From Stentor roeselii (taxonomy: Eukaryota; Ciliophora; Heterotrichea; Heterotrichida; Stentoridae): a DNA stretch of 64,000 nucleotides. Each line of letters begins with the position of its first letter. The stretch's first letter is position 1. The stretch is taken from assembly GCA_006503475.1 (NCBI GenBank), contig RSEH01000031.1, forward strand, positions 1 through 64,000, given 5' to 3'. The notes below the pieces were generated by a model, which saw only the letters and a list, made by a program, of their open reading frames with translations, did no database searches and was not told where the DNA came from. Positions 1 to 64,000 of the stretch are shown piece by piece. Position numbers and translations under genes: made by a program.

Positions 1-773
1 TAAACTTCTCCAGAATGTCCACAGTACAAATTTAGAAAGCATTTCTTTTGAATGTCCCATAAAACAAGAGTCTTATCCAAAGATCCAGAAACTGCAATTG
101 CTCCGTCCTTAGAAATTACTATGCACCTAACATTCGATTTATGGTGGAGAAGGCAAACTACTTGACTTTTGGTCTGAATGTCCCAGACCCTGACAGAAGT
201 GTCTTCCGAGCCAGTGATAAGGGTCCGTCCATCACTGGAAATCGCAAGACACATGAATCCTCCGTTGTGAGTTTGAAGGAATTTGTTGTATCTGGATCGC
301 TTCTCATCACCAGAATAATTCGTGAAACAATAGAGCTGCTGAGAATATTCTTGCAAAGCAGTTTGGTTTAAATGAATCAAGTTAAGTTGATTAACGACAA
401 TATCTGTGGAAAGTATTGATCTAATTTGCTGAATCTCCGATTTTTGATAAGCTGAAATCGTGATAAGTTTGAGGTAATACTTGGTAAGAGTGCTAATTTG
501 TTTGATAACTGAGTTACTGCAGGTTTCAATAGTTTTAATTGTCTTCTCAGTTTGAAGATGAACTTGTTTCTTTAAATATTTGAGAGATTGAATCCAATAA
601 TGAAGTTTGTCATTGAGCATTGATTTTTGGATTGAGTCAAGTTCTTCCAACAACGGTTCATGCCGATGCTTTGCTTTCTTTGATAAGTGTTCACCAAAGT
701 GGGTGCTACACAGATAAGCATTGGAGCAGTGACAGATGAAGAAAGCTTGAGTTGAGCAGACTTGACATTTCAT
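1..773 (-). CDS. B-box-like zinc finger / coiled-coil / WD40 protein (C-terminus outside window)
   Basis: Reading leftward from an ATG at 771-773, the frame stays open to the window edge, giving about 257 residues without a stop. The first 50 residues hold a Cys/His pattern (CQVC, then HCSNAYLC, then H and HRH) that resembles a B-box zinc finger. A helical segment of about 120 residues follows. WD40 repeats then begin, with the typical ITGSEDTSVRVWD and VSGSLDKTLVLWD blades. The rest of the propeller lies left of the window. WD40 proteins of this layout are usually scaffolds; no specific partner can be inferred. Two relatives lie at 1796-3645 and 19192-21183 on the same strand, so this is a local paralogue cluster. 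I see no short intron in this part. Confidence 0.8.
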   Translation of the reverse strand, partial: MKCQVCSTQAFFICHCSNAYLCSTHFGEHLSKKAKHRHEPLLEELDSIQKSMLNDKLHYWIQSLKYLKKQVHLQTEKTIKTIETCSNSVIKQISTLTKYYLKLITISAYQKSEIQQIRSILSTDIVVNQLNLIHLNQTALQEYSQQLYCFTNYSGDEKRSRYNKFLQTHNGGFMCLAISSDGRTLITGSEDTSVRVWDIQTKSQVVCLLHHKSNVRCIVISKDGAIAVSGSLDKTLVLWDIQKKCFLNLYCGHSGEV

Positions 774-824
774 TTGATTATAATCAAAGTTCTAAAATTC
801 TAACATTTAAAATGGAAGAAAAAT

Positions 825-1082
825 ATGAATAAGATTGTTGTTGGGGTTCTTATAAACCCAGAAAATAAGTTAGCGTTGCCTTCCAGTCGGTTGATAACTG
901 AGAGAGATGCCCATCCGCATGCGTTGGAGGACTCGTGTAAGAAGTGGTTTGAAAGAATCACCTGCAAGCCCACAAACCAGCTGTAAATTTGATTATTACC
1001 TCTTCGCTGACTTTCATTTTCTGGGCCTTGATTTGTGTTTCGTCTAGGCCTTAGTGACTGAATCGAGACTTCTGAGGGTTGT
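825..1082 (+). pseudogene. Decayed coding remnant, possibly Tad3/ADAT3-like tRNA deaminase subunit
   Basis: An ATG at 825 opens 53 codons (MNKIVVGVLINPENKLALPS at the start) that stop at TAA 984-986. Starting at 988 a second frame reads YYLFADFHFLGLDLCFV, then a TAG, then ALVTESRLLRVV. The order resembles the end of the non-catalytic tRNA adenosine deaminase subunit Tad3/ADAT3 (HPL-HA helix, YLCTGYDLY strand, ALVHSRI-RV helix). The zinc-binding EPCxMC stretch between the last two blocks is missing. No 14-16-nt GT-AG intron restores the frame, so I treat it as a broken host gene. The family assignment is weak, because only short blocks match. Confidence 0.3.
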
Positions 1083-1795
1083 TTGAGATGTTTGCCTTGA
1101 AACCTCGTGCTTCAGAACTTTTTGGATCCTTTTTGAAGGATCATCTTTTTCAATAAGAATAGCAGCCGGGGTCTGCAACTACTTGATGCGCTCTCAATGA
1201 CTTAAGTGTTCTGGCAGGTATGACTAGATTTGGCAGATAATCACTCCCTAGTTACACTGCCACATTTCTTGACTCTTGCTTGGAAGGATGCCTGGAAGGA
1301 TTTCTTCCAGTCTCTTGCGTTTTAACAGTCGACTAATCAGACGACTTACAAATTGTCCATATTGCAGCTGTTGTTCAGACTCAGAGGAGTTCGTTTATTG
1401 AGGTCATCAAGTCTGAATTTCGCTTTCGAAGTTTCTGAAAATGAACTTAATTTAAAAATAGAAAAACTTTAATTTTGATAAAAAATCTTCCAACTAGAAA
1501 ACTAAAAGCTTGGAGATAACATTGAATGATTCACATAATTTTGATAAAGAATCATTATACTAAATACTAATTTGAACAAAGAAGATATTTTGCTTTTAAG
1601 ATGTATACTAATGATATAAATCTTAATTAACATTATAACTACCAAATGATGATAAAATCAATGATTCCTTACACATTCTTAGATTTTTTTGGTTTTTACA
1701 AAGTAATTTCATACTTTCAAAACTTCGACTCGCTTTTCCATTACTCAAATTTATCAAATAATATTTAGAAAAATGATCTTTACCCAACAAAAAAT
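1083..1795. other. Intergenic, no gene recognised
   Basis: About 710 bases between the decayed remnant and the 3' end of the next WD40 gene. The first half (to about 1440) is less AT-rich than the second and may hold more decayed coding sequence, but I could not read a product. The second half is ordinary AT-rich spacer. Confidence 0.4.
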
Positions 1796-3645
1796 TCAAA
1801 GACTAAAAAAAAAAAAGTTACTCCCATAACAGTTTTCTATCTTAAATCTTTTATCAAACTTATCATAAACGGATACATTAAATTCCAAATCTACAAAAAC
1901 AAACACCAAAGAGTTCGATGAAAACTTCCCTGAAAATATTCTTGGTTGTATAGTTATTAAACTTTTAGATGTCCTCACATCAATCATTTCTGATTTATTT
2001 TCAGTAGAGAAACAAATTGTTTTTAAATCTCTTGATAAACAAACAAAATAAATACAGGATCTTTCAAATAAATATATACTCTTTATCCTAAAGTCCCTAC
2101 AATCAACAACAAAAATATTACCTCCCTCAGTTCCGCATACTAAAACAGACTTCACAAGAGATAAACTTGAAATCTCACAACCAATCTCTATCGATTTTAT
2201 ATCTTTCAATGTTTTCAAACTAAAAAAGTAAACTTTCAAAGAACCATAAACAATCAAATTGTATTTTATTGATACACACAAACAAAAATCATAAAATTTG
2301 TTGATTTTTGTTGTTGTTATTATTTTTGAAGAATAAATATTGAGTAATTCAATCTGACTATGAAGACCTCCAAAGTAGAGCTTTTCTTTTGATATTTGAA
2401 TACATGAGAGTAGATATTTAAAGTTTAGAAAAGATTTTTTAACTTGATAAGTTTTTGAACACCATAGTTTGATAGAATGATCATTCGAGGAGGATGCAAA
2501 TAGTCGATTATTTCTGCAAAAATCAATAGAGTTTACTCTTGAGGAATGACCTTTTGAACTACTTAACAAACAGAAAGTTCTTAAGTTAATAAACTGTACC
2601 AATCCATCGAAATGTCCAGTCATTAGTATTTCATTTTCTTCATTAAAACATCCGCGGTCAATACTGCCTTTAAAATAACTGTTTTTCAAAAAATTTGATT
2701 TGCTTAAATCAAGGTTTTGAATTTTCCCATTTTCACAAACAATAATAATTTGTCGAGTTTTGTTTTTGAATGATACTAATACAACTGGAGATTCTGTTTT
2801 AATCAAATAAATAATCGAAGGTTTAGCAATGCTCCAAATTCTGATGGTTTCATCTTCAGAACCACTCACAAATGTTTTTGAATTTTTAATAAATTTTACA
2901 GTTCTCACCTCGATTTGATGCCCCTTAAAGATAGATTTTAATATTTTTTTTCGGACACTCCACAAGCATATCGAGCAGTCAGTACTACCAGATAAAACAT
3001 AATTCGATGAAAAATCAATATCAAGAGTCAAAATTGATAATTTATGATATGAAAGGCAAGCAATATTTTGAAGAGTTTGCGGATCCCAGATCCTAACTCT
3101 TGAATCAGTGCTTCCACTGATTAAAACTTTCTGATCTTCAGATAGACACAAAGAAGAAATCGTTTGAGTTCGATTTTGAATAAAATAATTAAATTTCAAT
3201 TTATTTTGTTGTTTTATGTACTTAAATAGTGTAATTTCTTTAACAAGTTGATTTTTTAGGCTATTCAATATCTTAAAAATACTTGAATAACGATGAACAT
3301 TTTTTATGTATATGTGCCTAGTAATTTCACACAAAGAATAAGAATTAAGTTTTTTTGAGTTTTGTTGAAAAAAACTACTTATCTTAATTGAATAACAAAA
3401 TAAATACGAAGGTAGAGTAACCCATAACCAACTAGTTTCTAATTGTGAAGACTTTATTGTTCGGAGTCTTTTATGATATGCTTTTCTAATTTTATTGTTT
3501 TCTTCTTGAATTTTAATGTTTTTATACAGTGGCTTAGAGGCTTTTTTAAGTGTTCTTTTAGATCTTTAGCTGAAATAAGATTTTTTTTGCATTTGCACTT
3601 ATATTTCCTTAAATCTGATGTCAGATTTTCCATTTTTATAAACAA
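1796..3645 (-). CDS. WD40 repeat protein with N-terminal C2H2-like motif; frame interrupted near the N-terminus
   Basis: The start at 3645 (or the second Met, at MENL) gives an N-terminus with a C-x-C ... DLKEHL ... H pattern (YKCKCKKNLISAKDLKEHL), closely matching the paralogue at 19192-21183. That frame stops at TAA 3454-3456. A second frame, open from about 3570 leftward and running to 1796, encodes the rest: about 60 weakly conserved residues, then six or seven WD40 blades (ISGSTDSRVRIWD, LSGSTDCSICLW, VSGSEDETIRIW and others). The frame change needs removal of 3n+2 bases, but no GT-AG segment of 14 or 17 nt lies in the overlap. Either an unusual 23- or 26-nt intron starting at the only GT is used, or the gene carries a frameshift. 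A scaffold role is likely for the family; the exact role is unknown. Confidence 0.65.
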
Positions 3646-4943
3646 GTAGTGCTAAATATATTATCTTTATAGGAATTTGAAATATTCTAGAGTATTTTTC
3701 AATAATCTGCACTATTTTCTTTATATTTAATGTTGATGCCTCTTTGATTAAAAATTAATATTGAAACTGAATAAATTAAATAAAAAAAACAACATTTTAT
3801 ACAGAGTCGTATGTTGAATATATAAAGAAGAATATTTTCAGCAATAGCTTCGATTTCTCAATAACATTCTTTTCGAATCCTTATTGCATGTCCACATATT
3901 GATATGAAAAATTTCCATCGATTAAACTTAAAAAAACTTGTAAAAGGAAAGATAGGAACCCTTACCTCTAGATATATTCAATGAAACATTATGAATCATT
4001 GAACTCTTTAATATATAAATGAAACTAAACATACATCATATTTCCTAATTTTCAAATTAAAATACCTATACTTTTTTTAATTAGAAAAACTATTCAAATA
4101 ACATGATGATTTTGAGTCTCATATGGGAATTGCTCAGACATTGTAATATATATTAAAATAATTAAGGCTTCCATTTTCGTAATGTAATTTAGGAGCATGC
4201 CTAGGAATAACTAAAGCAAATAGCTACAGAAGTCCAAAGCAGAGTCATTATAGGATATGATTAGTTAACATAAATAACTAATGATTATTGTATTATATTT
4301 ATAATCAATTCTTTTTATGATAAAATTAGAATTTTTACTCTATTTTTTTCAAAGTTAAACCATATTCATTACTCTTTTACCTAAGTCAGAAATGAAATTT
4401 ATCTTTCAAAATTTTGAAAAGAACGCTTCGCATATAAGATTCCTAAAAATCGTACTTCTAATTCATTAAACAATAAAAAGTTTTAATAAGAAGAGTGAGC
4501 CAAAATAAATTATTTTAAAAATTATGAACCTTTATATAAAAAAACAAAGACCTATTGAAATTCATCTTCGAATCGATGATTCTAGTGAAATTTCGTGTCT
4601 TTCTCATAGTAATTGAAAAACTGATTCAATAAAAAATGTAGGATAAATGAAAGTGTATAGCTAATATACTATTTTTTTATACAAAAATATAGGAAAAATG
4701 CAATATATATATATATTTTTCGACTATCAGTGAGATTCTACGTGACAAATGAGCAAGCCAAGCTACAATAGAACGCCAAATTTTCAAAAAACATAAATGA
4801 CTTGCTTTTACGAAAATTTTATAAAACTCGAAAAGAAATAAAAAGAAAAAAGAGATAGTTTAACACATAAATTTAAACCGACACTAAAACTTTTAAACTT
4901 TTGTATAGGATATCTTTTTGGTATTTTTTAACCATTAATAAAT
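3646..4943. other. AT-rich divergent intergenic region
   Basis: About 1.3 kb between the minus-strand WD40 gene and the giant plus-strand gene, so it should hold both promoters. It contains A/T runs and a short TA-repeat tract (about 4700-4715). I see no open frame, tRNA or inverted repeat worth naming. Confidence 0.5.
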
Positions 4944-7900
4944 ATGAGAGCTCTAGGTTGTTTCTTTGCCTTGGTCTTACATACTTACATATGTGAGAGT
5001 AGATGCATAGATATTAGTGAGAAAATTGTATCAGTGTTCACTTGTATTGAGCTTAAGACATTAGGTTATCCTTCAAAATTCACAGAAAGTTACTTACAAT
5101 TAAGTTCATTAAATCCAATCGACTATACGGCTTATAATTCAGAAATGGAGTTTGTTGCAGTTTTTCATTATGATACCTATTGCTTTACTAGGCCAGGGAA
5201 CTATATTTTAGGCATATTATGCATGGATGATTCAAATTACGATCTTATCAATTTTATTGTTATTGACCCAATAATTACTTATTCAATAGAACCAGTTATT
5301 CCTCAAACGATTTCAGACTTTTTTTCTTTTTCAATATCAGTAGGAAATGACGGTTTATCTGATTTACTTTCTTTTCGGTTCACATTGAGTTTAACTGATT
5401 GCTATAATGGCAATGATTATTCCTACAATTTAATTGGAGAGCGTGAAAAAGTCTCAAATCTTAATTTTTATACTTTCCAGTCCTTAAGGATTAAAAAAAG
5501 TGGCTGCTATAGTTTTACTTTGACTGTGCAAATTCAGATTTCAGGATGGGATATGTATTCAACAGTATCACCAGTGTCAGAATTTTTCATTTCAAGCCAA
5601 TTAAAAGAAATAGAGTTATCCTGTGATCCTGTATTTCAACAATATTATATAAATAAGTGCACACTAACTGCATTAGCTGATAATAAAATTGAGTATTTCG
5701 AAGGGTTCTTCTCTCATTTGATTATTGAATTTAATTCGCCTAATGAAAAAATTGAATGGGCTTCAACGTCGAAGGATGATATGTCTGAAATTGTTTATCT
5801 CACATTTTTTAAAACCTATGGTTTAGTTACCTATAATGCAGCAGTTACCGAGTTATCAACAGGGAAAATTGTTACAACTTCGATTCATAAACATATTCAT
5901 GCCGCTAGTTTATCAATAGATTTTATCAATGTAATTCTTATTTAGGATTCAAGTAGTAGAGCTCCCTTCGATATTAACGGCACAATAAAAACTTACTCAC
6001 AAGAAATTATTGATATTCATATGCTACAAGAGTTTGAACTCGAAATTTTTCTTAAAACACCCTACGCCACAAACTCAGGATTAAACTTTACTGTTGAGGA
6101 TAAGTTTATAATCCAAAGGTGCAATTTAAAAATTGATTCAAATCCATTCACAATAAAAAATATTAAAGTTTTGTCTTCAGGATTATTTTATTTTAATTTT
6201 AATGCCAAATCTTTGAATCTTCCTGAGACCCAGACAAACTACTTTAAAGCGATAAACTATATAAATAAAGTCTCCATTTTTCATGAATCAGTAGTTAGTA
6301 ACTATAGATTCGTTGAACTTTCTTTAGATATAATTGGAGATGACTTGAACCATTATTTAAGTCCTATAACAATAAATATTAAAGAAACGAGCAATCTTGG
6401 AATTGGAGGAGATTTGGATACATATATAGTCAATACTAATACCTCTAAAATATTTATATACTTTTTGGGATCTGGAGTTGGTACAATCATTTGTAATATC
6501 AATGAATTTTCAGAAGAACTGCTTTTTAATGTTCAAGCGAGCAAATTGATGTTGAGTCTCAACCCAACTGTAAAATTTAAATAGCCAATTGATACTCAGC
6601 CATTCACCGCGTGTGTAAAAATTTCAGATATCAGTGATTCAGTATTAGTCTCTATTACTTTTCATGTTACTTTAAGTTTAATTCTAATTGAGAATAACTC
6701 AGGAAATTTAACGGGCGGTTTCTGGGAGAAAGATATTAATGATAATTTTTGCTTTGAAAATTTAAAGATTTATGCATCTGGCTCCTTTAAAATACAAGCT
6801 TCATCAACTGGAAATTTGACTAATACTGAATCAGAAATTTTTACTATCATTAATAAAATACAATATGCTTTGATTGAACTAAACGAGAGTGCTATAATTG
6901 TATATAAAAATTTTAAAATTTATGTTAAATTAATTGGCGAGGATGATAATATATTTAGAGGCGATTGCAATATTCAATTGAATCAACCAGCTGGGATAGT
7001 TTGGTATGAAAAAGAAAAAAATTGCTTAGGCCAAGGCATACTTAGTTTTGAAGGATATTTTACACAAGAAAATTGTTTTACAATTCAAATCAATACTTTT
7101 TATTATTTAAACACAATCACCTTATTGGAAAAAGATGTTTGCTCCTCAAAAGCAATATTGGAATTTTCTCTTGATAGAAATGTAAGCCATAATCAGGTAA
7201 GCTCAATCGGGGATTCCTTTAAATTAATTGCAAGAATAAAAGATTATGATGGATTTTTGTTAAAGAATGCGAATGCAAGTATTTCCATCGATTTGATTGG
7301 TTCAATTAATCAATATTATCCAGGTGTTGATATGTTTTTTTATGAGAACTTTTTAATTCATGTCTATGAAGGTTTAGGCATATCATTTGAAATTCATTTA
7401 CCTAGGGCCGGATATTATACTATTAAAGGATTAGGAGATTCTACAAGTTATTATGAATTAAGACTTTATGTCAATAACTATGTTACAGATATACTCGTGT
7501 TTTTGAATCCTGCGAACTTTTCAATATATACCCCAGTCGAATTGAGTGTAAAAGTATTAGGAGCAGATGGAAATCAACTAGCCGATTCTTACAATTTCGT
7601 TGTTTATGATATGTATGGACTTATCATAAAGAAAATAATAACAGATGGATACTTCAGAACAATAATAAATACAAAAGATGCTTTAATTTATGATTTAAAT
7701 GTAGTTTGTCACAACTTAGCAAAGTCATTTCAATTCGAAGTTCATCCTTTATACACAAACCTTTCTTTTACAAATATAGTAATTTTTATTTAGCCTTTAT
7801 TAAGTTCAGATATTTTCGGAATAAATGGAGGAGCGTATGACAAATTCAAAGGACTTAGATGTGAGTATGAAGTGTATTTGCTATTGGAGTCACTTGATAA

Positions 7901-10900
7901 CAATAATTCTGGCTTATATATTTTTGATTTTCAGAAAAATCATTCGATATTTGGAGGGTCTATTTTCTTTGTACCTTGCACATTTGAAAGTTTCAGTTAT
8001 TTCAGAATTTTATCATCAGGAACCTTTAAAATAACTGCACAATCAAATAAATTGAACACAGAAACAATCATTCCTTATGCATCAGATATCTTTAGAATAT
8101 CAAATAAGATTTTATCAATTAATCTTAGCAGAGAGTACATAAGAGTAAGCATCGCACAAATGATTGAACTAAAAGTTCAAATAATAGGTGAAGATAACCA
8201 AAAATATCTTCAAGACTCTGAAATTCAAATAAGGAACTACTCTGAACATATTTTAAATTGCTATTATACAAAAGGTATGAGTTCCTGTTTTTATACACCT
8301 TTAAATGAAGGAGTAACTTTTTTAACAGCGACAGCAGGTGGTAAATCTTCATCAACATCACTCATTGTGATAAAGTTTGATCTTATTCAAACAAATTTAA
8401 TTCTTGTAATTTTTACTTAGCCTGAAAATAACTCAATTTCTTTAAATGCAAGTTTCCATGTTAAAGACACACTAAACGAAACAAGAGATTTAAATGAAAT
8501 TCTAGATTACTGTTATATTTTTTTGGAAATTAATGAGAATATTAATAGTTCTGGATTTTCAATTAATGGAACACTTACAAAAAAATTAGAAAATTCGAAA
8601 GTCACTTTTGATGAAAATTATATACTCTCCTCTGGTCTATTCAGTCTAAGATTTTCAAGTAACTGCAGTTCCCTTATAAATGAATTTGTTACTCCATTAT
8701 TTTCAATAAGAAACTCTATCAAAAATATTGATATCAAATTAAATAATTCAGAAATCACAGTATATAAGAGCTTTTATTTAGAAATCAGGATAAATGGATC
8801 TGATGATAAATTTTACCTACATGAATGCATCCTTTTTATAAAAGATCAGGATGATATTACTTGGGCCACAGAATCGATCAGTAATGGACTGGGCTTTGCC
8901 TATTTTTATCTTACAGAAACAAAAGAATATAGTTTGGTAACATCTTGTGGTGGAATTAAATCAAATATAATAAAAGTAAGACCATCTCCACTTTCGTTCA
9001 AAATCACAGTTCTTAATCAAGAAGGTGACGTTTCGATTATCACAGCTTCTAACAAGATTTTGTTTGCTGATATTAAAGTTATTGATTCTCAAGAGTTGAT
9101 TGAATCCAAAAATTATAATAATGGGAGCTATCCTTTTACTTTATCATTATTGAATAATTCAAATCAATGTTCAGGACTTACTTTCGAAGTTAATGATTAT
9201 GTGTATGATTTTCAAAATTATTCAGGATACACCGAAACTGGGCAAACAAGACTAAACTTAAAAATACTATCATCTGGAAATTTTACTATCGAAGTATCAA
9301 ATTCGTTCCTTCCTATTATAAGTAATAATTTTACAATTTCATCAATAAACTACATCAAAAATTTCACTATAAATATAACTGAGACAACGGTATTTATGTC
9401 TAACTATATGAAAATAGATTTGAAAGGAGATGACAATCACGCTTTCAAAGAAAATTCAAAATTAACCATAACTGACTTTTCTGATTATAACAATAAATAT
9501 CAGTGCATGAATTTCGAAGGAGAGTGCATTGTTCCAAACCTGACTTTAACTTCACTTGGCCAAACAAGGTTTAATTTGGATTCCTTCAATTTCAATTCAA
9601 GCTTCTCAATTAAAGGTCTTCCAATAAAGATTTCTTCAACTTTCGTTTCAAGCAATGTAAAAATTATTTAGGTTACAAAAAGTAATGAGACTTTTGATAT
9701 CATTTTTAGTCTGAAAGATAATTTATTAGAATCCGATATATGCCATAAAGACCTTGATTCATGCACATATGAATTGAATATTTTACCTGACTTGAACTTC
9801 ACAAGTTCTGGTCGTAATTTTTCATTTTTTGAATTAAAGATGTTGTACTGTTCAACTTACATTTTTTCAAAAATAAAAATTTTATCATTGGGAACATTTC
9901 AGCTGATAATATCTTCCTCATGCTTTTTTGAATCTTGGATTAGTCCATATTCAATATCAATAATCAATTACCCGAAACATATATTTTTGGATATTAAAAA
10001 TACAATTGTTACAGCTTATTTCGAATTTTCAGTGATAATCACTATTATAGCTGAAGATAATCAAATATATTATAACGATGCATCAGTGGAAATAATCGAT
10101 CAAAATGGAACAATATGGGCAGAAAAAATAATAAGCTACTATTCAAATACCATATATATTGTTTTGAACGACACAAAACCCTTTGAACTGACTGCTAGAT
10201 GTAATGGTGTAATCTTATCAAACACCATATTTATTAATTCAACATCTCCATTATTCTTCTTTGAAATTAAAGATATGAATGAAGTTTCAGTAGACTCATT
10301 AAATTCTACAAGTAATTATTACGCTAAAATTAAAGTGATCAATTCAGCTGGTGAAATCGAATCTAAAAATTATAGAGGAAACGGATTTTATCCTTTTTCA
10401 TTAACTTTGATACCTTTAAGTGATAGTTGTTCTGGCATTTCAGCTACTTTTAATGGTTTTAGGTCAGATTTCGGAATATATAATAGCACAACTTTTAGAG
10501 GTGAAGCAACAATAGAACTAAAAATTTTATCATCTGGAGATTTTTCACTATCTCTAGAAAGCCTATCAGAATTATCAATACCCAAAAAATCCTTGTTTTT
10601 AAAGTCCAATAATAAACTGAAATATTTTACGACTAATAATATTTCAATGACAACAATTTATTTACCTACTAATGTAACTTTGATGCTATATGGAGATGAT
10701 AGCAAGCCTTTACTTAAAAACTTAAAAATCGAGTTGATAAATAGTTTGGATCCTTTAGATAATTATAGTTGTGAGAACGTGCATGGAGAATGCAAAGTAA
10801 TTGGACTAGTCCTGACTAAACTTGGAATTACTAGATATAATTTTATTTCTATCTATTTGAACGACTTCTTCACTATTGAAGGAATGCCTATTAATCTATT

Positions 10901-13900
10901 CTCAGATATTCCAACAGAAAATGTTACAAAGAGTGACGAAACCTTTGACTTGATTACTAAATTACTTGATAATAGCAATCGAATTGTTGTAAATAACAAA
11001 AATATTTTTTATTGTGATGTGAGTTTAACTCTCATCCCTCATGAATATTCTATTTATTCAGGTAAAGTTGTATTATTTGGTTCAAAAGCAAGACCTGAGC
11101 CAGGGTCAATCGAGTTCAAATCTGTGAGAATTTTATCATCAGGTAAATTTTCATTGAAATTATCCTCCGATTGTGATTTTATCACCAACTGGACTAGTCC
11201 TTTTCACTTTTCAATAAAAAACTATCCAAAAAGCATTTCTTTATCAAGCAATAGAGATTTGACTATTTTCGAATACTTCGACGTAACTGTGGAGATTTTA
11301 GGAGATGATGATCAAAACTATAAAGGATTTTGCAATTTTTCATTTAGTTCATATTTAAAGAGTAATAATCCAGAGACCTTTTATTCAGGAGAAATAAAAA
11401 AATTAACGTTATTCTACGAAAAAGCTGGAAAATATAGTCCAAATATTAGTTGTTCAGATGATAATAAAGTTGCAAGTTCAAGCATTTACAACGATGTGTT
11501 CAACCAGTCACTTGAAATTTATATGGTCCAACTTCCATTCGATTCAACACCTTTCAGCCTTAAAGTCTGTCAACTCGACAAAAGTTTAAATCGTTTAAAT
11601 TCTTTATTTTTCAATCAAACAGAGATAACTGTAAACATCTCTCTCATCAACTCGAATTTCTCTTCTAATTCTGGCTTAAATTTTTCTGGAATAGTTCAAA
11701 AAACAATGAATTCAGATTTTTGTGCAGAATTTAACGATTTAAAGATTTTATCATCTGGCAACTTTTCAATAAAAGCAAGTTCAAACAGTCTTTACATAAA
11801 TCCTTATCAAACGAAATTCTTCACAGTAACTAACACGATCAATAGATTCAACTACTTTTTTTCCAGGTCTTTATTCACTTTTTTCAATTTTGACTTGACA
11901 ATTGATCCTATCGGAGATGATGAAAGTCTTTATATTTTGCCTACAACTTACATACTTTCCACCTCTGATAACTCTTTAAGAGGCTCACTACAAATAATTA
12001 GTTCAGGAAAAGCTGAGTTTAAAAAGCTGCACTTTGTATCAAGCGGGGAAAAAATAATTCATATAAAAGCAACTTCAGAGCTTAAAGTTGTGGATTTTAG
12101 TTTTACAGTAAACGTTTCGAAAAGCTCTGTGAATCTAACAATTGAAAATATTAGAAATTTTAATAAACCTGTAACAAGTGAGGACTTGATTAATGTTCTG
12201 GCAGTTGTGGTTGATGATCAAAATTTAACTGAAACAGAAAATGGTCCTTTTAACTATGTTTTGAATATTGGGTTAAATAAAAATTTAGCTTACTCCAGCT
12301 CGAAAGGAGTCACGACAGTTAAATTAATAGAAACAATTGCTGAATTTAAAGCACTTAGAATTTTAGCTTATGGAACTTACTGGATTGAGGTTGGGACCAC
12401 ACAAGACATTACTTCCAAAAAAACTCAAGAATTTCAGGTTTTAAACATGATAAAAAATATAAAATTAACCTCGTCTACCTCAATATTTTCAACTTTTGAA
12501 GATATTCAGATTTTCGCGGAAATCTTTGGAGATGATGATGAAATTTTTAAAATAAACACGAATTATTCATTGAATCATAATGCAAGTCAATTAGTTTCAC
12601 TTGAAACTTTATATTCAGGTGATGCAGGAAAATTCAACTTTTCATTTTTTTCTAAAAAACATGAAAAAATTAGTTTATCTTTAATTGCAACATTTGGAAA
12701 CTACTCTTTCATGTCCTCTCAAATTAATTTTGAGATCATTGAGTCAGTTCTCATTCTTTCTGTTATTCCTGAAAATATAATAACTGGTGAAAATTTCGAT
12801 TTAGGTTTTCAACTACTTGCTAATCATCTTATTCAAAAAGTCCTCAGAAACTTCAACGAATTTCAATTAAATATCAGTATTACATGCATTGAATATCTTA
12901 AAATCAATGTGAATTGTTCAAATTTCGAATACTCCGGGCCGAATTCAGCAATTTCAAAATATGGAGAGGTGATTTTCAAAGGTATTCAAATTAAGCAAAA
13001 CTCTTTTTTCAAAGTAAATCTGAATCTAGATGGATTTTCGATAATTTACCTTAATTCTACCGACAATTTTTCATCATATATTGAGCCAAATTTTGAGTTG
13101 AAATTCGGAACTGACAAAGGGCCCACAAATAGCAATGAATATTTCAGTCTAGTTGTATTTTCTTATTATGGAAACTTTTTAAAGCTTTCAAATATTGATT
13201 TCGAAATTTATTTCTCTAAAGCTTATGACTCAGTAGTTTCAGGAGAAGTTTTGCTAGGGTTATTCAACCCAAGTAAGAAAACAGACTATTTAGGTAAGTC
13301 AAACATCACCAATCTCTATATCCTTTCATCAGGATATTTCAAATTCGAAATTTATCATAAATTGAATTTAAAAGCAACTCTTTTCACAGGCTTCATTCAA
13401 AATTCTATAAAATCTATTTTAGTATGGCCTGGAAAATTCATATATGAATTTTCTCCAGTGATAATCAATTATGTTTGTATTGGAGAAGATGAAAATCCTT
13501 TTATTCTTCCAACGATCATTTCAATATCAGAAGCCAAGAACTTAAGTTTCAAAGGAAATCATTTCAACGAAAACACTTCTGGCTTTTTCAACCTAATACT
13601 ACTAGAAAAAAACAACTACACATTTATAATCAGTAATAACCTCACATCATTGAATACAAGTGTTTCTGTGGTATATTTAAATATAAAAGAATGTAACAGA
13701 CCTAATATGAGAATAGATGAAAAAAACGAAACTTGTCTGTGTGAAGAAGGCTTTTTCTTGAATGATACCTTAGGAGAGTGTCAAATTTGCAACAAAAATT
13801 GCAAGAAATGTAATAATTTCACTAGTTGTTATGAGTGCAATTTTGATAATTCTTTAGTAGTTGAAGGAGGTTGCGAATGTAATGATGAATACTTTTTTGA

Positions 13901-16900
13901 TGGAATTGGCTGCTCCAGCTGCTTAAAAGGCTGTAAGAAGTGCAGTAATTTAGAAATCTGTGAAGAATGTTTAAACGGCTTCACCAAACTTGAAAATAAA
14001 TGCTTGTGCGCTGATGATAAAATTATTATAAATAATAAATGTATCTGTAAACCAGGCTACCAGTCTCTTGATAATAATAACTGCTCATTGTGTATCAGAT
14101 GGATGCAAAAAAGAGATTTTAATATAAAATTGATTGAAAATTACAATGCTATTCAAATAGATATAAATTCATCACTTGAGATAAATCAAAATGAAAAACA
14201 ATTCAGAGAATACATTATTAATAAAGATATCTTAGGAGAAGATTTTACTATAATTAAATTTCAAAATACTTTCAAAATTTCACTAGGAAAAAATAACAAA
14301 GTTTTCAGTAATGATTTAGAATTAAATCTGTCTAATTTTTATGCTAATAACAATATTTGTGGATTTCGTGCTGTTGTTAATAGTGAGAAAATATCATTTA
14401 TTACTGAGAAGGAAAAACCTCGTCCTGAAGCAGTGATATTTCAAAATTTACTCTCTGATAAGATTTGTGATGAAGAAAAAATTTATTCTTTTGATGGAAA
14501 AAATTCTAGAGGAAACTTCCAAAATGAGTTAATTTATGAGTTTCAAGTTTTTGATAAATTCGATCGTAAGAATAAACTTTATGATTCTAATGATTCTGTT
14601 ATTTCATTTAAAATTGATAATTCCTTTGAAATAAAATCAATAATAGTTGTGCTTAAAGTGAAAACCTATTTCGGAACCGAGCATTCGTCTGAAATATCTG
14701 TGGATATCAATAATTCTCAAAAATTGTTCACCGAAATAGGTGCATATTACAGTTGTTGGTATTCAATTGACTGCCAAATCATGGTTGATAATCTTATTTT
14801 CTGCAAAAAATTCAATGATCTTTCATATCATTGGGAAATTCTCTTGGGAAACGAAATTAAGTTATCAAGAAACACACCTCTGCTGACAATCGAATCAAAA
14901 AGTTTAAAACCAGAAAAATACATATTTAAATTAACGATCTCAACCAAAGAAGAACAGCTGTCAGTTTCTCAAGGCCAAATCGAAATAATACCTGATAAAC
15001 CTCAAGTCTTTATAGATAGACTTCCTGGTTCAATCTCAAGAAAGTTCGATTTAACTTTAACAGCCAAAGAAAAATCCTCAAGTTCAAATTTCCGATTTTT
15101 AAAAGAGTCAGATTCGAGCGGAGGGTTATTTTTAGACTGGAAATGCAAAATACCCAATTCCGAGAACAACATTTGGTCAAATTGTTTCACGACAAATGAA
15201 GATATAAAAAACATAACAATTTCAAAAGAATCATTAAAAGACCATGAAAGTATTTCAGTAAGACTGGAAGCTACTTCAAATGAACTTTCATCTTTTATTT
15301 ATTTTAATGCAAGTATCATTGATCAAGAAGTCCCTTCAGTAAAATTCAAAATAATAACAACTGGAAACCCCGAGAAGTTCCCCAGAAGTTCTTCAACAAT
15401 AATCGAAGCAATTTCAGAAAGTTCTGAAAATCTCTCTTGTAAATTTTCAATAAACATTACAAATAAATCACCTGCGATAACAGGTTGCCAAATAGAAATA
15501 AACCCTTTAGAACTAGACATGAAAAGTGGAATGAACTATCAATTAAACTTAAAAGTTTTAGAATTTGATTTTTATTACTCTTTTAAAATCAATACTCCAC
15601 CACAACATGGAAGTTTCTTTGTCGACCCTCCTGAAGGAAAAGAATTTGAAACGATTTTTGTTTTTATAGCAAAAGATTGGTTTGATGATCAAGAAGACCT
15701 TCCTTTAAGGTACAGTTTCACTTATGGAGATGAAAGTAATCCTGCCATCTTACGCATGAGTCAAGCTGACAGGTATTCTACGAAACTGGCCTGTGTTGAA
15801 AGACCGAAAGTTTTATGCAGAGTTTATGACTCTCTTGACGATTTCACAGAAATCGCTGGGGAGTTGAAGGTAAAGAAACAGAAGGATTTAACAGAGATTA
15901 TTCAACAAAACTTGGAAAAAATCGAACCTCCGACTAGTATTCCAGCCGTTATTTTTAATGTTTTGGCTGCGACTTTAATGAAAAATGAGTACCAAGGACT
16001 GTATCAAGAGATATTTAACAAGTCCACCAGGCATTTAAATGATTTTATTGATATTAGTTCACCTTCTGATGCTTTTATAAGCCAGTCTGTCAATATCATG
16101 AAAGTTTTAACTTCGAATCAAAACCTGATTGATCAAAATTCAAAAAATTCTGACCTAGGATTGTCTGTTACAAGAAATATTTTAAAAAATGTCGAAAACA
16201 TCGGAGTCAATAAATATCAGGCAGAAGATCTTTTAAACATTTTACAGAAATTAATTGTGATGTCTGATGAAATCGTTGTTCAAGGAGATGAAAAACTTTT
16301 GGAATTTACTACGACCAGCAGCAAAATCACTACTTTAATCATGAGAAGATTTCAATATGTTTCAGAAACAAAAGTTTCATCAAAAGACAAAAAAACCAGC
16401 TCAAAAATAAGTGTTGAAAAAATTGGAAACCTTCAAAATTTTAAGTCAAAAAATAAGGGATCTTTATACAACATAGAAAGTGTTTTATTAGAAAATTCTG
16501 ATAAAAACAGCTTAATTGGAATTGTTCATACTTCGATTCAATCTAAACCTTCAGAAAAATCAAATCATCAGCTTATATCTTTAAGTCTTTATGAAAACTC
16601 TGAACAATATCAGGAAAACCCGATAAAGCCAATTGAAATCGATGTGGTTATTGAAATTCCTGTTAATTTTTCATCAAAAGATGCAACAAAAGGGAAATGT
16701 CTGTATTTTGATGAAATTTCGAAAGAATGGAGCAACAAAGGATGTAAAAAATTGACTGGAGGTAAAGATTCTGCTTTTTGCTCTTGTAACCATTTGACCA
16801 CTTTTACCTTCGGATTTATTCAGGTTTCTCTTTCTATGAACAAAGGAGTTAAAGAGTTTACTTTAGTGACTTTGAGTCTTCCAGGATTCGTTTTGCCAGT

Positions 16901-18101
16901 TGTTTTATTTATCGCATTCATCTTCACAATGATTCGAGCAAAGATAGTAAAACAAGTTACTAATAATTTAGAAACAACTGAAACGATTAATTCCATAGAT
17001 ACGAAAAGTTTGTATAAAAATTCAAAACTTTCAGGAAAAGAAACAAAACTGAGCACTATGAACTCGTCTTCCAATCATTTGACTGGCTGGACAAGACTTT
17101 CACATCTTTCAATAGAGTCTAATTCACTGTCAGAACTATCGAATTTAGAGAGGCCAAACTATGAAGTAGAAATCTACTCAGACCAAGAAATCCTTATAAT
17201 ACAAGAAAATCCTGAACAACCTGAAATAAGGTCTCCAATTGAGTCTGAAGAAAATCAAAACTTACAACAATTGGAAGAAGAAAAGGAAATTGAAAATTAT
17301 CTTAACCAACTCGATTATCCTGAGCAAGTCAGTCTTGATAACCAAATCGAATTAGAAGAAAATTTAAATGAATACCTTTCTCATCTGGATGACCCTCAAC
17401 CGAGCCCTTCAAAAACCTCAAAAATTCAAAAAATTAGAGAAAAACTTCAAAAAGCGCTGATATTTTACAATAGCTATTGCCATACAATCCACTTGATTTT
17501 TTTAAACAGCCCAGTCCCAAATAAGTATTTCCAAATCACAAAAATTTACTTTATTTTATTCCTAGAAATTTTATTCGATGCATTATTTTTTGATTACAAA
17601 AGGAATGACAACTCAGAAAAATTAAAAAATACTTTAGAGGAAAATTTCAAAAGTTTTAATGTGATTACTGTTCTGTTCACTGCTGCCTTGATACTAATTG
17701 CCAAGTTAATTTTGTACATCATAGAAATTGTTCCAGTAAAAGGTAAGATTAAGTTTCGGTTTATTATTCTTCCTTTTGTGTTTGTCTTGCTTTATGGGTA
17801 CTTTCTTTATGAAGTTTCATGTCTTTCAACGGCTTTTGGCAAAGAAGTTAGCAGGGCCTGGCTTATCTGTTGTTTGATCAGCATCGCTACTGAACTCACT
17901 ATTTTTGAACCTCTTGCAAGTATGGCTGCTTTTTTTATCAGGGAAAAAGTCAAAAAAACTCAGGCTTTTAAAAGAATCAGCAGACTTAAAATTTTTTGGA
18001 GAGTTTTTAGATGTGATAATTGTAAAAAGTGCCAAGACTGCAGAAATGAAGGGGATTGTGTGGCTTGTCAAAATTGTGAGATTTGCTCTCAAGGAAGTTA
18101 G
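4944..18101 (+). CDS. Giant polycystin-1-like surface protein: tandem Ig-like repeats, Cys-rich module, REJ, GPS, 5 TM
   Basis: Six exons joined by five 15-nt phase-0 introns give 4360 aa in one constant frame; each intron ends in an in-frame TAG. Residues 1-20 are a signal peptide (MRALGCFFALVLHTYICESR). Residues about 130-2890 are tandem units of about 204 aa, most carrying an ILSSGxFxI strand and a GDDxxxY turn. Residues about 2890-3027 are a Cys-rich, EGF/furin-like module (CKKC, CEEC). A REJ module follows; its end shows the family signature near NTPPQHGSF and DLPLRYSF. A GPS motif at about 3890-3935 ends CSCNHLTTF, with the HL/T cleavage triplet intact. Membrane segments lie near 3955, 4175, 4215, 4250 and 4285, and the tail is Cys-rich (CKKCQDC). 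The last TM resembles polycystin-1 TM5. The PLAT domain and the TM6-11 channel part are absent. Likely a ciliary or cell-surface adhesion or mechanosensory receptor; that role is inferred from the family. Confidence 0.9.
5931..5945 (+). other. 15-nt intron 1 of the giant gene
   Basis: GTAATTCTTATTTAG, phase 0, after codon 329. The in-frame TAG would stop translation if retained; removal keeps the frame open. A is at position 10. Confidence 0.93.
6570..6584 (+). other. 15-nt intron 2 of the giant gene
   Basis: GTAAAATTTAAATAG, phase 0, after codon 537. Removal joins coding sequence that continues the repeat pattern. A is at position 10. Confidence 0.93.
7779..7793 (+). other. 15-nt intron 3 of the giant gene
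   Basis: GTAATTTTTATTTAG, phase 0, after codon 935. It differs from intron 4 at one base, and both are followed by a CCT codon. Confidence 0.93.
8406..8420 (+). other. 15-nt intron 4 of the giant gene
   Basis: GTAATTTTTACTTAG, phase 0, after codon 1139. It lies one repeat unit (204 codons) after intron 3. Confidence 0.93.
9657..9671 (+). other. 15-nt intron 5 of the giant gene
   Basis: GTAAAAATTATTTAG, phase 0, after codon 1551. It lies two repeat units (412 codons) after intron 4. No later unit shows an intron with an in-frame stop. Confidence 0.93.
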
Positions 18102-19191
18102 TTAAGATTAAAAGTATTAAAAATAGATTGGTTAGGTTTTATTTAAACGATTGAGAATGTTTGTTTAGTCATCATATTCAATGATTGAAGAATAATATCA
18201 TATATGATGACCTGAATTATTTAATTGAGATTCAGATGTATAAATAAACTCATGGAATTTTAACAAATATATTTTATTAAAAGAGTTTTAATGAATTACT
18301 TCAACAGATAATTTTAGTGAATGTTTATTTTCATTATTCGGAAACTATATTTTTTAAATTGATGACTATTAATAAGTTTAGTTAATTTTTCATCTTAGAT
18401 CTAAAATAAACTGGGGAAATATTATTTGAGTTTATCCAGATTTTTCAATAGAATATTCTTGATGCATTGTAAGATTGAAATTTACAATACCGCTTATGTC
18501 AATTATATAAAATATAAATTTTGATATCCATCTCTCAATACTCTGATAAAAATCGCACTTGGCTTTTTTATATATCAAATCATTCTGATTTGGATTTTTT
18601 CAATCAAATTTAACGATAGACTCTATGTACAAAGTAAAATATAAAATGGTTAAGCTTCTGAATTATTAAAATATTAAATATTTATATATTAATTACTTGA
18701 AGGATTAGTAGAATTTCAAAGAATATTGTAAATTTCATTGGAGTTTCAATATAAAATTTAAATTCAAAATATATCTTCCAAAAATCTACTCAATTAGCAT
18801 AACTAGTATTATTATCTCTCAATTATCAACGAGAAGGAATATCAAATCATAACTTAAGTTTTATTTATTATCATTTTGTGAATCGGTGTATTTGGTTAAT
18901 AATCTCTAATTACTCACGAACAGCAATTTTTATCAATTAGCAAAAATTTCAAATTACTAAAATTTCACGAAGTTTAAATTCTGTGTTTTATTTTAACATC
19001 TAATAAATGGACTCTATCGATTAATCACGAATATAAGCATCTTATTAAAGTCATAGTTGTTATTTATGGTCCTAAGAATAAAATTTCTGATTAACTTTCG
19101 GTAAAACAAATCAAAACTTTGAGGAATTATAAGGTTGAGAATAATTTGAATTTAGAGAAGCTAAGCTAATCAAATAGTCTAGTTATGTATT
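18102..19191. other. AT-rich convergent intergenic region
   Basis: About 1.1 kb between the 3' ends of the giant gene and the next WD40 gene. It is AT-rich throughout. I see no gene, tRNA or clear repeat in it. Confidence 0.5.
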
Positions 19192-21183
19192 CTAGTCTAA
19201 TCTATTGGAATAACTAAGAGATGATAAAACCAAAAATTTATTTGGGTATCTCTTCTTTACATCAGCATCTCCTACTTTATTCCCGCGCAACTTTTGAATA
19301 TTTCTTTCAGCATCTACCAAAGTGAACTCCGAAGCATTATTCCTTCCAATAACATTTTCTCCATCAGCACTCATATAAATTTGGTTAGTAGAAGGAAAAT
19401 TCGAAACCTTTATTAAAGTTTGATAATCTCTCAAAATATAAACATTTGAACTTAAATCAATAAATACAAATTTTTGCATTGATTCAATAAACTGACCTGC
19501 TATGACTTTTGAAAGATGAGTGAACATAACATTTATTTCTGGATTACTTACAATATAAAATTGAGTAAATGTTGAGTAAGCAATTGTTTTCAAGTCTTTT
19601 GTGCCTCTAACAAAATACAAAAATTCCGAAGTAAAAGATTTTTTCCAAATTTCAATAAGAGAAGGTGTTTGTAACAAGTGCATTGTTCCTTTCGATGATC
19701 CGCATAGAATTTTAGACCCAATAAAATAAAAGCATTCGATACTATCCAACATTTTTTTCGAGTTCAGCTCAGAATTGGATTTCAAGCAGTAAAGGCTGAC
19801 TTCTCCCCATCCATAAACCAAAAGTTGGTATTTTATTGAAATAGCCAAACAGAATTTATAAAATATCTTCATATTAGTTTTTTTCACAATTTTATTAGAT
19901 TTTTCTTCACACAAAACTATTTTAGAAGAACTTCCGCTGATATAAAGTTTTGAATCTAGAATTTTCACACAGTTTAAAAATAATTCATCTAATTTATAAA
20001 TATTCAGCAATTCGAATGTTTGCACATGCCAGAGAAATACACAAAAATCATTAGAAGCACTCGCAAATGTTTGACTTGTTTTAGAAATATCGATAAAATT
20101 CACTGCTTTCGAATGACCTTCTAAATTTTTAATAGTTTCAAACAGTTTCAAATCAAAGATCTCGATAATCCCTGTATGTGCTCCAATTATTAAAATGTTA
20201 AAATTTTCTATCAAAGCGCAACATTTGATCTTATTTTTGGTAATTTTTTTTATTTTTCTTGACTTAGAGTTGAAATCGTATTTTATTAAAGACCCACCAT
20301 ATGAAAATATTGATATACTTTGAAGATCAGGGGCAAAATAGAAGTTTTTGAAGGAATAATATTTGACTTGAATTTGGAGCATCAGGGTTTTTTGCCTAAT
20401 ATTCCAGAATTTTAAACTATAGTCCTCAGAAGCACTGACTAAATATTTTTTATTCAAGTGTTTTACAAGGGTAACATGTCCAGAATGCCCATGAAAGCAA
20501 GTTTTTAACTTAAAAGTGCGTAAGTTCCACAGACAAATTGTTTTATCTGATGAGGCAGAAACAGCGAAGATCGAGAAAGAATCAGTAGAGTTTATCTTTG
20601 ATTTATGGAAAGGAAGAGACTTTTTTATGTTTAGACTAATTCGGTCCCAAATCCTCAGCACACCATCTTCACCTCCACTTATTAAGAACTTTTTATCCTC
20701 TGTGAAAGAAATACTTAAAATTGAACCTGTATGATTTTTTTGGAAGATTTTGAATGAGTTTTTTATGTTCTCTTTTAAATTCATTAGTTTTGAAATTTCT
20801 TTGAAAATTGGAAGGTTAAAATATTTTCTGATGGCTTTTTCAAGGCTTGAAGTTTGAAGAGGCTGTGAATTTGAGTTTTTTGGAAATTTTTTAGTTTTGA
20901 CCTGAAGGAGTTTTATTAAATTTAAGCCTGATTCAGCTGATTTTGACAGGATTTTTGATGAAAGATATTCTGACTTCTTCAAGATGAAATTTCTAGAAGA
21001 GTTAATTTGATCAAAAATGATTGAATTGATTTCGAAAGCTGGCGATTTCTTGGATGATTGAGTAAATTTTGTAATTTTGTGATCATTTTCTTGCCTTAAA
21101 TGTTCTTTCAGATCACTTGAGTAAATTAAATCCTCTTGACAGGTGCAGAGGTATTTTTTTACCTTAAGAATCAGATTATCCAT
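19192..21183 (-). CDS. WD40 repeat protein with N-terminal C2H2-like motif, intact paralogue
   Basis: A single uninterrupted frame of 663 aa from an ATG at 21181-21183. Residues about 9-35 carry a C-x-C ... SDLKEHL ... H pattern (YLCTCQ, then LKEHLRQENDH), a possible small zinc-binding element. A basic helical linker runs to about 150. From about residue 150 come WD40 blades (ISGGEDGVLRIWD, VSASSDKTICLWN, VSASEDYSLKFWN, ASASNDFCVFLW), then weaker blades, consistent with a seven-blade or double propeller. Layout and sequence match the gene at 1796-3645, which has a broken N-terminal frame, so this copy shows what the intact protein looks like. A scaffold role is likely from the fold; partner and location are unknown. 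Confidence 0.85.
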   Translation of the reverse strand: MDNLILKVKKYLCTCQEDLIYSSDLKEHLRQENDHKITKFTQSSKKSPAFEINSIIFDQINSSRNFILKKSEYLSSKILSKSAESGLNLIKLLQVKTKKFPKNSNSQPLQTSSLEKAIRKYFNLPIFKEISKLMNLKENIKNSFKIFQKNHTGSILSISFTEDKKFLISGGEDGVLRIWDRISLNIKKSLPFHKSKINSTDSFSIFAVSASSDKTICLWNLRTFKLKTCFHGHSGHVTLVKHLNKKYLVSASEDYSLKFWNIRQKTLMLQIQVKYYSFKNFYFAPDLQSISIFSYGGSLIKYDFNSKSRKIKKITKNKIKCCALIENFNILIIGAHTGIIEIFDLKLFETIKNLEGHSKAVNFIDISKTSQTFASASNDFCVFLWHVQTFELLNIYKLDELFLNCVKILDSKLYISGSSSKIVLCEEKSNKIVKKTNMKIFYKFCLAISIKYQLLVYGWGEVSLYCLKSNSELNSKKMLDSIECFYFIGSKILCGSSKGTMHLLQTPSLIEIWKKSFTSEFLYFVRGTKDLKTIAYSTFTQFYIVSNPEINVMFTHLSKVIAGQFIESMQKFVFIDLSSNVYILRDYQTLIKVSNFPSTNQIYMSADGENVIGRNNASEFTLVDAERNIQKLRGNKVGDADVKKRYPNKFLVLSSLSYSNRLD

Positions 21184-22485
21184 ACTATTATATTAGAATT
21201 TAAGTTAAAACATTTAGCCAAACTCTAAAAATAAAGTAAGTATTCAACTGATTACTTGAAATAGTTCCTTTATAATGAAAGATTTTAAATTTTGACTATA
21301 TTCAGACATAATACCCTTTGATATTGCATTCTTTACTAATTTTTAGCATTAAATATCAACTAAAGACCCTAAATTACTAATACACTGATAGTCATTCTTA
21401 GAAACTGAGATAAAAATTATCTGGTTTGCCTTTATTATTAAAGTTGAATTTCTTATTAATCTAGATCCTTAATCAAATAATATTTGCAAGTAAAAATGAT
21501 TTATGTTTATTGGATTGGATGTATTGAGGATCATTTTCTCTAATTCAGAAAATAATCAGTAACTAATCCAAAAAATATTTATTAAAAAAACAAGTACTTA
21601 TTGTCTGATGAACTTATTATTATCCGGATGATTGACATCTTCCATCTAGTTACTAATTAACTGGGTTTGATAATAAACAAAATCAAATTTTTATTATTCA
21701 GAATATCTCAAACTTCATCAGTTTATGAGTGCAGGAGGTGAAAGACTAACTACTCTAGAAATGCAAATTATTTGGTTGAGTTTAAATATACTTGTTATGG
21801 ATTATGAGGTTACTTCAAGATATTCAAATAGTTATCTTAAGGCTTGAAGGTTAGAAAATTTTGAATGGTGCTTAAAAGATACTTGTATAAATAAGATACT
21901 AAATACATCTATTTCACTAATCTTTGATATACTGCCTCGAATTTATATGATTTCAAATAAATTATAATAAGTTTAAGGAATAGTGGATTAGTTACGAATA
22001 CAAGAATAAAAAGAGTTGATTAAAGTACTTAGGAGGATGATTTTAAATTCAAAAAGGTGCAAGAGGATGAAGCAGCCAATAATCTAGAAGATAAATTAGA
22101 ATAAACTTAACTAATATAACTATTGTGGTATTTTTCATAAAATTTATATGCACCATTTCAAAACACATGATTGAATCAATAATAAAAAAAGTTCCTTTAA
22201 GAGTTCCTTAACAGCGATTCACCGGAAATATATATTAACTTATAAACAATCAACTTAGATAATTTTAGTCTAGATGATTAAGTAAGAAATAATATATCGC
22301 AACATTTGAACATTCTTGAACTATATATCACAACAGAAAAACACAATTTATCGACTCTGTCGTTATCAACCTCTTAGCAGAATCCAGGTTGAGGTGCTGA
22401 AGGCTACCTTTGTAAAGATTCATTATTATTATAATTTATTTATATCTTAAATATGATTTTATATAATTGAAGAGTAATAAAAATT
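21184..22485. other. AT-rich intergenic region
   Basis: About 1.3 kb upstream of the minus-strand WD40 gene. No open frame of useful length. A less AT-rich stretch at about 22355-22415 could belong to a small RNA, but I find no recognisable fold or box and do not call one. Confidence 0.4.
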
Positions 22486-22557
22486 GTCTAAGGCCAGGAT
22501 TCGAACCTGGGTTACCTGATCCGAAGTGCAGGCGTACTACCGCTATACTACCTCAGA
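22486..22557 (-). tRNA. tRNA-like gene, copy A (anticodon loop matches Arg-TCG, anticodon arm abnormal)
   Basis: Read on the minus strand: acceptor TCTGAGG pairs with CCTTAGA (one G-T), the D arm has AGCGGTAG, and the T arm is a perfect CCAGG-TTCGAAT-CCTGG. The transcript would run into a T5 tract (AATTTTTATT), as expected of a Pol III terminator. The anticodon arm is CCTGCACTTCGGATCAGG, one base longer than a 5-7-5 arm. Leaving out one C gives a perfect CCTGA/TCAGG stem and the loop CTTCGGA, which is the usual tRNA-Arg(TCG) loop. It may be a working tRNA with a bulge, or a recent pseudogene. Confidence 0.55.
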
Positions 22558-22596
22558 TATTTAGAAGTATTTAATAAAAAGGATATTTAAAAAATT

Positions 22597-22668
22597 GCTC
22601 AAGATCAGGATTCGAACTTAGGTTTCTTGACTCGAAGTGCGGATTACTTCCGCTATAAAAATTTAAAT
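22597..22668 (-). pseudogene. Decayed tRNA-like copy B
   Basis: It shares the TTCGAA-TCCTG T-arm core, a CACTTCG anticodon region and an AGCGGAAGTA D region with copy A about 110 bp away, in the same orientation. The T stem and anticodon stem are mispaired and the 5' acceptor is lost, so it is a dead copy. Confidence 0.55.
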
Positions 22669-22834
22669 ATTTTAGCAATCAATTGCTGACAAATTTTTTC
22701 TACAGATACTCTACCAACAACTCTATAGAATCATGATTTTAGATTAACTTTGAAAAGATTAATTGGCTTTGATATTATAAATAATGTTTAGGTTGGAGAA
22801 GTGATTATTGATATAATTTTAAGAGTATCAAAAT

Positions 22835-22888
22835 GTGCTACGAGTCCAGGATGCCAAATTGTGCTACCTGATTGAAATTCCAGGTTAA
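22835..22888 (-). pseudogene. Badly decayed tRNA-like copy C
   Basis: Only pieces remain (gagtccaggatgcca, then acctgattgaaattccaggt) in the same order and strand as the neighbouring copies. The T arm is broken and the D arm is unrecognisable. Confidence 0.35.
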
Positions 22889-22990
22889 TGTTTTTTGGTT
22901 AAGATTGAGAGGACAAATTATTATTGATTAATAATAGTTATTTAGGGTATGAGGAGTGATTATTGCTATTCTTAATGATTATAAAATAAT

Positions 22991-23062
22991 GTCCGAGACC
23001 AGGATTCGAACCTGGATTACCTGATTGGAAACGCAGGTGTACTACCTTTATACTATCTCAGA
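22991..23062 (-). tRNA. tRNA-like gene, copy D (loop reads TCC or CCA)
   Basis: On the minus strand, acceptor TCTGAGA pairs with TCTCGGA (one T-G). The D arm contains AAAGGTAG between GTA and TAC, and the T arm is a perfect CCAGG-TTCGAAT-CCTGG. A T4 tract follows. The anticodon arm CCTGCGTTTCCAATCAGG has the same extra-base length as copy A. If one C is bulged, the loop is TTTCCAA, giving TCC (Gly); other alignments would read CCA (Trp). The identity is therefore open. Confidence 0.5.
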
Positions 23063-23116
23063 TATTAATCAAATATTGAATGAATAATATAACCTTAAAT
23101 TAAGGTTGTTAAAGTA

Positions 23117-23190
23117 TTGCCGAGTAAAGATTAGAACCTGTGTTTCTCAATTTGAAGTACAAATTTACTTCTGCCAAAAAAACATGAGAT
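23117..23190 (-). pseudogene. Decayed tRNA-like copy E
   Basis: Same orientation and order of elements as copies A and D (gattagaacctgtg in the T arm, then tttgaagtac, then acttctgcc), but stems are broken by substitutions. It lies about 55 bp beyond copy D. Confidence 0.4.
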
Positions 23191-23634
23191 ATTTTAGCAA
23201 GAAATCACAATTACTTAAATCGTTTTTATCATCTAAAATACAATATTAATAAGAGAAATTATGTTTTGTGCAACGATATTTTTATTGAACCATAGGTTTT
23301 AGCATTGAATCATTATGTTTTATTCTTTTATTAGATCTTCAATAAGACTTATTGTTCAACTATAAGTATAAAACCTAGTAACTAATCTTCAATATGATGC
23401 GCTTTTTATAGTTTACCTCTGATTTTGCATTAATCAATAAAAATTTCTTTTCTTCATATAATTCATGAAAATATTCCAGAGAATTGCAAATAAGAATAAA
23501 AGTTAAATAATGAATAATTGAGTATTGAGCATTTAGCATAACCTTATTAGACTAATTGACTATTTATAAGTGGAACTTATCCATATATACTTGAAAGATA
23601 TATCAAGATTGACCATCTTGAAATATTCTATAAA
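23191..23634. other. AT-rich upstream region of the membrane protein gene
   Basis: About 440 bp with no gene visible; presumably the promoter of the gene starting at 23635. Confidence 0.4.
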
Positions 23635-24609
23635 ATGGAAAAATTTATACTAGTAGCCTCCTTATTACCAATTCCACTGAAGATTGGCATTTATTGTTTG
23701 TTTATGGTGATGTATTCTACGGAATTAATATTATTTCAACTTACGATTCCTCCAGGATATTATTCTTTTAAAAATAGACCTATTTATGAAAGTTTGGAAA
23801 TTGATGAAAGTCAAGAATATCATTATACCTTAGTTCAAGAAGGAATTACGAAAGACTGTGGCGATTACAAAAATTTTACATATGAGATGGAACTGATGCT
23901 AAATAATGAATACGTAACAATTCTTTGCGGATTCGCTTTTTATATGTATTATATTGTTAGTATTATTGTGATGATAATTGAAACAGTTGATGATTTTTTT
24001 TTAGGTTGTATAAAACAATCTAAAGATACAGAAAACATCATATCATGCATAAAAGAAATTTACTTTCCCATAACAAAAACAATATTAATCGTTTTGTGTT
24101 ATCCTTTTGCAAATTTTACATATGGGGAGTGTATAGAAGGGAAAGGTCAATTCTTCCTAAGATTGAGTTTTTATGCATCAGCTTTTGGGACCATTATATT
24201 TTTTAATGGATTTGTAATTTTCATGATTCTTTACTATTTACCAAAGAAAAAAATTAAATATATGCTCTTACTCGATATCTTAGGGGCCTTTGGATCACTT
24301 TTTTATTTTGCTTTTTACTACTTGGGATGTTGTTATAAAAATAGAAATTGCACCTGGTGTTGCGTATGTTGTTGCTGCACAAAAAAAAAAGGTTGTGATG
24401 TGAAATGTTCACTTTGTATTGCTGCAATCTTTATTATTAAACTTACCTGTTTGGCATCTTTCATCTTTGCATCAGTTTATTTCTATCCTGTAGAATTACA
24501 GGGTTATTTCCAAGGAATATTGGCTGGTTTTGGGATTATAAGATGTTTATTATCCTTTACGTTAAGTAGATTGCTCAAGAATTTCAAGACGAGCAGAACT
24601 AGTCCTTAG
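23635..24609 (+). CDS. Multipass membrane protein with Cys-rich loop, family not recognised
   Basis: One frame of 324 aa from ATG 23635. Hydrophobic segments suggest about seven membrane passes: residues about 8-30, 90-115, 145-163, 172-202, 207-232, 250-282 and 288-312. Between the last three lies a run of Cys pairs (CCYKNRNCTWCCVCCCC, then CDVKCSLC), which could be a palmitoylated or metal-binding loop. The segment between TM1 and TM2 (residues 35-90) is polar and carries a possible N-glycosylation site (NFT), so it may face the lumen or outside. I recognise no family and see no transporter or enzyme motif. Upstream lies the tRNA-like cluster. Coding is supported by the long open frame and the periodic hydrophobicity in AT-rich surroundings. 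Confidence 0.75.
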   Translation: MEKFILVASLLPIPLKIGIYCLFMVMYSTELILFQLTIPPGYYSFKNRPIYESLEIDESQEYHYTLVQEGITKDCGDYKNFTYEMELMLNNEYVTILCGFAFYMYYIVSIIVMIIETVDDFFLGCIKQSKDTENIISCIKEIYFPITKTILIVLCYPFANFTYGECIEGKGQFFLRLSFYASAFGTIIFFNGFVIFMILYYLPKKKIKYMLLLDILGAFGSLFYFAFYYLGCCYKNRNCTWCCVCCCCTKKKGCDVKCSLCIAAIFIIKLTCLASFIFASVYFYPVELQGYFQGILAGFGIIRCLLSFTLSRLLKNFKTSRTSP

Positions 24610-25284
24610 CTTAATAAGATAAATTTTCTTAGAGAATTATGATTTATATTGAGTATAAATAAAGGGTAATTGATATATTTAATCCCGAGATAAGTCATTA
24701 TTCTTTAGTAAGCTTATTTTCCATATCTAATTCATTAATAATTCAAGCAGAACACTCACTATCTTACATATTCTCATTATTCAATTTTTTCTTTAATATC
24801 ACACTCAACTTTGAGAAATTCGGTTTAGGCTCTCTTCCAATCTTCTTGATTCAGTTCTTCTTGAGTTTATTTTTTCATTCTTCAACTCATTTAAATCTTT
24901 TATAATCTCTCATTTTATTTCAAACAAACTGAAAGATAGACTTCATAAATTCTTAAGCCAGATTCATTTTAATTACTAGCTTAAGCTCATTTTCCCTATT
25001 AAAATGATCTTATAATAAATTTTGAATTTTACCAAAAATTCAAGTTTATAATCAGTCTAAATAAACCAAATACTAAATCTCTTAAGTGATCATGAAATCA
25101 TTGCTACTCAGATAAATTAATTAATATTAGAATTGCAAGATTGAATAATTTCCTCTATCAACTTTCAAATAGACAATAACTTTGCAATTTCAAGAAACTC
25201 CAAAAATTCCCCTAATAACTCCAAAAAACCCATTTCTAAAACCTTCCAAACATTACCACCAAAACTTCCAAAAGATTTCAATAA
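24610..25284 (+). promoter_or_regulatory. Intergenic region with C-rich, G-poor tract before PUM3
   Basis: About 675 bp between two plus-strand genes. From about 25190 to the start codon the plus strand has many C and almost no G (runs such as ccaaaaattcccc and aacattaccaccaaaac). The same strand bias precedes other genes in the window, so it probably marks the promoter or 5' leader. The rest shows no feature I can name. Confidence 0.4.
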
Positions 25285-26820
25285 ATGGCAGAGAAGCGTA
25301 AAAGGTCACTTCCAGCAGTCTCCCAAAAAAAGATCAAACTAAACCAACAAGAAGAACTTCCAGAAGTCGACAACACCCGAAAAGAAATAAACAAATTTTT
25401 CTCAAAGTTGATCTCAAAAGACGCCAGAGACCGAGTGAAGTTAACTCAAAAGATCTTAGGACTGATTGGAGATGACCTTTTATCAGCCTGCAACAAGCAC
25501 GACTTATCCCGAGTAGTCCAGGCCTGTTTAAAGCACGGCAGTGACCAGCAAAAGGCTTTGATCTTTGAAAGTTTGTACCCGAGTTTCTCAGAACTGGCAG
25601 CAGGGAAGTATTCTTATTACCTTGCAAAAAAACTCATGAAATACGGAAACAAAGAAGAAATGTTGGAGCAAGTTCTTGAAAATTCAAAGAAAATGATCGG
25701 AAGTGCCTATGGAGTAAGGTTCTTAGAACTCATGTACCTTGAAGGTCACAAGTCAAAAATTTTTCATGCACTGCTTGGAGATGAAGTCGAAGGTCGATAT
25801 GACGGTGAAAAAATCAGAGAGTTAAAAAATTGCCTTAGTTTTAAGAAAATCGTGAAAAAAGGACTACTTGAATATCAACTGATCCTTCATCTTCTTTATC
25901 TTTACACTCTTTACTCAGAAGATCAAGAAAACTACGAAGTTTATTCAGGGATCTCTGAAAAGTTCTCATCAATGTTCAAGTCCAGATATGGGACCACCCT
26001 TGCCGTCAGGTCTTTAGCTGTATCTGACACGAAGCAAAGAAAAATCATTTTAAAAACAGTTCAACCTCTTATAACACAAATTTCAGATCAAGAGTCATAC
26101 GCTTACTTATTTTTCATTAAACTCATACAAGTCATCGACGACACTACAAGAGTAAACAAGATGATCTCCACAGCAATTAACCAAAACATGAACTCTTTCA
26201 TCCTGTCATCAACTGGAGTAAAATTCCTTTCAAGTATCTGTCCATTCGCAGGACCTCAACACGCTTTAAGCCCGACTGAACTGGAAGTGATCGACGAGGA
26301 ACTCAACACTTTAAGTAAAAAACCTGTTGAAACTAAACAAAGGGAAGTCTTTTCATTCATCTTTAACATGCTTGCCAGAGAAGTTTCTGCAAATATTAAG
26401 GAAATCATCAATGATCCAAGAAGAAATAATGCTGTAATCATCGCGGCTCTTGGAGTCATCAACGATGTGGGAAAATCGAATGAATTCGTCGAAAAATTCT
26501 CTGCTTGTGCTGCTGATTGGCAAGTCATGGATAATAATGTTGGGCATCGAGTTCTTAAAAAAATTATTGAAGCTGAAGTTGAAAAAAATGGGAAAATTTT
26601 CACTAAAGCGGTTTTTCACAGTCTTAAGGCCAAAGGGGATTATCTTGGAAAACTTGTTAAAAGTAGAGGAGTCTGGGTTCTTGTTTCATTGGTTGAAAAA
26701 AGTTCTTTGAAAAATAAATGCAAGAAGTTGATCAGGGCGTTCTTGAATGTACTTAGCATGGATAAGGCGGGTGAAAAGGCTTTGTTTGAGAACTTGAAAG
26801 GGAAAACTGAAAAGGATTGA
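25285..26820 (+). CDS. PUM3: Pumilio-family ribosome-biogenesis protein, PUM3/Puf6 type
   Basis: A 511-aa protein from ATG 25285, ending in TGA. The N-terminus is basic (MAEKRKRS, QKKIKL), fitting nucleolar targeting. Puf helical repeats follow; residues about 74-90 (HDLSRVVQACLKHGSDQQK) match the most conserved repeat of PUM3/Puf6, and AYGVRFLELM and GTTLAVRSLA are further repeats. The C-terminal third corresponds to the CPL region of this subfamily (VGHRVLKKIIE, RGVWVLVSLVE). PUM3/Puf6 binds double-stranded or structured RNA without sequence preference and acts in 60S subunit assembly in the nucleolus; that is family knowledge. The length is shorter than the human protein (about 650 aa), mostly at the N-terminus. 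The gene stands alone on the plus strand with an AT-rich 3' flank. Confidence 0.85.
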   Translation: MAEKRKRSLPAVSQKKIKLNQQEELPEVDNTRKEINKFFSKLISKDARDRVKLTQKILGLIGDDLLSACNKHDLSRVVQACLKHGSDQQKALIFESLYPSFSELAAGKYSYYLAKKLMKYGNKEEMLEQVLENSKKMIGSAYGVRFLELMYLEGHKSKIFHALLGDEVEGRYDGEKIRELKNCLSFKKIVKKGLLEYQLILHLLYLYTLYSEDQENYEVYSGISEKFSSMFKSRYGTTLAVRSLAVSDTKQRKIILKTVQPLITQISDQESYAYLFFIKLIQVIDDTTRVNKMISTAINQNMNSFILSSTGVKFLSSICPFAGPQHALSPTELEVIDEELNTLSKKPVETKQREVFSFIFNMLAREVSANIKEIINDPRRNNAVIIAALGVINDVGKSNEFVEKFSACAADWQVMDNNVGHRVLKKIIEAEVEKNGKIFTKAVFHSLKAKGDYLGKLVKSRGVWVLVSLVEKSSLKNKCKKLIRAFLNVLSMDKAGEKALFENLKGKTEKD

Positions 26821-26894
26821 GATTTAATTTAGGAATTTAAGATAGATAATTATTGAAAGATATTTAGAGGATTATGTTGAGGATTTTTAGTGAA

Positions 26895-27533
26895 TTATTT
26901 ATTAATTAATGAATCGAGTAATAAAATCTCCTCTGTGATTTCTTGCTCAAATGATGAAATTTTCTCCGAAATAATTTCAAGACACTTCGATTTAACAAAC
27001 TCAACAGATTCCGAGATCAACCTCTCTTTAAAATCCTCAAAAACATCAGAAGCTTCCTCAATTGCCCCAAGATCAAAGTTTGAAAACCGAAGATTTAAAT
27101 TTTTAATTTCTTGTTTAGACTTATCCAATATCTGATGAATCTCAGTAGTTTCTTGACTGATCTCTCGATCCAACTTCCTAAAAAGTTCGCAGCATTCTTT
27201 TTTAATCTTCACTTCAAATTTCCTAATTTCAATAATCCTAATTAAATCACTTTTCTCTTCATTTAACTGACTTTTACTTGTAACACTTTGAGAAAAACAA
27301 TTTTTGAGCAATTTTAAATTAGATTCAATTTGTTTTAAACTTTTTTGATTCTGCATCACGATTTGCCTGAGTTCCTCGAATTTCTTTTTATGAGAAACAA
27401 GAAGTTGCTCAGCTTTCAAGAGATTCGGAATATTTGAAATAAGAAAACTGATTTCTTCATAAAAATTTGCTTCTTTATGCAGTTCAGCCGCCTCCTGTTC
27501 ACATTTCTCTAAAGTTTCAAGAGACGATATCAT
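26895..27533 (-). CDS. Coiled-coil protein, unknown
   Basis: A 212-aa frame from an ATG at 27531-27533. Nearly the whole protein is predicted helix rich in E, K and L with heptad-like spacing (for example residues 40-80 and 105-150), so a coiled coil is very likely. I recognise no domain. Its start codon is only 16 bp from the start of the hotdog thioesterase gene on the other strand, so the two must share promoter sequence and are probably co-expressed. The short length and coiled coil would suit a small structural or adaptor subunit, but nothing in the sequence says of what. Confidence 0.7.
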   Translation of the reverse strand: MISSLETLEKCEQEAAELHKEANFYEEISFLISNIPNLLKAEQLLVSHKKKFEELRQIVMQNQKSLKQIESNLKLLKNCFSQSVTSKSQLNEEKSDLIRIIEIRKFEVKIKKECCELFRKLDREISQETTEIHQILDKSKQEIKNLNLRFSNFDLGAIEEASDVFEDFKERLISESVEFVKSKCLEIISEKISSFEQEITEEILLLDSLINK

Positions 27534-27549
27534 TTCAAGATTAATAAAG
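27534..27549. promoter_or_regulatory. 16-bp divergent promoter gap
   Basis: Only 16 bases separate the two start codons (minus-strand ATG ending at 27533, plus-strand ATG at 27550). Core promoter elements of each gene must lie inside the other's coding sequence or leader, or both must initiate within a few bases. Confidence 0.6.
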
Positions 27550-27909
27550 ATGTCTAAACTTACTCTAAATGTTATAAGTAAAGTAATTCAGAAAGATTTT
27601 GCAAGATTTCAAGTTTTAATAGAAAAAGGACTTTGCAATAACTTTGGAGTTGTTCATGGAGGAGCTGCTCATTTAATTTACTTGAATCTTGTGAAAGAAC
27701 ATGTGGAAACTGTTCAAGGATTAAAAAATCTGAAAATTTCTTCAGTTGAACTCGAGTTTCTCTCAAGTTTCAAAGACGGTGAAACAGTAGAAGTCGAGAC
27801 CAAGTTCTTTATTGGACAATTTCCTGGATTTTTCAATACCACAGGAAAAATCATGAATAATGAAGGAAAAGACCTAGTTTTATGTTCTTCTCTTATAAAA
27901 GAAATTTAA
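27550..27909 (+). CDS. Hotdog-fold acyl-CoA thioesterase, ACOT13/PaaI-like
   Basis: A 119-aa protein, the normal size for a single hotdog domain. Residues about 30-45 read NNFGVVHGGAAHLI, matching the catalytic N-xx-G-xx-HGG motif of the 4HBT/PaaI group, in which Asn and Gly bind the thioester and the helix after HGG forms the active site. The central beta strands (SVELEFLSSFKDGETVEVE and TTGKIMNNEGKDLVLCSSLI) fit the fold. Family members hydrolyse acyl-CoA thioesters, and the closest eukaryotic relatives (ACOT13/Them2) act on long-chain acyl-CoA at mitochondria; the substrate here is not predictable. The gene shares a 16-bp divergent gap with the coiled-coil gene, and its stop overlaps the stop of the convergent zinc-ribbon gene (TTAA at 27906-27909). 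Confidence 0.85.
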   Translation: MSKLTLNVISKVIQKDFARFQVLIEKGLCNNFGVVHGGAAHLIYLNLVKEHVETVQGLKNLKISSVELEFLSSFKDGETVEVETKFFIGQFPGFFNTTGKIMNNEGKDLVLCSSLIKEI

Positions 27910-28472
27910 TTATAAAGAAGTCCTTCTTCATACAACAAAACAATCAACTCTCCAGGCCCTGCAAAACTTGCGAAACAATCTTTATTGAAAATAACAAGTT
28001 TCTGGAAGTCAACATATTTCACTTGTTTTCTTTCATCAAAAGTTAAAGCGATGATATTTTCTTCTTTGTCCAGCATTATTTTCACTGGGTGTCCGTCTAA
28101 GGTCTTGATGTACTCCCGGCATCTCATGCAAATGTGCCGATATCCATAGTACTGGACTTTTATGTGATCCTGCCCGCATGTTGGGCAACCTTCTTTAAAA
28201 ATCATTTTTCTTCCGGACAAGCTGTTTTTCAGTCTTTCTCTTTTTCGTTCGAGTAAAACATCTTCGAATGTTTTTTCTGACTCTTGAAACATGTGGTGAG
28301 TCTGACGAGATTTCGATTGAAGCAACGGAATTCCATGACTTGCGTCAGTGTCTGTTGAATATGTTTGTGTTTTTATTATGAAAGTCTTTTGAATCGGTGG
28401 GGCTACGTCTTCTGGAGTTAGAAGTTGAAGGTAGAGAGGTCTTTTTCTATTTAGCTCTTGCAAATGATGCAT
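27906..28472 (-). CDS. Zinc-ribbon protein, unknown
   Basis: A 188-aa frame from ATG 28470-28472. Residues about 95-120 hold CPTCG then HICMRC, a four-Cys zinc ribbon (C-x2-C ... C-x2-C). The N-terminal half is polar and basic (LLERKRERLKNS) and probably disordered. The C-terminal part after the ribbon looks like a small beta-rich domain. I do not recognise a family. The stop codon overlaps that of the thioesterase gene by three bases, so the two mRNAs must have overlapping 3' ends. Coding is supported by the conserved Cys spacing and the tight fit between neighbours. Confidence 0.7.
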   Translation of the reverse strand: MHHLQELNRKRPLYLQLLTPEDVAPPIQKTFIIKTQTYSTDTDASHGIPLLQSKSRQTHHMFQESEKTFEDVLLERKRERLKNSLSGRKMIFKEGCPTCGQDHIKVQYYGYRHICMRCREYIKTLDGHPVKIMLDKEENIIALTFDERKQVKYVDFQKLVIFNKDCFASFAGPGELIVLLYEEGLLYN

Positions 28473-28911
28473 AAAATATAACCATTTCTAAGAAATTCCA
28501 GGAGATTACTTTTAATGAAAATTGAAGATTGTCAAGGTTGTACTTTTCTTAATCAGTATAACATTAACTCTGAAAATAACCAAATTGAAAAGTCACAACA
28601 AGGTTAAACTTTATTTCAATTCCTTAAAATTTTCTCAATAATCAAAACTTCTTATCAATTCCAAAAGATTATCAACAACAAATCCACTTAAACCTAAAAA
28701 TAACTCTAATCTAAACAAACCTCTTAAAATTTCACAAAATTCTTATTCCAAAAAATTCAATCCTGATATAAGCCATGACCCTCGAACCCCTTCACCACCA
28801 ATCAACCCTCCTAAATCCACCAACCCTTATCGACCCAATTAAAACCCTAACTCCACCCAAAAAATCTCCCATGAAATTTAAAGTCTCTACCTCGAAATCA
28901 ATAATTTCATC
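28473..28911. promoter_or_regulatory. Divergent intergenic region with C-rich plus-strand tract
   Basis: About 440 bp between divergent genes. From about 28770 to 28910 the plus strand is C-rich and nearly G-free (ccttcaccaccaatcaaccc, ccaccaaccc), leading into the plus-strand gene at 28912. Confidence 0.4.
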
Positions 28912-29487
28912 ATGAACGAGTCAAAGTTCCAATTGAAAAGCTCTAAAAACCGTTCTCGTCTTTTCTCCAGAATCTTATCCCGTCAACTTCAGTCTCCATT
29001 CCGTTGTTCACTAGCAAGAACAATAAATCCTCACATGCGAAGCCAATCACGAAACAATAAAAAATCTCCAATAAAAGGTCAAATCTCTCCAGGTCGTTAC
29101 ACGCCAATAGAAAAAGTTTTTTTCAAGCCAGACCTGTCAATATCCACAGCGGCTTCAATAAAATCACGAGCGCATGAAGAAGATCAAAACATTATAAAAA
29201 CTCCAACAACGATACAAGAAGAGCCTCCGATAAGTGAAAGTCTCGAGGCGGACTTGCGTGACTACTTCAACAAGAACTGTTTTGTATTAAAAGCGCAAGT
29301 GCCAAAAGTGCGTCATCGTTACACGCATACGATTGACTTCGTGCCCATCAGAAGCGAGACTCCTGAAATCCCGACGCGACATGTGAAAGAAGAAAAACTT
29401 CCAGTGATTAAAAAAGTTTTCAAGAAAAATAGAAGTCCGAGTCCTTATGAGGCAAGAAGTAAAAGAAAAAGTCCAGGAAGAGGGTAG
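28912..29487 (+). CDS. Basic, probably disordered protein, unknown
   Basis: A 191-aa frame from ATG 28912 to TAG. It is rich in R, K, S and P with short SP/RSP motifs (KSPIKGQISPGRYTP, NRSPSPYEARSKRKSPGRG), typical of disordered phosphoproteins associated with RNA or microtubules. A short ordered-looking stretch lies near residues 110-140 (ADLRDYFNKNC). No family is recognised. Its stop is 21 bp from the stop of the BEACH gene, with which it converges. Coding is supported by the C-rich upstream tract seen at other genes and by lower AT content than in the spacers. Confidence 0.65.
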   Translation: MNESKFQLKSSKNRSRLFSRILSRQLQSPFRCSLARTINPHMRSQSRNNKKSPIKGQISPGRYTPIEKVFFKPDLSISTAASIKSRAHEEDQNIIKTPTTIQEEPPISESLEADLRDYFNKNCFVLKAQVPKVRHRYTHTIDFVPIRSETPEIPTRHVKEEKLPVIKKVFKKNRSPSPYEARSKRKSPGRG

Positions 29488-29508
29488 ATGTCAGATAATA
29501 AAGTTATT

Positions 29509-32500
29509 TTAACACTTACGAACTTGCTGGATCACGTAAAGTCCACAGGTTTCTCTGTCGTTTAAGTCTTTAGCTTTATTTCGCCCGATGAACAGGAATT
29601 CTTCAGATTCATCGAAAAGAGCGTCTTGGGCACTTTGCAATGGAATTGATTTAAAAGAACTTGGCTCTGTCGGGTCTCTGAGAACAAGAAAATCTTTATG
29701 AAGCTCTAAGCAAGTGTCTCCAGTTTCATTGAACTTCAACTGAATCGCTTGGGTCGTTACTGAAATTTCTTGGATTTTGTCACAGTTGACTCCGAAAAAC
29801 TCGACTTTTTTGCAGTGGGCTAAAGCGAAGTGACCTAATTCGCCTCCTGCTAGGACTGAAGCTTGAGTCTTTAAAGATTTCAAAGGAAAGGAAGACCGAG
29901 TGTCGTGAATTAGTAAAAGTCCTTCGACACTGAGAGAAAGAAGTAAACAATAAGAACTTATCACGGAAAGTTGTTGAATGCTTGAAGAGTGGCCATAGTA
30001 AAAGTGATTAGAAGTCACTGAGGACTCTGAAAGATTCCAGCTTATTATTGTCGAATCTGCACTTCCTGAAAAAATCTCTGACTTTGAAGCACTTGTCACA
30101 GTCACTAAGTCCGTATGCAATAAACATGAGAAAAGGATTTTACCTTTTGTTGTATGGATCGTTAAAGAGTTAGTCGAGGAAAAAGCGGAAACTAAAAATT
30201 TTCTTTTGAATAAAGCAAAAGCATTTGAACTGAAAAGATCTGGAAAGTCTAAAGACTTGTAGTAATGATCCATCAGAAATTCCTTCATGTCTAAAAAGTT
30301 CTCAGCACTTGATCTTTTAAACTTAGAAATAAAAAACTGCTCTTCTTTACTTTTCACCATCAAAACTTTCGAGTCCTTCAAGAAAATCGCATGAACCTGT
30401 CCTAAAATTTCAATTTTATTTTTCACTTTTTTCAACTTATACTCATTCAAATTAGCATTTTTTAAAAAGTACCTTCTTTTAACTTCATCTCTTTTCACAT
30501 GTTTCGAAGTTTTAAACAAACAGGCTGGATGCATTCCAAAATGATAAGCTTGTTGAAAATAGCTCTGAGCAAGTTTCGGGTGACTTTCACAAAGCACTTT
30601 AAAAGAGTCTTCACAAGCAGTGCAAGTAAAAACATTAAAACTATCAACCGCATTTTTTCCGTATTGTTTAAACCCAAAGACCAAGTCGATCCAATTATTG
30701 AGTTCTGAGCTGACATGAGCCGATTCAAGAGCAAGTCGATGTTTTTTGATGAAATCTTGGAAATTGCAGGACCAAGTCGGCAAGTCAACGTCTTGAACAT
30801 GTTTATTCGCCTGAGTTTTTCCAAAGTCAGCAGGTACCGAGTTTTTAAGGGCAAAAGGCTGATAAAACAGCTCAGGGATCAGTTCTTTCACGTCGCCCAT
30901 GAAAGAAAGACTGCTTTTCCAAGAGAGTTCCAAGTCGTGAAATAATCTGTCAGGACTGTCGAAGCTGCCACCTTGGATCTCCTTGGCTTGAGTCATAAAA
31001 GGTTCTATTCGCAACAAGTAGTAAGTCACAACTGCTGGACTTGAGAAGTGAGAACCGTAGTGATAAGGCTTTAGATCTGTACCGTTACAAGTATTGAACC
31101 TTTTTTTAGCTTCTTTTTGTAAGTCTTCAGTTTGAGCACCTATTGGAAAATCAAGCTTTCGGTACCAGTCGTCTTGGAATATTGAAAAAATCGAGTAGTC
31201 CTGAATCAGCCAGGGAAAAACAGGGAATTGGCTCAGGTCGTTTGAAGACCTTCCTGCGAGTTTGTTGAGGTTCATCAGGTATTCGAAATTACTTACTTTT
31301 AATGATTTCCAGTCAGTTGTTAAATTGTCTAACAAGCTTTTTTCGTTTTTTAATAAAGGAACTGGCCAGTTTTTTAGCTTCGCGACGACTTCATTTCGAG
31401 TGGCTTCAGTTTGGAAGTTTATCAGGTAAGACTTACCTGATGTCAGGATAAATTCAATCGCGGAGTGCTTGTGGACGATTCGCTTGAAAAATATCTCAGA
31501 AATGTTTTCAACCTGCCAAAAAAGGTAACCTTGTCGAGGAAGTGACTTGGTTGGAATTGAAAGACAGGAGTTTGAATTGTTTTCCTTTCCTAAGGCTGTA
31601 AACTTGATTTCTATGTGAAAATCAGTTATTTCAAATAATCCAAAAGAACTTCCCTGGACTTTTACTAACTCAATTTCGCATCTGCAGATAGACTTTTCCA
31701 CCTGCTTTGAATGCACTGAAGTTGAAAGACTCACAAAAGAACTTCTGTTCGATGAAGGCAGTTCTAGTTGAGAAATCTCTAAAATCACGTTTTTTTCTTT
31801 AGGATAATCATTTTTCATTAAAGTCCATCTGTAGTACTTGTCATAAACTTGTCGCACTTTTCGTGAAGGTTCAAGATTTCTAGAAAAATGGTCCATTTTC
31901 TTGAGATTTAAACAAAATTTTTCAAATTTTCGCTTGTTGAGGTAAGAAAGTCTTTCAAAGGACTGATTTAGATGAGTCATCCACGGGTTTTCATGAAGTT
32001 CTGTTAAAACTTTCGAGTACTGTGGGAATGTGGAAGGGTTAATCACTGGCTTCTCATCAATCGAGGTCCTATAATAAAAAGTGACGGATTTTTTGAAGTT
32101 CTTGATAATTGTCTGAAGATTTTCATAAACATCTTGCCATGAAGGGTTAGAAAGAAAGTCTAAAGAACGATTGTCAGCAGATGAAAAATCAACTAAAACA
32201 GAGTCAAGATAAGATTTAAAAGACTCGTATTTCACACCTTCTGAGGAACTCAATGCGGAATTCGAGGTGAAATTTTCTACTAAGAACTCCTCATTCACAC
32301 TATCATGAGACAAAATCGCATGGTTACTCGGCATTTTATCATAAATCTCAAGAATTCCTTTATTTTCTCTTTTATCAAAGAAAAAAATCAACTTTGAAAA
32401 AATATGAGTTTTTACCATGAACTCCGTAAGAAAATTCAGAACTTTTTTATGAGATTCTTCATAAATGCACAGAAATTCCATGAAAATAAAAATTGAAATC

Positions 32501-35500
32501 AAATTTTCGCTTATAAGACGCTCTTGACTTGTAGATGTTCGGTTTTTGTTGAACCATCTGAAACTAGAGGATTCTAAAAGATTTTTAAAAATCTTGAGAA
32601 TTTCTTTGCAGAAGTGAGAAGAGTTCGAGATTGAATTCGCGAAGATCTGAATCACTTCGATTAAAGGACATTTGAACTTAACTTTTGAAAATTCTAATTT
32701 TTTCTTTGGAGTTTTTACGCTTTTACTAAAAAGTTCTTTTAAGGTCATGTTTTCAGCGTAAGTTTCTAGTAAAGAAGGAGATGTGAGATGGTTTAACACT
32801 TTAGTGAACTCTTTAATGTCGGACACTTGGTGATTTCGAAGAAACTCTTTTAAGACATTTAAAAAATTGAATAAGATGTCGATGTCTTTTAGGTCAGATT
32901 TTACCAACAACCTGAAAAAAATCCCTAGTTTCGGATTTTCTCTTAAATAAAGGCAAAGTTTATCAAATTCTCCAAAAGTGATCGCTTCAGTGAAAATCGT
33001 TATCAAAATTTCATCAATTATTAGAGACAATTCATTATTTTCTGGAATTTCAAAGAAAATCTCTGGGAATAGGTCAGAGTCATAAACGATTTTTTTTATT
33101 TCACGTGAGTTTCCATTGAGAATATTCAGCAGAAACTTGAAAATAATCGGATCACTGCAAAATTTAAGTCTTTTTCCTACAATTTCGAAGAAACCGATTC
33201 GAATTATGAGATGTTTTTCCTTCTGATAAAGAGACTCTTCTAATAAAAACTGAGAAATTTTAAAGCTTAAAGAGTTCGGCAGGACTTCATCGATTAAAAA
33301 CAAAGCAGTTCTCATTAATTCTTGCTCATGTTGCTCAAACTCCTGAACTAAACACTTAATGACTGAAATTTTTACATGGTCTTCGCTGACTCTCTCTAAA
33401 ATGTGAATAAAAACAGTCGCCATTAAAGTCGAGTTCATGAAATTCATCTTTATCGTTTCAATTATTTGCATAAAGCCTTCAATCAAGTCAAAGTGATCAC
33501 TGTTAAGCAAAGTCACCATAACAAAAGAAATCACATCAGTTAGACGATTTTCAACTCCAGGACAAATAAAATCTTCTAAAAACTTCTTAATTCTATCAGT
33601 CTTCTTAATAATCATGCAATATCTATAAAGATTTTCTCGATTTACCACAAAAAGTTCTTTAAATTTGCGACACAAAGAACCTAAAAGACGATCCTTTCCA
33701 GAAAATTCTGAAATCTTCAAGAAACTTGCTTCAATCATTTGTTTTGCATGAAAATCTGAGATATTCATAACAATCATGACAAAAATTTCAAAATTTCTAT
33801 CATCTATTTGATTATTGTTCATTAAATGAGTTAAAATTCCTGAAAGTTCTGAAGTGATTTCAATAGTTTTCGAAAGAAGAAGTCTAAGAAAGATTTCAAA
33901 ACATTTAGTCAAACATTCAGATTCACTGAAACAAGACGTTGCAAGTTCGACCATGAACCTCGTCGGGGTGAAGGCCTGGATCACTTGAGGGATTGACGAC
34001 CATGAAAAAGTATCACATAAGACTGTTGACTGGGTGTTAGGAAAGTGATTAACAGAGTCTTTTGTGCAGTAGTACAACAAACATGACTTTAAGTCTTGGC
34101 ATTGTTTATTTCCTGTATGTTTCAAAGATGACGATAAAAAATGAGGACATTCGTAAGGAGCTAAATTAAACAAAAAGTCAATATGTGGCTGTTTTAATCG
34201 AAAAGAGTAAATGTAAACTCCTGATATCTTTCCGATGAAACTTGAATACTTTTGAAATGCACCAGCCAGTGCTAGACTTTTCATCAAATTCTTCTGAGAA
34301 AATGATAAACGTGACTGGTCCTTGAAATGTTTCATTGAATTGTTTAAAGAAATACTGAGTTTCTTGTTCTTCACCATTCGAGCTACTTTGATAAATTTAA
34401 AGTTTAAACAAAGTAAGTTCCAAGAGTTATTCACCAAATTTTCTACTTCAAAACAATGATCATTAATACAAACCACTACTTTTTCTTTATTGGTCTTCAC
34501 TAAAAACGTATCTGAGCTACAGGTCAGGTTTAAAACGACTGACTTTGACTTGCAGTCAGGAAAAAACCATAAAACAATTGAAAATTCGTTTTGCAAGCAG
34601 AAAACTTCTGAATCAAAGAAAACTTTCAGGCTGCCGTTCGAGTTAAATGAAAAGTTACTTGATCTTTCTGGAGTCAGGGCTAAGGCATCGTGAATACATT
34701 CAAGAAGGGTCAGTTTAACTGAAGAGTCTTTTGAAGTTCTTAATAAAGTCAATATTCTTGTCAAGTTTGATATTGAAAAATGGATACTCATCGACTTTGA
34801 CAAGGTCTTGAAAGGGTTGCTCCATAAAATCAGCGCCGTGTTTGAATCGATGCAAGACAGCAATGATTGAACCATGCCGTATTTTATTGAATGGTTGAAG
34901 TTTGTACTGATTTTCAGCATTTTTTCAAATCTCGTTCGTGTTTTCTCGATTTTTTTTGAAGTTCCTTGTGAAAAATACGTCAGAAGAAGTGGAATCCCTG
35001 AAGGTGTTCTGAAAAAAGTATAGTCTTTACTTATAACGATTCTTTTCAGTTGCTTAAAAGTGCTTTCAATTAACTTGGTTTGAGTCGTTTCATTTAGAGA
35101 TGACCTAAAAAAAGTGTCGATCTTTTTAAATAAAATTCCTGGGTTCTTGAAAATCAGTTCTTCTTTTTTCAGGATTTCTTGGAATACGTCAAAAGTTAAC
35201 TTCCAGAGACTTTGAATGGAATTTAGATGAGACTCTGATAGTCTTAACAGGACTTCTGAAAGAATATTCAGGAAACCTTTGGTGATAAGAGTTTTGAATA
35301 AGCAAAAGTCAGATTTTTTCAGTGATTGTGCTTTTAAAATAGAATTTAAAAGAGTTTCTTGAATTCTTACCTGGGTTGTCTGAGATGTGAAAGAGATGAA
35401 GTCAGCTAAAGTCTTTTCCTGGTGAAAACTTATCAGTTTAGCAAGCCAATCTTCACAAAATTCCGAAAGTTCAGGTTTTCTTTGCAGAATTTTCAAAAGA

Positions 35501-37011
35501 ATAATTTTCAACATTTCTCCCTCATCTCCTAAATTCGGGTATTTTAAAGTGGAGTTGACGATTTGGAACAGAATATCTTTAGTTTCACAGTCATTTTCGT
35601 TAAAAATATACAAAATCTCTTTCGAAACTCCAGAAGAAACAAAAATTTCAAGTTTTTTCTCATCATTAGCCTCAAGGTCATTAACCCACCCGTTAAACTT
35701 CTGCAAAAACTCGAAATCCTGAAAGTTTTCCTTAAAAACCCTAACAAAACTTTCCTTAATTCTCTTTTTATCACATCTTTCAAACATTTTATCAATATTT
35801 TTTCCCCAAAGTCTTTGAATTTTACTTTCAGAAGTAGAAAACCAGCAAGGGTGGATTAAAACTTGTTCAGCTCCTGGAAGATTAACTTTTTGTTTATTTT
35901 TCTGAAGAAACCTTAAATGAACGAATTCCAGGATATTATGTAAAAGTTGTTTTTGTCCTCCTTTTTCAGAGGTTTTTTTCGAGTTTTCATTGAAAACTTT
36001 CAGGATTTTTTCAAAAGTTTCAACTAAAAAGCTGTTGATTACTGGTTGGACTTCCGAGTTGGAATCAGTTAAATTGAAGAGAATTGAGAGAAGTTTACTT
36101 GCGACGTAAGGACTTTTGTGCATTGGGGTGAAAGGAACTTCAAGGTTATCACCATCGACAACATCCTGTATTCCATTAACAATCAAGACTTTAAGTCTTT
36201 CACTTTCCCTTAAAACAATTCCGATTTTTTCATTAAGTCCTTTTCCAAGGTAAAACAAAATATTCAAAGCAAGGACAAGATTGTTTAAAACGAAGTAAGA
36301 TTTGCAGGTCTCTCCTTCAGGTTTGTGAATCATTGAAAGAATCACATCAAAGATCTTGTAACAAATTTCATGATCCGAGACAAAATCGTGAAACTTGCAA
36401 AGACTCAAGATGACCAAAAGCACATACTCTAAAAAATGACTATTCTCAAAATTCGTTCCATCAAAAGTCAAAGACTCTCTCATGCTAATCGACCCTTCCA
36501 GCAGTTCCTTCAAGTTCAACGCGCGAAACTTCAACAAGAACTCAAAAAAGTTCTCAAAAATTTCTTTAGAACTATCTCGAAAGTCCCTATTTCCCGTGAT
36601 GATGACTAACAAGTTATCAATAAACAACGCCAGGGTGTTAATTTTTCCTTGTTTACTGAATGACTGTAAAGAAGTTAAATTTAGAAGTTCTCCAAAAAAA
36701 CTTGAAAGTTGCGATTTGCTTAACTTGACTTTAGACACTTTAAGAAGGTAGTCAAGGATGATGAGGGAAGAGTCGAGAGACTGGCTTATTTCTTCGTAGG
36801 AAGATCCAGGAAGGCAGAGGGTCGAAATCATGTCTAAAAGCTTCGGAATCAGACCTTCACAAAGCTTTTTGTTGTTCATTATTGAGACCCGAAAAGGGTT
36901 CAGGTCTTTGTCGCATCCGAGCTGACGGTCGAGCACTAAGTAGTTCTTGCAGATCTCCCAGTGGCCGCTTAATTGAGGTTCTGATCTTCTGCTGTGTTTT
37001 TTATCTGACAT
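29509..37011 (-). CDS. BEACH-WD40 protein (PH-BEACH, lectin-like domain)
   Basis: A 2500-aa frame with no visible intron. The first 750 residues are helical and HEAT/armadillo-like. Residues about 770-960 look like a concanavalin/laminin-G type domain (FSIVLWFFPD, WNLLCLNF). A PH-like domain lies at about 1765-1890 and is followed by the BEACH domain at about 1910-2175, with recognisable blocks PVFPWLIQDY, YHYGSHFSSPAVVTYYLLRIEPF, LIPELFYQP and FGFKQYGKNA. WD40 blades fill the C-terminus (IFSGSADSTIISWN). This order is shared by the neurobeachin/LYST/WDFY group, large cytosolic scaffolds controlling membrane traffic, lysosome size or receptor transport. Which subgroup applies is unclear. The gene is divergent from the NEK-IFT57 gene across 480 bp. 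Confidence 0.88.
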   Translation of the reverse strand: MSDKKHSRRSEPQLSGHWEICKNYLVLDRQLGCDKDLNPFRVSIMNNKKLCEGLIPKLLDMISTLCLPGSSYEEISQSLDSSLIILDYLLKVSKVKLSKSQLSSFFGELLNLTSLQSFSKQGKINTLALFIDNLLVIITGNRDFRDSSKEIFENFFEFLLKFRALNLKELLEGSISMRESLTFDGTNFENSHFLEYVLLVILSLCKFHDFVSDHEICYKIFDVILSMIHKPEGETCKSYFVLNNLVLALNILFYLGKGLNEKIGIVLRESERLKVLIVNGIQDVVDGDNLEVPFTPMHKSPYVASKLLSILFNLTDSNSEVQPVINSFLVETFEKILKVFNENSKKTSEKGGQKQLLHNILEFVHLRFLQKNKQKVNLPGAEQVLIHPCWFSTSESKIQRLWGKNIDKMFERCDKKRIKESFVRVFKENFQDFEFLQKFNGWVNDLEANDEKKLEIFVSSGVSKEILYIFNENDCETKDILFQIVNSTLKYPNLGDEGEMLKIILLKILQRKPELSEFCEDWLAKLISFHQEKTLADFISFTSQTTQVRIQETLLNSILKAQSLKKSDFCLFKTLITKGFLNILSEVLLRLSESHLNSIQSLWKLTFDVFQEILKKEELIFKNPGILFKKIDTFFRSSLNETTQTKLIESTFKQLKRIVISKDYTFFRTPSGIPLLLTYFSQGTSKKIEKTRTRFEKMLKISTNFNHSIKYGMVQSLLSCIDSNTALILWSNPFKTLSKSMSIHFSISNLTRILTLLRTSKDSSVKLTLLECIHDALALTPERSSNFSFNSNGSLKVFFDSEVFCLQNEFSIVLWFFPDCKSKSVVLNLTCSSDTFLVKTNKEKVVVCINDHCFEVENLVNNSWNLLCLNFKFIKVARMVKNKKLSISLNNSMKHFKDQSRLSFSQKNLMKSLALAGAFQKYSSFIGKISGVYIYSFRLKQPHIDFLFNLAPYECPHFLSSSLKHTGNKQCQDLKSCLLYYCTKDSVNHFPNTQSTVLCDTFSWSSIPQVIQAFTPTRFMVELATSCFSESECLTKCFEIFLRLLLSKTIEITSELSGILTHLMNNNQIDDRNFEIFVMIVMNISDFHAKQMIEASFLKISEFSGKDRLLGSLCRKFKELFVVNRENLYRYCMIIKKTDRIKKFLEDFICPGVENRLTDVISFVMVTLLNSDHFDLIEGFMQIIETIKMNFMNSTLMATVFIHILERVSEDHVKISVIKCLVQEFEQHEQELMRTALFLIDEVLPNSLSFKISQFLLEESLYQKEKHLIIRIGFFEIVGKRLKFCSDPIIFKFLLNILNGNSREIKKIVYDSDLFPEIFFEIPENNELSLIIDEILITIFTEAITFGEFDKLCLYLRENPKLGIFFRLLVKSDLKDIDILFNFLNVLKEFLRNHQVSDIKEFTKVLNHLTSPSLLETYAENMTLKELFSKSVKTPKKKLEFSKVKFKCPLIEVIQIFANSISNSSHFCKEILKIFKNLLESSSFRWFNKNRTSTSQERLISENLISIFIFMEFLCIYEESHKKVLNFLTEFMVKTHIFSKLIFFFDKRENKGILEIYDKMPSNHAILSHDSVNEEFLVENFTSNSALSSSEGVKYESFKSYLDSVLVDFSSADNRSLDFLSNPSWQDVYENLQTIIKNFKKSVTFYYRTSIDEKPVINPSTFPQYSKVLTELHENPWMTHLNQSFERLSYLNKRKFEKFCLNLKKMDHFSRNLEPSRKVRQVYDKYYRWTLMKNDYPKEKNVILEISQLELPSSNRSSFVSLSTSVHSKQVEKSICRCEIELVKVQGSSFGLFEITDFHIEIKFTALGKENNSNSCLSIPTKSLPRQGYLFWQVENISEIFFKRIVHKHSAIEFILTSGKSYLINFQTEATRNEVVAKLKNWPVPLLKNEKSLLDNLTTDWKSLKVSNFEYLMNLNKLAGRSSNDLSQFPVFPWLIQDYSIFSIFQDDWYRKLDFPIGAQTEDLQKEAKKRFNTCNGTDLKPYHYGSHFSSPAVVTYYLLRIEPFMTQAKEIQGGSFDSPDRLFHDLELSWKSSLSFMGDVKELIPELFYQPFALKNSVPADFGKTQANKHVQDVDLPTWSCNFQDFIKKHRLALESAHVSSELNNWIDLVFGFKQYGKNAVDSFNVFTCTACEDSFKVLCESHPKLAQSYFQQAYHFGMHPACLFKTSKHVKRDEVKRRYFLKNANLNEYKLKKVKNKIEILGQVHAIFLKDSKVLMVKSKEEQFFISKFKRSSAENFLDMKEFLMDHYYKSLDFPDLFSSNAFALFKRKFLVSAFSSTNSLTIHTTKGKILFSCLLHTDLVTVTSASKSEIFSGSADSTIISWNLSESSVTSNHFYYGHSSSIQQLSVISSYCLLLSLSVEGLLLIHDTRSSFPLKSLKTQASVLAGGELGHFALAHCKKVEFFGVNCDKIQEISVTTQAIQLKFNETGDTCLELHKDFLVLRDPTEPSSFKSIPLQSAQDALFDESEEFLFIGRNKAKDLNDRETCGLYVIQQVRKC

Positions 37012-37491
37012 TAATTTTTTATATCCTGAGATGTTGTAAGACTTTATTGCATTTCAGTGAATAGGCTGGTTTAGAGTGGATTTTGAAAGGGTAAAAGAAG
37101 GGAAGTGTTTGGAGGTTAATATGGACTGGGGTGTGGGAGGATTATTTTAGGAAAATTTGTGGGTTTTAGGAGATTTTTCTATTTTAATGAGATTAAAAGT
37201 GATTATTAGATGGATGGGTTAAGTTGGAGGGATTTTAAGAACTATTGAGGGTTAAAATGCACTTTTTTTAGTTTAAATAAGGCTATGAAACAATAAGAAA
37301 ACTCATGCATTTATTTAGAGGCAAGCATATATGCATTAATGCTAAAAACCCAAGTCCATATCTAAATCCATCCAAATCCACTAAAAATTTCCTCATAAAC
37401 CCCAAACAATTCAAATCACCTTCCCACAAGCACCTTCTCAAATTCTTCCAACTCCATGACGCCTAAGCTAAAATAAATCAAAAATCAAATT
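37012..37491. promoter_or_regulatory. Divergent promoter region with a flip in G/C strand skew
   Basis: 480 bp between BEACH (minus) and NEK-IFT57 (plus). From about 37070 to 37260 the plus strand is G-rich and C-poor; from about 37330 to 37460 it is C-rich and G-poor. Each half is therefore C-rich on the sense strand of the gene it precedes. The switch lies near 37260-37330. Confidence 0.5.
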
Positions 37492-39459
37492 ATGAATAAT
37501 GACGGTGATATCTCAGGCAAAACGATCAGAGGACTTCAAGTGCAAAAGCCAATCGGCCAAGGGAAATTTTCAATAGTCTACAAAGCAGTAAACCAAGCCG
37601 ACAACTCTTTAGTAGCCCTGAAGATGATCCGAGTAACCCAAACATAGATTTTCGACATGATGGACCCAAAACAGCGGGAAAAGTGTTTAAAAGAAGTCCG
37701 TCTTCTAGAGTCTCTAGACCATCCAAACATAATAAAATACCTCGACTCATTCATAGAGTCCAACCAATTATTCATCGCAATTGAATGGGCAGAAAAGGGC
37801 GATCTGAAAAAGCTAATCAAAAAGTGCCAAAGCGACGAAACAACCATCGACGAAAAGCGAATCTGGGAATATTTATACCAAATCGCCTCAGCCCTCAAGC
37901 ACATGCAAGACAGAAGAATCATGCATCGCGATCTTAAGCCAGCGAACATCTTCCTTGTCGCTGACGGGTCTTTAAAACTTGGAGACTTGGGACTTGGCCG
38001 TTTTATGTCGAGTCAAACAATTGAGGCCTTTTCTAGAGTCGGGACTCCACTTTACATGTCTCCTGAAGTCTTGAAAGGCAGCGGGTATGACTGGAAGTCA
38101 GACATCTGGAGTCTCGGATGCATTGTTTATGAGTTGGCCTGTCTTCGCTCGCCTTTCAAACGAGATGATGAAAAGATGAGTCTTTACGACCTGTTCCAAA
38201 CCATCAGCAAAGGCGAGTACCCTCCACTTCCAAGTCGTTACAGTGAAGAACTGAAACAAGTAGTTTCTTTGATGATCCAGATACTTCCTCAGAATCGTCT
38301 TTCAACTGAGCAGATTGTTGAGCTTTGTGAAATCCAACTGAAAGCGAATGTAAAGAAACATCGGGTGGATCCTTTTTTAGTCATGGATGATATTGCTGAG
38401 AAGTTGAAACTTCTGAAATATGAAAAGTTTCTGAAAGATACGAATAGGAAGCCTCTTAGCAAGGTTTACTTCGCTTTGGAGTCTGATAGGACTGAACAGC
38501 TTCGATGTTTTTGTGACTTGTGCAACTGGATCATGAGTCTCAGGAACCCTTCTCAGAATCCGGTTTATCTTGGAGTTAGAACTGACCCAGACCGCATTGT
38601 CACCACTGTACTCAACAGTATCAAGAATTATGGAGTTAAAGTCCCTGAGTTCGTCACTAGTGAAGCACTTAAGAACGGCTTCGGAGAAGCCGTTTGTTTT
38701 ATAGTCAATGATCTACTTAATAAGGAACTCATTCGGCAGGATTATAGATTTGAAACTCCTGTTTTGATTGAAAATGGAATTGAATGCTATGGTGACCCTC
38801 CTGAAGGTCTTGAGTTTTATGAAGAAATGCCTTCAGGTGACCCAGAAATGATTTTTTTTAGTCCAGAAGTTGAACAGGTTGTTGAAAATGATGAAGTGTT
38901 TTTTCAGGAATCAGAAAAAACTCTCATCGACCCTTCAGACTGGCTCCTAGAAGTCAAAAGAGTTGAAAAAAAACTAGTCTTGCAAGATTCTCCTGACCTG
39001 TCCCCTAACACCCTAAAGAAAACCTTTCAAGTCATCAAACAATTCAACCATTCAGAAAATCCAGTCATCCTCAGTTCAAAAGCTTTAAAACTCACTGAAG
39101 ATCTCGAAAAAATCAAATCAAAAGAACAGCTACTTCAAAGAATGTTCAAAGTAGAAACCCTTAAAGCAAAAGAAGTCTTAGAAATCTCAAAAGCACTTCG
39201 AAGTCCTGTCAGGTCCTTCAGCACCGGTTCGAAAGTCCTGGAAAAGTTCAACTTTAAAAGAAACCACGTTGAAAGTTTAAAGACACAACTTGAAGAAATC
39301 GAGAAAAGAATGAAAATATTTGAAAAGACTCCTCATGCAGTGAATCCGGTGCCGAAAATGAAAGAGTCTATTGTGAAGCTGAAGAAAGACCTGCGACAAT
39401 TAGAACTGACAACTGGGATCTTACGTACTTATCATAACTCGTGTTTAGTCCCTAAGTAA
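37492..39459 (+). CDS. NEK6/7-like protein kinase fused to IFT57
   Basis: ATG 37492 and a 15-nt intron at 37633-37647 give 650 aa. Residues about 14-280 are a complete NEK kinase: glycine loop IGQGKFS, Lys in ALKMI, NEK6/7-type IFDMMDPKQREKC, catalytic MHRDLKPAN at about 139-147, DLG, GTPLYMSPE. The frame runs straight on, with no stop or added linker, into residues about 288-650. These align along their length with IFT57/HIPPI: FLVMDDIAEKLKLLKYE, KPLSKVYFAL and GFGEAVCFIVNDLL in the N-terminal CH-like domain, DPSDWLLEVKRVEKKL in the middle, then a coiled coil ending KLKKDLRQLELTTGIL. IFT57 is a peripheral IFT-B subunit and NEKs often regulate cilia, so this would place a kinase in the IFT train (inference). 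Kinesin starts 19 bp downstream on the same strand. A Met at about 293 could allow a separate IFT57 product. Confidence 0.88.
37633..37647 (+). other. 15-nt intron in the NEK-IFT57 gene
   Basis: GTAACCCAAACATAG, phase 0, after codon 47, with in-frame TAG. Removal joins ALKMIR to IFDMMD, restoring the NEK N-lobe. A is at position 10. Confidence 0.93.
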
Positions 39460-39478
39460 CTTGTAATCGTTATAATTC

Positions 39479-41481
39479 ATGTCGCGCAATGAAAATATTC
39501 ATGTTTCGCTGAGATTCAGGCCTTTGAATCTTCGAGAAATCGATGAAAATGAAAGCAATGTCTGGCAGGTCAATAAAAACTCTGTCATCTTGAAACAAGA
39601 GTGGGCTCAGTACTTTCAGGACTCAAAAAAACTCAACGGCCCGCCGAAGGCTTACAATTATAGTAAAGGTAAACAGATTATTGCTTCACTTCTAAAGACT
39701 CTAACTTACTGCTTTATGAGACTGTCGCGAAAAGAGTTGTCAGGGCTTCCTTGGATGGGTATAATGGAACTATTTTTGCTTATGGACAAACTGGCAGCGG
39801 GAAAACTTATACCATGATGGGAAGTGAAGGAGCTGACCACGAACCCACTCCAAGATTTTCAAGAAAAGAAAGAAGGTCAGTATCTCCATTCCGTGCCTTA
39901 AAAGGTTTCAAAGACCAGCCGAGTCCACGTCACACAAAGCTCGAATTACCAAAAGATAAAGGTATAATAATCTACGCATTAGAAGATTTATTCGAGACAG
40001 TAAACGTAAGATCTGACAAAAACTACTACTTGATGGTCTCTTACCTGGAGATCTACAACGAGCAAGTCTACGACCTTCTCTGCGAAGGTACCAGTTTTAA
40101 AAACGAGGCCCTTTCTGTAAACGAGGACCCTCAGCGAGGTTTTTACGTGAAAGGTCTAACAGAGCACGTTGTAAACTCAATCTCCGAAGTCCTCTCCTTC
40201 ATCGAGAAAGGAGAAGCAAACCGTCGTTACGCAGTGACTTCAATGAACCACAACAGTTCTCGAAGCCACACGATTTTCCGTCTGAACGTCACAAGTGTGC
40301 GAGTACTTGACTCCCAAGAAGAAGACTCAAGCATCACAACTGACTCAGTTTTAAACTTCGTGGACTTGGCAGGTTCCGAACGAGTAAGCAACTTGCAAGA
40401 CACGCCTCTTCCTCGTCATCGAATGAAAAGTTCTAACAATATTGAGACTCTGCTGACAGAAGGCAAGCATATCAACACGAGTTTATTTTACTTGTGCCAG
40501 GTGATTAATCGCTTGAGTGAGAAGAACACTTCGAAGAACGACATGCATATTCCTTACCGAAATTCAAATCTTACGAAAATTTTGAGATCGTCGCTGGGAG
40601 GGAACTCGCTTACTTGCATTATTTGCACCGCGACTCCGACACTTGCACAGTTTGAAATGACTCTCAGCACTTTGAGGTTCGGAGGCACTGCTCGCACTAT
40701 CACTAACAGGGTGGAAGCAAATATTAGAAATAATAAAAACGCTGAGATTCTACAGGCTTATCAAAGGGACATCGATGTGATCAGGGCCCAGATACTCCAG
40801 GCGCAGGAAGATGGGAAGGTTAAAGCTGAGGAATACGCAAATCTTCAGAAGGAACTTCAGGATCGCATCTTGAAACTCACTCAAATGCTGCTTAATAAGA
40901 ATTTGAGAGAAAAAAGAGAAGAAATTGATGAAAATGTGTTCAGTCATGTCGCTGGATTACTTATTAATGATGAAAGACTTGTCAAGTATCAGGAAAAAGA
41001 AAGGGTTGAAGATAGAAATTTGAAATTTGACTCTAGGGCTCAACTTGCTTTGGAAAGGATGAAGGCTATGAATCAACAGTGTGTGGAAAAAGATGCAATT
41101 ATTCATGGATTAAGGGAATCCAAACAGTTTCTTATTGATTCAAAGGTAAATTTAATGAATGAACTTAAAAAAAGCATCGAGTTAACCAAACAAATCAATG
41201 AAAAAAGCTCGAAATATCGAGAAAAACTAGAAAAGGAAAAAGAAAAACAGAACTTTTTAAAGAGAAAACTTGGAATTTTAGAAAAACAGGAAGAAGTTGA
41301 AGGGTTTTCTCTACAGGACATTGAATCTCTTGAAAAATTTTACCTTCAAGCGATAGACAAGGTGAAAATGGCTCAGATTAAGCTGCACTTTCAACATGTT
41401 GAAGAAATTAGCGCTGTTTCAGTCCAAAGTAACGAAAAGATGTGGGAGCATCTAGGAATAGAGAATGTTAGTAATAATTGA
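39479..41481 (+). CDS. N-terminal kinesin motor with coiled-coil tail
   Basis: Start ATG 39479; removing a 14-nt intron (39663-39676) gives 662 aa. The motor spans about residues 5-400: NIHVSLRFRPLN at the first strand, P-loop GQTGSGKT at about 98, SSRSH at about 256, DLAGSE at about 291, and HINTSLFYLCQVI then NSNLTKILRSSLGGNS. The N-terminal motor and start resemble kinesin-7/CENP-E-type proteins, but the subfamily is not certain. A basic insertion of about 40 residues (SRKERRSVSPFRALKG within it) separates TMMG from the usual GII segment near loop L5/L6. Residues about 410-650 are coiled coil. Plus-end transport is expected from the N-motor layout. It follows NEK-IFT57 by 19 bp and could share its expression. 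Confidence 0.9.
39663..39676 (+). other. 14-nt intron in the kinesin gene
   Basis: GTAAAGGTAAACAG, phase 1. Flanking frames differ by 3n+2, so 14 nt is required. Splicing gives AYNYNYCFTSKDSNLLLYE, which fits the F-x-F-D-x-V-F ... VYE segment of kinesins in spacing. A is six bases from the 3' end. Confidence 0.82.
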
Positions 41482-41569
41482 GTAAGTGTAAGCTCTAACA
41501 ATCAACCCTATCTTCACTAAACCCTTATCTCCTCAAATATTCCTAAAATTTCTCAACCCTTTCCTTAAA

Positions 41570-42789
41570 ATGTCTGAATTCCCCGAATTAAAATCCTATC
41601 AAAAGCGAATCACAACAAGTTCCTACAAACTTCCTCCAATCCTCTCCTTCCAAAGCTACCAAGACCAAAAAACCTGCGAGTCAAGACTTCAAACCTTCCG
41701 CTTCGAGCGAGGCAACATGAAAAAAAGACAAATCCCGAAAAAGCTCTTCAGTAAAAGTTTAGTCCTCGACCAGCATTTCCAGTTCCACATAATCGACGAA
41801 GAGCTGAAGATATTTTTCGAGAAGTTAAAAACTTTGAAGTCTAAGCTCACGCTTGTAAAGTTAATTAGAAATCCTACGCCGATCTTTTTAAAACAATTTC
41901 TGAGCAGAATAAACAGATTTTTAATTCGAAACTTGAAGAGACTTTAGCCTTGTCTGAAGTTATTTATGGGATTATTCTTTCGAAGTTTGAACAAGATTTG
42001 CAAGAAGCTGGAATCGCTGCTTATCCTTATTTGCATAGAAATCATGTTGTTAGAGATGAGGTTGATACCCTGGGCTTGAACTGCTCGTACCTCGCTTTGG
42101 CTATCAATGCTTTTAAAGGAGCTATTGCGGCTTATCGAACTTTGGCAAAGAAAAAAGAGGCAAAGCCTCTGGAGTACTTTGAACTGAATGAACTTTTCAG
42201 TTATCTTGCTCAAGCTCGACTTAATATCAGTGAGTTACTCGATGAGATGACATTTAATGAGAAGTTCATCAATGAAAAATATAAAATGTCAGAAAACACT
42301 CTTAACCTTCACTCAGTCGCTGAAATTTTAAATGTTCCTCCAGAAGTCATTGAAAAATTGAAGAAAAACTCAGTAAATGACTATAAAGAAATTAAAGACT
42401 TAACACCTAAAGCCTCCAGTGAAGTTATTGAAGGAATTTTCAATACAAGGAAATATCTCAGTTCTTTAGAAAGCTCTGCATCTCATGCGAAATCAAGTAT
42501 TTATCTAAGAATAATGAGCCACTACAGCAAGACCACATCTCAAGACCATCATTACGCCTCAGAAGGTTTTTCTAAAACAGATCGTCCAGAGCGTTCTTTA
42601 TCTTCTCTAAACGACCCGAAGCTTTACAGCAACATTTCAAACGTTTACGGCTCAAACCCAAGTCTCAAGCTTTTATCGTCAGAAAGACTTCCAAGACCGA
42701 CAAACAAAGTCAGGTACTTCCCAGACCTCGGTTTAAAAAAGGCAGTGAAATTAGGAGAAATCGTGACAAAGAGCATTAATAATTATTAA
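41570..42789 (+). CDS. Protein of unknown function, helical, 401 aa
   Basis: ATG 41570; excising a 14-nt intron at 41855-41868 joins two frames into 401 aa, crossing from KTLKSKLTL to KSYADLFKTISEQ. Without splicing the first frame would run on 26 codons and stop at TAG 41945-41947. Residues about 70-270 are mainly helical and E/K/L-rich; residues about 285-370 are Ser-rich and probably disordered (SSLESSASHAKSS, RPERSLSSLNDPK). No domain is recognised. The gene converges with the DHHC gene (16 bp between stops) and lies 88 bp after kinesin on the same strand. A C-rich, G-poor leader (41500-41565) precedes it. Confidence 0.75.
41855..41868 (+). other. 14-nt intron in the 401-aa protein gene
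   Basis: GTAAAGTTAATTAG, phase 0, after codon 95. The frames on both sides (starts 41570 and 41950) differ by 3n+2. After removal the downstream frame is open from 41869. A is six bases from the 3' end. Confidence 0.9.
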
Positions 42790-42805
42790 CATGAGAAACT
42801 AGCTA

Positions 42806-44389
42806 TTACTCAATTTGCGTATTCAACTTTTCCATGATATCAAAATAACTTGCATCTAAAGTTGAATTCTTCAGTTTTTCTTCAGTGTTGCGAAGACTTG
42901 GATGTGAATTGCAGCACATGTCTTGAAAGTTCCCGAAACATGTCCGATGGCGATTATCAAAAGAAATCGTTGAAATCGAGTCATTTTTCGCTTCAGTTGA
43001 AGTTTTACTGAACCTTTCATTTGTAGTTCTGTTTGTTGCGAAGTTCTTGAAATGCACTGAAAGTAGCATAGTAAGAGGAATAGCGAATATAAAAGCGATT
43101 CCAGTAAGACAAGCTGAAAGCACCTTGTCAACAATCAACGGGACTTCAACATAGTCAACTGGGTGATGATCAACGAAAGAGTAAATATTAATCGCGATGG
43201 TTCCCATCAATGACAACCAGACACAATTGATGAACAAGAAAAAAATTCCTAAATTTCTTGCCCCGATGCAATTATTCACCCAAGGACAGTGATGGTCGAA
43301 CTTTTCCACACACTTATCGCAGGACTGACAGTGTCTGGACCTGGCAGGTCTATAAATTTGACAGTCCGGGCAGACCAGGTACGTTTCATACTGTTCGTAA
43401 AGTTTCAACAACTCATTCATTCCTTCCTTGTTCACCAGGTACCCTGGATTTTTGTTGAAAAGAAGAAGAAAAACAAAGTCAGTCAAAAATATGATGAACG
43501 CGTAAGGATAGACGTAGTAGTCACCTGATGATAGGCGTAAAGCTAGATTCAAAGCTGTACCTAAACAGAAGAATATTAGAAAACTCGCGTAGGATAAACG
43601 ACTTGCTTGGGGAGGTCGTAGTGGAGGCTTTAAAGCACATTCGTCGAACCATCTGATTTCTTTTAACAAGGGAATAAGAGGTTTTTTATCTAGTCTTATT
43701 GCGATGTCGAGAGCGGTTTCTGACTTGTTGTCCTATTTTTAAATTACAGTCAACTTCCGGTCAGCACCCTTTAGAAGAAGGTTCCGGATAATCCGAGTGT
43801 TTCCTGCTAAAGTCGCTAAATGTAAAGGGGTATGACCGTCTTCATCCTTTATGTTCACGTCCATTTTCCAGCTTAGTAAAATTGAAGCTGCTGTCTCACA
43901 GCCCATGTATGAAGCCCAATGCAAGGGAAGACTGCGCTTTTTGTCTAAGACTTCATGATTTTGACCTATTGACTTTAAATAGACCAGGCATTGTGCCTGG
44001 TCACCTTGAGCTGCAACGTGCATCAGACTTAGTCCTTGAAGGTTTCTTGAATTCAGGTCTGAACCGATTTCTATTAGAATTTTTAAGACTTCCTAAATAA
44101 ATGTCACCAGATGGCCACGAAATGAAGCAAAGTGAGCTGCTAAAAAACCTTCTTCGCTTGATATGTTTGCCCAGGCTTTTAACTTTTCAGAGGATTTGTA
44201 AAACTTTTTGGAGTACTCTACCATGAACTTGATTACTGATAAATTTCCGTTTAGACTTGCGATGTGGAGAGCTGACATTCCTCTTGAATCTTTGCAGTTG
44301 TGAAGATCTAAGGAGGATGACCTGAGGAGGGAGTAAAGTTCGGAAATGCTTGCTTTATATACTAGGTTGATAAAAAGGGCTTCCGACAT
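42806..44389 (-). CDS. Ankyrin-repeat DHHC palmitoyltransferase (ZDHHC13/17-like)
   Basis: Two 15-nt introns join three coding pieces into 517 aa. Residues 1-255 are ankyrin repeats (GMSALHIASLNGNLSVIKFM, DGHTPLHLATLAGNTRIIRN); splicing at 44093-44107 restores a repeat (GHLEVLKILIEIGSDLN). TM1 and TM2 lie at about 275-320. The Cys-rich domain follows (CPDCQIYRPARSRHC), with the catalytic DHHC at 355-358 in DHHCPWVNNCIG, then TM3 and TM4 at about 370-440. The TTxE-like motif of the family may correspond to NRTTNERF after TM4. Family members S-acylate proteins at Golgi or surface membranes, and the ankyrin part recruits substrates. Several N-myristoyl/Cys-rich N-termini encoded nearby (MGCC, MGCSC) are the kind of substrate such enzymes modify, but no direct link is shown. 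Confidence 0.92.
43733..43747 (-). other. 15-nt intron 2 of the ankyrin-DHHC gene
   Basis: GTAATTTAAAAATAG on the minus strand. Removal joins the ankyrin block RKLT to DNKSETALDIA. A is at position 10. Confidence 0.93.
44093..44107 (-). other. 15-nt intron 1 of the ankyrin-DHHC gene
   Basis: GTGACATTTATTTAG on the minus strand, the only GTGA donor found. Removal gives RGHL-EVLKILIEIG, a normal ankyrin repeat. A is at position 10. Confidence 0.93.
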
Positions 44390-44558
44390 AATTGTTGTAT
44401 TACATAAAATTGAGAAGAGTAATTTTTCCCAAAGCTTAAAACGTTTATAATCAAAAAAGCTTACTAAGTCATACTTTTAGAAGAATTAGCCATTAGAGTA
44501 AATTTTTCACGATCAAGAAATAATAAATGAATTTTGATATTGAATTAAATTTTTTGTA

Positions 44559-45209
44559 TTAACTAAACAAATCCTCACAGGGTAAGTCAGTTTCTTCAAA
44601 AAAATAAATAGTTGGTGAAGGAAAATTTATATTATTTTCCCATATTGGTCCGAGATTAAATTCAATATCAGAGGATTTGTAGCTTTCGTTTTTGTTAATA
44701 AAGTCAAGAGTTTCACTGCTAATTTCAACAGAGTCAAACCAAGACTGCTTTTGTGCTTTATCAGACAGAAGAATTTTCCGTAGTTCAGGAATTTTCAACA
44801 GGCCAATGTTTCCTGAAATCTTCTTCTCTTGGGCTTTGTTTTTGTTAAGTCTTCGCAGATTCCTTCTTAAAGTCGCGTTTATAAAATTTTTCAACTCGTT
44901 TTCAGTGAAACTTGGAAGAAGGTCAGAAAGTTTCGACCATTGAGGTCCGAGTTTTTCAAAATGCGTTAAAACTCCTGCCACATCATTTTGGCTCATTTTT
45001 TTTCTTTCTTTTATCTTCAGGACGTTGAACCAACGATCTCTGCATTGCTTTGCTGAGCGATTTAGACCTGATTTTTCACAGAATTCTGAACAAATAAGAG
45101 TCCATTTCTTTTGGCCAAGGTCTTGAATTAGTCGTTGTAACAACTTGTCTTCCTAATTTTTTATTACTTCAGGATTCCAGAGCTTTGTGATATTTTTGCA
45201 TGGTTTCAT
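44559..45209 (-). CDS. Myb/SANT-domain protein
   Basis: A short first exon (ATG at 45207-45209, 14 codons) joins across a 15-nt intron to the main exon, giving 211 aa. The join creates LWNPEEDKLLQRLIQDLG, the W-x-EED start of a Myb repeat that the main exon alone lacks. The first repeat runs to RSAKQCRDRWFNVL, with Trp residues at the expected spacing. A second, weaker repeat is at about residues 75-115 (QWSKLSDLLPSFTENELKNF). The C-terminal half is acidic and may be an activation region. A DNA-binding transcription factor is likely, though SANT-type chromatin subunits share the fold. About 170 bp separate its stop from the start of the DHHC gene. Confidence 0.82.
45153..45167 (-). other. 15-nt intron in the Myb gene
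   Basis: GTAATAAAAAATTAG on the minus strand. Removal links WNPE to EDKLL, completing the Myb helix 1 signature. A is at position 10. Confidence 0.93.
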
Positions 45210-46009
45210 TTCTTAAGTATATTTTCCATTTTGATTAATGTGTAATGTGAGCTTTCGGTAATAAATATGAATCATTTTTTATTGGCCAACTGAGTCAAAA
45301 TGAAAAATTTGATTCAAAAATGAGAAAAAAATGATTGATAAATAGTTTATTGGTTGTGATGGTTATAATTAGGTGCATTTTTAATGAATTTAATGTTGTT
45401 TTAATGAAGATCGTTCTTTTGTATACTAAAGATAAGAATTTTTGAGTGAATTATTGAATCAAATTATCATACTTTTGAATTATTAAGTGAAGTGATTATT
45501 ATTTATGTTGTATCCAGACCCAGATGAAAATAATTAATTGAGAATAGATATTTATATTTTATATGATAAAAACTTTAAACTCTTCAAGCAATAAAATTTA
45601 ATCCTTGTAAAATTAAATTCAGATATAAACTATCATTAAAATAGTGAAGATACAACTAATAGAATTCTCTAAACCTTACGGGAACTAAGTGAAAAGTACA
45701 TTCAGCTCATTCATATTGAACTAAGTTCCATAACTCGCTTCATAAGATCAGGACTAAGGAATTTCAAGTTTCATGCAATGTACTGTAACTTAAACGGTTC
45801 AGTCTGCTGTTGTTGACTCTGGGATCACTTAAAGAAGTCTGGATAAAAAACTGAGATTATTGAGCCATTTATAATTGTCGTTAAATTTATTACAACTTGA
45901 TCAGGAAATAGAGATGTTATTAAGATACAATTGTCTACAGCCTAAGCTCTCTTCTGCACAATTTGAATTTAATTATTATAAATTCATACTAATAATAATT
46001 AGATTTATT
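45210..46009. other. AT-rich intergenic region
   Basis: About 800 bp. The part next to the Myb gene is G-rich and C-poor on the plus strand, matching the promoter skew of a minus-strand gene. I see no gene. Confidence 0.4.
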
Positions 46010-46246
46010 TGAATATAAATAGAGTTCACTTCTAAAGATTTGAAGGCATTTTCATAAAAAATTTTTAATCAATCAAAACTCAGATCGAAAGGAAACGTTA
46101 AATCAATCACCGCAATAAGAAATGACCGAACCTATTGGTCTCAGGAAACAGGAGACACTTTCACATCCCAGGAGACAGTCAAGAACACAGAAACCTTTTA
46201 CAGAACTTTTATCCACAACGACTACAAAATTTACACGAATTCCTTG
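46010..46246 (+). pseudogene. Relic of a duplicated coiled-coil + PHB-depolymerase gene pair
   Basis: Positions about 46010-46062 match the leader and start of the gene at 46875 (tataaat, gagttcact, aaagatttgaaggc), with the start codon lost. Directly after, about 46075-46246 matches about 48110-48280 inside the depolymerase-like gene (acaggagacactttcacatc, gtcaagaacacagaa, cttttacag). The order and strand are the same as in the intact pair, with the middle deleted. This is an old tandem duplicate that has lost most of its length. Confidence 0.7.
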
Positions 46247-46599
46247 TTAAATTTTAAATTAATTCAACACCTTTGTCTTTTACTGACAAAAAGAAAAATT
46301 TAACTTAAACTTAGAGGAAGTTTAGGAGTCTTCATATCAGATAACAGTATTTTGGTCTAATTATGTTCAGGAAGATTCCAGATAAGTGCCAAAATGTTCC
46401 AAAAATATCTGTGACATCTGGGTAAATAAAGGCGATTATATCCTCAACCAGACACGAGGTCTTAGAAATCTCAAGTAGTTGACATTTAAGTTTTTCACAT
46501 CAATTTTCTATGGTTTGATCCTTAGCAATTTATACCAAATTAGAGAATAACCTGAGCGAAACAGGCTCTCTCGCTGAGTTTTTCTTTAGAATTCTATCT

Positions 46600-46790
46600 A
46601 CGAGGAATGCTACTGGACAAGAAGGTGAAGGTGGAGAGCGAGTTTCAGAAACAGTAGAAGCGCGACGAGCCCGAGCATGACAAAAAGTGCCAAGAACATA
46701 CTAGAATCACCACAGAACACAACATTAAGCCACCTTCAAAGCACCATAACTTTCAACTAGTCCTGGGTTTAGAAGCATCAATCAAGTATC
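46600..46790 (+). pseudogene. Possible decayed coding fragment
   Basis: A less AT-rich stretch reads LLDKKVKVESEFQKQ, a stop, then KRDEPEHDKKCQEHTR in one frame: charged, coiled-coil-like sequence. It may be another part of the relic locus. No parent gene was identified in this window. Confidence 0.25.
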
Positions 46791-46874
46791 TCTAAGAAAG
46801 TACTCTAACTCACTATTTAATTTTGAATTATTATTTATTTTACGCTAAAAGTATGGGGATTTGTATCTTTATAA

Positions 46875-47360
46875 ATGGAGTTCACTAAAGAAGATTTGGA
46901 GGCTATGTTTGTGAAAAAAAGCGATTTTGACTCAGTCAAGACTCAGCTCACTGAAGAGATCAAAACTATCAAAGAAATTTGTGAGGATAGAAATAAAAGA
47001 CACGAAATATTCATCAAACATATCGATGAAGACTTAACTAACTTGAGGATTGAAAACATTGAAACTAGAGCCGAGTTCAGAAGTGAAATGGCATTCCTCA
47101 AGGAAAAAATGGCAATGGTCGAGACTAATATCTCTAATCTCCAGGCCGATGTCTCTAATGTCCAGGCTGATGTAAAAGATTATGGTAAGAACTTAGTGAA
47201 ATTGTGGCATGTTGTAATTGAACATAAAGCAGAGTCTAATGAAGGGTTCAGTAAACTAGGATTTTGGATGAAAATCAATACAGTCGCAATCATGGTGATC
47301 ATCTTAATGATGCTGTTCAGCAAGAGTCCTGAATCTGGGAATCCTAAAAGTTTCTTTTAA
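46875..47360 (+). CDS. Tail-anchored coiled-coil protein, unknown
   Basis: A 161-aa frame from ATG 46875. Residues about 10-120 form a coiled coil with repeated short units (ISNLQADVSNVQADV), and residues about 134-150 are a single membrane helix (NTVAIMVIILMMLF) followed by a short polar tail, so a tail-anchored membrane protein is likely. The layout resembles small helical membrane proteins often called hypothetical in bacteria and protists; no function is known to me. A relic of its start lies at about 46010-46062 next to a relic of the depolymerase gene, which shows that the two genes were duplicated together as a block. Confidence 0.7.
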   Translation: MEFTKEDLEAMFVKKSDFDSVKTQLTEEIKTIKEICEDRNKRHEIFIKHIDEDLTNLRIENIETRAEFRSEMAFLKEKMAMVETNISNLQADVSNVQADVKDYGKNLVKLWHVVIEHKAESNEGFSKLGFWMKINTVAIMVIILMMLFSKSPESGNPKSFF

Positions 47361-47848
47361 TAGATTAGCTTATTCCATTTAGATAACTACTATATCCAAA
47401 ACTGAACATTTCAAATTTTTAAGATCTACCAATTATCTCCGAAATCTTCAAAACTAACCCTGCTATATCAGCATCAAATAATTACGATCTTAGTCATCAG
47501 CCTATCAGAAAGAGGTGGGATTTCCATACGAAAAAAATTTACTTCAAAACCAAAAAGTAGAACAATAAACTTCAACTCAATAGATCCATAATTAGATCTT
47601 TAGTCCTGAACCAAAAAAAAATCATTTTACAAAGTTCAAGAGTTTATAAATATTCATGATTATTGTTTCTAATACATACCTGCCAGATTAAACAAAATTT
47701 AAAGCCTAAATCAAAAATTTATGAAATTCAACCCTTCAAATCTCCAAAATAATCTCATCTAATACCCCTTTCAATCTCTAAAAACTTAACCTCTCCTCTA
47801 AAATCAATTAAACATCCAACAATAAAAAATCCTTCTCAATCCAAATAA
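47361..47848 (+). promoter_or_regulatory. Intergenic region with C-rich leader
   Basis: About 490 bp. The last 120 bp before 47849 are C-rich and G-poor on the plus strand (aacccttcaaatctccaa, taatacccctttcaatctc), like other gene leaders here. No other feature seen. Confidence 0.4.
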
Positions 47849-48835
47849 ATGGTGACGTTGTTATTCTTTCTCCTGCATTCCTCAGTAGTTCTCGAAGTAT
47901 CATGCGCACTAATCACTTCCTACTCAGTAGCAGGACTGGGCAGCGGAGCATCATTTGCCCATCAATTACATACAGCATTCGGTACAACAGTTCAAGCAGC
48001 AGGTTTAGTAGCTCCAAGTCCTTATTTCTGTTCAATGGGTTCCTACGCGCGAGAAGTATCAGCTTGCCGAGTGAACTCTTACCTCTTCAGCCTTCAATCA
48101 TCAATATTTCAGTTCACTTCTCAAGGAACAGATGGAAATGTCGATCCATCCACTTCATTAAGCAACGACCGAGCTTATATAATCTCAGGCACAGGAGACA
48201 CTTTCACATCGCAAGAGACTGTCAAGAACACAGAAGCCTTTTACAGGACTTTTATTCACAATAACTATAAAATTTATACGAATTACTCGATTCCTGCTGG
48301 ACATGCCTGGATCACTGACTCTTATGGAGGACCTTGCTGGAGTTCAGGACCGCCTTTTATTGTTAATTGTGGATTTGATTTGGCTGGAGATATGCTGAAA
48401 CATTTAACGGCATTACAGTTTCCTAGGACTGCTCAGATCTCAGCACATTTGCATAGCTTTGATCAGAGTAAATATGGAGATGTCTGGCAAGCTGGAATGA
48501 GTTCGAGGGGCTTTGTTTATCTTCCTGGGTTCTGCGTTAATAATACTGGGTGTAAAGTTGTGACTGTTTTTCATGGATGTCATCAGAATTATGATCATGT
48601 TGGAGATGTTTTTGTCAAGGAAACTGGGTTTAATGAATGGGCGGAAAGTAATGATTTTATTATTATTTATCCTCAGACTATTGCTACTCAGGAAAATCCA
48701 GCAGGGTGTTGGGATACTTGGGGATATACTGGACCGAATTTCTCTGTTCAGAGTGGACTGCAGATGAAGTTGGTTCATGGAATCAGCCTTAATCCTCCGT
48801 TTTTGAATTGGACAAGTTTGGCAGTAAGTAAGTAG
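47849..48835 (+). CDS. PHB-depolymerase-like esterase homologue, secreted; nucleophile position altered
   Basis: A 328-aa protein with a signal peptide (about residues 1-20, ending near EVSCA). It follows bacterial extracellular poly(3-hydroxybutyrate) depolymerases: SYSVAGLGSGASFAHQLHTA at the nucleophile region, GTGDTFTSQETV where the catalytic Asp lies, AGHAWITDSYGGPC for the His, and near the C-terminus VVTVFHGCHQNYDHVGD, IIIYPQT and NPAGCWDTWGYTG. Bacterial enzymes have G-x-S-x-G in the first block (as in GLSSG or GISSG). Here it reads G-L-G-S-G, so the usual Ser is Gly and only the neighbouring Ser remains; activity is uncertain. The family would act on bacterial storage polyester, sensible for a bacterivore. 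Bacterial origin by transfer is plausible. A relic copy lies at 46075-46246. Confidence 0.85.
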   Translation: MVTLLFFLLHSSVVLEVSCALITSYSVAGLGSGASFAHQLHTAFGTTVQAAGLVAPSPYFCSMGSYAREVSACRVNSYLFSLQSSIFQFTSQGTDGNVDPSTSLSNDRAYIISGTGDTFTSQETVKNTEAFYRTFIHNNYKIYTNYSIPAGHAWITDSYGGPCWSSGPPFIVNCGFDLAGDMLKHLTALQFPRTAQISAHLHSFDQSKYGDVWQAGMSSRGFVYLPGFCVNNTGCKVVTVFHGCHQNYDHVGDVFVKETGFNEWAESNDFIIIYPQTIATQENPAGCWDTWGYTGPNFSVQSGLQMKLVHGISLNPPFLNWTSLAVSK

Positions 48836-49072
48836 TTTTTGAATCATTTATTTCTAGGGTATAAATGAGATTTTTTTAAGTTTATTCATGGGATATTAAT
48901 TAGAATTATTTTAAGGAATATTGAATGGATTAGAGCAGAGGGTTTTTGGATGATTTATATTGATTTCTCTGACTTTCATGAAGAGAAAGTCAATAGTAAA
49001 ATCTATTTTATGTTTCATGAATTTTAATTGAGATGTTCAATCATGCTCACTATTAACAATGCATTAATTTAT

Positions 49073-49633
49073 CTAATCTTCCTTAACAAGGCCATCATTT
49101 TTCAGTAAGTTCAAAGTTTTCATGTGGATCTTCCTCTTATTATAAATCAAACTGAGTTTTTCATATAAACTCTTCAAAGCAGTCTGATACCTGAATTTTC
49201 TTTACAGTTGACTTTCTAGTTTAACACTTTCTTCACTCATGATTTCGTTAAATATTTCCAGTTGTTTTATATCAATTATTCCGCTTAAAAACTCGATATC
49301 TTCAGATGATTTTTTCGATTGGAATGAAAGACTCGGCTCAAATTTTTCTTTTTCTTTTGCTACTTTTTTTTTCTTTACACTTGAAGGCCTGATGCTTCTG
49401 TAAAAGTCGTCGATGTTGTTAAAAGCTTTTACTATTGGAGACTGTTTTTGTCCTCGGCCTAGTTTTTCTCTGTATTTATCAAGTTCGTTATTGAAAGATA
49501 GAGGCTTTTTGTTTTCGATTAAACTCTTGTTTAGTGGCGAAGACCTGTGTCTTAAGTGAAGAGGTTCGTTTTTCCACATTGGACTCAGATTTAAAGAGAG
49601 CTTCATAAAAGTTACATCAGTGTTGTTTTCCAT
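49073..49633 (-). CDS. Unknown 181-aa protein with a spliced last exon
   Basis: ATG at 49631-49633. A 15-nt intron at 49191-49205 (phase 2) links the first 142 codons to a further 39, ending at TAG 49073-49075. The added tail (LYQTALKSLYEKLSLIYNKR) reads as an amphipathic helix, which supports splicing. Without it the frame ends in SQL at 49202. The N-terminal region is basic and Ser-rich (FMKLSLNLSPMWKNEP, VKKKKVAKEKEKFEPSL). I recognise no family. It lies 41 bp from the 3' end of the TTLL gene on the same strand, so it may be transcribed close behind the ciliary trio. Confidence 0.68.
49191..49205 (-). other. 15-nt intron in the 181-aa protein gene
   Basis: GTAAAGAAAATTCAG on the minus strand, phase 2. 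It combines the GTAAAG donor and CAG acceptor seen in 14-nt introns with a 15-nt length. A is at position 10. Confidence 0.75.
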
Positions 49634-49674
49634 ATTTATGAAACCTTAAAAATTTATAAAAACATTCTCTAAAT

Positions 49675-52643
49675 CTATGAAAACATCACAGAAAAGTCCT
49701 TGTAATTAGGAGCAGGCCCTTTGGTGGGATGAGACCCATAAACTTCAAACAAGAACTGATCAGGAATAGAAATCAATTTTCTTTTCTTCTTTTCAAACAT
49801 TTTCTTCTTTTTCAATCTAAAATCGCGAATATTAGGTGAAGGTTGCCGTGGTTGGGGAATATTATTAACAACCTGTGGTCTATCCTCTTGTTCCAAGAGC
49901 ATTCTAGAATTTTCCTCATTAACTTGACTTTCCTGACGTTTTTGTTTTTCCTTTTTTTCTTCCCTGGCACGTTTTTCCCTAACTTTCTTTTCTTCCAGTT
50001 TTTGCATGAGTTCTTCTTTCCTGATCTGTATATCAGCGTTTCTTTTTGCCATTTCTTCTTCTCTTTTCACCTTGTCCAATATTTTCTTTTCCTTTTCTTG
50101 TTCAAGTTTATTTTTAAGCCACTCTTCCATGACTTTTTTCCTTTTTTCTTCAAGTTCTTTTCTTTTCATTTCCTCAACCCTTCTTTCATCTTCTTCTTTT
50201 TTTTTAATTTTCATTCTTTGAACTCTTTTGATTTCTTCAGTTTTTTTGATTTTTTCAAAAATCAGAGCTTTTCTGTTTTCATCGAATTTTTCTTCTTGGA
50301 CTTTAGAATCTTTTTGTTTTTTTAACTCATCAAGTTTCTGTCTTCTTATCTCTTCATATCTTTTATTGACATACTCCTCTGCCCGTTGTCTTTTTTCTTC
50401 ATAGTTCCTATCCTCCTCTTCCCTAAGTCTAAGTTTTTCCTCATATTCTTCTTGTTTTTTCTGTTTATCCCTTTCAATTTTAACTTTTATTTCTTCTCTT
50501 CTAGACTCCACAAATTCCCTGATCGAGTCTTTAGCTGAAGCAAGAAACTTAAGATCATTAAGAGCAGCAGGCATTTTTTGATTCAAGTCTTTAAGACTGA
50601 CAGATTCCGAGTTCATTTTCATGGAACTAGTCCTTTGAATGGATTCAGGAGGATTATCCTGCAAGACCCTTTCCAAGATCATGATTTGCAAGTCCCAGTC
50701 CGCAAGTCCGAACTCAGCTTGAATATGCGACTTGACCTCGTCCTTCACATTGTCCTCTGCAACGTGGCCTAGTTTAAAAAAGCATAAAAGGACCCCGTCA
50801 TTGATGACTTTGTTTCTGACCCAGTTGTGCTCTCGGGTCTCTCCTGGAATATAAACTTTTTTTGTAGGATGAGTCGAAACCATGAACAGGACTTTCAAAG
50901 CTTTTTCTTTGACTAGTTTGGAAGTGTTGGGACTTAAGGTGAAATTTATAAGACTTTCGCTTATTCCGAGCTTTACAACTTCTTTTTTGAACTTCGTGTC
51001 TTGGCAGCCTATTGCAACTGCTTCTAATGTACCTGCTTGAAGGTACTCTGGAACGTTCTCTGATATGCAGAGGTTTAGGATGCTGTTCATGTGGTTGAAT
51101 ACTACGAAGGCTGATGTACCGTTGCTTCCTGCTAGAAGTTGGAAGGCTTGAAGACCTGCGTTTATTTGGTCTTCTGACATGATTTCCCAGTTGTTTAAAC
51201 GACTCATTACTCGAGAGCAGATTGTGGCGAAATCGGAGATGTCTTGAACGATAGTCAATTCAAGTTCTTCTTTAACAGTTTGCAAAATATCCCTTACAAC
51301 CGGTTTACTGCTTTCATTAGGTGGTGGATGAGGAGCATCATCAGGTCGATGTCTACACATAGGTACCTGAGCCAGTTCAGGAAGAGGATAAACACTACTC
51401 GTAAAAGGCTGTCTCTGAGTCTTCGAAGTAGCATCCGGAGAATAAATAGACCCGACTTCACAATAAAGCAGTTCATAGTCATTCTCCTGCCTAGTCCTTG
51501 GGTTCTTCGGAGGTAAATAAACATCAATCATCAAAGCCATCATATCATCAAGCATCTTAGGCAAGAGTCCCTCAATCCACTCATTAGGAATGCCAAGGTA
51601 AGGATTCGTATTGACCTCGATAAGCCAAACACGAAAGTCCTCATCAATAAGAAAATCAAATCCAAAGAACTCAAAAACTTTATTCCTCTTTCCCCGATGC
51701 ATTGTTTTTTTCGCACTTAAAAACGAGTCAATCATCAAGTCTTTGATTCGAGGCAAGATGTGATTCCAGAAGTTGACTTTTAAAGAAGGGAACTCAGAAT
51801 CGAGGTACTCCTGAAAACTTTCAAAGCTTAAAGTGTTTCCTTTTTCATGCACTCCGTAATTTTCTCCGTATTTCTGAAGACAGTTATTGGTTAAATGAAT
51901 ATAGTTATCAGTTGCCTGAGTGTCGTATTCACTGCTGGAAGTCCTGAGGTATCCATGTTTATAATAAAAAAGTTCATGCTTCGCAGTGCCAAGAGCCCAG
52001 ACACGAATATCGAATTTTCTTCCTTTAAACAGCAAAGGACGTTCAATGTACTTCTGAATAAGCCAGACTGAATGCATCGGTTTATCTTTTAAGATATTCT
52101 TGATTTCTTTCATATTCCAGCAGACATCAATGCCCTTGCCCTGATTTAAAGCTGCAGGTTTTATAAGCCACATGTTTTTTTCACAGTGCTTTGCCGGGAG
52201 TCTTTCCTTATTACAGAATCCATTTTGTATCTCATTAAACCTGATATGGAACTGTCGATACTCAATATCTTCCACTTGCGCCGTGATAATAAAAGACGTC
52301 GCGATTGTATCATGAACTTGATAATTCGCCATCACTGCACCGTCGTTGTTTTGATAGAAATTCCGAAGAGACCGAATAAGGCCCGGCTTGGTGGTGATTT
52401 CGCGATTGTTCTCTAAATGATTGTGGATCATCACGCCGAAGCCTTTGCTGAAAAGCTCTTCCATTTGGTTGTAAGCCTGATTAACTTTACTCGGGATGGA
52501 AAGACAACTGGACGCCAGATGAACTGCGCTTTGAACTCCGAAGACTCGTGCTCGGAAGCCTCGATCCAGTTGCCGCGCTGGTCTAGAATCGGTTTGATTA
52601 GCAGCCGGCTGTTGTTTCCGGGGTGGATCACGTATTTGTACAT
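49675..52643 (-). CDS. Tubulin tyrosine ligase-like (TTLL) enzyme with arm-like and charged coiled-coil tail
   Basis: A first exon of 51 codons (ATG at 52641-52643, starting MYKYVIHPGNNSRLL) joins across a 14-nt intron to the main exon, giving 984 aa. The join completes the N-terminal TTLL block (FIWRPVVFPSRAYNQMEELF). The ATP-grasp core at about 110-370 shows KPAALNQGKGIDV, YIERPLLFKGRKFDIRVW, HLTNNCLQKYGENYG and FFGFDFLIDEDFRVWLIEVNTNPYLG, with the metal-binding E-x-N intact. Residues about 430-650 look like armadillo-type helices and about 660-920 are a very charged coiled coil. TTLLs add glutamate or glycine chains, or tyrosine, to tubulin tails; which applies here is not clear. DNAAF5 lies 114 bp upstream and the carboxypeptidase beyond it. 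Confidence 0.92.
52477..52490 (-). other. 14-nt intron in the TTLL gene
   Basis: GTAAAGTTAATCAG on the minus strand, phase 0, after codon 51. The two frames differ by 3n+2. Splicing yields PSRAYNQMEEL and joins two halves of a conserved TTLL segment. A is six bases from the 3' end. Confidence 0.9.
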
Positions 52644-52757
52644 TTTTAAATGTAAGAATTAGAATGGTTGAATTATGGATTTTTGGTTAGATGGGTTTTC
52701 AGTTATGAAGGGGTTTAAGGAGTTTTTGGGGTTTAGGGATTTGGAAGATTTAGGTAG

Positions 52758-55034
52758 TTAAACGCTCTGAGCAGCGGTTATTAGCTCTAAGATTGCTCTT
52801 TGGTGTCTGTGGGTTTTTTGAACGTCGGTTGCGAGTTTTAAAAAGTCTTCTTTGTCGAGTTTTATGCTGGTTTTTAAGACTTCCATGATGTGTTTTTGGA
52901 TTATTTCACTGGAGTCGTCAAGATTGTCAAATAAAGTTTGTAGAATATACCTGAAGTTACCTTGTCTAATACCTTTTAAATGAACCACATCGAAATACCT
53001 GCAAAAGCACAAACAAGCTGAAATCCTAATATCTTCAAAAAAATCATCAAGTTTAACAAGTAACTCCGGGTAAATATCACAGATTTCAATAGTTTCTAGA
53101 TCCATTAAAAACTTATCAATAATCGTTTCAAAGACCTTCAAAGAAACCCTTCTGAGTTCAGCAGCGTCGTCTCTGGCGCAAGTCTTCAGCACAGGAAACA
53201 ACTTACTCCAAGCGAACTTCAAACAAGGAGAATCGACGAATCTTTGCCCGAGCATCCAGTTCAACAATGTCAAACTTTTAATGCGAAGGGCAGGTCCTGA
53301 GCCACTCCAGGCCGCGTTGGTGACGACGACTTGTTCTAAGATTTGAAGGGCAAACACCGAGTCCCTAACACAGGAAAAGGCGACGTCAATCATTGCACTT
53401 CGAACTTTTTCATCGACTGTCTGTTGTGAGTTGAAAACAACGACTTGCAAGATTTCTTCATTCATTTGAAAAGTCCTACTTGCCAGTTTCGTGAAAAGAG
53501 AAACGTTTTTAGAACGTTGAGTCCATTTTTTGTAGTCTTTTGTAAGGACAGGGAAAAATAACGCAAGATTTTCGCAGTATAGCTGCTCGACTGTGACTCC
53601 TCCGTAAAAAGCAAGACTGTTTATTGTGTCTTGTATTTCTGTTGAAATTTCAGAACTGTCTAAAGCCAGAAGAATGAAAAATAAATCCTTGTCTGCCACA
53701 GATGCTTGAAGTTTTGATAACAACACTTGAACTAAATGATGAACTTCTCTTAATATAGAATGATCTTCGCTTTCTAATAGTTTGTTTAAAAGGGTTAATA
53801 CTCCTTTTGGGTCTAGTCTTTCTGCAGGTAGGTCTTGCATTAGTTTTGAAAGAAGTTTTAAAGATGATGATACTTCTGATGGTGATGGACTTGACATGCA
53901 GTATTTGGAGAAAAGGGAAACTATTAGGGAAAAGTCGCAACATTCTCCGATTAGATGAACTGAACGAGATAGGTAGTCAGATTGATCATATGTGTAAGAT
54001 TTGAATAGAACTGGAAGGATTGACTCGATTTCGGTTAGAATTTGTTGACCGCTTATTTCTATTATTTTTATCAATGCGGTTCCTGCCCTTGAACGAAAAT
54101 TGTCCTGAAGGGTCCACTCTTGAAGGTCTGATAGGCAGAGGTGAACCACACTTTGAAAGCAATTCATCAAAACACCTCTCGCAGCAGAAAGCCTATCATC
54201 CGATGCCAACCCTTGACTCCTTCCAACCTTTTCAAGCATTTCTTCACACTGCACAGAGCAACAAAGCAAGCAATAAACAAGTTTATCCTGAACCACAAGC
54301 CTAATATCCTGATCAAGTTCCAAAAGAATGCCAAAAACAGCATTAATAAGCGCTTCAATAACTTCAGGTTTCTTATCAAGCTGAACCTTCTTCAAATCAT
54401 TCCAAATTTCAGCAACAACAGGCTGGGCATTCTGAATTTTCAACAAAAGTCCCGCAGCTTGCAAAGCGAGGACCCTGACTTTAAACTGCTGATGAAAAAA
54501 GTTAATCCTTAAAGATTCAACGATTTTTCTACTAAAAAGCGAGACTTTCGGGCACTTTTCCGATAAAAAAGCAACAAATTCACTAGCAGCTAACTTGCAC
54601 AAAGGAAATTTATCCCTTAAAGCTCTAGAAACAACATCAGTGATACGGCTGAGTTCATGATGAATGAACCGAAGGTACTTTTCACATAATTCCCTCAAAG
54701 CCTGCAAAGAAGCGATTCTGACTTCTTCACAGTTCTCAACAAGTAGTTCTTGTCCAATTCGAGAATGAAAGCTTTGTACTAAAAACGACAAGTCTTCTGG
54801 CGGGATTGACTCTTTAGAAATAAAAACTCTTATCAAAGAAACAGCTTGTTCTTTACATTTATCTGCCGGGTCTTTCAGCAGGTCGAGGAGTTGAATTTTA
54901 AGCATCGAGAACAAGGCGATCAGGTCAGTTTCAGTCTTGCAGGAGCTGTGAAGCCGAGTCAATGCAGCGAGTCTTGTGTTTTTGTCTTTGTCCCTCAAGC
55001 AGTTGATGTCGCGGTTGTACTTTCCATCTTCCAT
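52758..55034 (-). CDS. DNAAF5: Dynein axonemal assembly factor 5 (HEATR2) homologue
   Basis: A 758-aa all-helical HEAT-repeat protein from the ATG at 55032-55034. The best match to DNAAF5 is the C-terminus: IYPELLVKLDDFFEDIRISA, then LFDNLDDSSEIIQKHIMEVLKTS and a closing HRHQRAILELI, in the same order and spacing as the human protein. An upstream block (ALRDKFPLCKLAASEF, then QQFKVRVLALQAAG) also aligns. It is somewhat shorter than human DNAAF5 (about 855 aa). The family works in the cytoplasm to pre-assemble outer and inner dynein arms before they enter cilia. It lies between a carboxypeptidase (20 bp upstream) and a TTLL (114 bp downstream), all on the minus strand. Confidence 0.88.
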   Translation of the reverse strand: MEDGKYNRDINCLRDKDKNTRLAALTRLHSSCKTETDLIALFSMLKIQLLDLLKDPADKCKEQAVSLIRVFISKESIPPEDLSFLVQSFHSRIGQELLVENCEEVRIASLQALRELCEKYLRFIHHELSRITDVVSRALRDKFPLCKLAASEFVAFLSEKCPKVSLFSRKIVESLRINFFHQQFKVRVLALQAAGLLLKIQNAQPVVAEIWNDLKKVQLDKKPEVIEALINAVFGILLELDQDIRLVVQDKLVYCLLCCSVQCEEMLEKVGRSQGLASDDRLSAARGVLMNCFQSVVHLCLSDLQEWTLQDNFRSRAGTALIKIIEISGQQILTEIESILPVLFKSYTYDQSDYLSRSVHLIGECCDFSLIVSLFSKYCMSSPSPSEVSSSLKLLSKLMQDLPAERLDPKGVLTLLNKLLESEDHSILREVHHLVQVLLSKLQASVADKDLFFILLALDSSEISTEIQDTINSLAFYGGVTVEQLYCENLALFFPVLTKDYKKWTQRSKNVSLFTKLASRTFQMNEEILQVVVFNSQQTVDEKVRSAMIDVAFSCVRDSVFALQILEQVVVTNAAWSGSGPALRIKSLTLLNWMLGQRFVDSPCLKFAWSKLFPVLKTCARDDAAELRRVSLKVFETIIDKFLMDLETIEICDIYPELLVKLDDFFEDIRISACLCFCRYFDVVHLKGIRQGNFRYILQTLFDNLDDSSEIIQKHIMEVLKTSIKLDKEDFLKLATDVQKTHRHQRAILELITAAQSV

Positions 55035-55054
55035 GTTAGAAATTAATACATGTG

Positions 55055-57346
55055 TTAAGAATGCTTTCTTGAGAGAAAGTCTGACTTTCTCTTGTGAAGA
55101 CTGGTTGATATTGAATGGGAATATTCTTCGACCCAGGAGTAGTTTATGAAGTTGTAGTTCTTTGGAGATGATTTCATTTGGTGCTCGGTGCTGATCTTTG
55201 GAAGCTCTGGACTCTTCTCTGGCCTGACAACGCTATTCGCTCGTAAAGAACGGTCTTCATGAAAGGAATCGAACATCATGTTAACCCTCTTTACCGGCTT
55301 TATCGGACTAGAAGACTTAAAATTCGGAAGTTTTTCAATTAAAGGTCGAGAGTTTTTTCCTATAATCATCTTTTTTTCATCTTGGAAATTTCGAATTGGT
55401 CTTTCAAGAGGTTTTAAGTCTTGAAACCGACATCGAAAGCTGCTTTTTTGAACAGGTTTATATAAACTTTGGTTAGGTACTCTTGGCTTCACTGCATTTT
55501 TCATCTGGGTCTCTCTTTCATCTGGCTCTGACTCGCTGCCCCCGCTGTCGCTGGCTTCTTTAATCTCAACCACAGGAATCGAGTCCCAGAGACTTGGATT
55601 AGTCGAGTCTGGAAGTGCTGGAGACTCGACATCTGCCAGGTCTTTCATTATTTCTTGCTTTGAAGGAAGGACTCGACTTGCTAAAAACTCACTCACTATT
55701 CGAAGTTTCTTGTGAAAAAGACCCTCGTTTAAAAAAACTGGCAGAAGTTCACAAATTGACCTTCCAATTGATTCGTAGTCTTTTGATTGCATCTGAAGAG
55801 TTTCTTTACCTGAATCGGTTGATAGTCCGAAGAAGGAGGATTCTAATGTGTAAGAATTGGAAATTTCTAACTCTTTGAATACCACTGAACGAGCTGTTGA
55901 CTCTTTTGATGGATGAACTTTGAAGATGCAGTCTTTGAAGGAAAAGAACTGGTTGGATTGAAGCAGGACTGGTAATAATTTTATGCACATGTTTTTACGT
56001 TTTGAGGATAAGTCTGATGATTGCTCTGAACAACCGTACATGAAAACGTTTCGCTTTTTAGTGTGACCGTGGAAGTCGCAGAAGAGAGTCACTGGGTGTC
56101 TCTCGTTAAAGACTTGAAGGAATTTTTTACAGTGGAAAATTGTTGGGTGTAGGTCTTTTATTGGAATGTCCCATCGACGGTTTAGGTCTACTCCAAGAAG
56201 TGAGCAGCGGTAATTGCCATAACGAACCCCATCCGGGTTAAGCATAGGAACAACTTTAAACACAAACTTCTCCCTAAGCATCCTAGCGCGTTTAGAGTTT
56301 CCCAGTAAAAAATCCACAATTCCCTTAACAGTAAAAGAAGAAACAGTTTCTCCACTATGAACCCTAGCAGTAAAAAACACTCCTTTTTTATGTTTATGTT
56401 CTTCAAAATATCTAGGCTGAAGTCTTACTTTCTTCATTCTCCTAATTTTCCGTCCAGTGTAAGTCATGCGACATTCACCAAGTTCATCTTCATGCAAAGC
56501 AAAGCTTTTAATTTTGCTTGTTATTGTGATGATGTCGCAATTGTTGCCTGCCAAAGATTCGCATAACTTGTCGACGCGGGCAATGTCCTGATGATTTCGA
56601 CGAATTTCTTCTAAATAGTCCTGCAATGCGGTATATGTGTAAGGAACTGAATACGCGAAATGAACTTGGTCACCTTCACTTTTAAAGGTGTAGGTAAATG
56701 ATAAGGTGTAGTAAAGACCTGATGGGGAATTTAATTTGTAGCTTATACTTGAACCGTCTCGGTGCCAACCTTGACCTTCTGATGTAAAAAGCCAGGAAGA
56801 GTAAACTGCTGGCTTCATTCCTAGACGGTAGAGCATGTCGTCTTTTTTCATGTTTGTGATGTTGAAGGTTATGCTTGTTTTTCGGGGGTTTTGAACTGAA
56901 AAATAATACCAGTGGTTGTTACCTGTAGAATACATATCACTCCTAATAGTCAAATTGTACTCATAATCCGACAACTTCACAGCCTTAACCAAATTTCCAC
57001 TCTCAAACTTGCTGTTAAACATCAAAGTAATGTTATCATCAGGAATAAACAAATTATAGCTAGGATAAAACTCAGGACAAGGAGGCAACTGTTTAACTTT
57101 CATCAAAACCTCCGAATCTTCAGTACAAACATCACTTCCAATATTCAAAGAACAAATTTCCGTAACTTTCAACCCAGATGTAGAAGTAGGAATAAAAACC
57201 TCGTTATCAGAAATTCTAAAACAATTAGCTTTGACATCATAAACCAACATACCACCCTGTTCATACCTAATCCGATTCAGCACATCTTCTTTTCTTCCCA
57301 TCTGTGAAAAATTCAGTAATTTCGCAGCTAAATGATTTTCAATCAT
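55055..57346 (-). CDS. Cytosolic carboxypeptidase (CCP/Nna1, AGBL family), tubulin deglutamylase
   Basis: Taking the first ATG in frame (57344-57346, MIENHLAAKLLN) gives 763 aa; the frame is open a little further but has no earlier ATG. Residues about 100-270 are the CCP-specific N-terminal beta domain. The M14 peptidase core follows: VFFTARVHSGETVSSF carries the zinc H-x-x-E, VPMLNPDGVRYGNYRCSLLGVDLNRRW is the family signature, CDFHGHTKKRNVFMYGC holds the third zinc ligand, and TLESSFFG carries the catalytic Glu. The last 200 residues are charged and disordered. CCPs remove glutamates from polyglutamylated tubulin or the C-terminal residue of tubulin. Start codons of this gene and the EF-hand gene are 43 bp apart. 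Confidence 0.93.
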   Translation of the reverse strand: MIENHLAAKLLNFSQMGRKEDVLNRIRYEQGGMLVYDVKANCFRISDNEVFIPTSTSGLKVTEICSLNIGSDVCTEDSEVLMKVKQLPPCPEFYPSYNLFIPDDNITLMFNSKFESGNLVKAVKLSDYEYNLTIRSDMYSTGNNHWYYFSVQNPRKTSITFNITNMKKDDMLYRLGMKPAVYSSWLFTSEGQGWHRDGSSISYKLNSPSGLYYTLSFTYTFKSEGDQVHFAYSVPYTYTALQDYLEEIRRNHQDIARVDKLCESLAGNNCDIITITSKIKSFALHEDELGECRMTYTGRKIRRMKKVRLQPRYFEEHKHKKGVFFTARVHSGETVSSFTVKGIVDFLLGNSKRARMLREKFVFKVVPMLNPDGVRYGNYRCSLLGVDLNRRWDIPIKDLHPTIFHCKKFLQVFNERHPVTLFCDFHGHTKKRNVFMYGCSEQSSDLSSKRKNMCIKLLPVLLQSNQFFSFKDCIFKVHPSKESTARSVVFKELEISNSYTLESSFFGLSTDSGKETLQMQSKDYESIGRSICELLPVFLNEGLFHKKLRIVSEFLASRVLPSKQEIMKDLADVESPALPDSTNPSLWDSIPVVEIKEASDSGGSESEPDERETQMKNAVKPRVPNQSLYKPVQKSSFRCRFQDLKPLERPIRNFQDEKKMIIGKNSRPLIEKLPNFKSSSPIKPVKRVNMMFDSFHEDRSLRANSVVRPEKSPELPKISTEHQMKSSPKNYNFINYSWVEEYSHSISTSLHKRKSDFLSRKHS

Positions 57347-57389
57347 TATAAAACAACTGAACCACTCTTCATGACTCAAGTTCTAATAA

Positions 57390-58166
57390 ATGGGCTGTTG
57401 TGCAGAAAGACCTAAAATAAACATAGAAGAAAAACTTGAAAATTTCGAGCATGCTCTAGGGTTCAAAAAACTGACAGCGACAGACATCGACTCTCTTTCT
57501 CACAAGTTTAGTCGAGACTTCCGAGTTTCAATGGCCCAGTTTAAAATGATGTGCAAAGAGTTGCATATCGAGTCGAATTCACTTCTCTACGAGTTTTTAA
57601 TGATTTTCTTTTCAAGGGAAAATGAATGCTTCGATACCCAAATCTTGACAACTCTAGGAATTCTTCTAGCTTCTGGAAGTGAACAGGAAAAAATTAATCT
57701 TTTGTTTAGGAACTATGATAAAGACACGTCTGGAGCTCTTCAAGAAGAAGAGATGAGGCAGATGGTTAGAGATGTTGTTGAAATCGCGATTGATAAGATG
57801 TGTCTTTATGCTTCTAAAAAGATTGAAGAAAGCTTGCAGGTTCGACTTGAAGAGCATAGAGCTGAACTGGTGAAGGGAAAGATCTTGATGGTCAATCTTT
57901 ATACTAAGAACTTCATCGCGGATCGAGAGAAAATTGACTTTTTTCAGTTTTCAGAGAAGTTCAATGAAAGTGATAATACTGTTTTACTCAGTACTCATAA
58001 GATTAGGACTATTGGAAGAAGTATTATTGAAAGTTATCAGAAACTTGCGGAAAAAGTGAATTTAGTTGTTGAACAGAATATTAAAATCGACACATGGATT
58101 GCTAGGAAACTCAGTTTAAGGATGAGTGGCAAGGCTAACAAGAAACAAAAGAAGGGGAAAAAATAG
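57390..58166 (+). CDS. N-myristoylated EF-hand protein, 258 aa
   Basis: ATG 57390 gives a protein starting MGCCAERP. Gly2 with Cys3/Cys4 is a strong myristoylation plus palmitoylation signal. One canonical EF-hand loop (DKDTSGALQEEE, about residues 109-120) sits in the middle, preceded by a degenerate helical pair at about 60-90. The C-terminal third is helical with a Lys-rich tail (KANKKQKKGKK). It is probably a membrane-tethered Ca2+ sensor; no partner is evident. It is divergent from the CCP gene across 43 bp, and the CDPK-like gene downstream starts with a similar N-terminal acylation signal. Confidence 0.82.
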   Translation: MGCCAERPKINIEEKLENFEHALGFKKLTATDIDSLSHKFSRDFRVSMAQFKMMCKELHIESNSLLYEFLMIFFSRENECFDTQILTTLGILLASGSEQEKINLLFRNYDKDTSGALQEEEMRQMVRDVVEIAIDKMCLYASKKIEESLQVRLEEHRAELVKGKILMVNLYTKNFIADREKIDFFQFSEKFNESDNTVLLSTHKIRTIGRSIIESYQKLAEKVNLVVEQNIKIDTWIARKLSLRMSGKANKKQKKGKK

Positions 58167-58728
58167 TGATTTAGAATATTTTAATTAATTTGAATCGATT
58201 TTGATTAAATTAAGGATAAAGTAAAAAATTTTTATTATTACTTTGATCACAATGTTGAAGTAAAACTGCCATTTATGTATTAAAGATTGTAAAGTTAGGA
58301 AAATGGAAAATCTAACTTTCTTATCCGAATTCTTCCTGGTTGAAAAAACTGATCTTTCCAGGTATACCAAAAAGATTTTCACACTCAGATAAAATCCTAG
58401 AAATAACTTTACTGAGGAAATTTAAATTTTACAACTAATCAGCAACAAAGCATTAAAAAAAGCTTCAAACATTCCCCAAGACTTTAAACCATTACATCCG
58501 TCCTCTAAATTCCCTCAAAATCTTTCTAAAGCCAATTCACTGGTAATTTTTAACTAAAAATCAAAAAATTCTTAAAAACCTTGCAAACCTAATCAATTCT
58601 AAAATCCATCAAACCCCAAGCCTTCCAAAACAATGAATTCAAAACCCAAATCTTCCAACGAAAGTTCTAAAAATTTCTCATTGTAAAATTTAAACGAAAG
58701 GTTAATATTGCTTAATATTTTCGATCAA
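58167..58728 (+). promoter_or_regulatory. Intergenic region with C-rich leader before the CDPK-like gene
   Basis: About 560 bp. From about 58440 to 58640 the plus strand is C-rich and G-poor (cattccccaagac, ccatcaaaccccaagcc). The first 220 bp are ordinary AT-rich spacer. No other gene seen. Confidence 0.4.
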
Positions 58729-60246
58729 ATGGGTTGTAGCTGTTCTCAAACCCGTCGAAGTTTAATAAAAAAGAGGAAATCCTCAGGACACTCAAACCTG
58801 ATCTCAACTCGTTTCATGTCGCCATCAGACCTGCCAAGTGAAAAAATCAATCTAAAGCTTGATTCACGAAATTACATCATAAAAAGAAGCTCAGTTTTAT
58901 CTAAAAATTATTCACTCGGAGTAAAAATCGGCAGCGGCGAACTGGGCCACGTGAGACTTGCAGTGCATCAAGGTTCAGGGCAAAGGCGTTCTTTGAAAAC
59001 GATTTACAAAAAGAACCTGAAAACAGGATCCCACCGTCAAAACTTCTTTAATGAATTATCTGCAATAAAATCACTTGACCATCCGAACATAATAAAACTC
59101 TTTGAGTACTACGAAGACGAGGAAAATTATTACCTGGTCTATGAATACCTTCCAGGAGGTGAACTTTTTGACTATATCCTTGAAAATAAGTCATTTTCAG
59201 AACAAAGAGCCATTCATTTCATCAAACAGGTTTTGAGCGCACTTTTCTATCTTCACTCGAAAGGACTGGTTCATTGTAATTTGAAACCTGAAAGTCTTTT
59301 GATTGATAAGACGGCGCCGGTGCCTATTTTAAAGTTGATTGACTTTGAGTATTCCTCGTCTTTTGAAAACCTTTCAATTCAATTGCCTAAACATCAAGAA
59401 CTCATGTATGCAGCACCTGAAGTTATTTCTTCTGCATCTTACAGTGAAAAGTCAGATGTTTGGAGTGCTGGAGTTATTTTGTTTATTCTTATCACTGGCA
59501 AGCCACCTTTTTATGGAGAAAACGATGAGAGTCTCAGTAAAAACATCTTAAGTTCCAAATGCAGTTTCAACGGTGAAGAGTGGGAAGAAGTCTCAATTGA
59601 AACAATCAGGTTTATCAAAAAAATGCTAGAACCACGGGTAGGAAAACGTCTTTCCTCACAAGAAGCTTTGAACAGGGCAATAGAAATAGACAGTGTTTTA
59701 AACTCACAGATCTTAAAAGCTTCAAGTTTAAGTCTAGACAACCTGCGCAATTTTCAAACACCAAAAAAACTACAGCATATTATTTTGACTTTCATTGCAA
59801 ATCAACTGCTTAGCAAAGAAGAGTCCATCCGTCTTTACAACAAGTTCAAAGAACTTGATACAGACTGTGACGGGATGTTGAGTTGTGAAGAACTCTTTGA
59901 AATCTACTCACAAACCTTGCAGGAAGAAGAAGTTTTACAAGAAATTAAAAAAATCATGCAAAGTGTTGATGCGAATGGTTCAGGGCTAATTGATTACAGC
60001 GAGTTTCTCACTGCATGTGCTGATAGACAAACACTTGTCCAGAAGAAAAACTTGGCACTTGCCTTTGAAGCTTTTGATTTAGATGGAAATGGCAGGATTA
60101 ACAGAAGTGAATTAAAAGAAATGCTTGGGACTGCTAATGTTGATGATGAAGTTATTGAAAAAATCATGAGTCAAGTGGATGTTAATAAAGACGGCGATAT
60201 TGATTTAGAAGAGTTCGAACAGATCATGTTGAATTGTTGGACTTAA
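58729..60246 (+). CDS. CDPK-like pseudokinase with four EF hands
   Basis: The first ATG (58729) gives 505 aa starting MGCSCSQTRR, a dual acylation signal. Residues about 60-320 are a CDPK/CaMK-type kinase fold: glycine loop GSGELGHVRL, the Lys in RSLKTI, DHPNIIKLFEYY, PGGELFDYIL, APEVI and DVWSAGVILFILITGKPPF. The catalytic loop, however, reads VHCNLKPESLL at about 181-191: the HRD Arg and Asp are Cys and Asn (N184). DFG is DFE. Both changes predict loss of normal phosphotransfer. An autoinhibitory junction follows, then four canonical EF-hand loops at about 377 (DTDCDGMLSCEE), 414, 450 and 484. It may act as a Ca2+-controlled membrane scaffold or decoy for active CDPKs; that is inference. 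It converges with CLPTM1, with 10 bp between the stops. Confidence 0.92.
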   Translation: MGCSCSQTRRSLIKKRKSSGHSNLISTRFMSPSDLPSEKINLKLDSRNYIIKRSSVLSKNYSLGVKIGSGELGHVRLAVHQGSGQRRSLKTIYKKNLKTGSHRQNFFNELSAIKSLDHPNIIKLFEYYEDEENYYLVYEYLPGGELFDYILENKSFSEQRAIHFIKQVLSALFYLHSKGLVHCNLKPESLLIDKTAPVPILKLIDFEYSSSFENLSIQLPKHQELMYAAPEVISSASYSEKSDVWSAGVILFILITGKPPFYGENDESLSKNILSSKCSFNGEEWEEVSIETIRFIKKMLEPRVGKRLSSQEALNRAIEIDSVLNSQILKASSLSLDNLRNFQTPKKLQHIILTFIANQLLSKEESIRLYNKFKELDTDCDGMLSCEELFEIYSQTLQEEEVLQEIKKIMQSVDANGSGLIDYSEFLTACADRQTLVQKKNLALAFEAFDLDGNGRINRSELKEMLGTANVDDEVIEKIMSQVDVNKDGDIDLEEFEQIMLNCWT

Positions 60247-60256
60247 TTATAACTAA

Positions 60257-61897
60257 CTAATCATTCTTTTTATCATTTTGGACTTCACCTGCATTCCCCG
60301 CATCACCTCCAGAGCCTGAGTCGAGATAATGTCTGTTGTAGTCGACCTTGTAAATCCACTTCTGATACAAAAATATCACGAAAATGATGTCATCACGGAA
60401 ACAAGCCAATCGGTGCATGGTCGGCATTGAAATGATAAAAGCGAACATGTCATCAATGAAGGTGTTCAAAGCTCGATAAGTCAACACATCCCAGGGCATA
60501 TGAGCCACAGACTTCAACTTATAATTAATGTAAAGTTGAGGAGTCATCATCACGAACCCACAAGTGTAAATCATTGAAGCCATAGTCCCTACCACCCAAG
60601 AGTACCAACTTTTGTATTCATAAGCATAAAGACCGTAAACACTGTAAAAGAAAGCAACAGGGAGCATCAAGTAACCGAGCATCCTTGTCGCTGTGTTATC
60701 GAATGAGTTTGTCGCTGAAGACTTATGAGAATCTTTCACTTTTATCGATAGGTAAGGACTAGATCTTCTTATTTTTATATCAAATCCTTTTGTTACTTTC
60801 CAACCTTCAACAACGACTCCAAGTCCCAAAGGAAGCCAAACAGCGAAAGATGTCTGTTCACTATCGAGAAGATAGAGAAAAACAACGATAGTCTGAATAA
60901 AGTTATAAACAAGAAGATTTACTGAAAGACCTGTCAAGTTTTCTCTACCATACCAGAACTGCACTTCTTTTTTATAAGCGATGAACTCAAAGATCATATG
61001 CACGAAGCTGACAATCATGGTGGCAACAAGAAGATAAATATTTGTTTCAAGAATCATTTTTTTCATAATGTCGTATTCGCCTTCACTGTGAAGTCCGAAG
61101 TTCTGCCCGATTTTTTCACTTTCTTCAAACTGCATGTAAAAAAGTGACTTGTAAAATCCTTTTACCCCGAAAGTGAAGTTTAATGGAAGTTCTTGTAAAG
61201 TGTCATTAATAATCATCAGTTTTTCACGAGTCACCCAAAAGTCCGACAGCTCAATCATGGGGTAGTAAAAAGGTCCAGATGTTTGTATTTTCTTTTCGAA
61301 TTGAGGAGGAAACTGCGGGTAAATCGTCTGGTCAAACACGACATACACGTCAATCATCGGCACCCAGTGCTGTGCTTCTTCAGACTGCACCACTTCAACC
61401 TTCTCCGAAGACAGGAGATTGACTGTCGCGCGATTTGCTTTTTTTGTGAATTTTGTTAATTTTTTTTCCTTTCTGACGAGGACTGGACTCACTTTTTTAC
61501 TTGAATGAAGACGAAACTCGCCGATTAGAGAAACTTCTTCATTGTTTAAAATACCTGGAGTGACTGGCAAAGTCATTTGAAAGCTTCTCTCGTTTGACTC
61601 GTCGACGAAGTAAGACAAGGAAGACTCTGACCAGATAAGCTCTTGGGTGTTGCCTTGGGAAAGAAATAACTTGAAGTCAATCAAGTCGCTCTCTGATAAA
61701 ATGTTAGCAAAACCTGATATCGTCTCTTTTGTTGAACCTGCCGCTGGAGACACTTTTGGTGATTTGAACATGGAATACACGGAAGAGATCAAGAAGTAAA
61801 TCATCAACATGCGGAAGATCTTTGAAAAGAAAGACTCTTGTTCCGCGTTTTGATTCACTGCTTGGTTCTCGTTGGCTCCTGCGACTGGGTTTTCCAT
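60257..61897 (-). CDS. CLPTM1: CLPTM1 family membrane protein
   Basis: A 546-aa protein from the ATG at 61895-61897. One N-terminal membrane helix (about 30-45) precedes a large lumenal domain (about 60-280). A C-terminal bundle of about five helices carries the family's strongest blocks: FEFIAYKKEVQFWYGRENLTGLS, MTPQLYINYKLKSVAHMPWD, LTYRALNTFIDDMFAFIISMP and FRDDIIFVIFLYQKWIY. Length and order agree with CLPTM1/CLPTM1L. In animals these proteins sit in the ER and control receptor assembly or GPI and lipid scrambling steps; the role in ciliates is not known. The N- and C-terminal tails are polar and low-complexity (SGSGGDAGNAGE). The start is divergent from the zinc-finger gene across about 200 bp. 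Confidence 0.93.
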   Translation of the reverse strand: MENPVAGANENQAVNQNAEQESFFSKIFRMLMIYFLISSVYSMFKSPKVSPAAGSTKETISGFANILSESDLIDFKLFLSQGNTQELIWSESSLSYFVDESNERSFQMTLPVTPGILNNEEVSLIGEFRLHSSKKVSPVLVRKEKKLTKFTKKANRATVNLLSSEKVEVVQSEEAQHWVPMIDVYVVFDQTIYPQFPPQFEKKIQTSGPFYYPMIELSDFWVTREKLMIINDTLQELPLNFTFGVKGFYKSLFYMQFEESEKIGQNFGLHSEGEYDIMKKMILETNIYLLVATMIVSFVHMIFEFIAYKKEVQFWYGRENLTGLSVNLLVYNFIQTIVVFLYLLDSEQTSFAVWLPLGLGVVVEGWKVTKGFDIKIRRSSPYLSIKVKDSHKSSATNSFDNTATRMLGYLMLPVAFFYSVYGLYAYEYKSWYSWVVGTMASMIYTCGFVMMTPQLYINYKLKSVAHMPWDVLTYRALNTFIDDMFAFIISMPTMHRLACFRDDIIFVIFLYQKWIYKVDYNRHYLDSGSGGDAGNAGEVQNDKKND

Positions 61898-62103
61898 TTT
61901 TCAGAAAGAAAAGTGAGAGGATGGTAAGTTTACCTAAACTATCAAAAAATCCAAAGAAAGGCAATTTACAGGTTTTTGTTAAAATTTTAGCGATTTTCGA
62001 AATTTCTGCTTGAAAAAGGGTTTTTTTCAGACTTATTTTAAATTTTCATCTTGTCATCTTTATCCACTGTAAAATGATCAGTAACCATTGCATATAAATA
62101 TTA

Positions 62104-62514
62104 ATGAAAGACATCACAAAAGAAGACCCCTGCTTGCTAGGAATCGACTCAGGCGATGTATTCAACTTCAAATGCAAATACTGTTCCAGGAACCTATCTT
62201 CCAGACAAAACTTACGAGAACACATCTACATCCACACAGGAGAACGTCCTTACATATGCAAAGAACCAGGCTGCAAGAAAAGCTTTAGACAAGGCTCTTT
62301 ACTTTCAATTCACCGAAAAGCTCACAAAAAACCATCCCACCAATCAAAACAAACAAAAAAACGCGAAGCCCTTACAAGTTACTTGAAACTCACTGACATT
62401 TTTTCCAGTCAACAAGATATTTTTACGACATTGGAAAAATCTTCAATCATTCAAGAAATCGGTGAGGCTGACTTCAAGTTTGCAGAAAAATTCTTAAAGG
62501 CTTTAATATGCTAA
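62104..62514 (+). CDS. Small C2H2 zinc-finger protein
   Basis: A 136-aa frame from ATG 62104. Two adjacent C2H2 fingers lie at about residues 20-75: FKCKYCSRNLSSRQNLREHIYIH and, after the classic TGERPY linker, the finger CKEPGCKKSFRQGSLLSIHRKAH. The linker match suggests real DNA binding. The C-terminal 60 residues are helical with no recognised domain. It is probably a sequence-specific DNA-binding regulator; two fingers alone recognise only about 6 bp, so it may dimerise or use partners. It converges with gamma-tubulin, with 18 bp between stops. Confidence 0.85.
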   Translation: MKDITKEDPCLLGIDSGDVFNFKCKYCSRNLSSRQNLREHIYIHTGERPYICKEPGCKKSFRQGSLLSIHRKAHKKPSHQSKQTKKREALTSYLKLTDIFSSQQDIFTTLEKSSIIQEIGEADFKFAEKFLKALIC

Positions 62515-62532
62515 AACATTATTTTATTACTG

Positions 62533-63891
62533 TTAATCAGCATCCATCTTAGAGTCCTCCATTCCCCAGTTCATATAATTGTCTTTTCCTGCTGCTTTGT
62601 ATTCTTCTATCAACTGAGTCACGACTTCAGCACTTGAGTCGAATTCTTCAAAGTTTTCGTCAAATCTTTTTTCTTTTTTGTAGTTTTCCATGAAAGCGTT
62701 TCGTGATCTTAGCTTTTTGTAGTGTTGGTGAATTCGGTCGAATAACTTGTAAATGCAAGTGTGATTTGCGAGCATTAGTCCTGCTACTTTGTGAGAGGTC
62801 TCCACGTATGGACTTTTTCGGGATAAGGCTACTTGAATTGAGGCTGGACCCCAGGATATGAAGTTGGCTAGTTTTCTTTCACGGATTCTTTGGAGGGACT
62901 TGTGAACTTGGGTAGGGTCCACGTCTCCTTGGATTATGTTCAGGATGCTCATGTATACACCGTCTTTTAAGTTTGTTGAAACCATGATGTTTTTGGTTTG
63001 AAGCAGTCTTCTCATGACATCAAGCACAGTGGTTTTCCTAACAGAGCTGACATGTCTATCAAGAGTAAGAGGAGTATATCCAGTCATCAAGAAGTGACAT
63101 CTAGGAGTAGGTATCAAAGAAGCCACCAATCCAACCAGATCATTATTCATATACCCAGGATACCTTAAAGTCGTAGTACTCGCAGCCATGACAGTTGAAA
63201 CCAAAGAATTAGTCTGTGAAAAGCTAGGATTCGGTATTTTCAGCCTATCAACCGCAATATGATTAAGTGCAGCATTATCCAAAACAACGACACAATCAGC
63301 ATTAAGCGTAAGTCTCTTCAAAGTAAGCAAACTATTATAAGGCTGCACAACGACATCAGTCTGCTGCTGATTCGGAAACACAGAATAAGTCTGAATAAGT
63401 TTTTTCGGAAACCTCTCATTAAGCCTTTCCAACAAATAAGATCCCATGCCAGACCCAGTTCCTCCAGCAATCGAATGCAAAAGAACAAAGCCTTCCAAAG
63501 AGTCGCTTCCATCAGCTTCTCTTTCAATCATGTCTAAAATTTCCTCTTGGACCTTCTCAGCTTGGTTGTACCCAGAAGCCCAGTTGTTCCCGGCACCGCC
63601 TCCTTCTTTGCTGATGAAAACGTTTTCAGGGTTGTATAAAGAAGAATAGTTTGACGTCTGGATTGAGTGAATCACTCGAGGCTCCAAGTCTATTAAAAGT
63701 GCCCGCGGAATGTAGTGCTCGTCGTCGGCTTGGTAAAAAAATACGTCTTTTCGGTCGTCCCCTGATGTTGCGTATTCTTCTAAGAGGCCTTCGTGGTTTA
63801 TCCCGTGCTCTTGGCAAAGCTGTTTCCAGAACTCCATTCCGATTTGGTTTCCACACTGACCTACTTGGAGAGTTATGATTTCTCTTGGCAT
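62533..63891 (-). CDS. TUBG1: Gamma-tubulin
   Basis: A complete, intronless 452-aa gamma-tubulin from the ATG at 63889-63891. The N-terminus [18 protein letters not shown], the gamma-specific [13 protein letters not shown] and the GTP-binding GGTGSGMGS loop are all present. So are [31 protein letters not shown] and the end NYMNWGM. The length matches the family (about 450 aa). It nucleates microtubules in the gamma-tubulin complex at basal bodies and other organising centres; ciliates need many basal bodies. A short GGATTA repeat lies just upstream of the start codon in the small gap to the next gene. Confidence 0.98.
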
Positions 63892-63899
63892 ATTTATGA

Positions 63900-63920
63900 G
63901 GATTAGGATTAGGATTAGGA
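63900..63920. repeat. Three-and-a-half GGATTA units
   Basis: GGATTA repeated three times plus GGA, 9 bp upstream of the gamma-tubulin start codon (so CCTAAT-like toward the gene). Sequence continues normally on both sides, so it is internal, not a chromosome end. Confidence 0.7.
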
Positions 63921-63937
63921 ATAGACTCGCGGGGAAT

Positions 63938-64000
63938 CTAAGGCTGATCTTCCTGCTGATTGTAAAGCTTTTGGAGAACGGAGATTTGACTGGCTGTAAG
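63938..64000 (-). CDS. C-terminal end of a further minus-strand gene (partial)
   Basis: From the window edge a frame reads [20 protein letters not shown] followed by TAG at 63938-63940. The sequence is less AT-rich than spacer and has a normal amino-acid mix, and a 46-bp gap to gamma-tubulin is typical here. Twenty codons are too few for an identity. Confidence 0.4.

Follow-up and report, generated by a model that had tools for sequence, protein, structure and literature searches.

In the available excerpts on Stentor coeruleus, all 8806 introns are 15 or 16 nt long (8173 of 15 nt and 633 of 16 nt), and 8005 of them, or 90.9% of all, carry an A at position 10 (PMC9505925). The premise of the original prediction, that heterotrich introns are reported as 15-16 nt, agrees with the excerpted publications on S. 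coeruleus and Blepharisma stoltei (PMC9505925, PMC9942806). Within the literature searched, represented by excerpts and in part by titles, the lowest intron length that we found reported is the 15 nt of heterotrichs, and no report of a 14-nt spliceosomal intron was found; one match on '14 nt' concerned a telomere motif and not an intron. We analysed a window of 64,000 nt from Stentor roeselii (contig RSEH01000031.1, positions 1 to 64,000), in which three segments, in a kinesin gene, a tubulin-tyrosine-ligase-like (TTLL) gene and a gene designated g42, are, on the evidence of the sequence, rather probably real 14-nt U2-type (GU-AG) spliceosomal introns.

The gene model used GT..AG as its sole motif knowledge and weighted lengths of 10 to 40 nt equally. 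This unbiased model places 12 introns in the window: eight of 15 nt, the three of 14 nt already put forward in the original prediction, and a doubtful one of 11 nt. The kinesin and g42 introns were called in its first pass; the TTLL intron was missed in that pass, which was trained on long open frames only, and the first TTLL model was intron-free. When introns are limited to 15 or 16 nt, all three sites become frameshifts and no other frameshift is called at a penalty of -14; under the strict penalty the model calls no internal frame breaks beyond the three sites in the roughly 52 kb of coding sequence. If introns are left free, the kinesin intron gives way to a frameshift as soon as the frameshift penalty is set at -10, and all three do so at -8.4, so that the coding score alone cannot tell an intron from a frameshift; at laxer penalties, weak frameshifts arise at 3524, 27917 and 55109. 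It is credible that two further 15-nt introns, at 37633 and 49191(-), belong with the model's eight (Table 1). At the default penalty the best path of the free model leaves the former out; it is called under laxer penalties and when 15/16 nt are the only lengths allowed, and its removal gives an uninterrupted protein kinase sequence. The latter is called at an intron penalty of -1 only, but in the 115 nt behind it the joined frame scores +4.4 nats, against -28.3 and -30.6 for the other two frames; exon 1 of its gene matches no Pfam family. Nine of these ten 15-nt introns are in phase 0, and an A occupies position 10 in every one. The 14-nt segments make up 3 of the 13 introns of the window, a share that the published S. 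coeruleus lengths would not lead one to expect, barring a species difference or an annotation confined to two lengths.

Table 1. Genes, candidate 14-nt introns and 15-nt reference introns of the window.
Feature	Position	Strand	Details
Kinesin gene, two exons, 662 aa	39479-41481	+	PF00225 positions 1-327 of 327
Gene g42, 401 aa, no Pfam family	41570-42789	+	from translation
TTL-family ligase (TTLL) gene, 984 aa	49675-52643	-	PF03133 175.1 bits, residues 69-370
Candidate intron, 14 nt, GTAAAGGTAAACAG	39663-39676	+	kinesin gene, phase 1; called by unbiased model
Candidate intron, 14 nt, GTAAAGTTAATTAG	41855-41868	+	gene g42, phase 0
Candidate intron, 14 nt, GTAAAGTTAATCAG	52477-52490	-	TTLL gene, phase 0; in final model
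Reference intron, 15 nt	5931-5945	+	phase 0, in-frame TAG
Reference intron, 15 nt	6570-6584	+	phase 0, in-frame TAG
Reference intron, 15 nt	7779-7793	+	phase 0, in-frame TAG
Reference intron, 15 nt	8406-8420	+	phase 0, in-frame TAG
Reference intron, 15 nt	9657-9671	+	phase 0, in-frame TAG
Reference intron, 15 nt, GTAACCCAAACATAG	37633-37647	+	kinase gene, phase 0, in-frame TAG
Reference intron, 15 nt	43733-43747	-	phase 0
Reference intron, 15 nt	44093-44107	-	phase 0
Reference intron, 15 nt	45153-45167	-	phase 0
Reference intron, 15 nt, GTAAAGAAAATTCAG	49191-49205	-	phase 2, GTAAAG donor

A check of the sequence located all three predicted 14-mers at their positions, and the frames on either side differ by 3n+2 as claimed: excision of each 14-mer regains an open coding frame and yields a full gene from ATG to stop (662, 401 and 984 aa). 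All three have GT...AG ends. At 14 nt in the given sequence, they fall outside the heterotrich class of 15 or 16 nt. The predicted A six bases from the 3' end is present in all three (A9), and position 10 is likewise an A in each, so that the missing base need not, as was further proposed, lie between donor and branch A; a length of 14 nt cannot hold a branch A at position 10 together with a 5-nt tail, and either A could be the branch point. The GTAAAG donor is, as predicted, common to all three, without being exclusive to them: it is enriched (3/3, against one of the ten 15-nt introns, that at 49191-49205(-); Fisher 0.014). The pattern GTAAAGNTAANNAG has three matches in the window, all of them at the three sites, where 0.05 would be expected from shuffles, an enrichment that is partly circular since the pattern was derived from these same sites.

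The original prediction also held that each 14-mer was the only GT-AG segment able to join its two frames. When open GT-AG joins with a length of 3n+2 in the range of 5 to 40 nt are counted, this stands for g42, with its single join, and fails for kinesin (8 joins) and TTLL (13 joins). We regard it as distinctly improbable that a different intron, for example of 29 nt, joins the frames or that the TTLL gene starts downstream and is intron-free, even though 29-nt joins come close to the 14-nt ones by coding score (0.1 nats below in kinesin and 0.7 nats in TTLL). Among the 19 alternative joins, a single one combines GTAA with an A six bases from the end, the 8-nt join nested within that of kinesin; the final model contains no 29-nt intron; and in g42, which has no Pfam match at E 0.001, the 14-nt join beats the next best model by 11.2 nats.

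In the kinesin gene, whose motor domain begins within exon 1, the 14-nt join scores highest among six readings compared with Pfam (317.5 bits), followed closely, at just 4.1 bits less, by the nested 8-nt join (313.4); one lost base without an intron gives 308.7, the 35-nt join 299.8 and the 29-nt join 302.0, a loss of 15.5 bits. The alignment to CENP-E runs without a gap over the 14-nt join. We judged this join by the Pfam scores in preference to a BLOSUM scoring against two references, in which it ranks 91st among 1788 open joins because longer non-GT-AG deletions remove a loop that is absent from CENP-E; among GT-AG joins only, it is first with 340 (next 333), and the best lost-base reading without an intron reaches 335. 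The claim that the join restores conserved family sequence is thus borne out for kinesin by Pfam and CENP-E, and weakly for TTLL. There the join falls outside the PF03133 match, and the similarity of exon 1 (52491-52643) to the TTL N-terminus is equalled in 53 of 2000 shuffles; neither PDB, searched with exon 1 and the N-terminus, nor NCBIfam, searched with the N-terminus, gave a TTL or other relative. Nine of the 13 TTLL joins align better to the TTL N-terminus (24 to 29) than the 14-nt join does (20). Exon 1 is weakly backed, and the position of the join is not fixed by homology. The downstream frame is moreover open upstream of the site, so that no intron is strictly needed; reading that frame upstream without one gives a poorer TTL alignment (-17 and -13 against 20). 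Of the 13 joins, that of 14 nt alone combines GTAA with an A six bases from the end.

Two further readings dispense with splicing altogether. That we are dealing with dead gene copies, or with germline elements (IES) left unremoved, has a very small probability in our estimation: such elements do occur in ciliates, but each of the three genes otherwise runs open to its end, and no two TA dinucleotides that both lie inside one of the 14-mers are 3n+2 apart. We give still less credence to -1 ribosomal frameshifting. The frame offset is indeed -1, and in g42 an in-frame slippery TTTAAAA lies 32 nt past the start of the segment; yet the sole slippery heptamer of the kinesin overlap lies 136 nt downstream and that of TTLL 160 nt upstream, ahead of the ATG, leaving one gene in three with a usably placed heptamer. 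Retention of the 14 bases would also lower the kinesin match by 9 to 12 bits, and frameshifting leaves the shared pattern unexplained.

A different kind of reading takes the three as ordinary 15-nt introns from which one base was lost in assembly, through random or motif-specific error; we consider this unlikely. The protein product is identical either way, so that protein conservation cannot separate a lost base from a 14-nt intron. A 15-nt intron with the GTAAAG donor exists (GTAAAGAAAATTCAG), published heterotrich introns are, in the excerpts available, of 15-16 nt, and the 14-mers, when scored with a profile built from the ten 15-nt introns, reach 5.74, 10.72 and 9.31, within the span of values given by 15-nt introns after deletion of one base (minimum 4.70, 10th percentile 5.06, median 9.92). 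A nine-intron profile had placed two of the three below the 10th percentile; with the tenth intron added the separation vanished, and this support was dropped. Against a lost base stands the absence of further frameshift calls at -14 throughout the 52,051 coding bases, which include 334 runs of five and 137 of six equal bases, although the model detects 542 of the 700 one-base deletions simulated. In 57 of these 700 a 14-nt GT-AG segment patches the break, never with GTAA and A9. The error rate so allowed would give about 0.015 lost bases over 13 introns (probability of at least three about 5e-7, rising to about 2e-6 with the doubtful call at 27923 taken as an error), values that bound random and not motif-tied error. 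Loss would have to have struck three of four GTAAAG introns against at most one of the other nine. The prediction that assembly error is unlikely thus holds for random error, by simulation and frameshift rate, and does not cover motif-specific error. On account of the equal length, the shared pattern and the null result in simulated breaks, 14-nt GT-AG introns offer the best single explanation.

Elsewhere in the window, five more 14-mers fit GTAA....A...AG: the one at 27578(+) lies within an open frame and need not be removed, that at 4179(+) has short flanking frames, and those at 32426, 61610 and 27668(-) were called in no model run with listed introns. Also set aside were weak calls at 27923(-) (11 or 14 nt, adjoining a stop codon), 1389(+) and 46138(+) (14 nt), 1104(-) (15 nt), 27980(-) (16 nt), 52508(-) (17 nt), 41471(+) (22 nt), 55101(-) (32 nt), 46701(-) (33 nt) and 3261(-) (38 nt). 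Rfam detected two tRNAs in the window and, at gathering scores, no snRNA; a search of IMG/VR and GTDB for relatives of the kinesin, the TTLL and part of a BEACH protein confirmed none.

We propose that the 14-nt introns, one base below the standard 15 nt of this genome and carrying a GUAAAG donor and UAA at positions 8-10, would be spliced in the manner of the 15-nt class. The branch may lie at A9, giving a 9-nt lariat loop and the 5-nt tail of published 15- and 16-nt introns; alternatively, a branch at A10 would give a 10-nt loop and cut the tail to 4 nt. In view of the nearby 15-nt intron with a GTAAAG donor and a CAG end, the 14-nt introns may have arisen by shortening of that type. It can be hypothesised, tentatively and at somewhat less than an even chance, that they represent a regular class, rich in GUAAAG and the UAA branch motif, with a 9-nt loop or a 4-nt tail, that accounts for a sizeable share of introns. 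If this were true, no shorter class of spliceosomal intron would be known, and annotation that admitted 15 and 16 nt only would have overlooked it. Structurally, it is still an open question how short an intron may be for the spliceosome; with a 14-nt class that limit would fall, and the lariat size, or the span between branch and 3' splice site, would be bounded more sharply.

As far as the excerpted reports allow comparison, the introns of the window resemble those of S. coeruleus in being GT-AG, AT-rich and provided with an A near the 3' end, and differ in that 14 nt is absent there and that the donor of the 14-nt introns is GUAAAG, against GUAAUUUUUAUAUAG as the commonest intron published (PMC9505925). 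Blepharisma stoltei likewise has introns mainly of 15 and 16 nt, with no 14-nt class in the available text, and reads UGA as Trp, whereas several genes of the window, kinesin included, end in TGA (PMC9942806). The 16/17-nt introns of Mikrocytos mackini, as described in the excerpts, are two to three bases longer than 14 nt and belong to an unrelated lineage, but they show a similarly narrow length range and conserved sequence (PMC10245619).

The 14-nt pattern in the window is real. It emerges from a small coding model, a codon-phase Markov chain with training iterated on its own output, for which any GT..AG stretch from 10 to 40 nt could serve as an intron, all lengths costing the same. Of the 12 introns called in its final run, eight measure 15 nt and three 14 nt; the twelfth, an 11-nt call adjoining a stop codon, is regarded as noise. 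The three 14-nt calls coincide exactly with the sites at which the original prediction had placed a 14-nt intron class, and the sequence has the 14-mers at those positions. An earlier round, with training confined to long open frames, found two of the three 14-nt introns and four of the 15-nt ones; it also called a 14-nt segment GTTGTATGAAGAAG at 27923 (-), but not the site in TTLL, a TTL-family ligase gene. The reference set of ten 15-nt introns includes two taken from other model settings, at 37633 and 49191 (-). The sequence joined over the former is a continuous protein kinase; in the 115 nt behind the latter, the joined frame scores +4.4 nats, the unit of the coding score, against -28.3 and -30.6 in the other two frames. 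The resulting 3/13 is no measured share of 14-nt introns, because 15-nt introns of unusual sequence and without an in-frame stop would evade the model.

Coordinates of predicted introns and other features in the window
Feature	Position	Strand	Detail
14-nt candidate intron	39663-39676	+	kinesin
14-nt candidate intron	41855-41868	+	g42 (gene 41570-42789; 401 aa, without Pfam family)
14-nt candidate intron	52477-52490	-	TTLL
15-nt intron GTAACCCAAACATAG	37633	+	called when lengths are limited to 15/16 nt, and under relaxed penalties
Credible 15-nt intron GTAAAGAAAATTCAG	49191-49205	-	called at intron penalty -1 only; gene without Pfam family
Near 14-nt pattern GTAAAGTAATTCAG	27578-27591	+	within an open reading frame needing no intron
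Giant gene	4944-18101	+	4360 aa; five 15-nt introns in the first 4.7 kb, then 8.4 kb intron-free
tRNA gene	22486-22557	-	similar to tRNA at 22991-23062; Rfam model, ARAGORN
tRNA gene	22991-23062	-	similar to tRNA at 22486-22557; Rfam model, ARAGORN
Kinase and IFT57 gene	37492-39459	+	kinase domain, then full-length IFT57 domain, same frame; 15-nt intron at 37633
Cilium/tubulin-related cluster	49675-63891		TTLL, DNAAF5-like, zinc carboxypeptidase, tubulin family

Exon 1 of the kinesin gene is required, since the motor domain begins there. The 14-nt join gives the highest Pfam kinesin score (317.5 bits, against 313.4, 302.0 and 299.8 for joins of 8, 29 and 35 nt), and exceeds both the no-intron reading with one lost base (308.7) and a second no-intron reading compared over the full protein (303.3 vs 315.4). 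It aligns to CENP-E gap-free across the junction; a cruder two-reference score singles it out among GT-AG joins only, not among all joins. In g42, the 14-nt join is the single open GT-AG join at 5-40 nt, and its model beats the next by 11.2 nats. The TTLL case is weaker: the downstream frame stays open 196 nt further upstream, so that a gene without the intron is possible. Its exon 1 has a coding score of 18.9 nats vs 12.8 for the next frame and 16.7 for the opposite strand, and a fit to the TTL N-terminus that was equalled in 53/2000 shuffles, with nine other joins above the 14-nt join and the no-intron reading below it.

When introns are limited to 15/16 nt, the three sites become one-base frameshifts. 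Under this limit, a penalty of -14 gives no further frameshift and extra introns at 1104, 27980 and 37633; -10 adds a frameshift at 27917, -8.4 adds 3524 and 55109, and -7 several more. With free introns, -10 already swaps the kinesin intron for a frameshift and -8.4 swaps all three. Allowing 14 nt beside 15/16, with no frameshifts, gains 40.1 nats (-81571.0 vs -81611.1), in a run that also contains two weak extra 14-nt calls, at 1389 and 27923. The coding score thus puts intron and one-base frameshift close, and it is the shared pattern, not the score, that separates them. For a control, single-base deletions were simulated at 700 randomly chosen positions within intact coding sequence, and the model was run again: 542 deletions were detected, 402 as intron patches of any length and 140 as frameshifts, and 158 were missed. 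As 57 patches were 14 nt long, such patches are not rare as such, but none of the 57 carried GTAA with A at position 9, nor the shared pattern GTAAAGNTAANNAG, all of which are present at the three real sites. This pattern matches three times in the window, always at frame breaks, against 0.05 expected, a partly circular comparison given that it was derived from these sites. That GTAAAGTAATTCAG, close to the pattern, sits in an uninterrupted frame shows that a matching donor and length are no proof of splicing by themselves.

The sites could also be 15-nt introns that lost one base in assembly, a reading that yields identical proteins, so that the evidence bearing on it is indirect. Against it, 52,051 coding bases, with 334 runs of five and 137 of six equal bases, gave zero frameshift calls at -14. 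With the detection rate of the 700-deletion control, the 95% upper loss rate is ~7.4e-5 per base, a bound on random rather than motif-tied error; it predicts 0.015 losses over 13 introns and P ~5e-7 for three or more, or ~2e-6 if the doubtful 27923 call is taken as an error. Scored against a nine-intron profile, the 14-mers reach 2.49, 6.08 and 9.43, two of them unlike shortened 15-nt introns (10th percentile 7.37), whereas with ten introns they reach 5.74, 10.72 and 9.31, all within the shortened-intron range (minimum 4.70, median 9.92); this likeness is no help on assembly error. Judged from sequence, 14-nt introns are the best explanation of the three sites, and a probable one.

The window has a GC content of 33.5% and densely packed genes, some of them ciliary; TAA, TAG and TGA all close its long frames, consistent with the standard code. 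Its code and its introns together suggest a Stentor-like heterotrich ciliate. The zinc carboxypeptidase of the cilium/tubulin-related cluster carries a cytosolic carboxypeptidase N-terminal domain. The IFT57 domain (PF10498, 144 bits) covers residues 243-591 of the ORF starting at 37657, and the gene is a possible kinase-IFT57 fusion. Both tRNA genes have an anticodon arm with one C more than the Rfam model; ARAGORN assigns TCG (Arg) to one and leaves the other unnamed.

G stands at position 6 in 3/3 14-nt introns vs 1/10 15-nt introns (Fisher 0.014). Two 14-nt introns end in CAG, as does the 15-nt intron with G6, 49191 (-); the remaining nine 15-nt introns end in TAG. The donor of 49191-49205 (-) is the same as in the 14-nt introns. 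All but one of the ten 15-nt introns lie in phase 0 and contain an in-frame stop; the exception, 49191 (-), is in phase 2, its own TAA halting the unspliced frame. The 14-nt introns lie in phases 1 (kinesin), 0 (g42) and 0 (TTLL), and their retention shifts the frame. Retained introns of either length would meet early termination, a property that may reflect selection via mRNA decay.

The S. coeruleus branch A lies at position 10 in 15-nt and 11 in 16-nt introns, giving a 5-nt tail (PMC9505925). The original prediction placed the branch at A9, which would retain this tail with a 9-nt loop. A9 is indeed present in all three introns, but so is A10, and a branch there, with a 10-nt loop and a 4-nt tail, would fit equally well because A occupies both positions throughout. 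The literature searched, a set with few subscription titles and without the first Stentor genome paper, gave no report of a 14-nt intron. In S. coeruleus, 15-nt introns number 8173 and 16-nt introns 633 (PMC9505925), heterotrich introns are 15 bp in ~95% of cases and 16 in the remainder (PMC11441545), those of Blepharisma are mostly 15 and 16 nt (PMC9942806), those of mikrocytids are 16-17 nt (PMC10245619), and the 15 nt of Stentor were still cited in 2025 among the shortest introns (PMC12316389).
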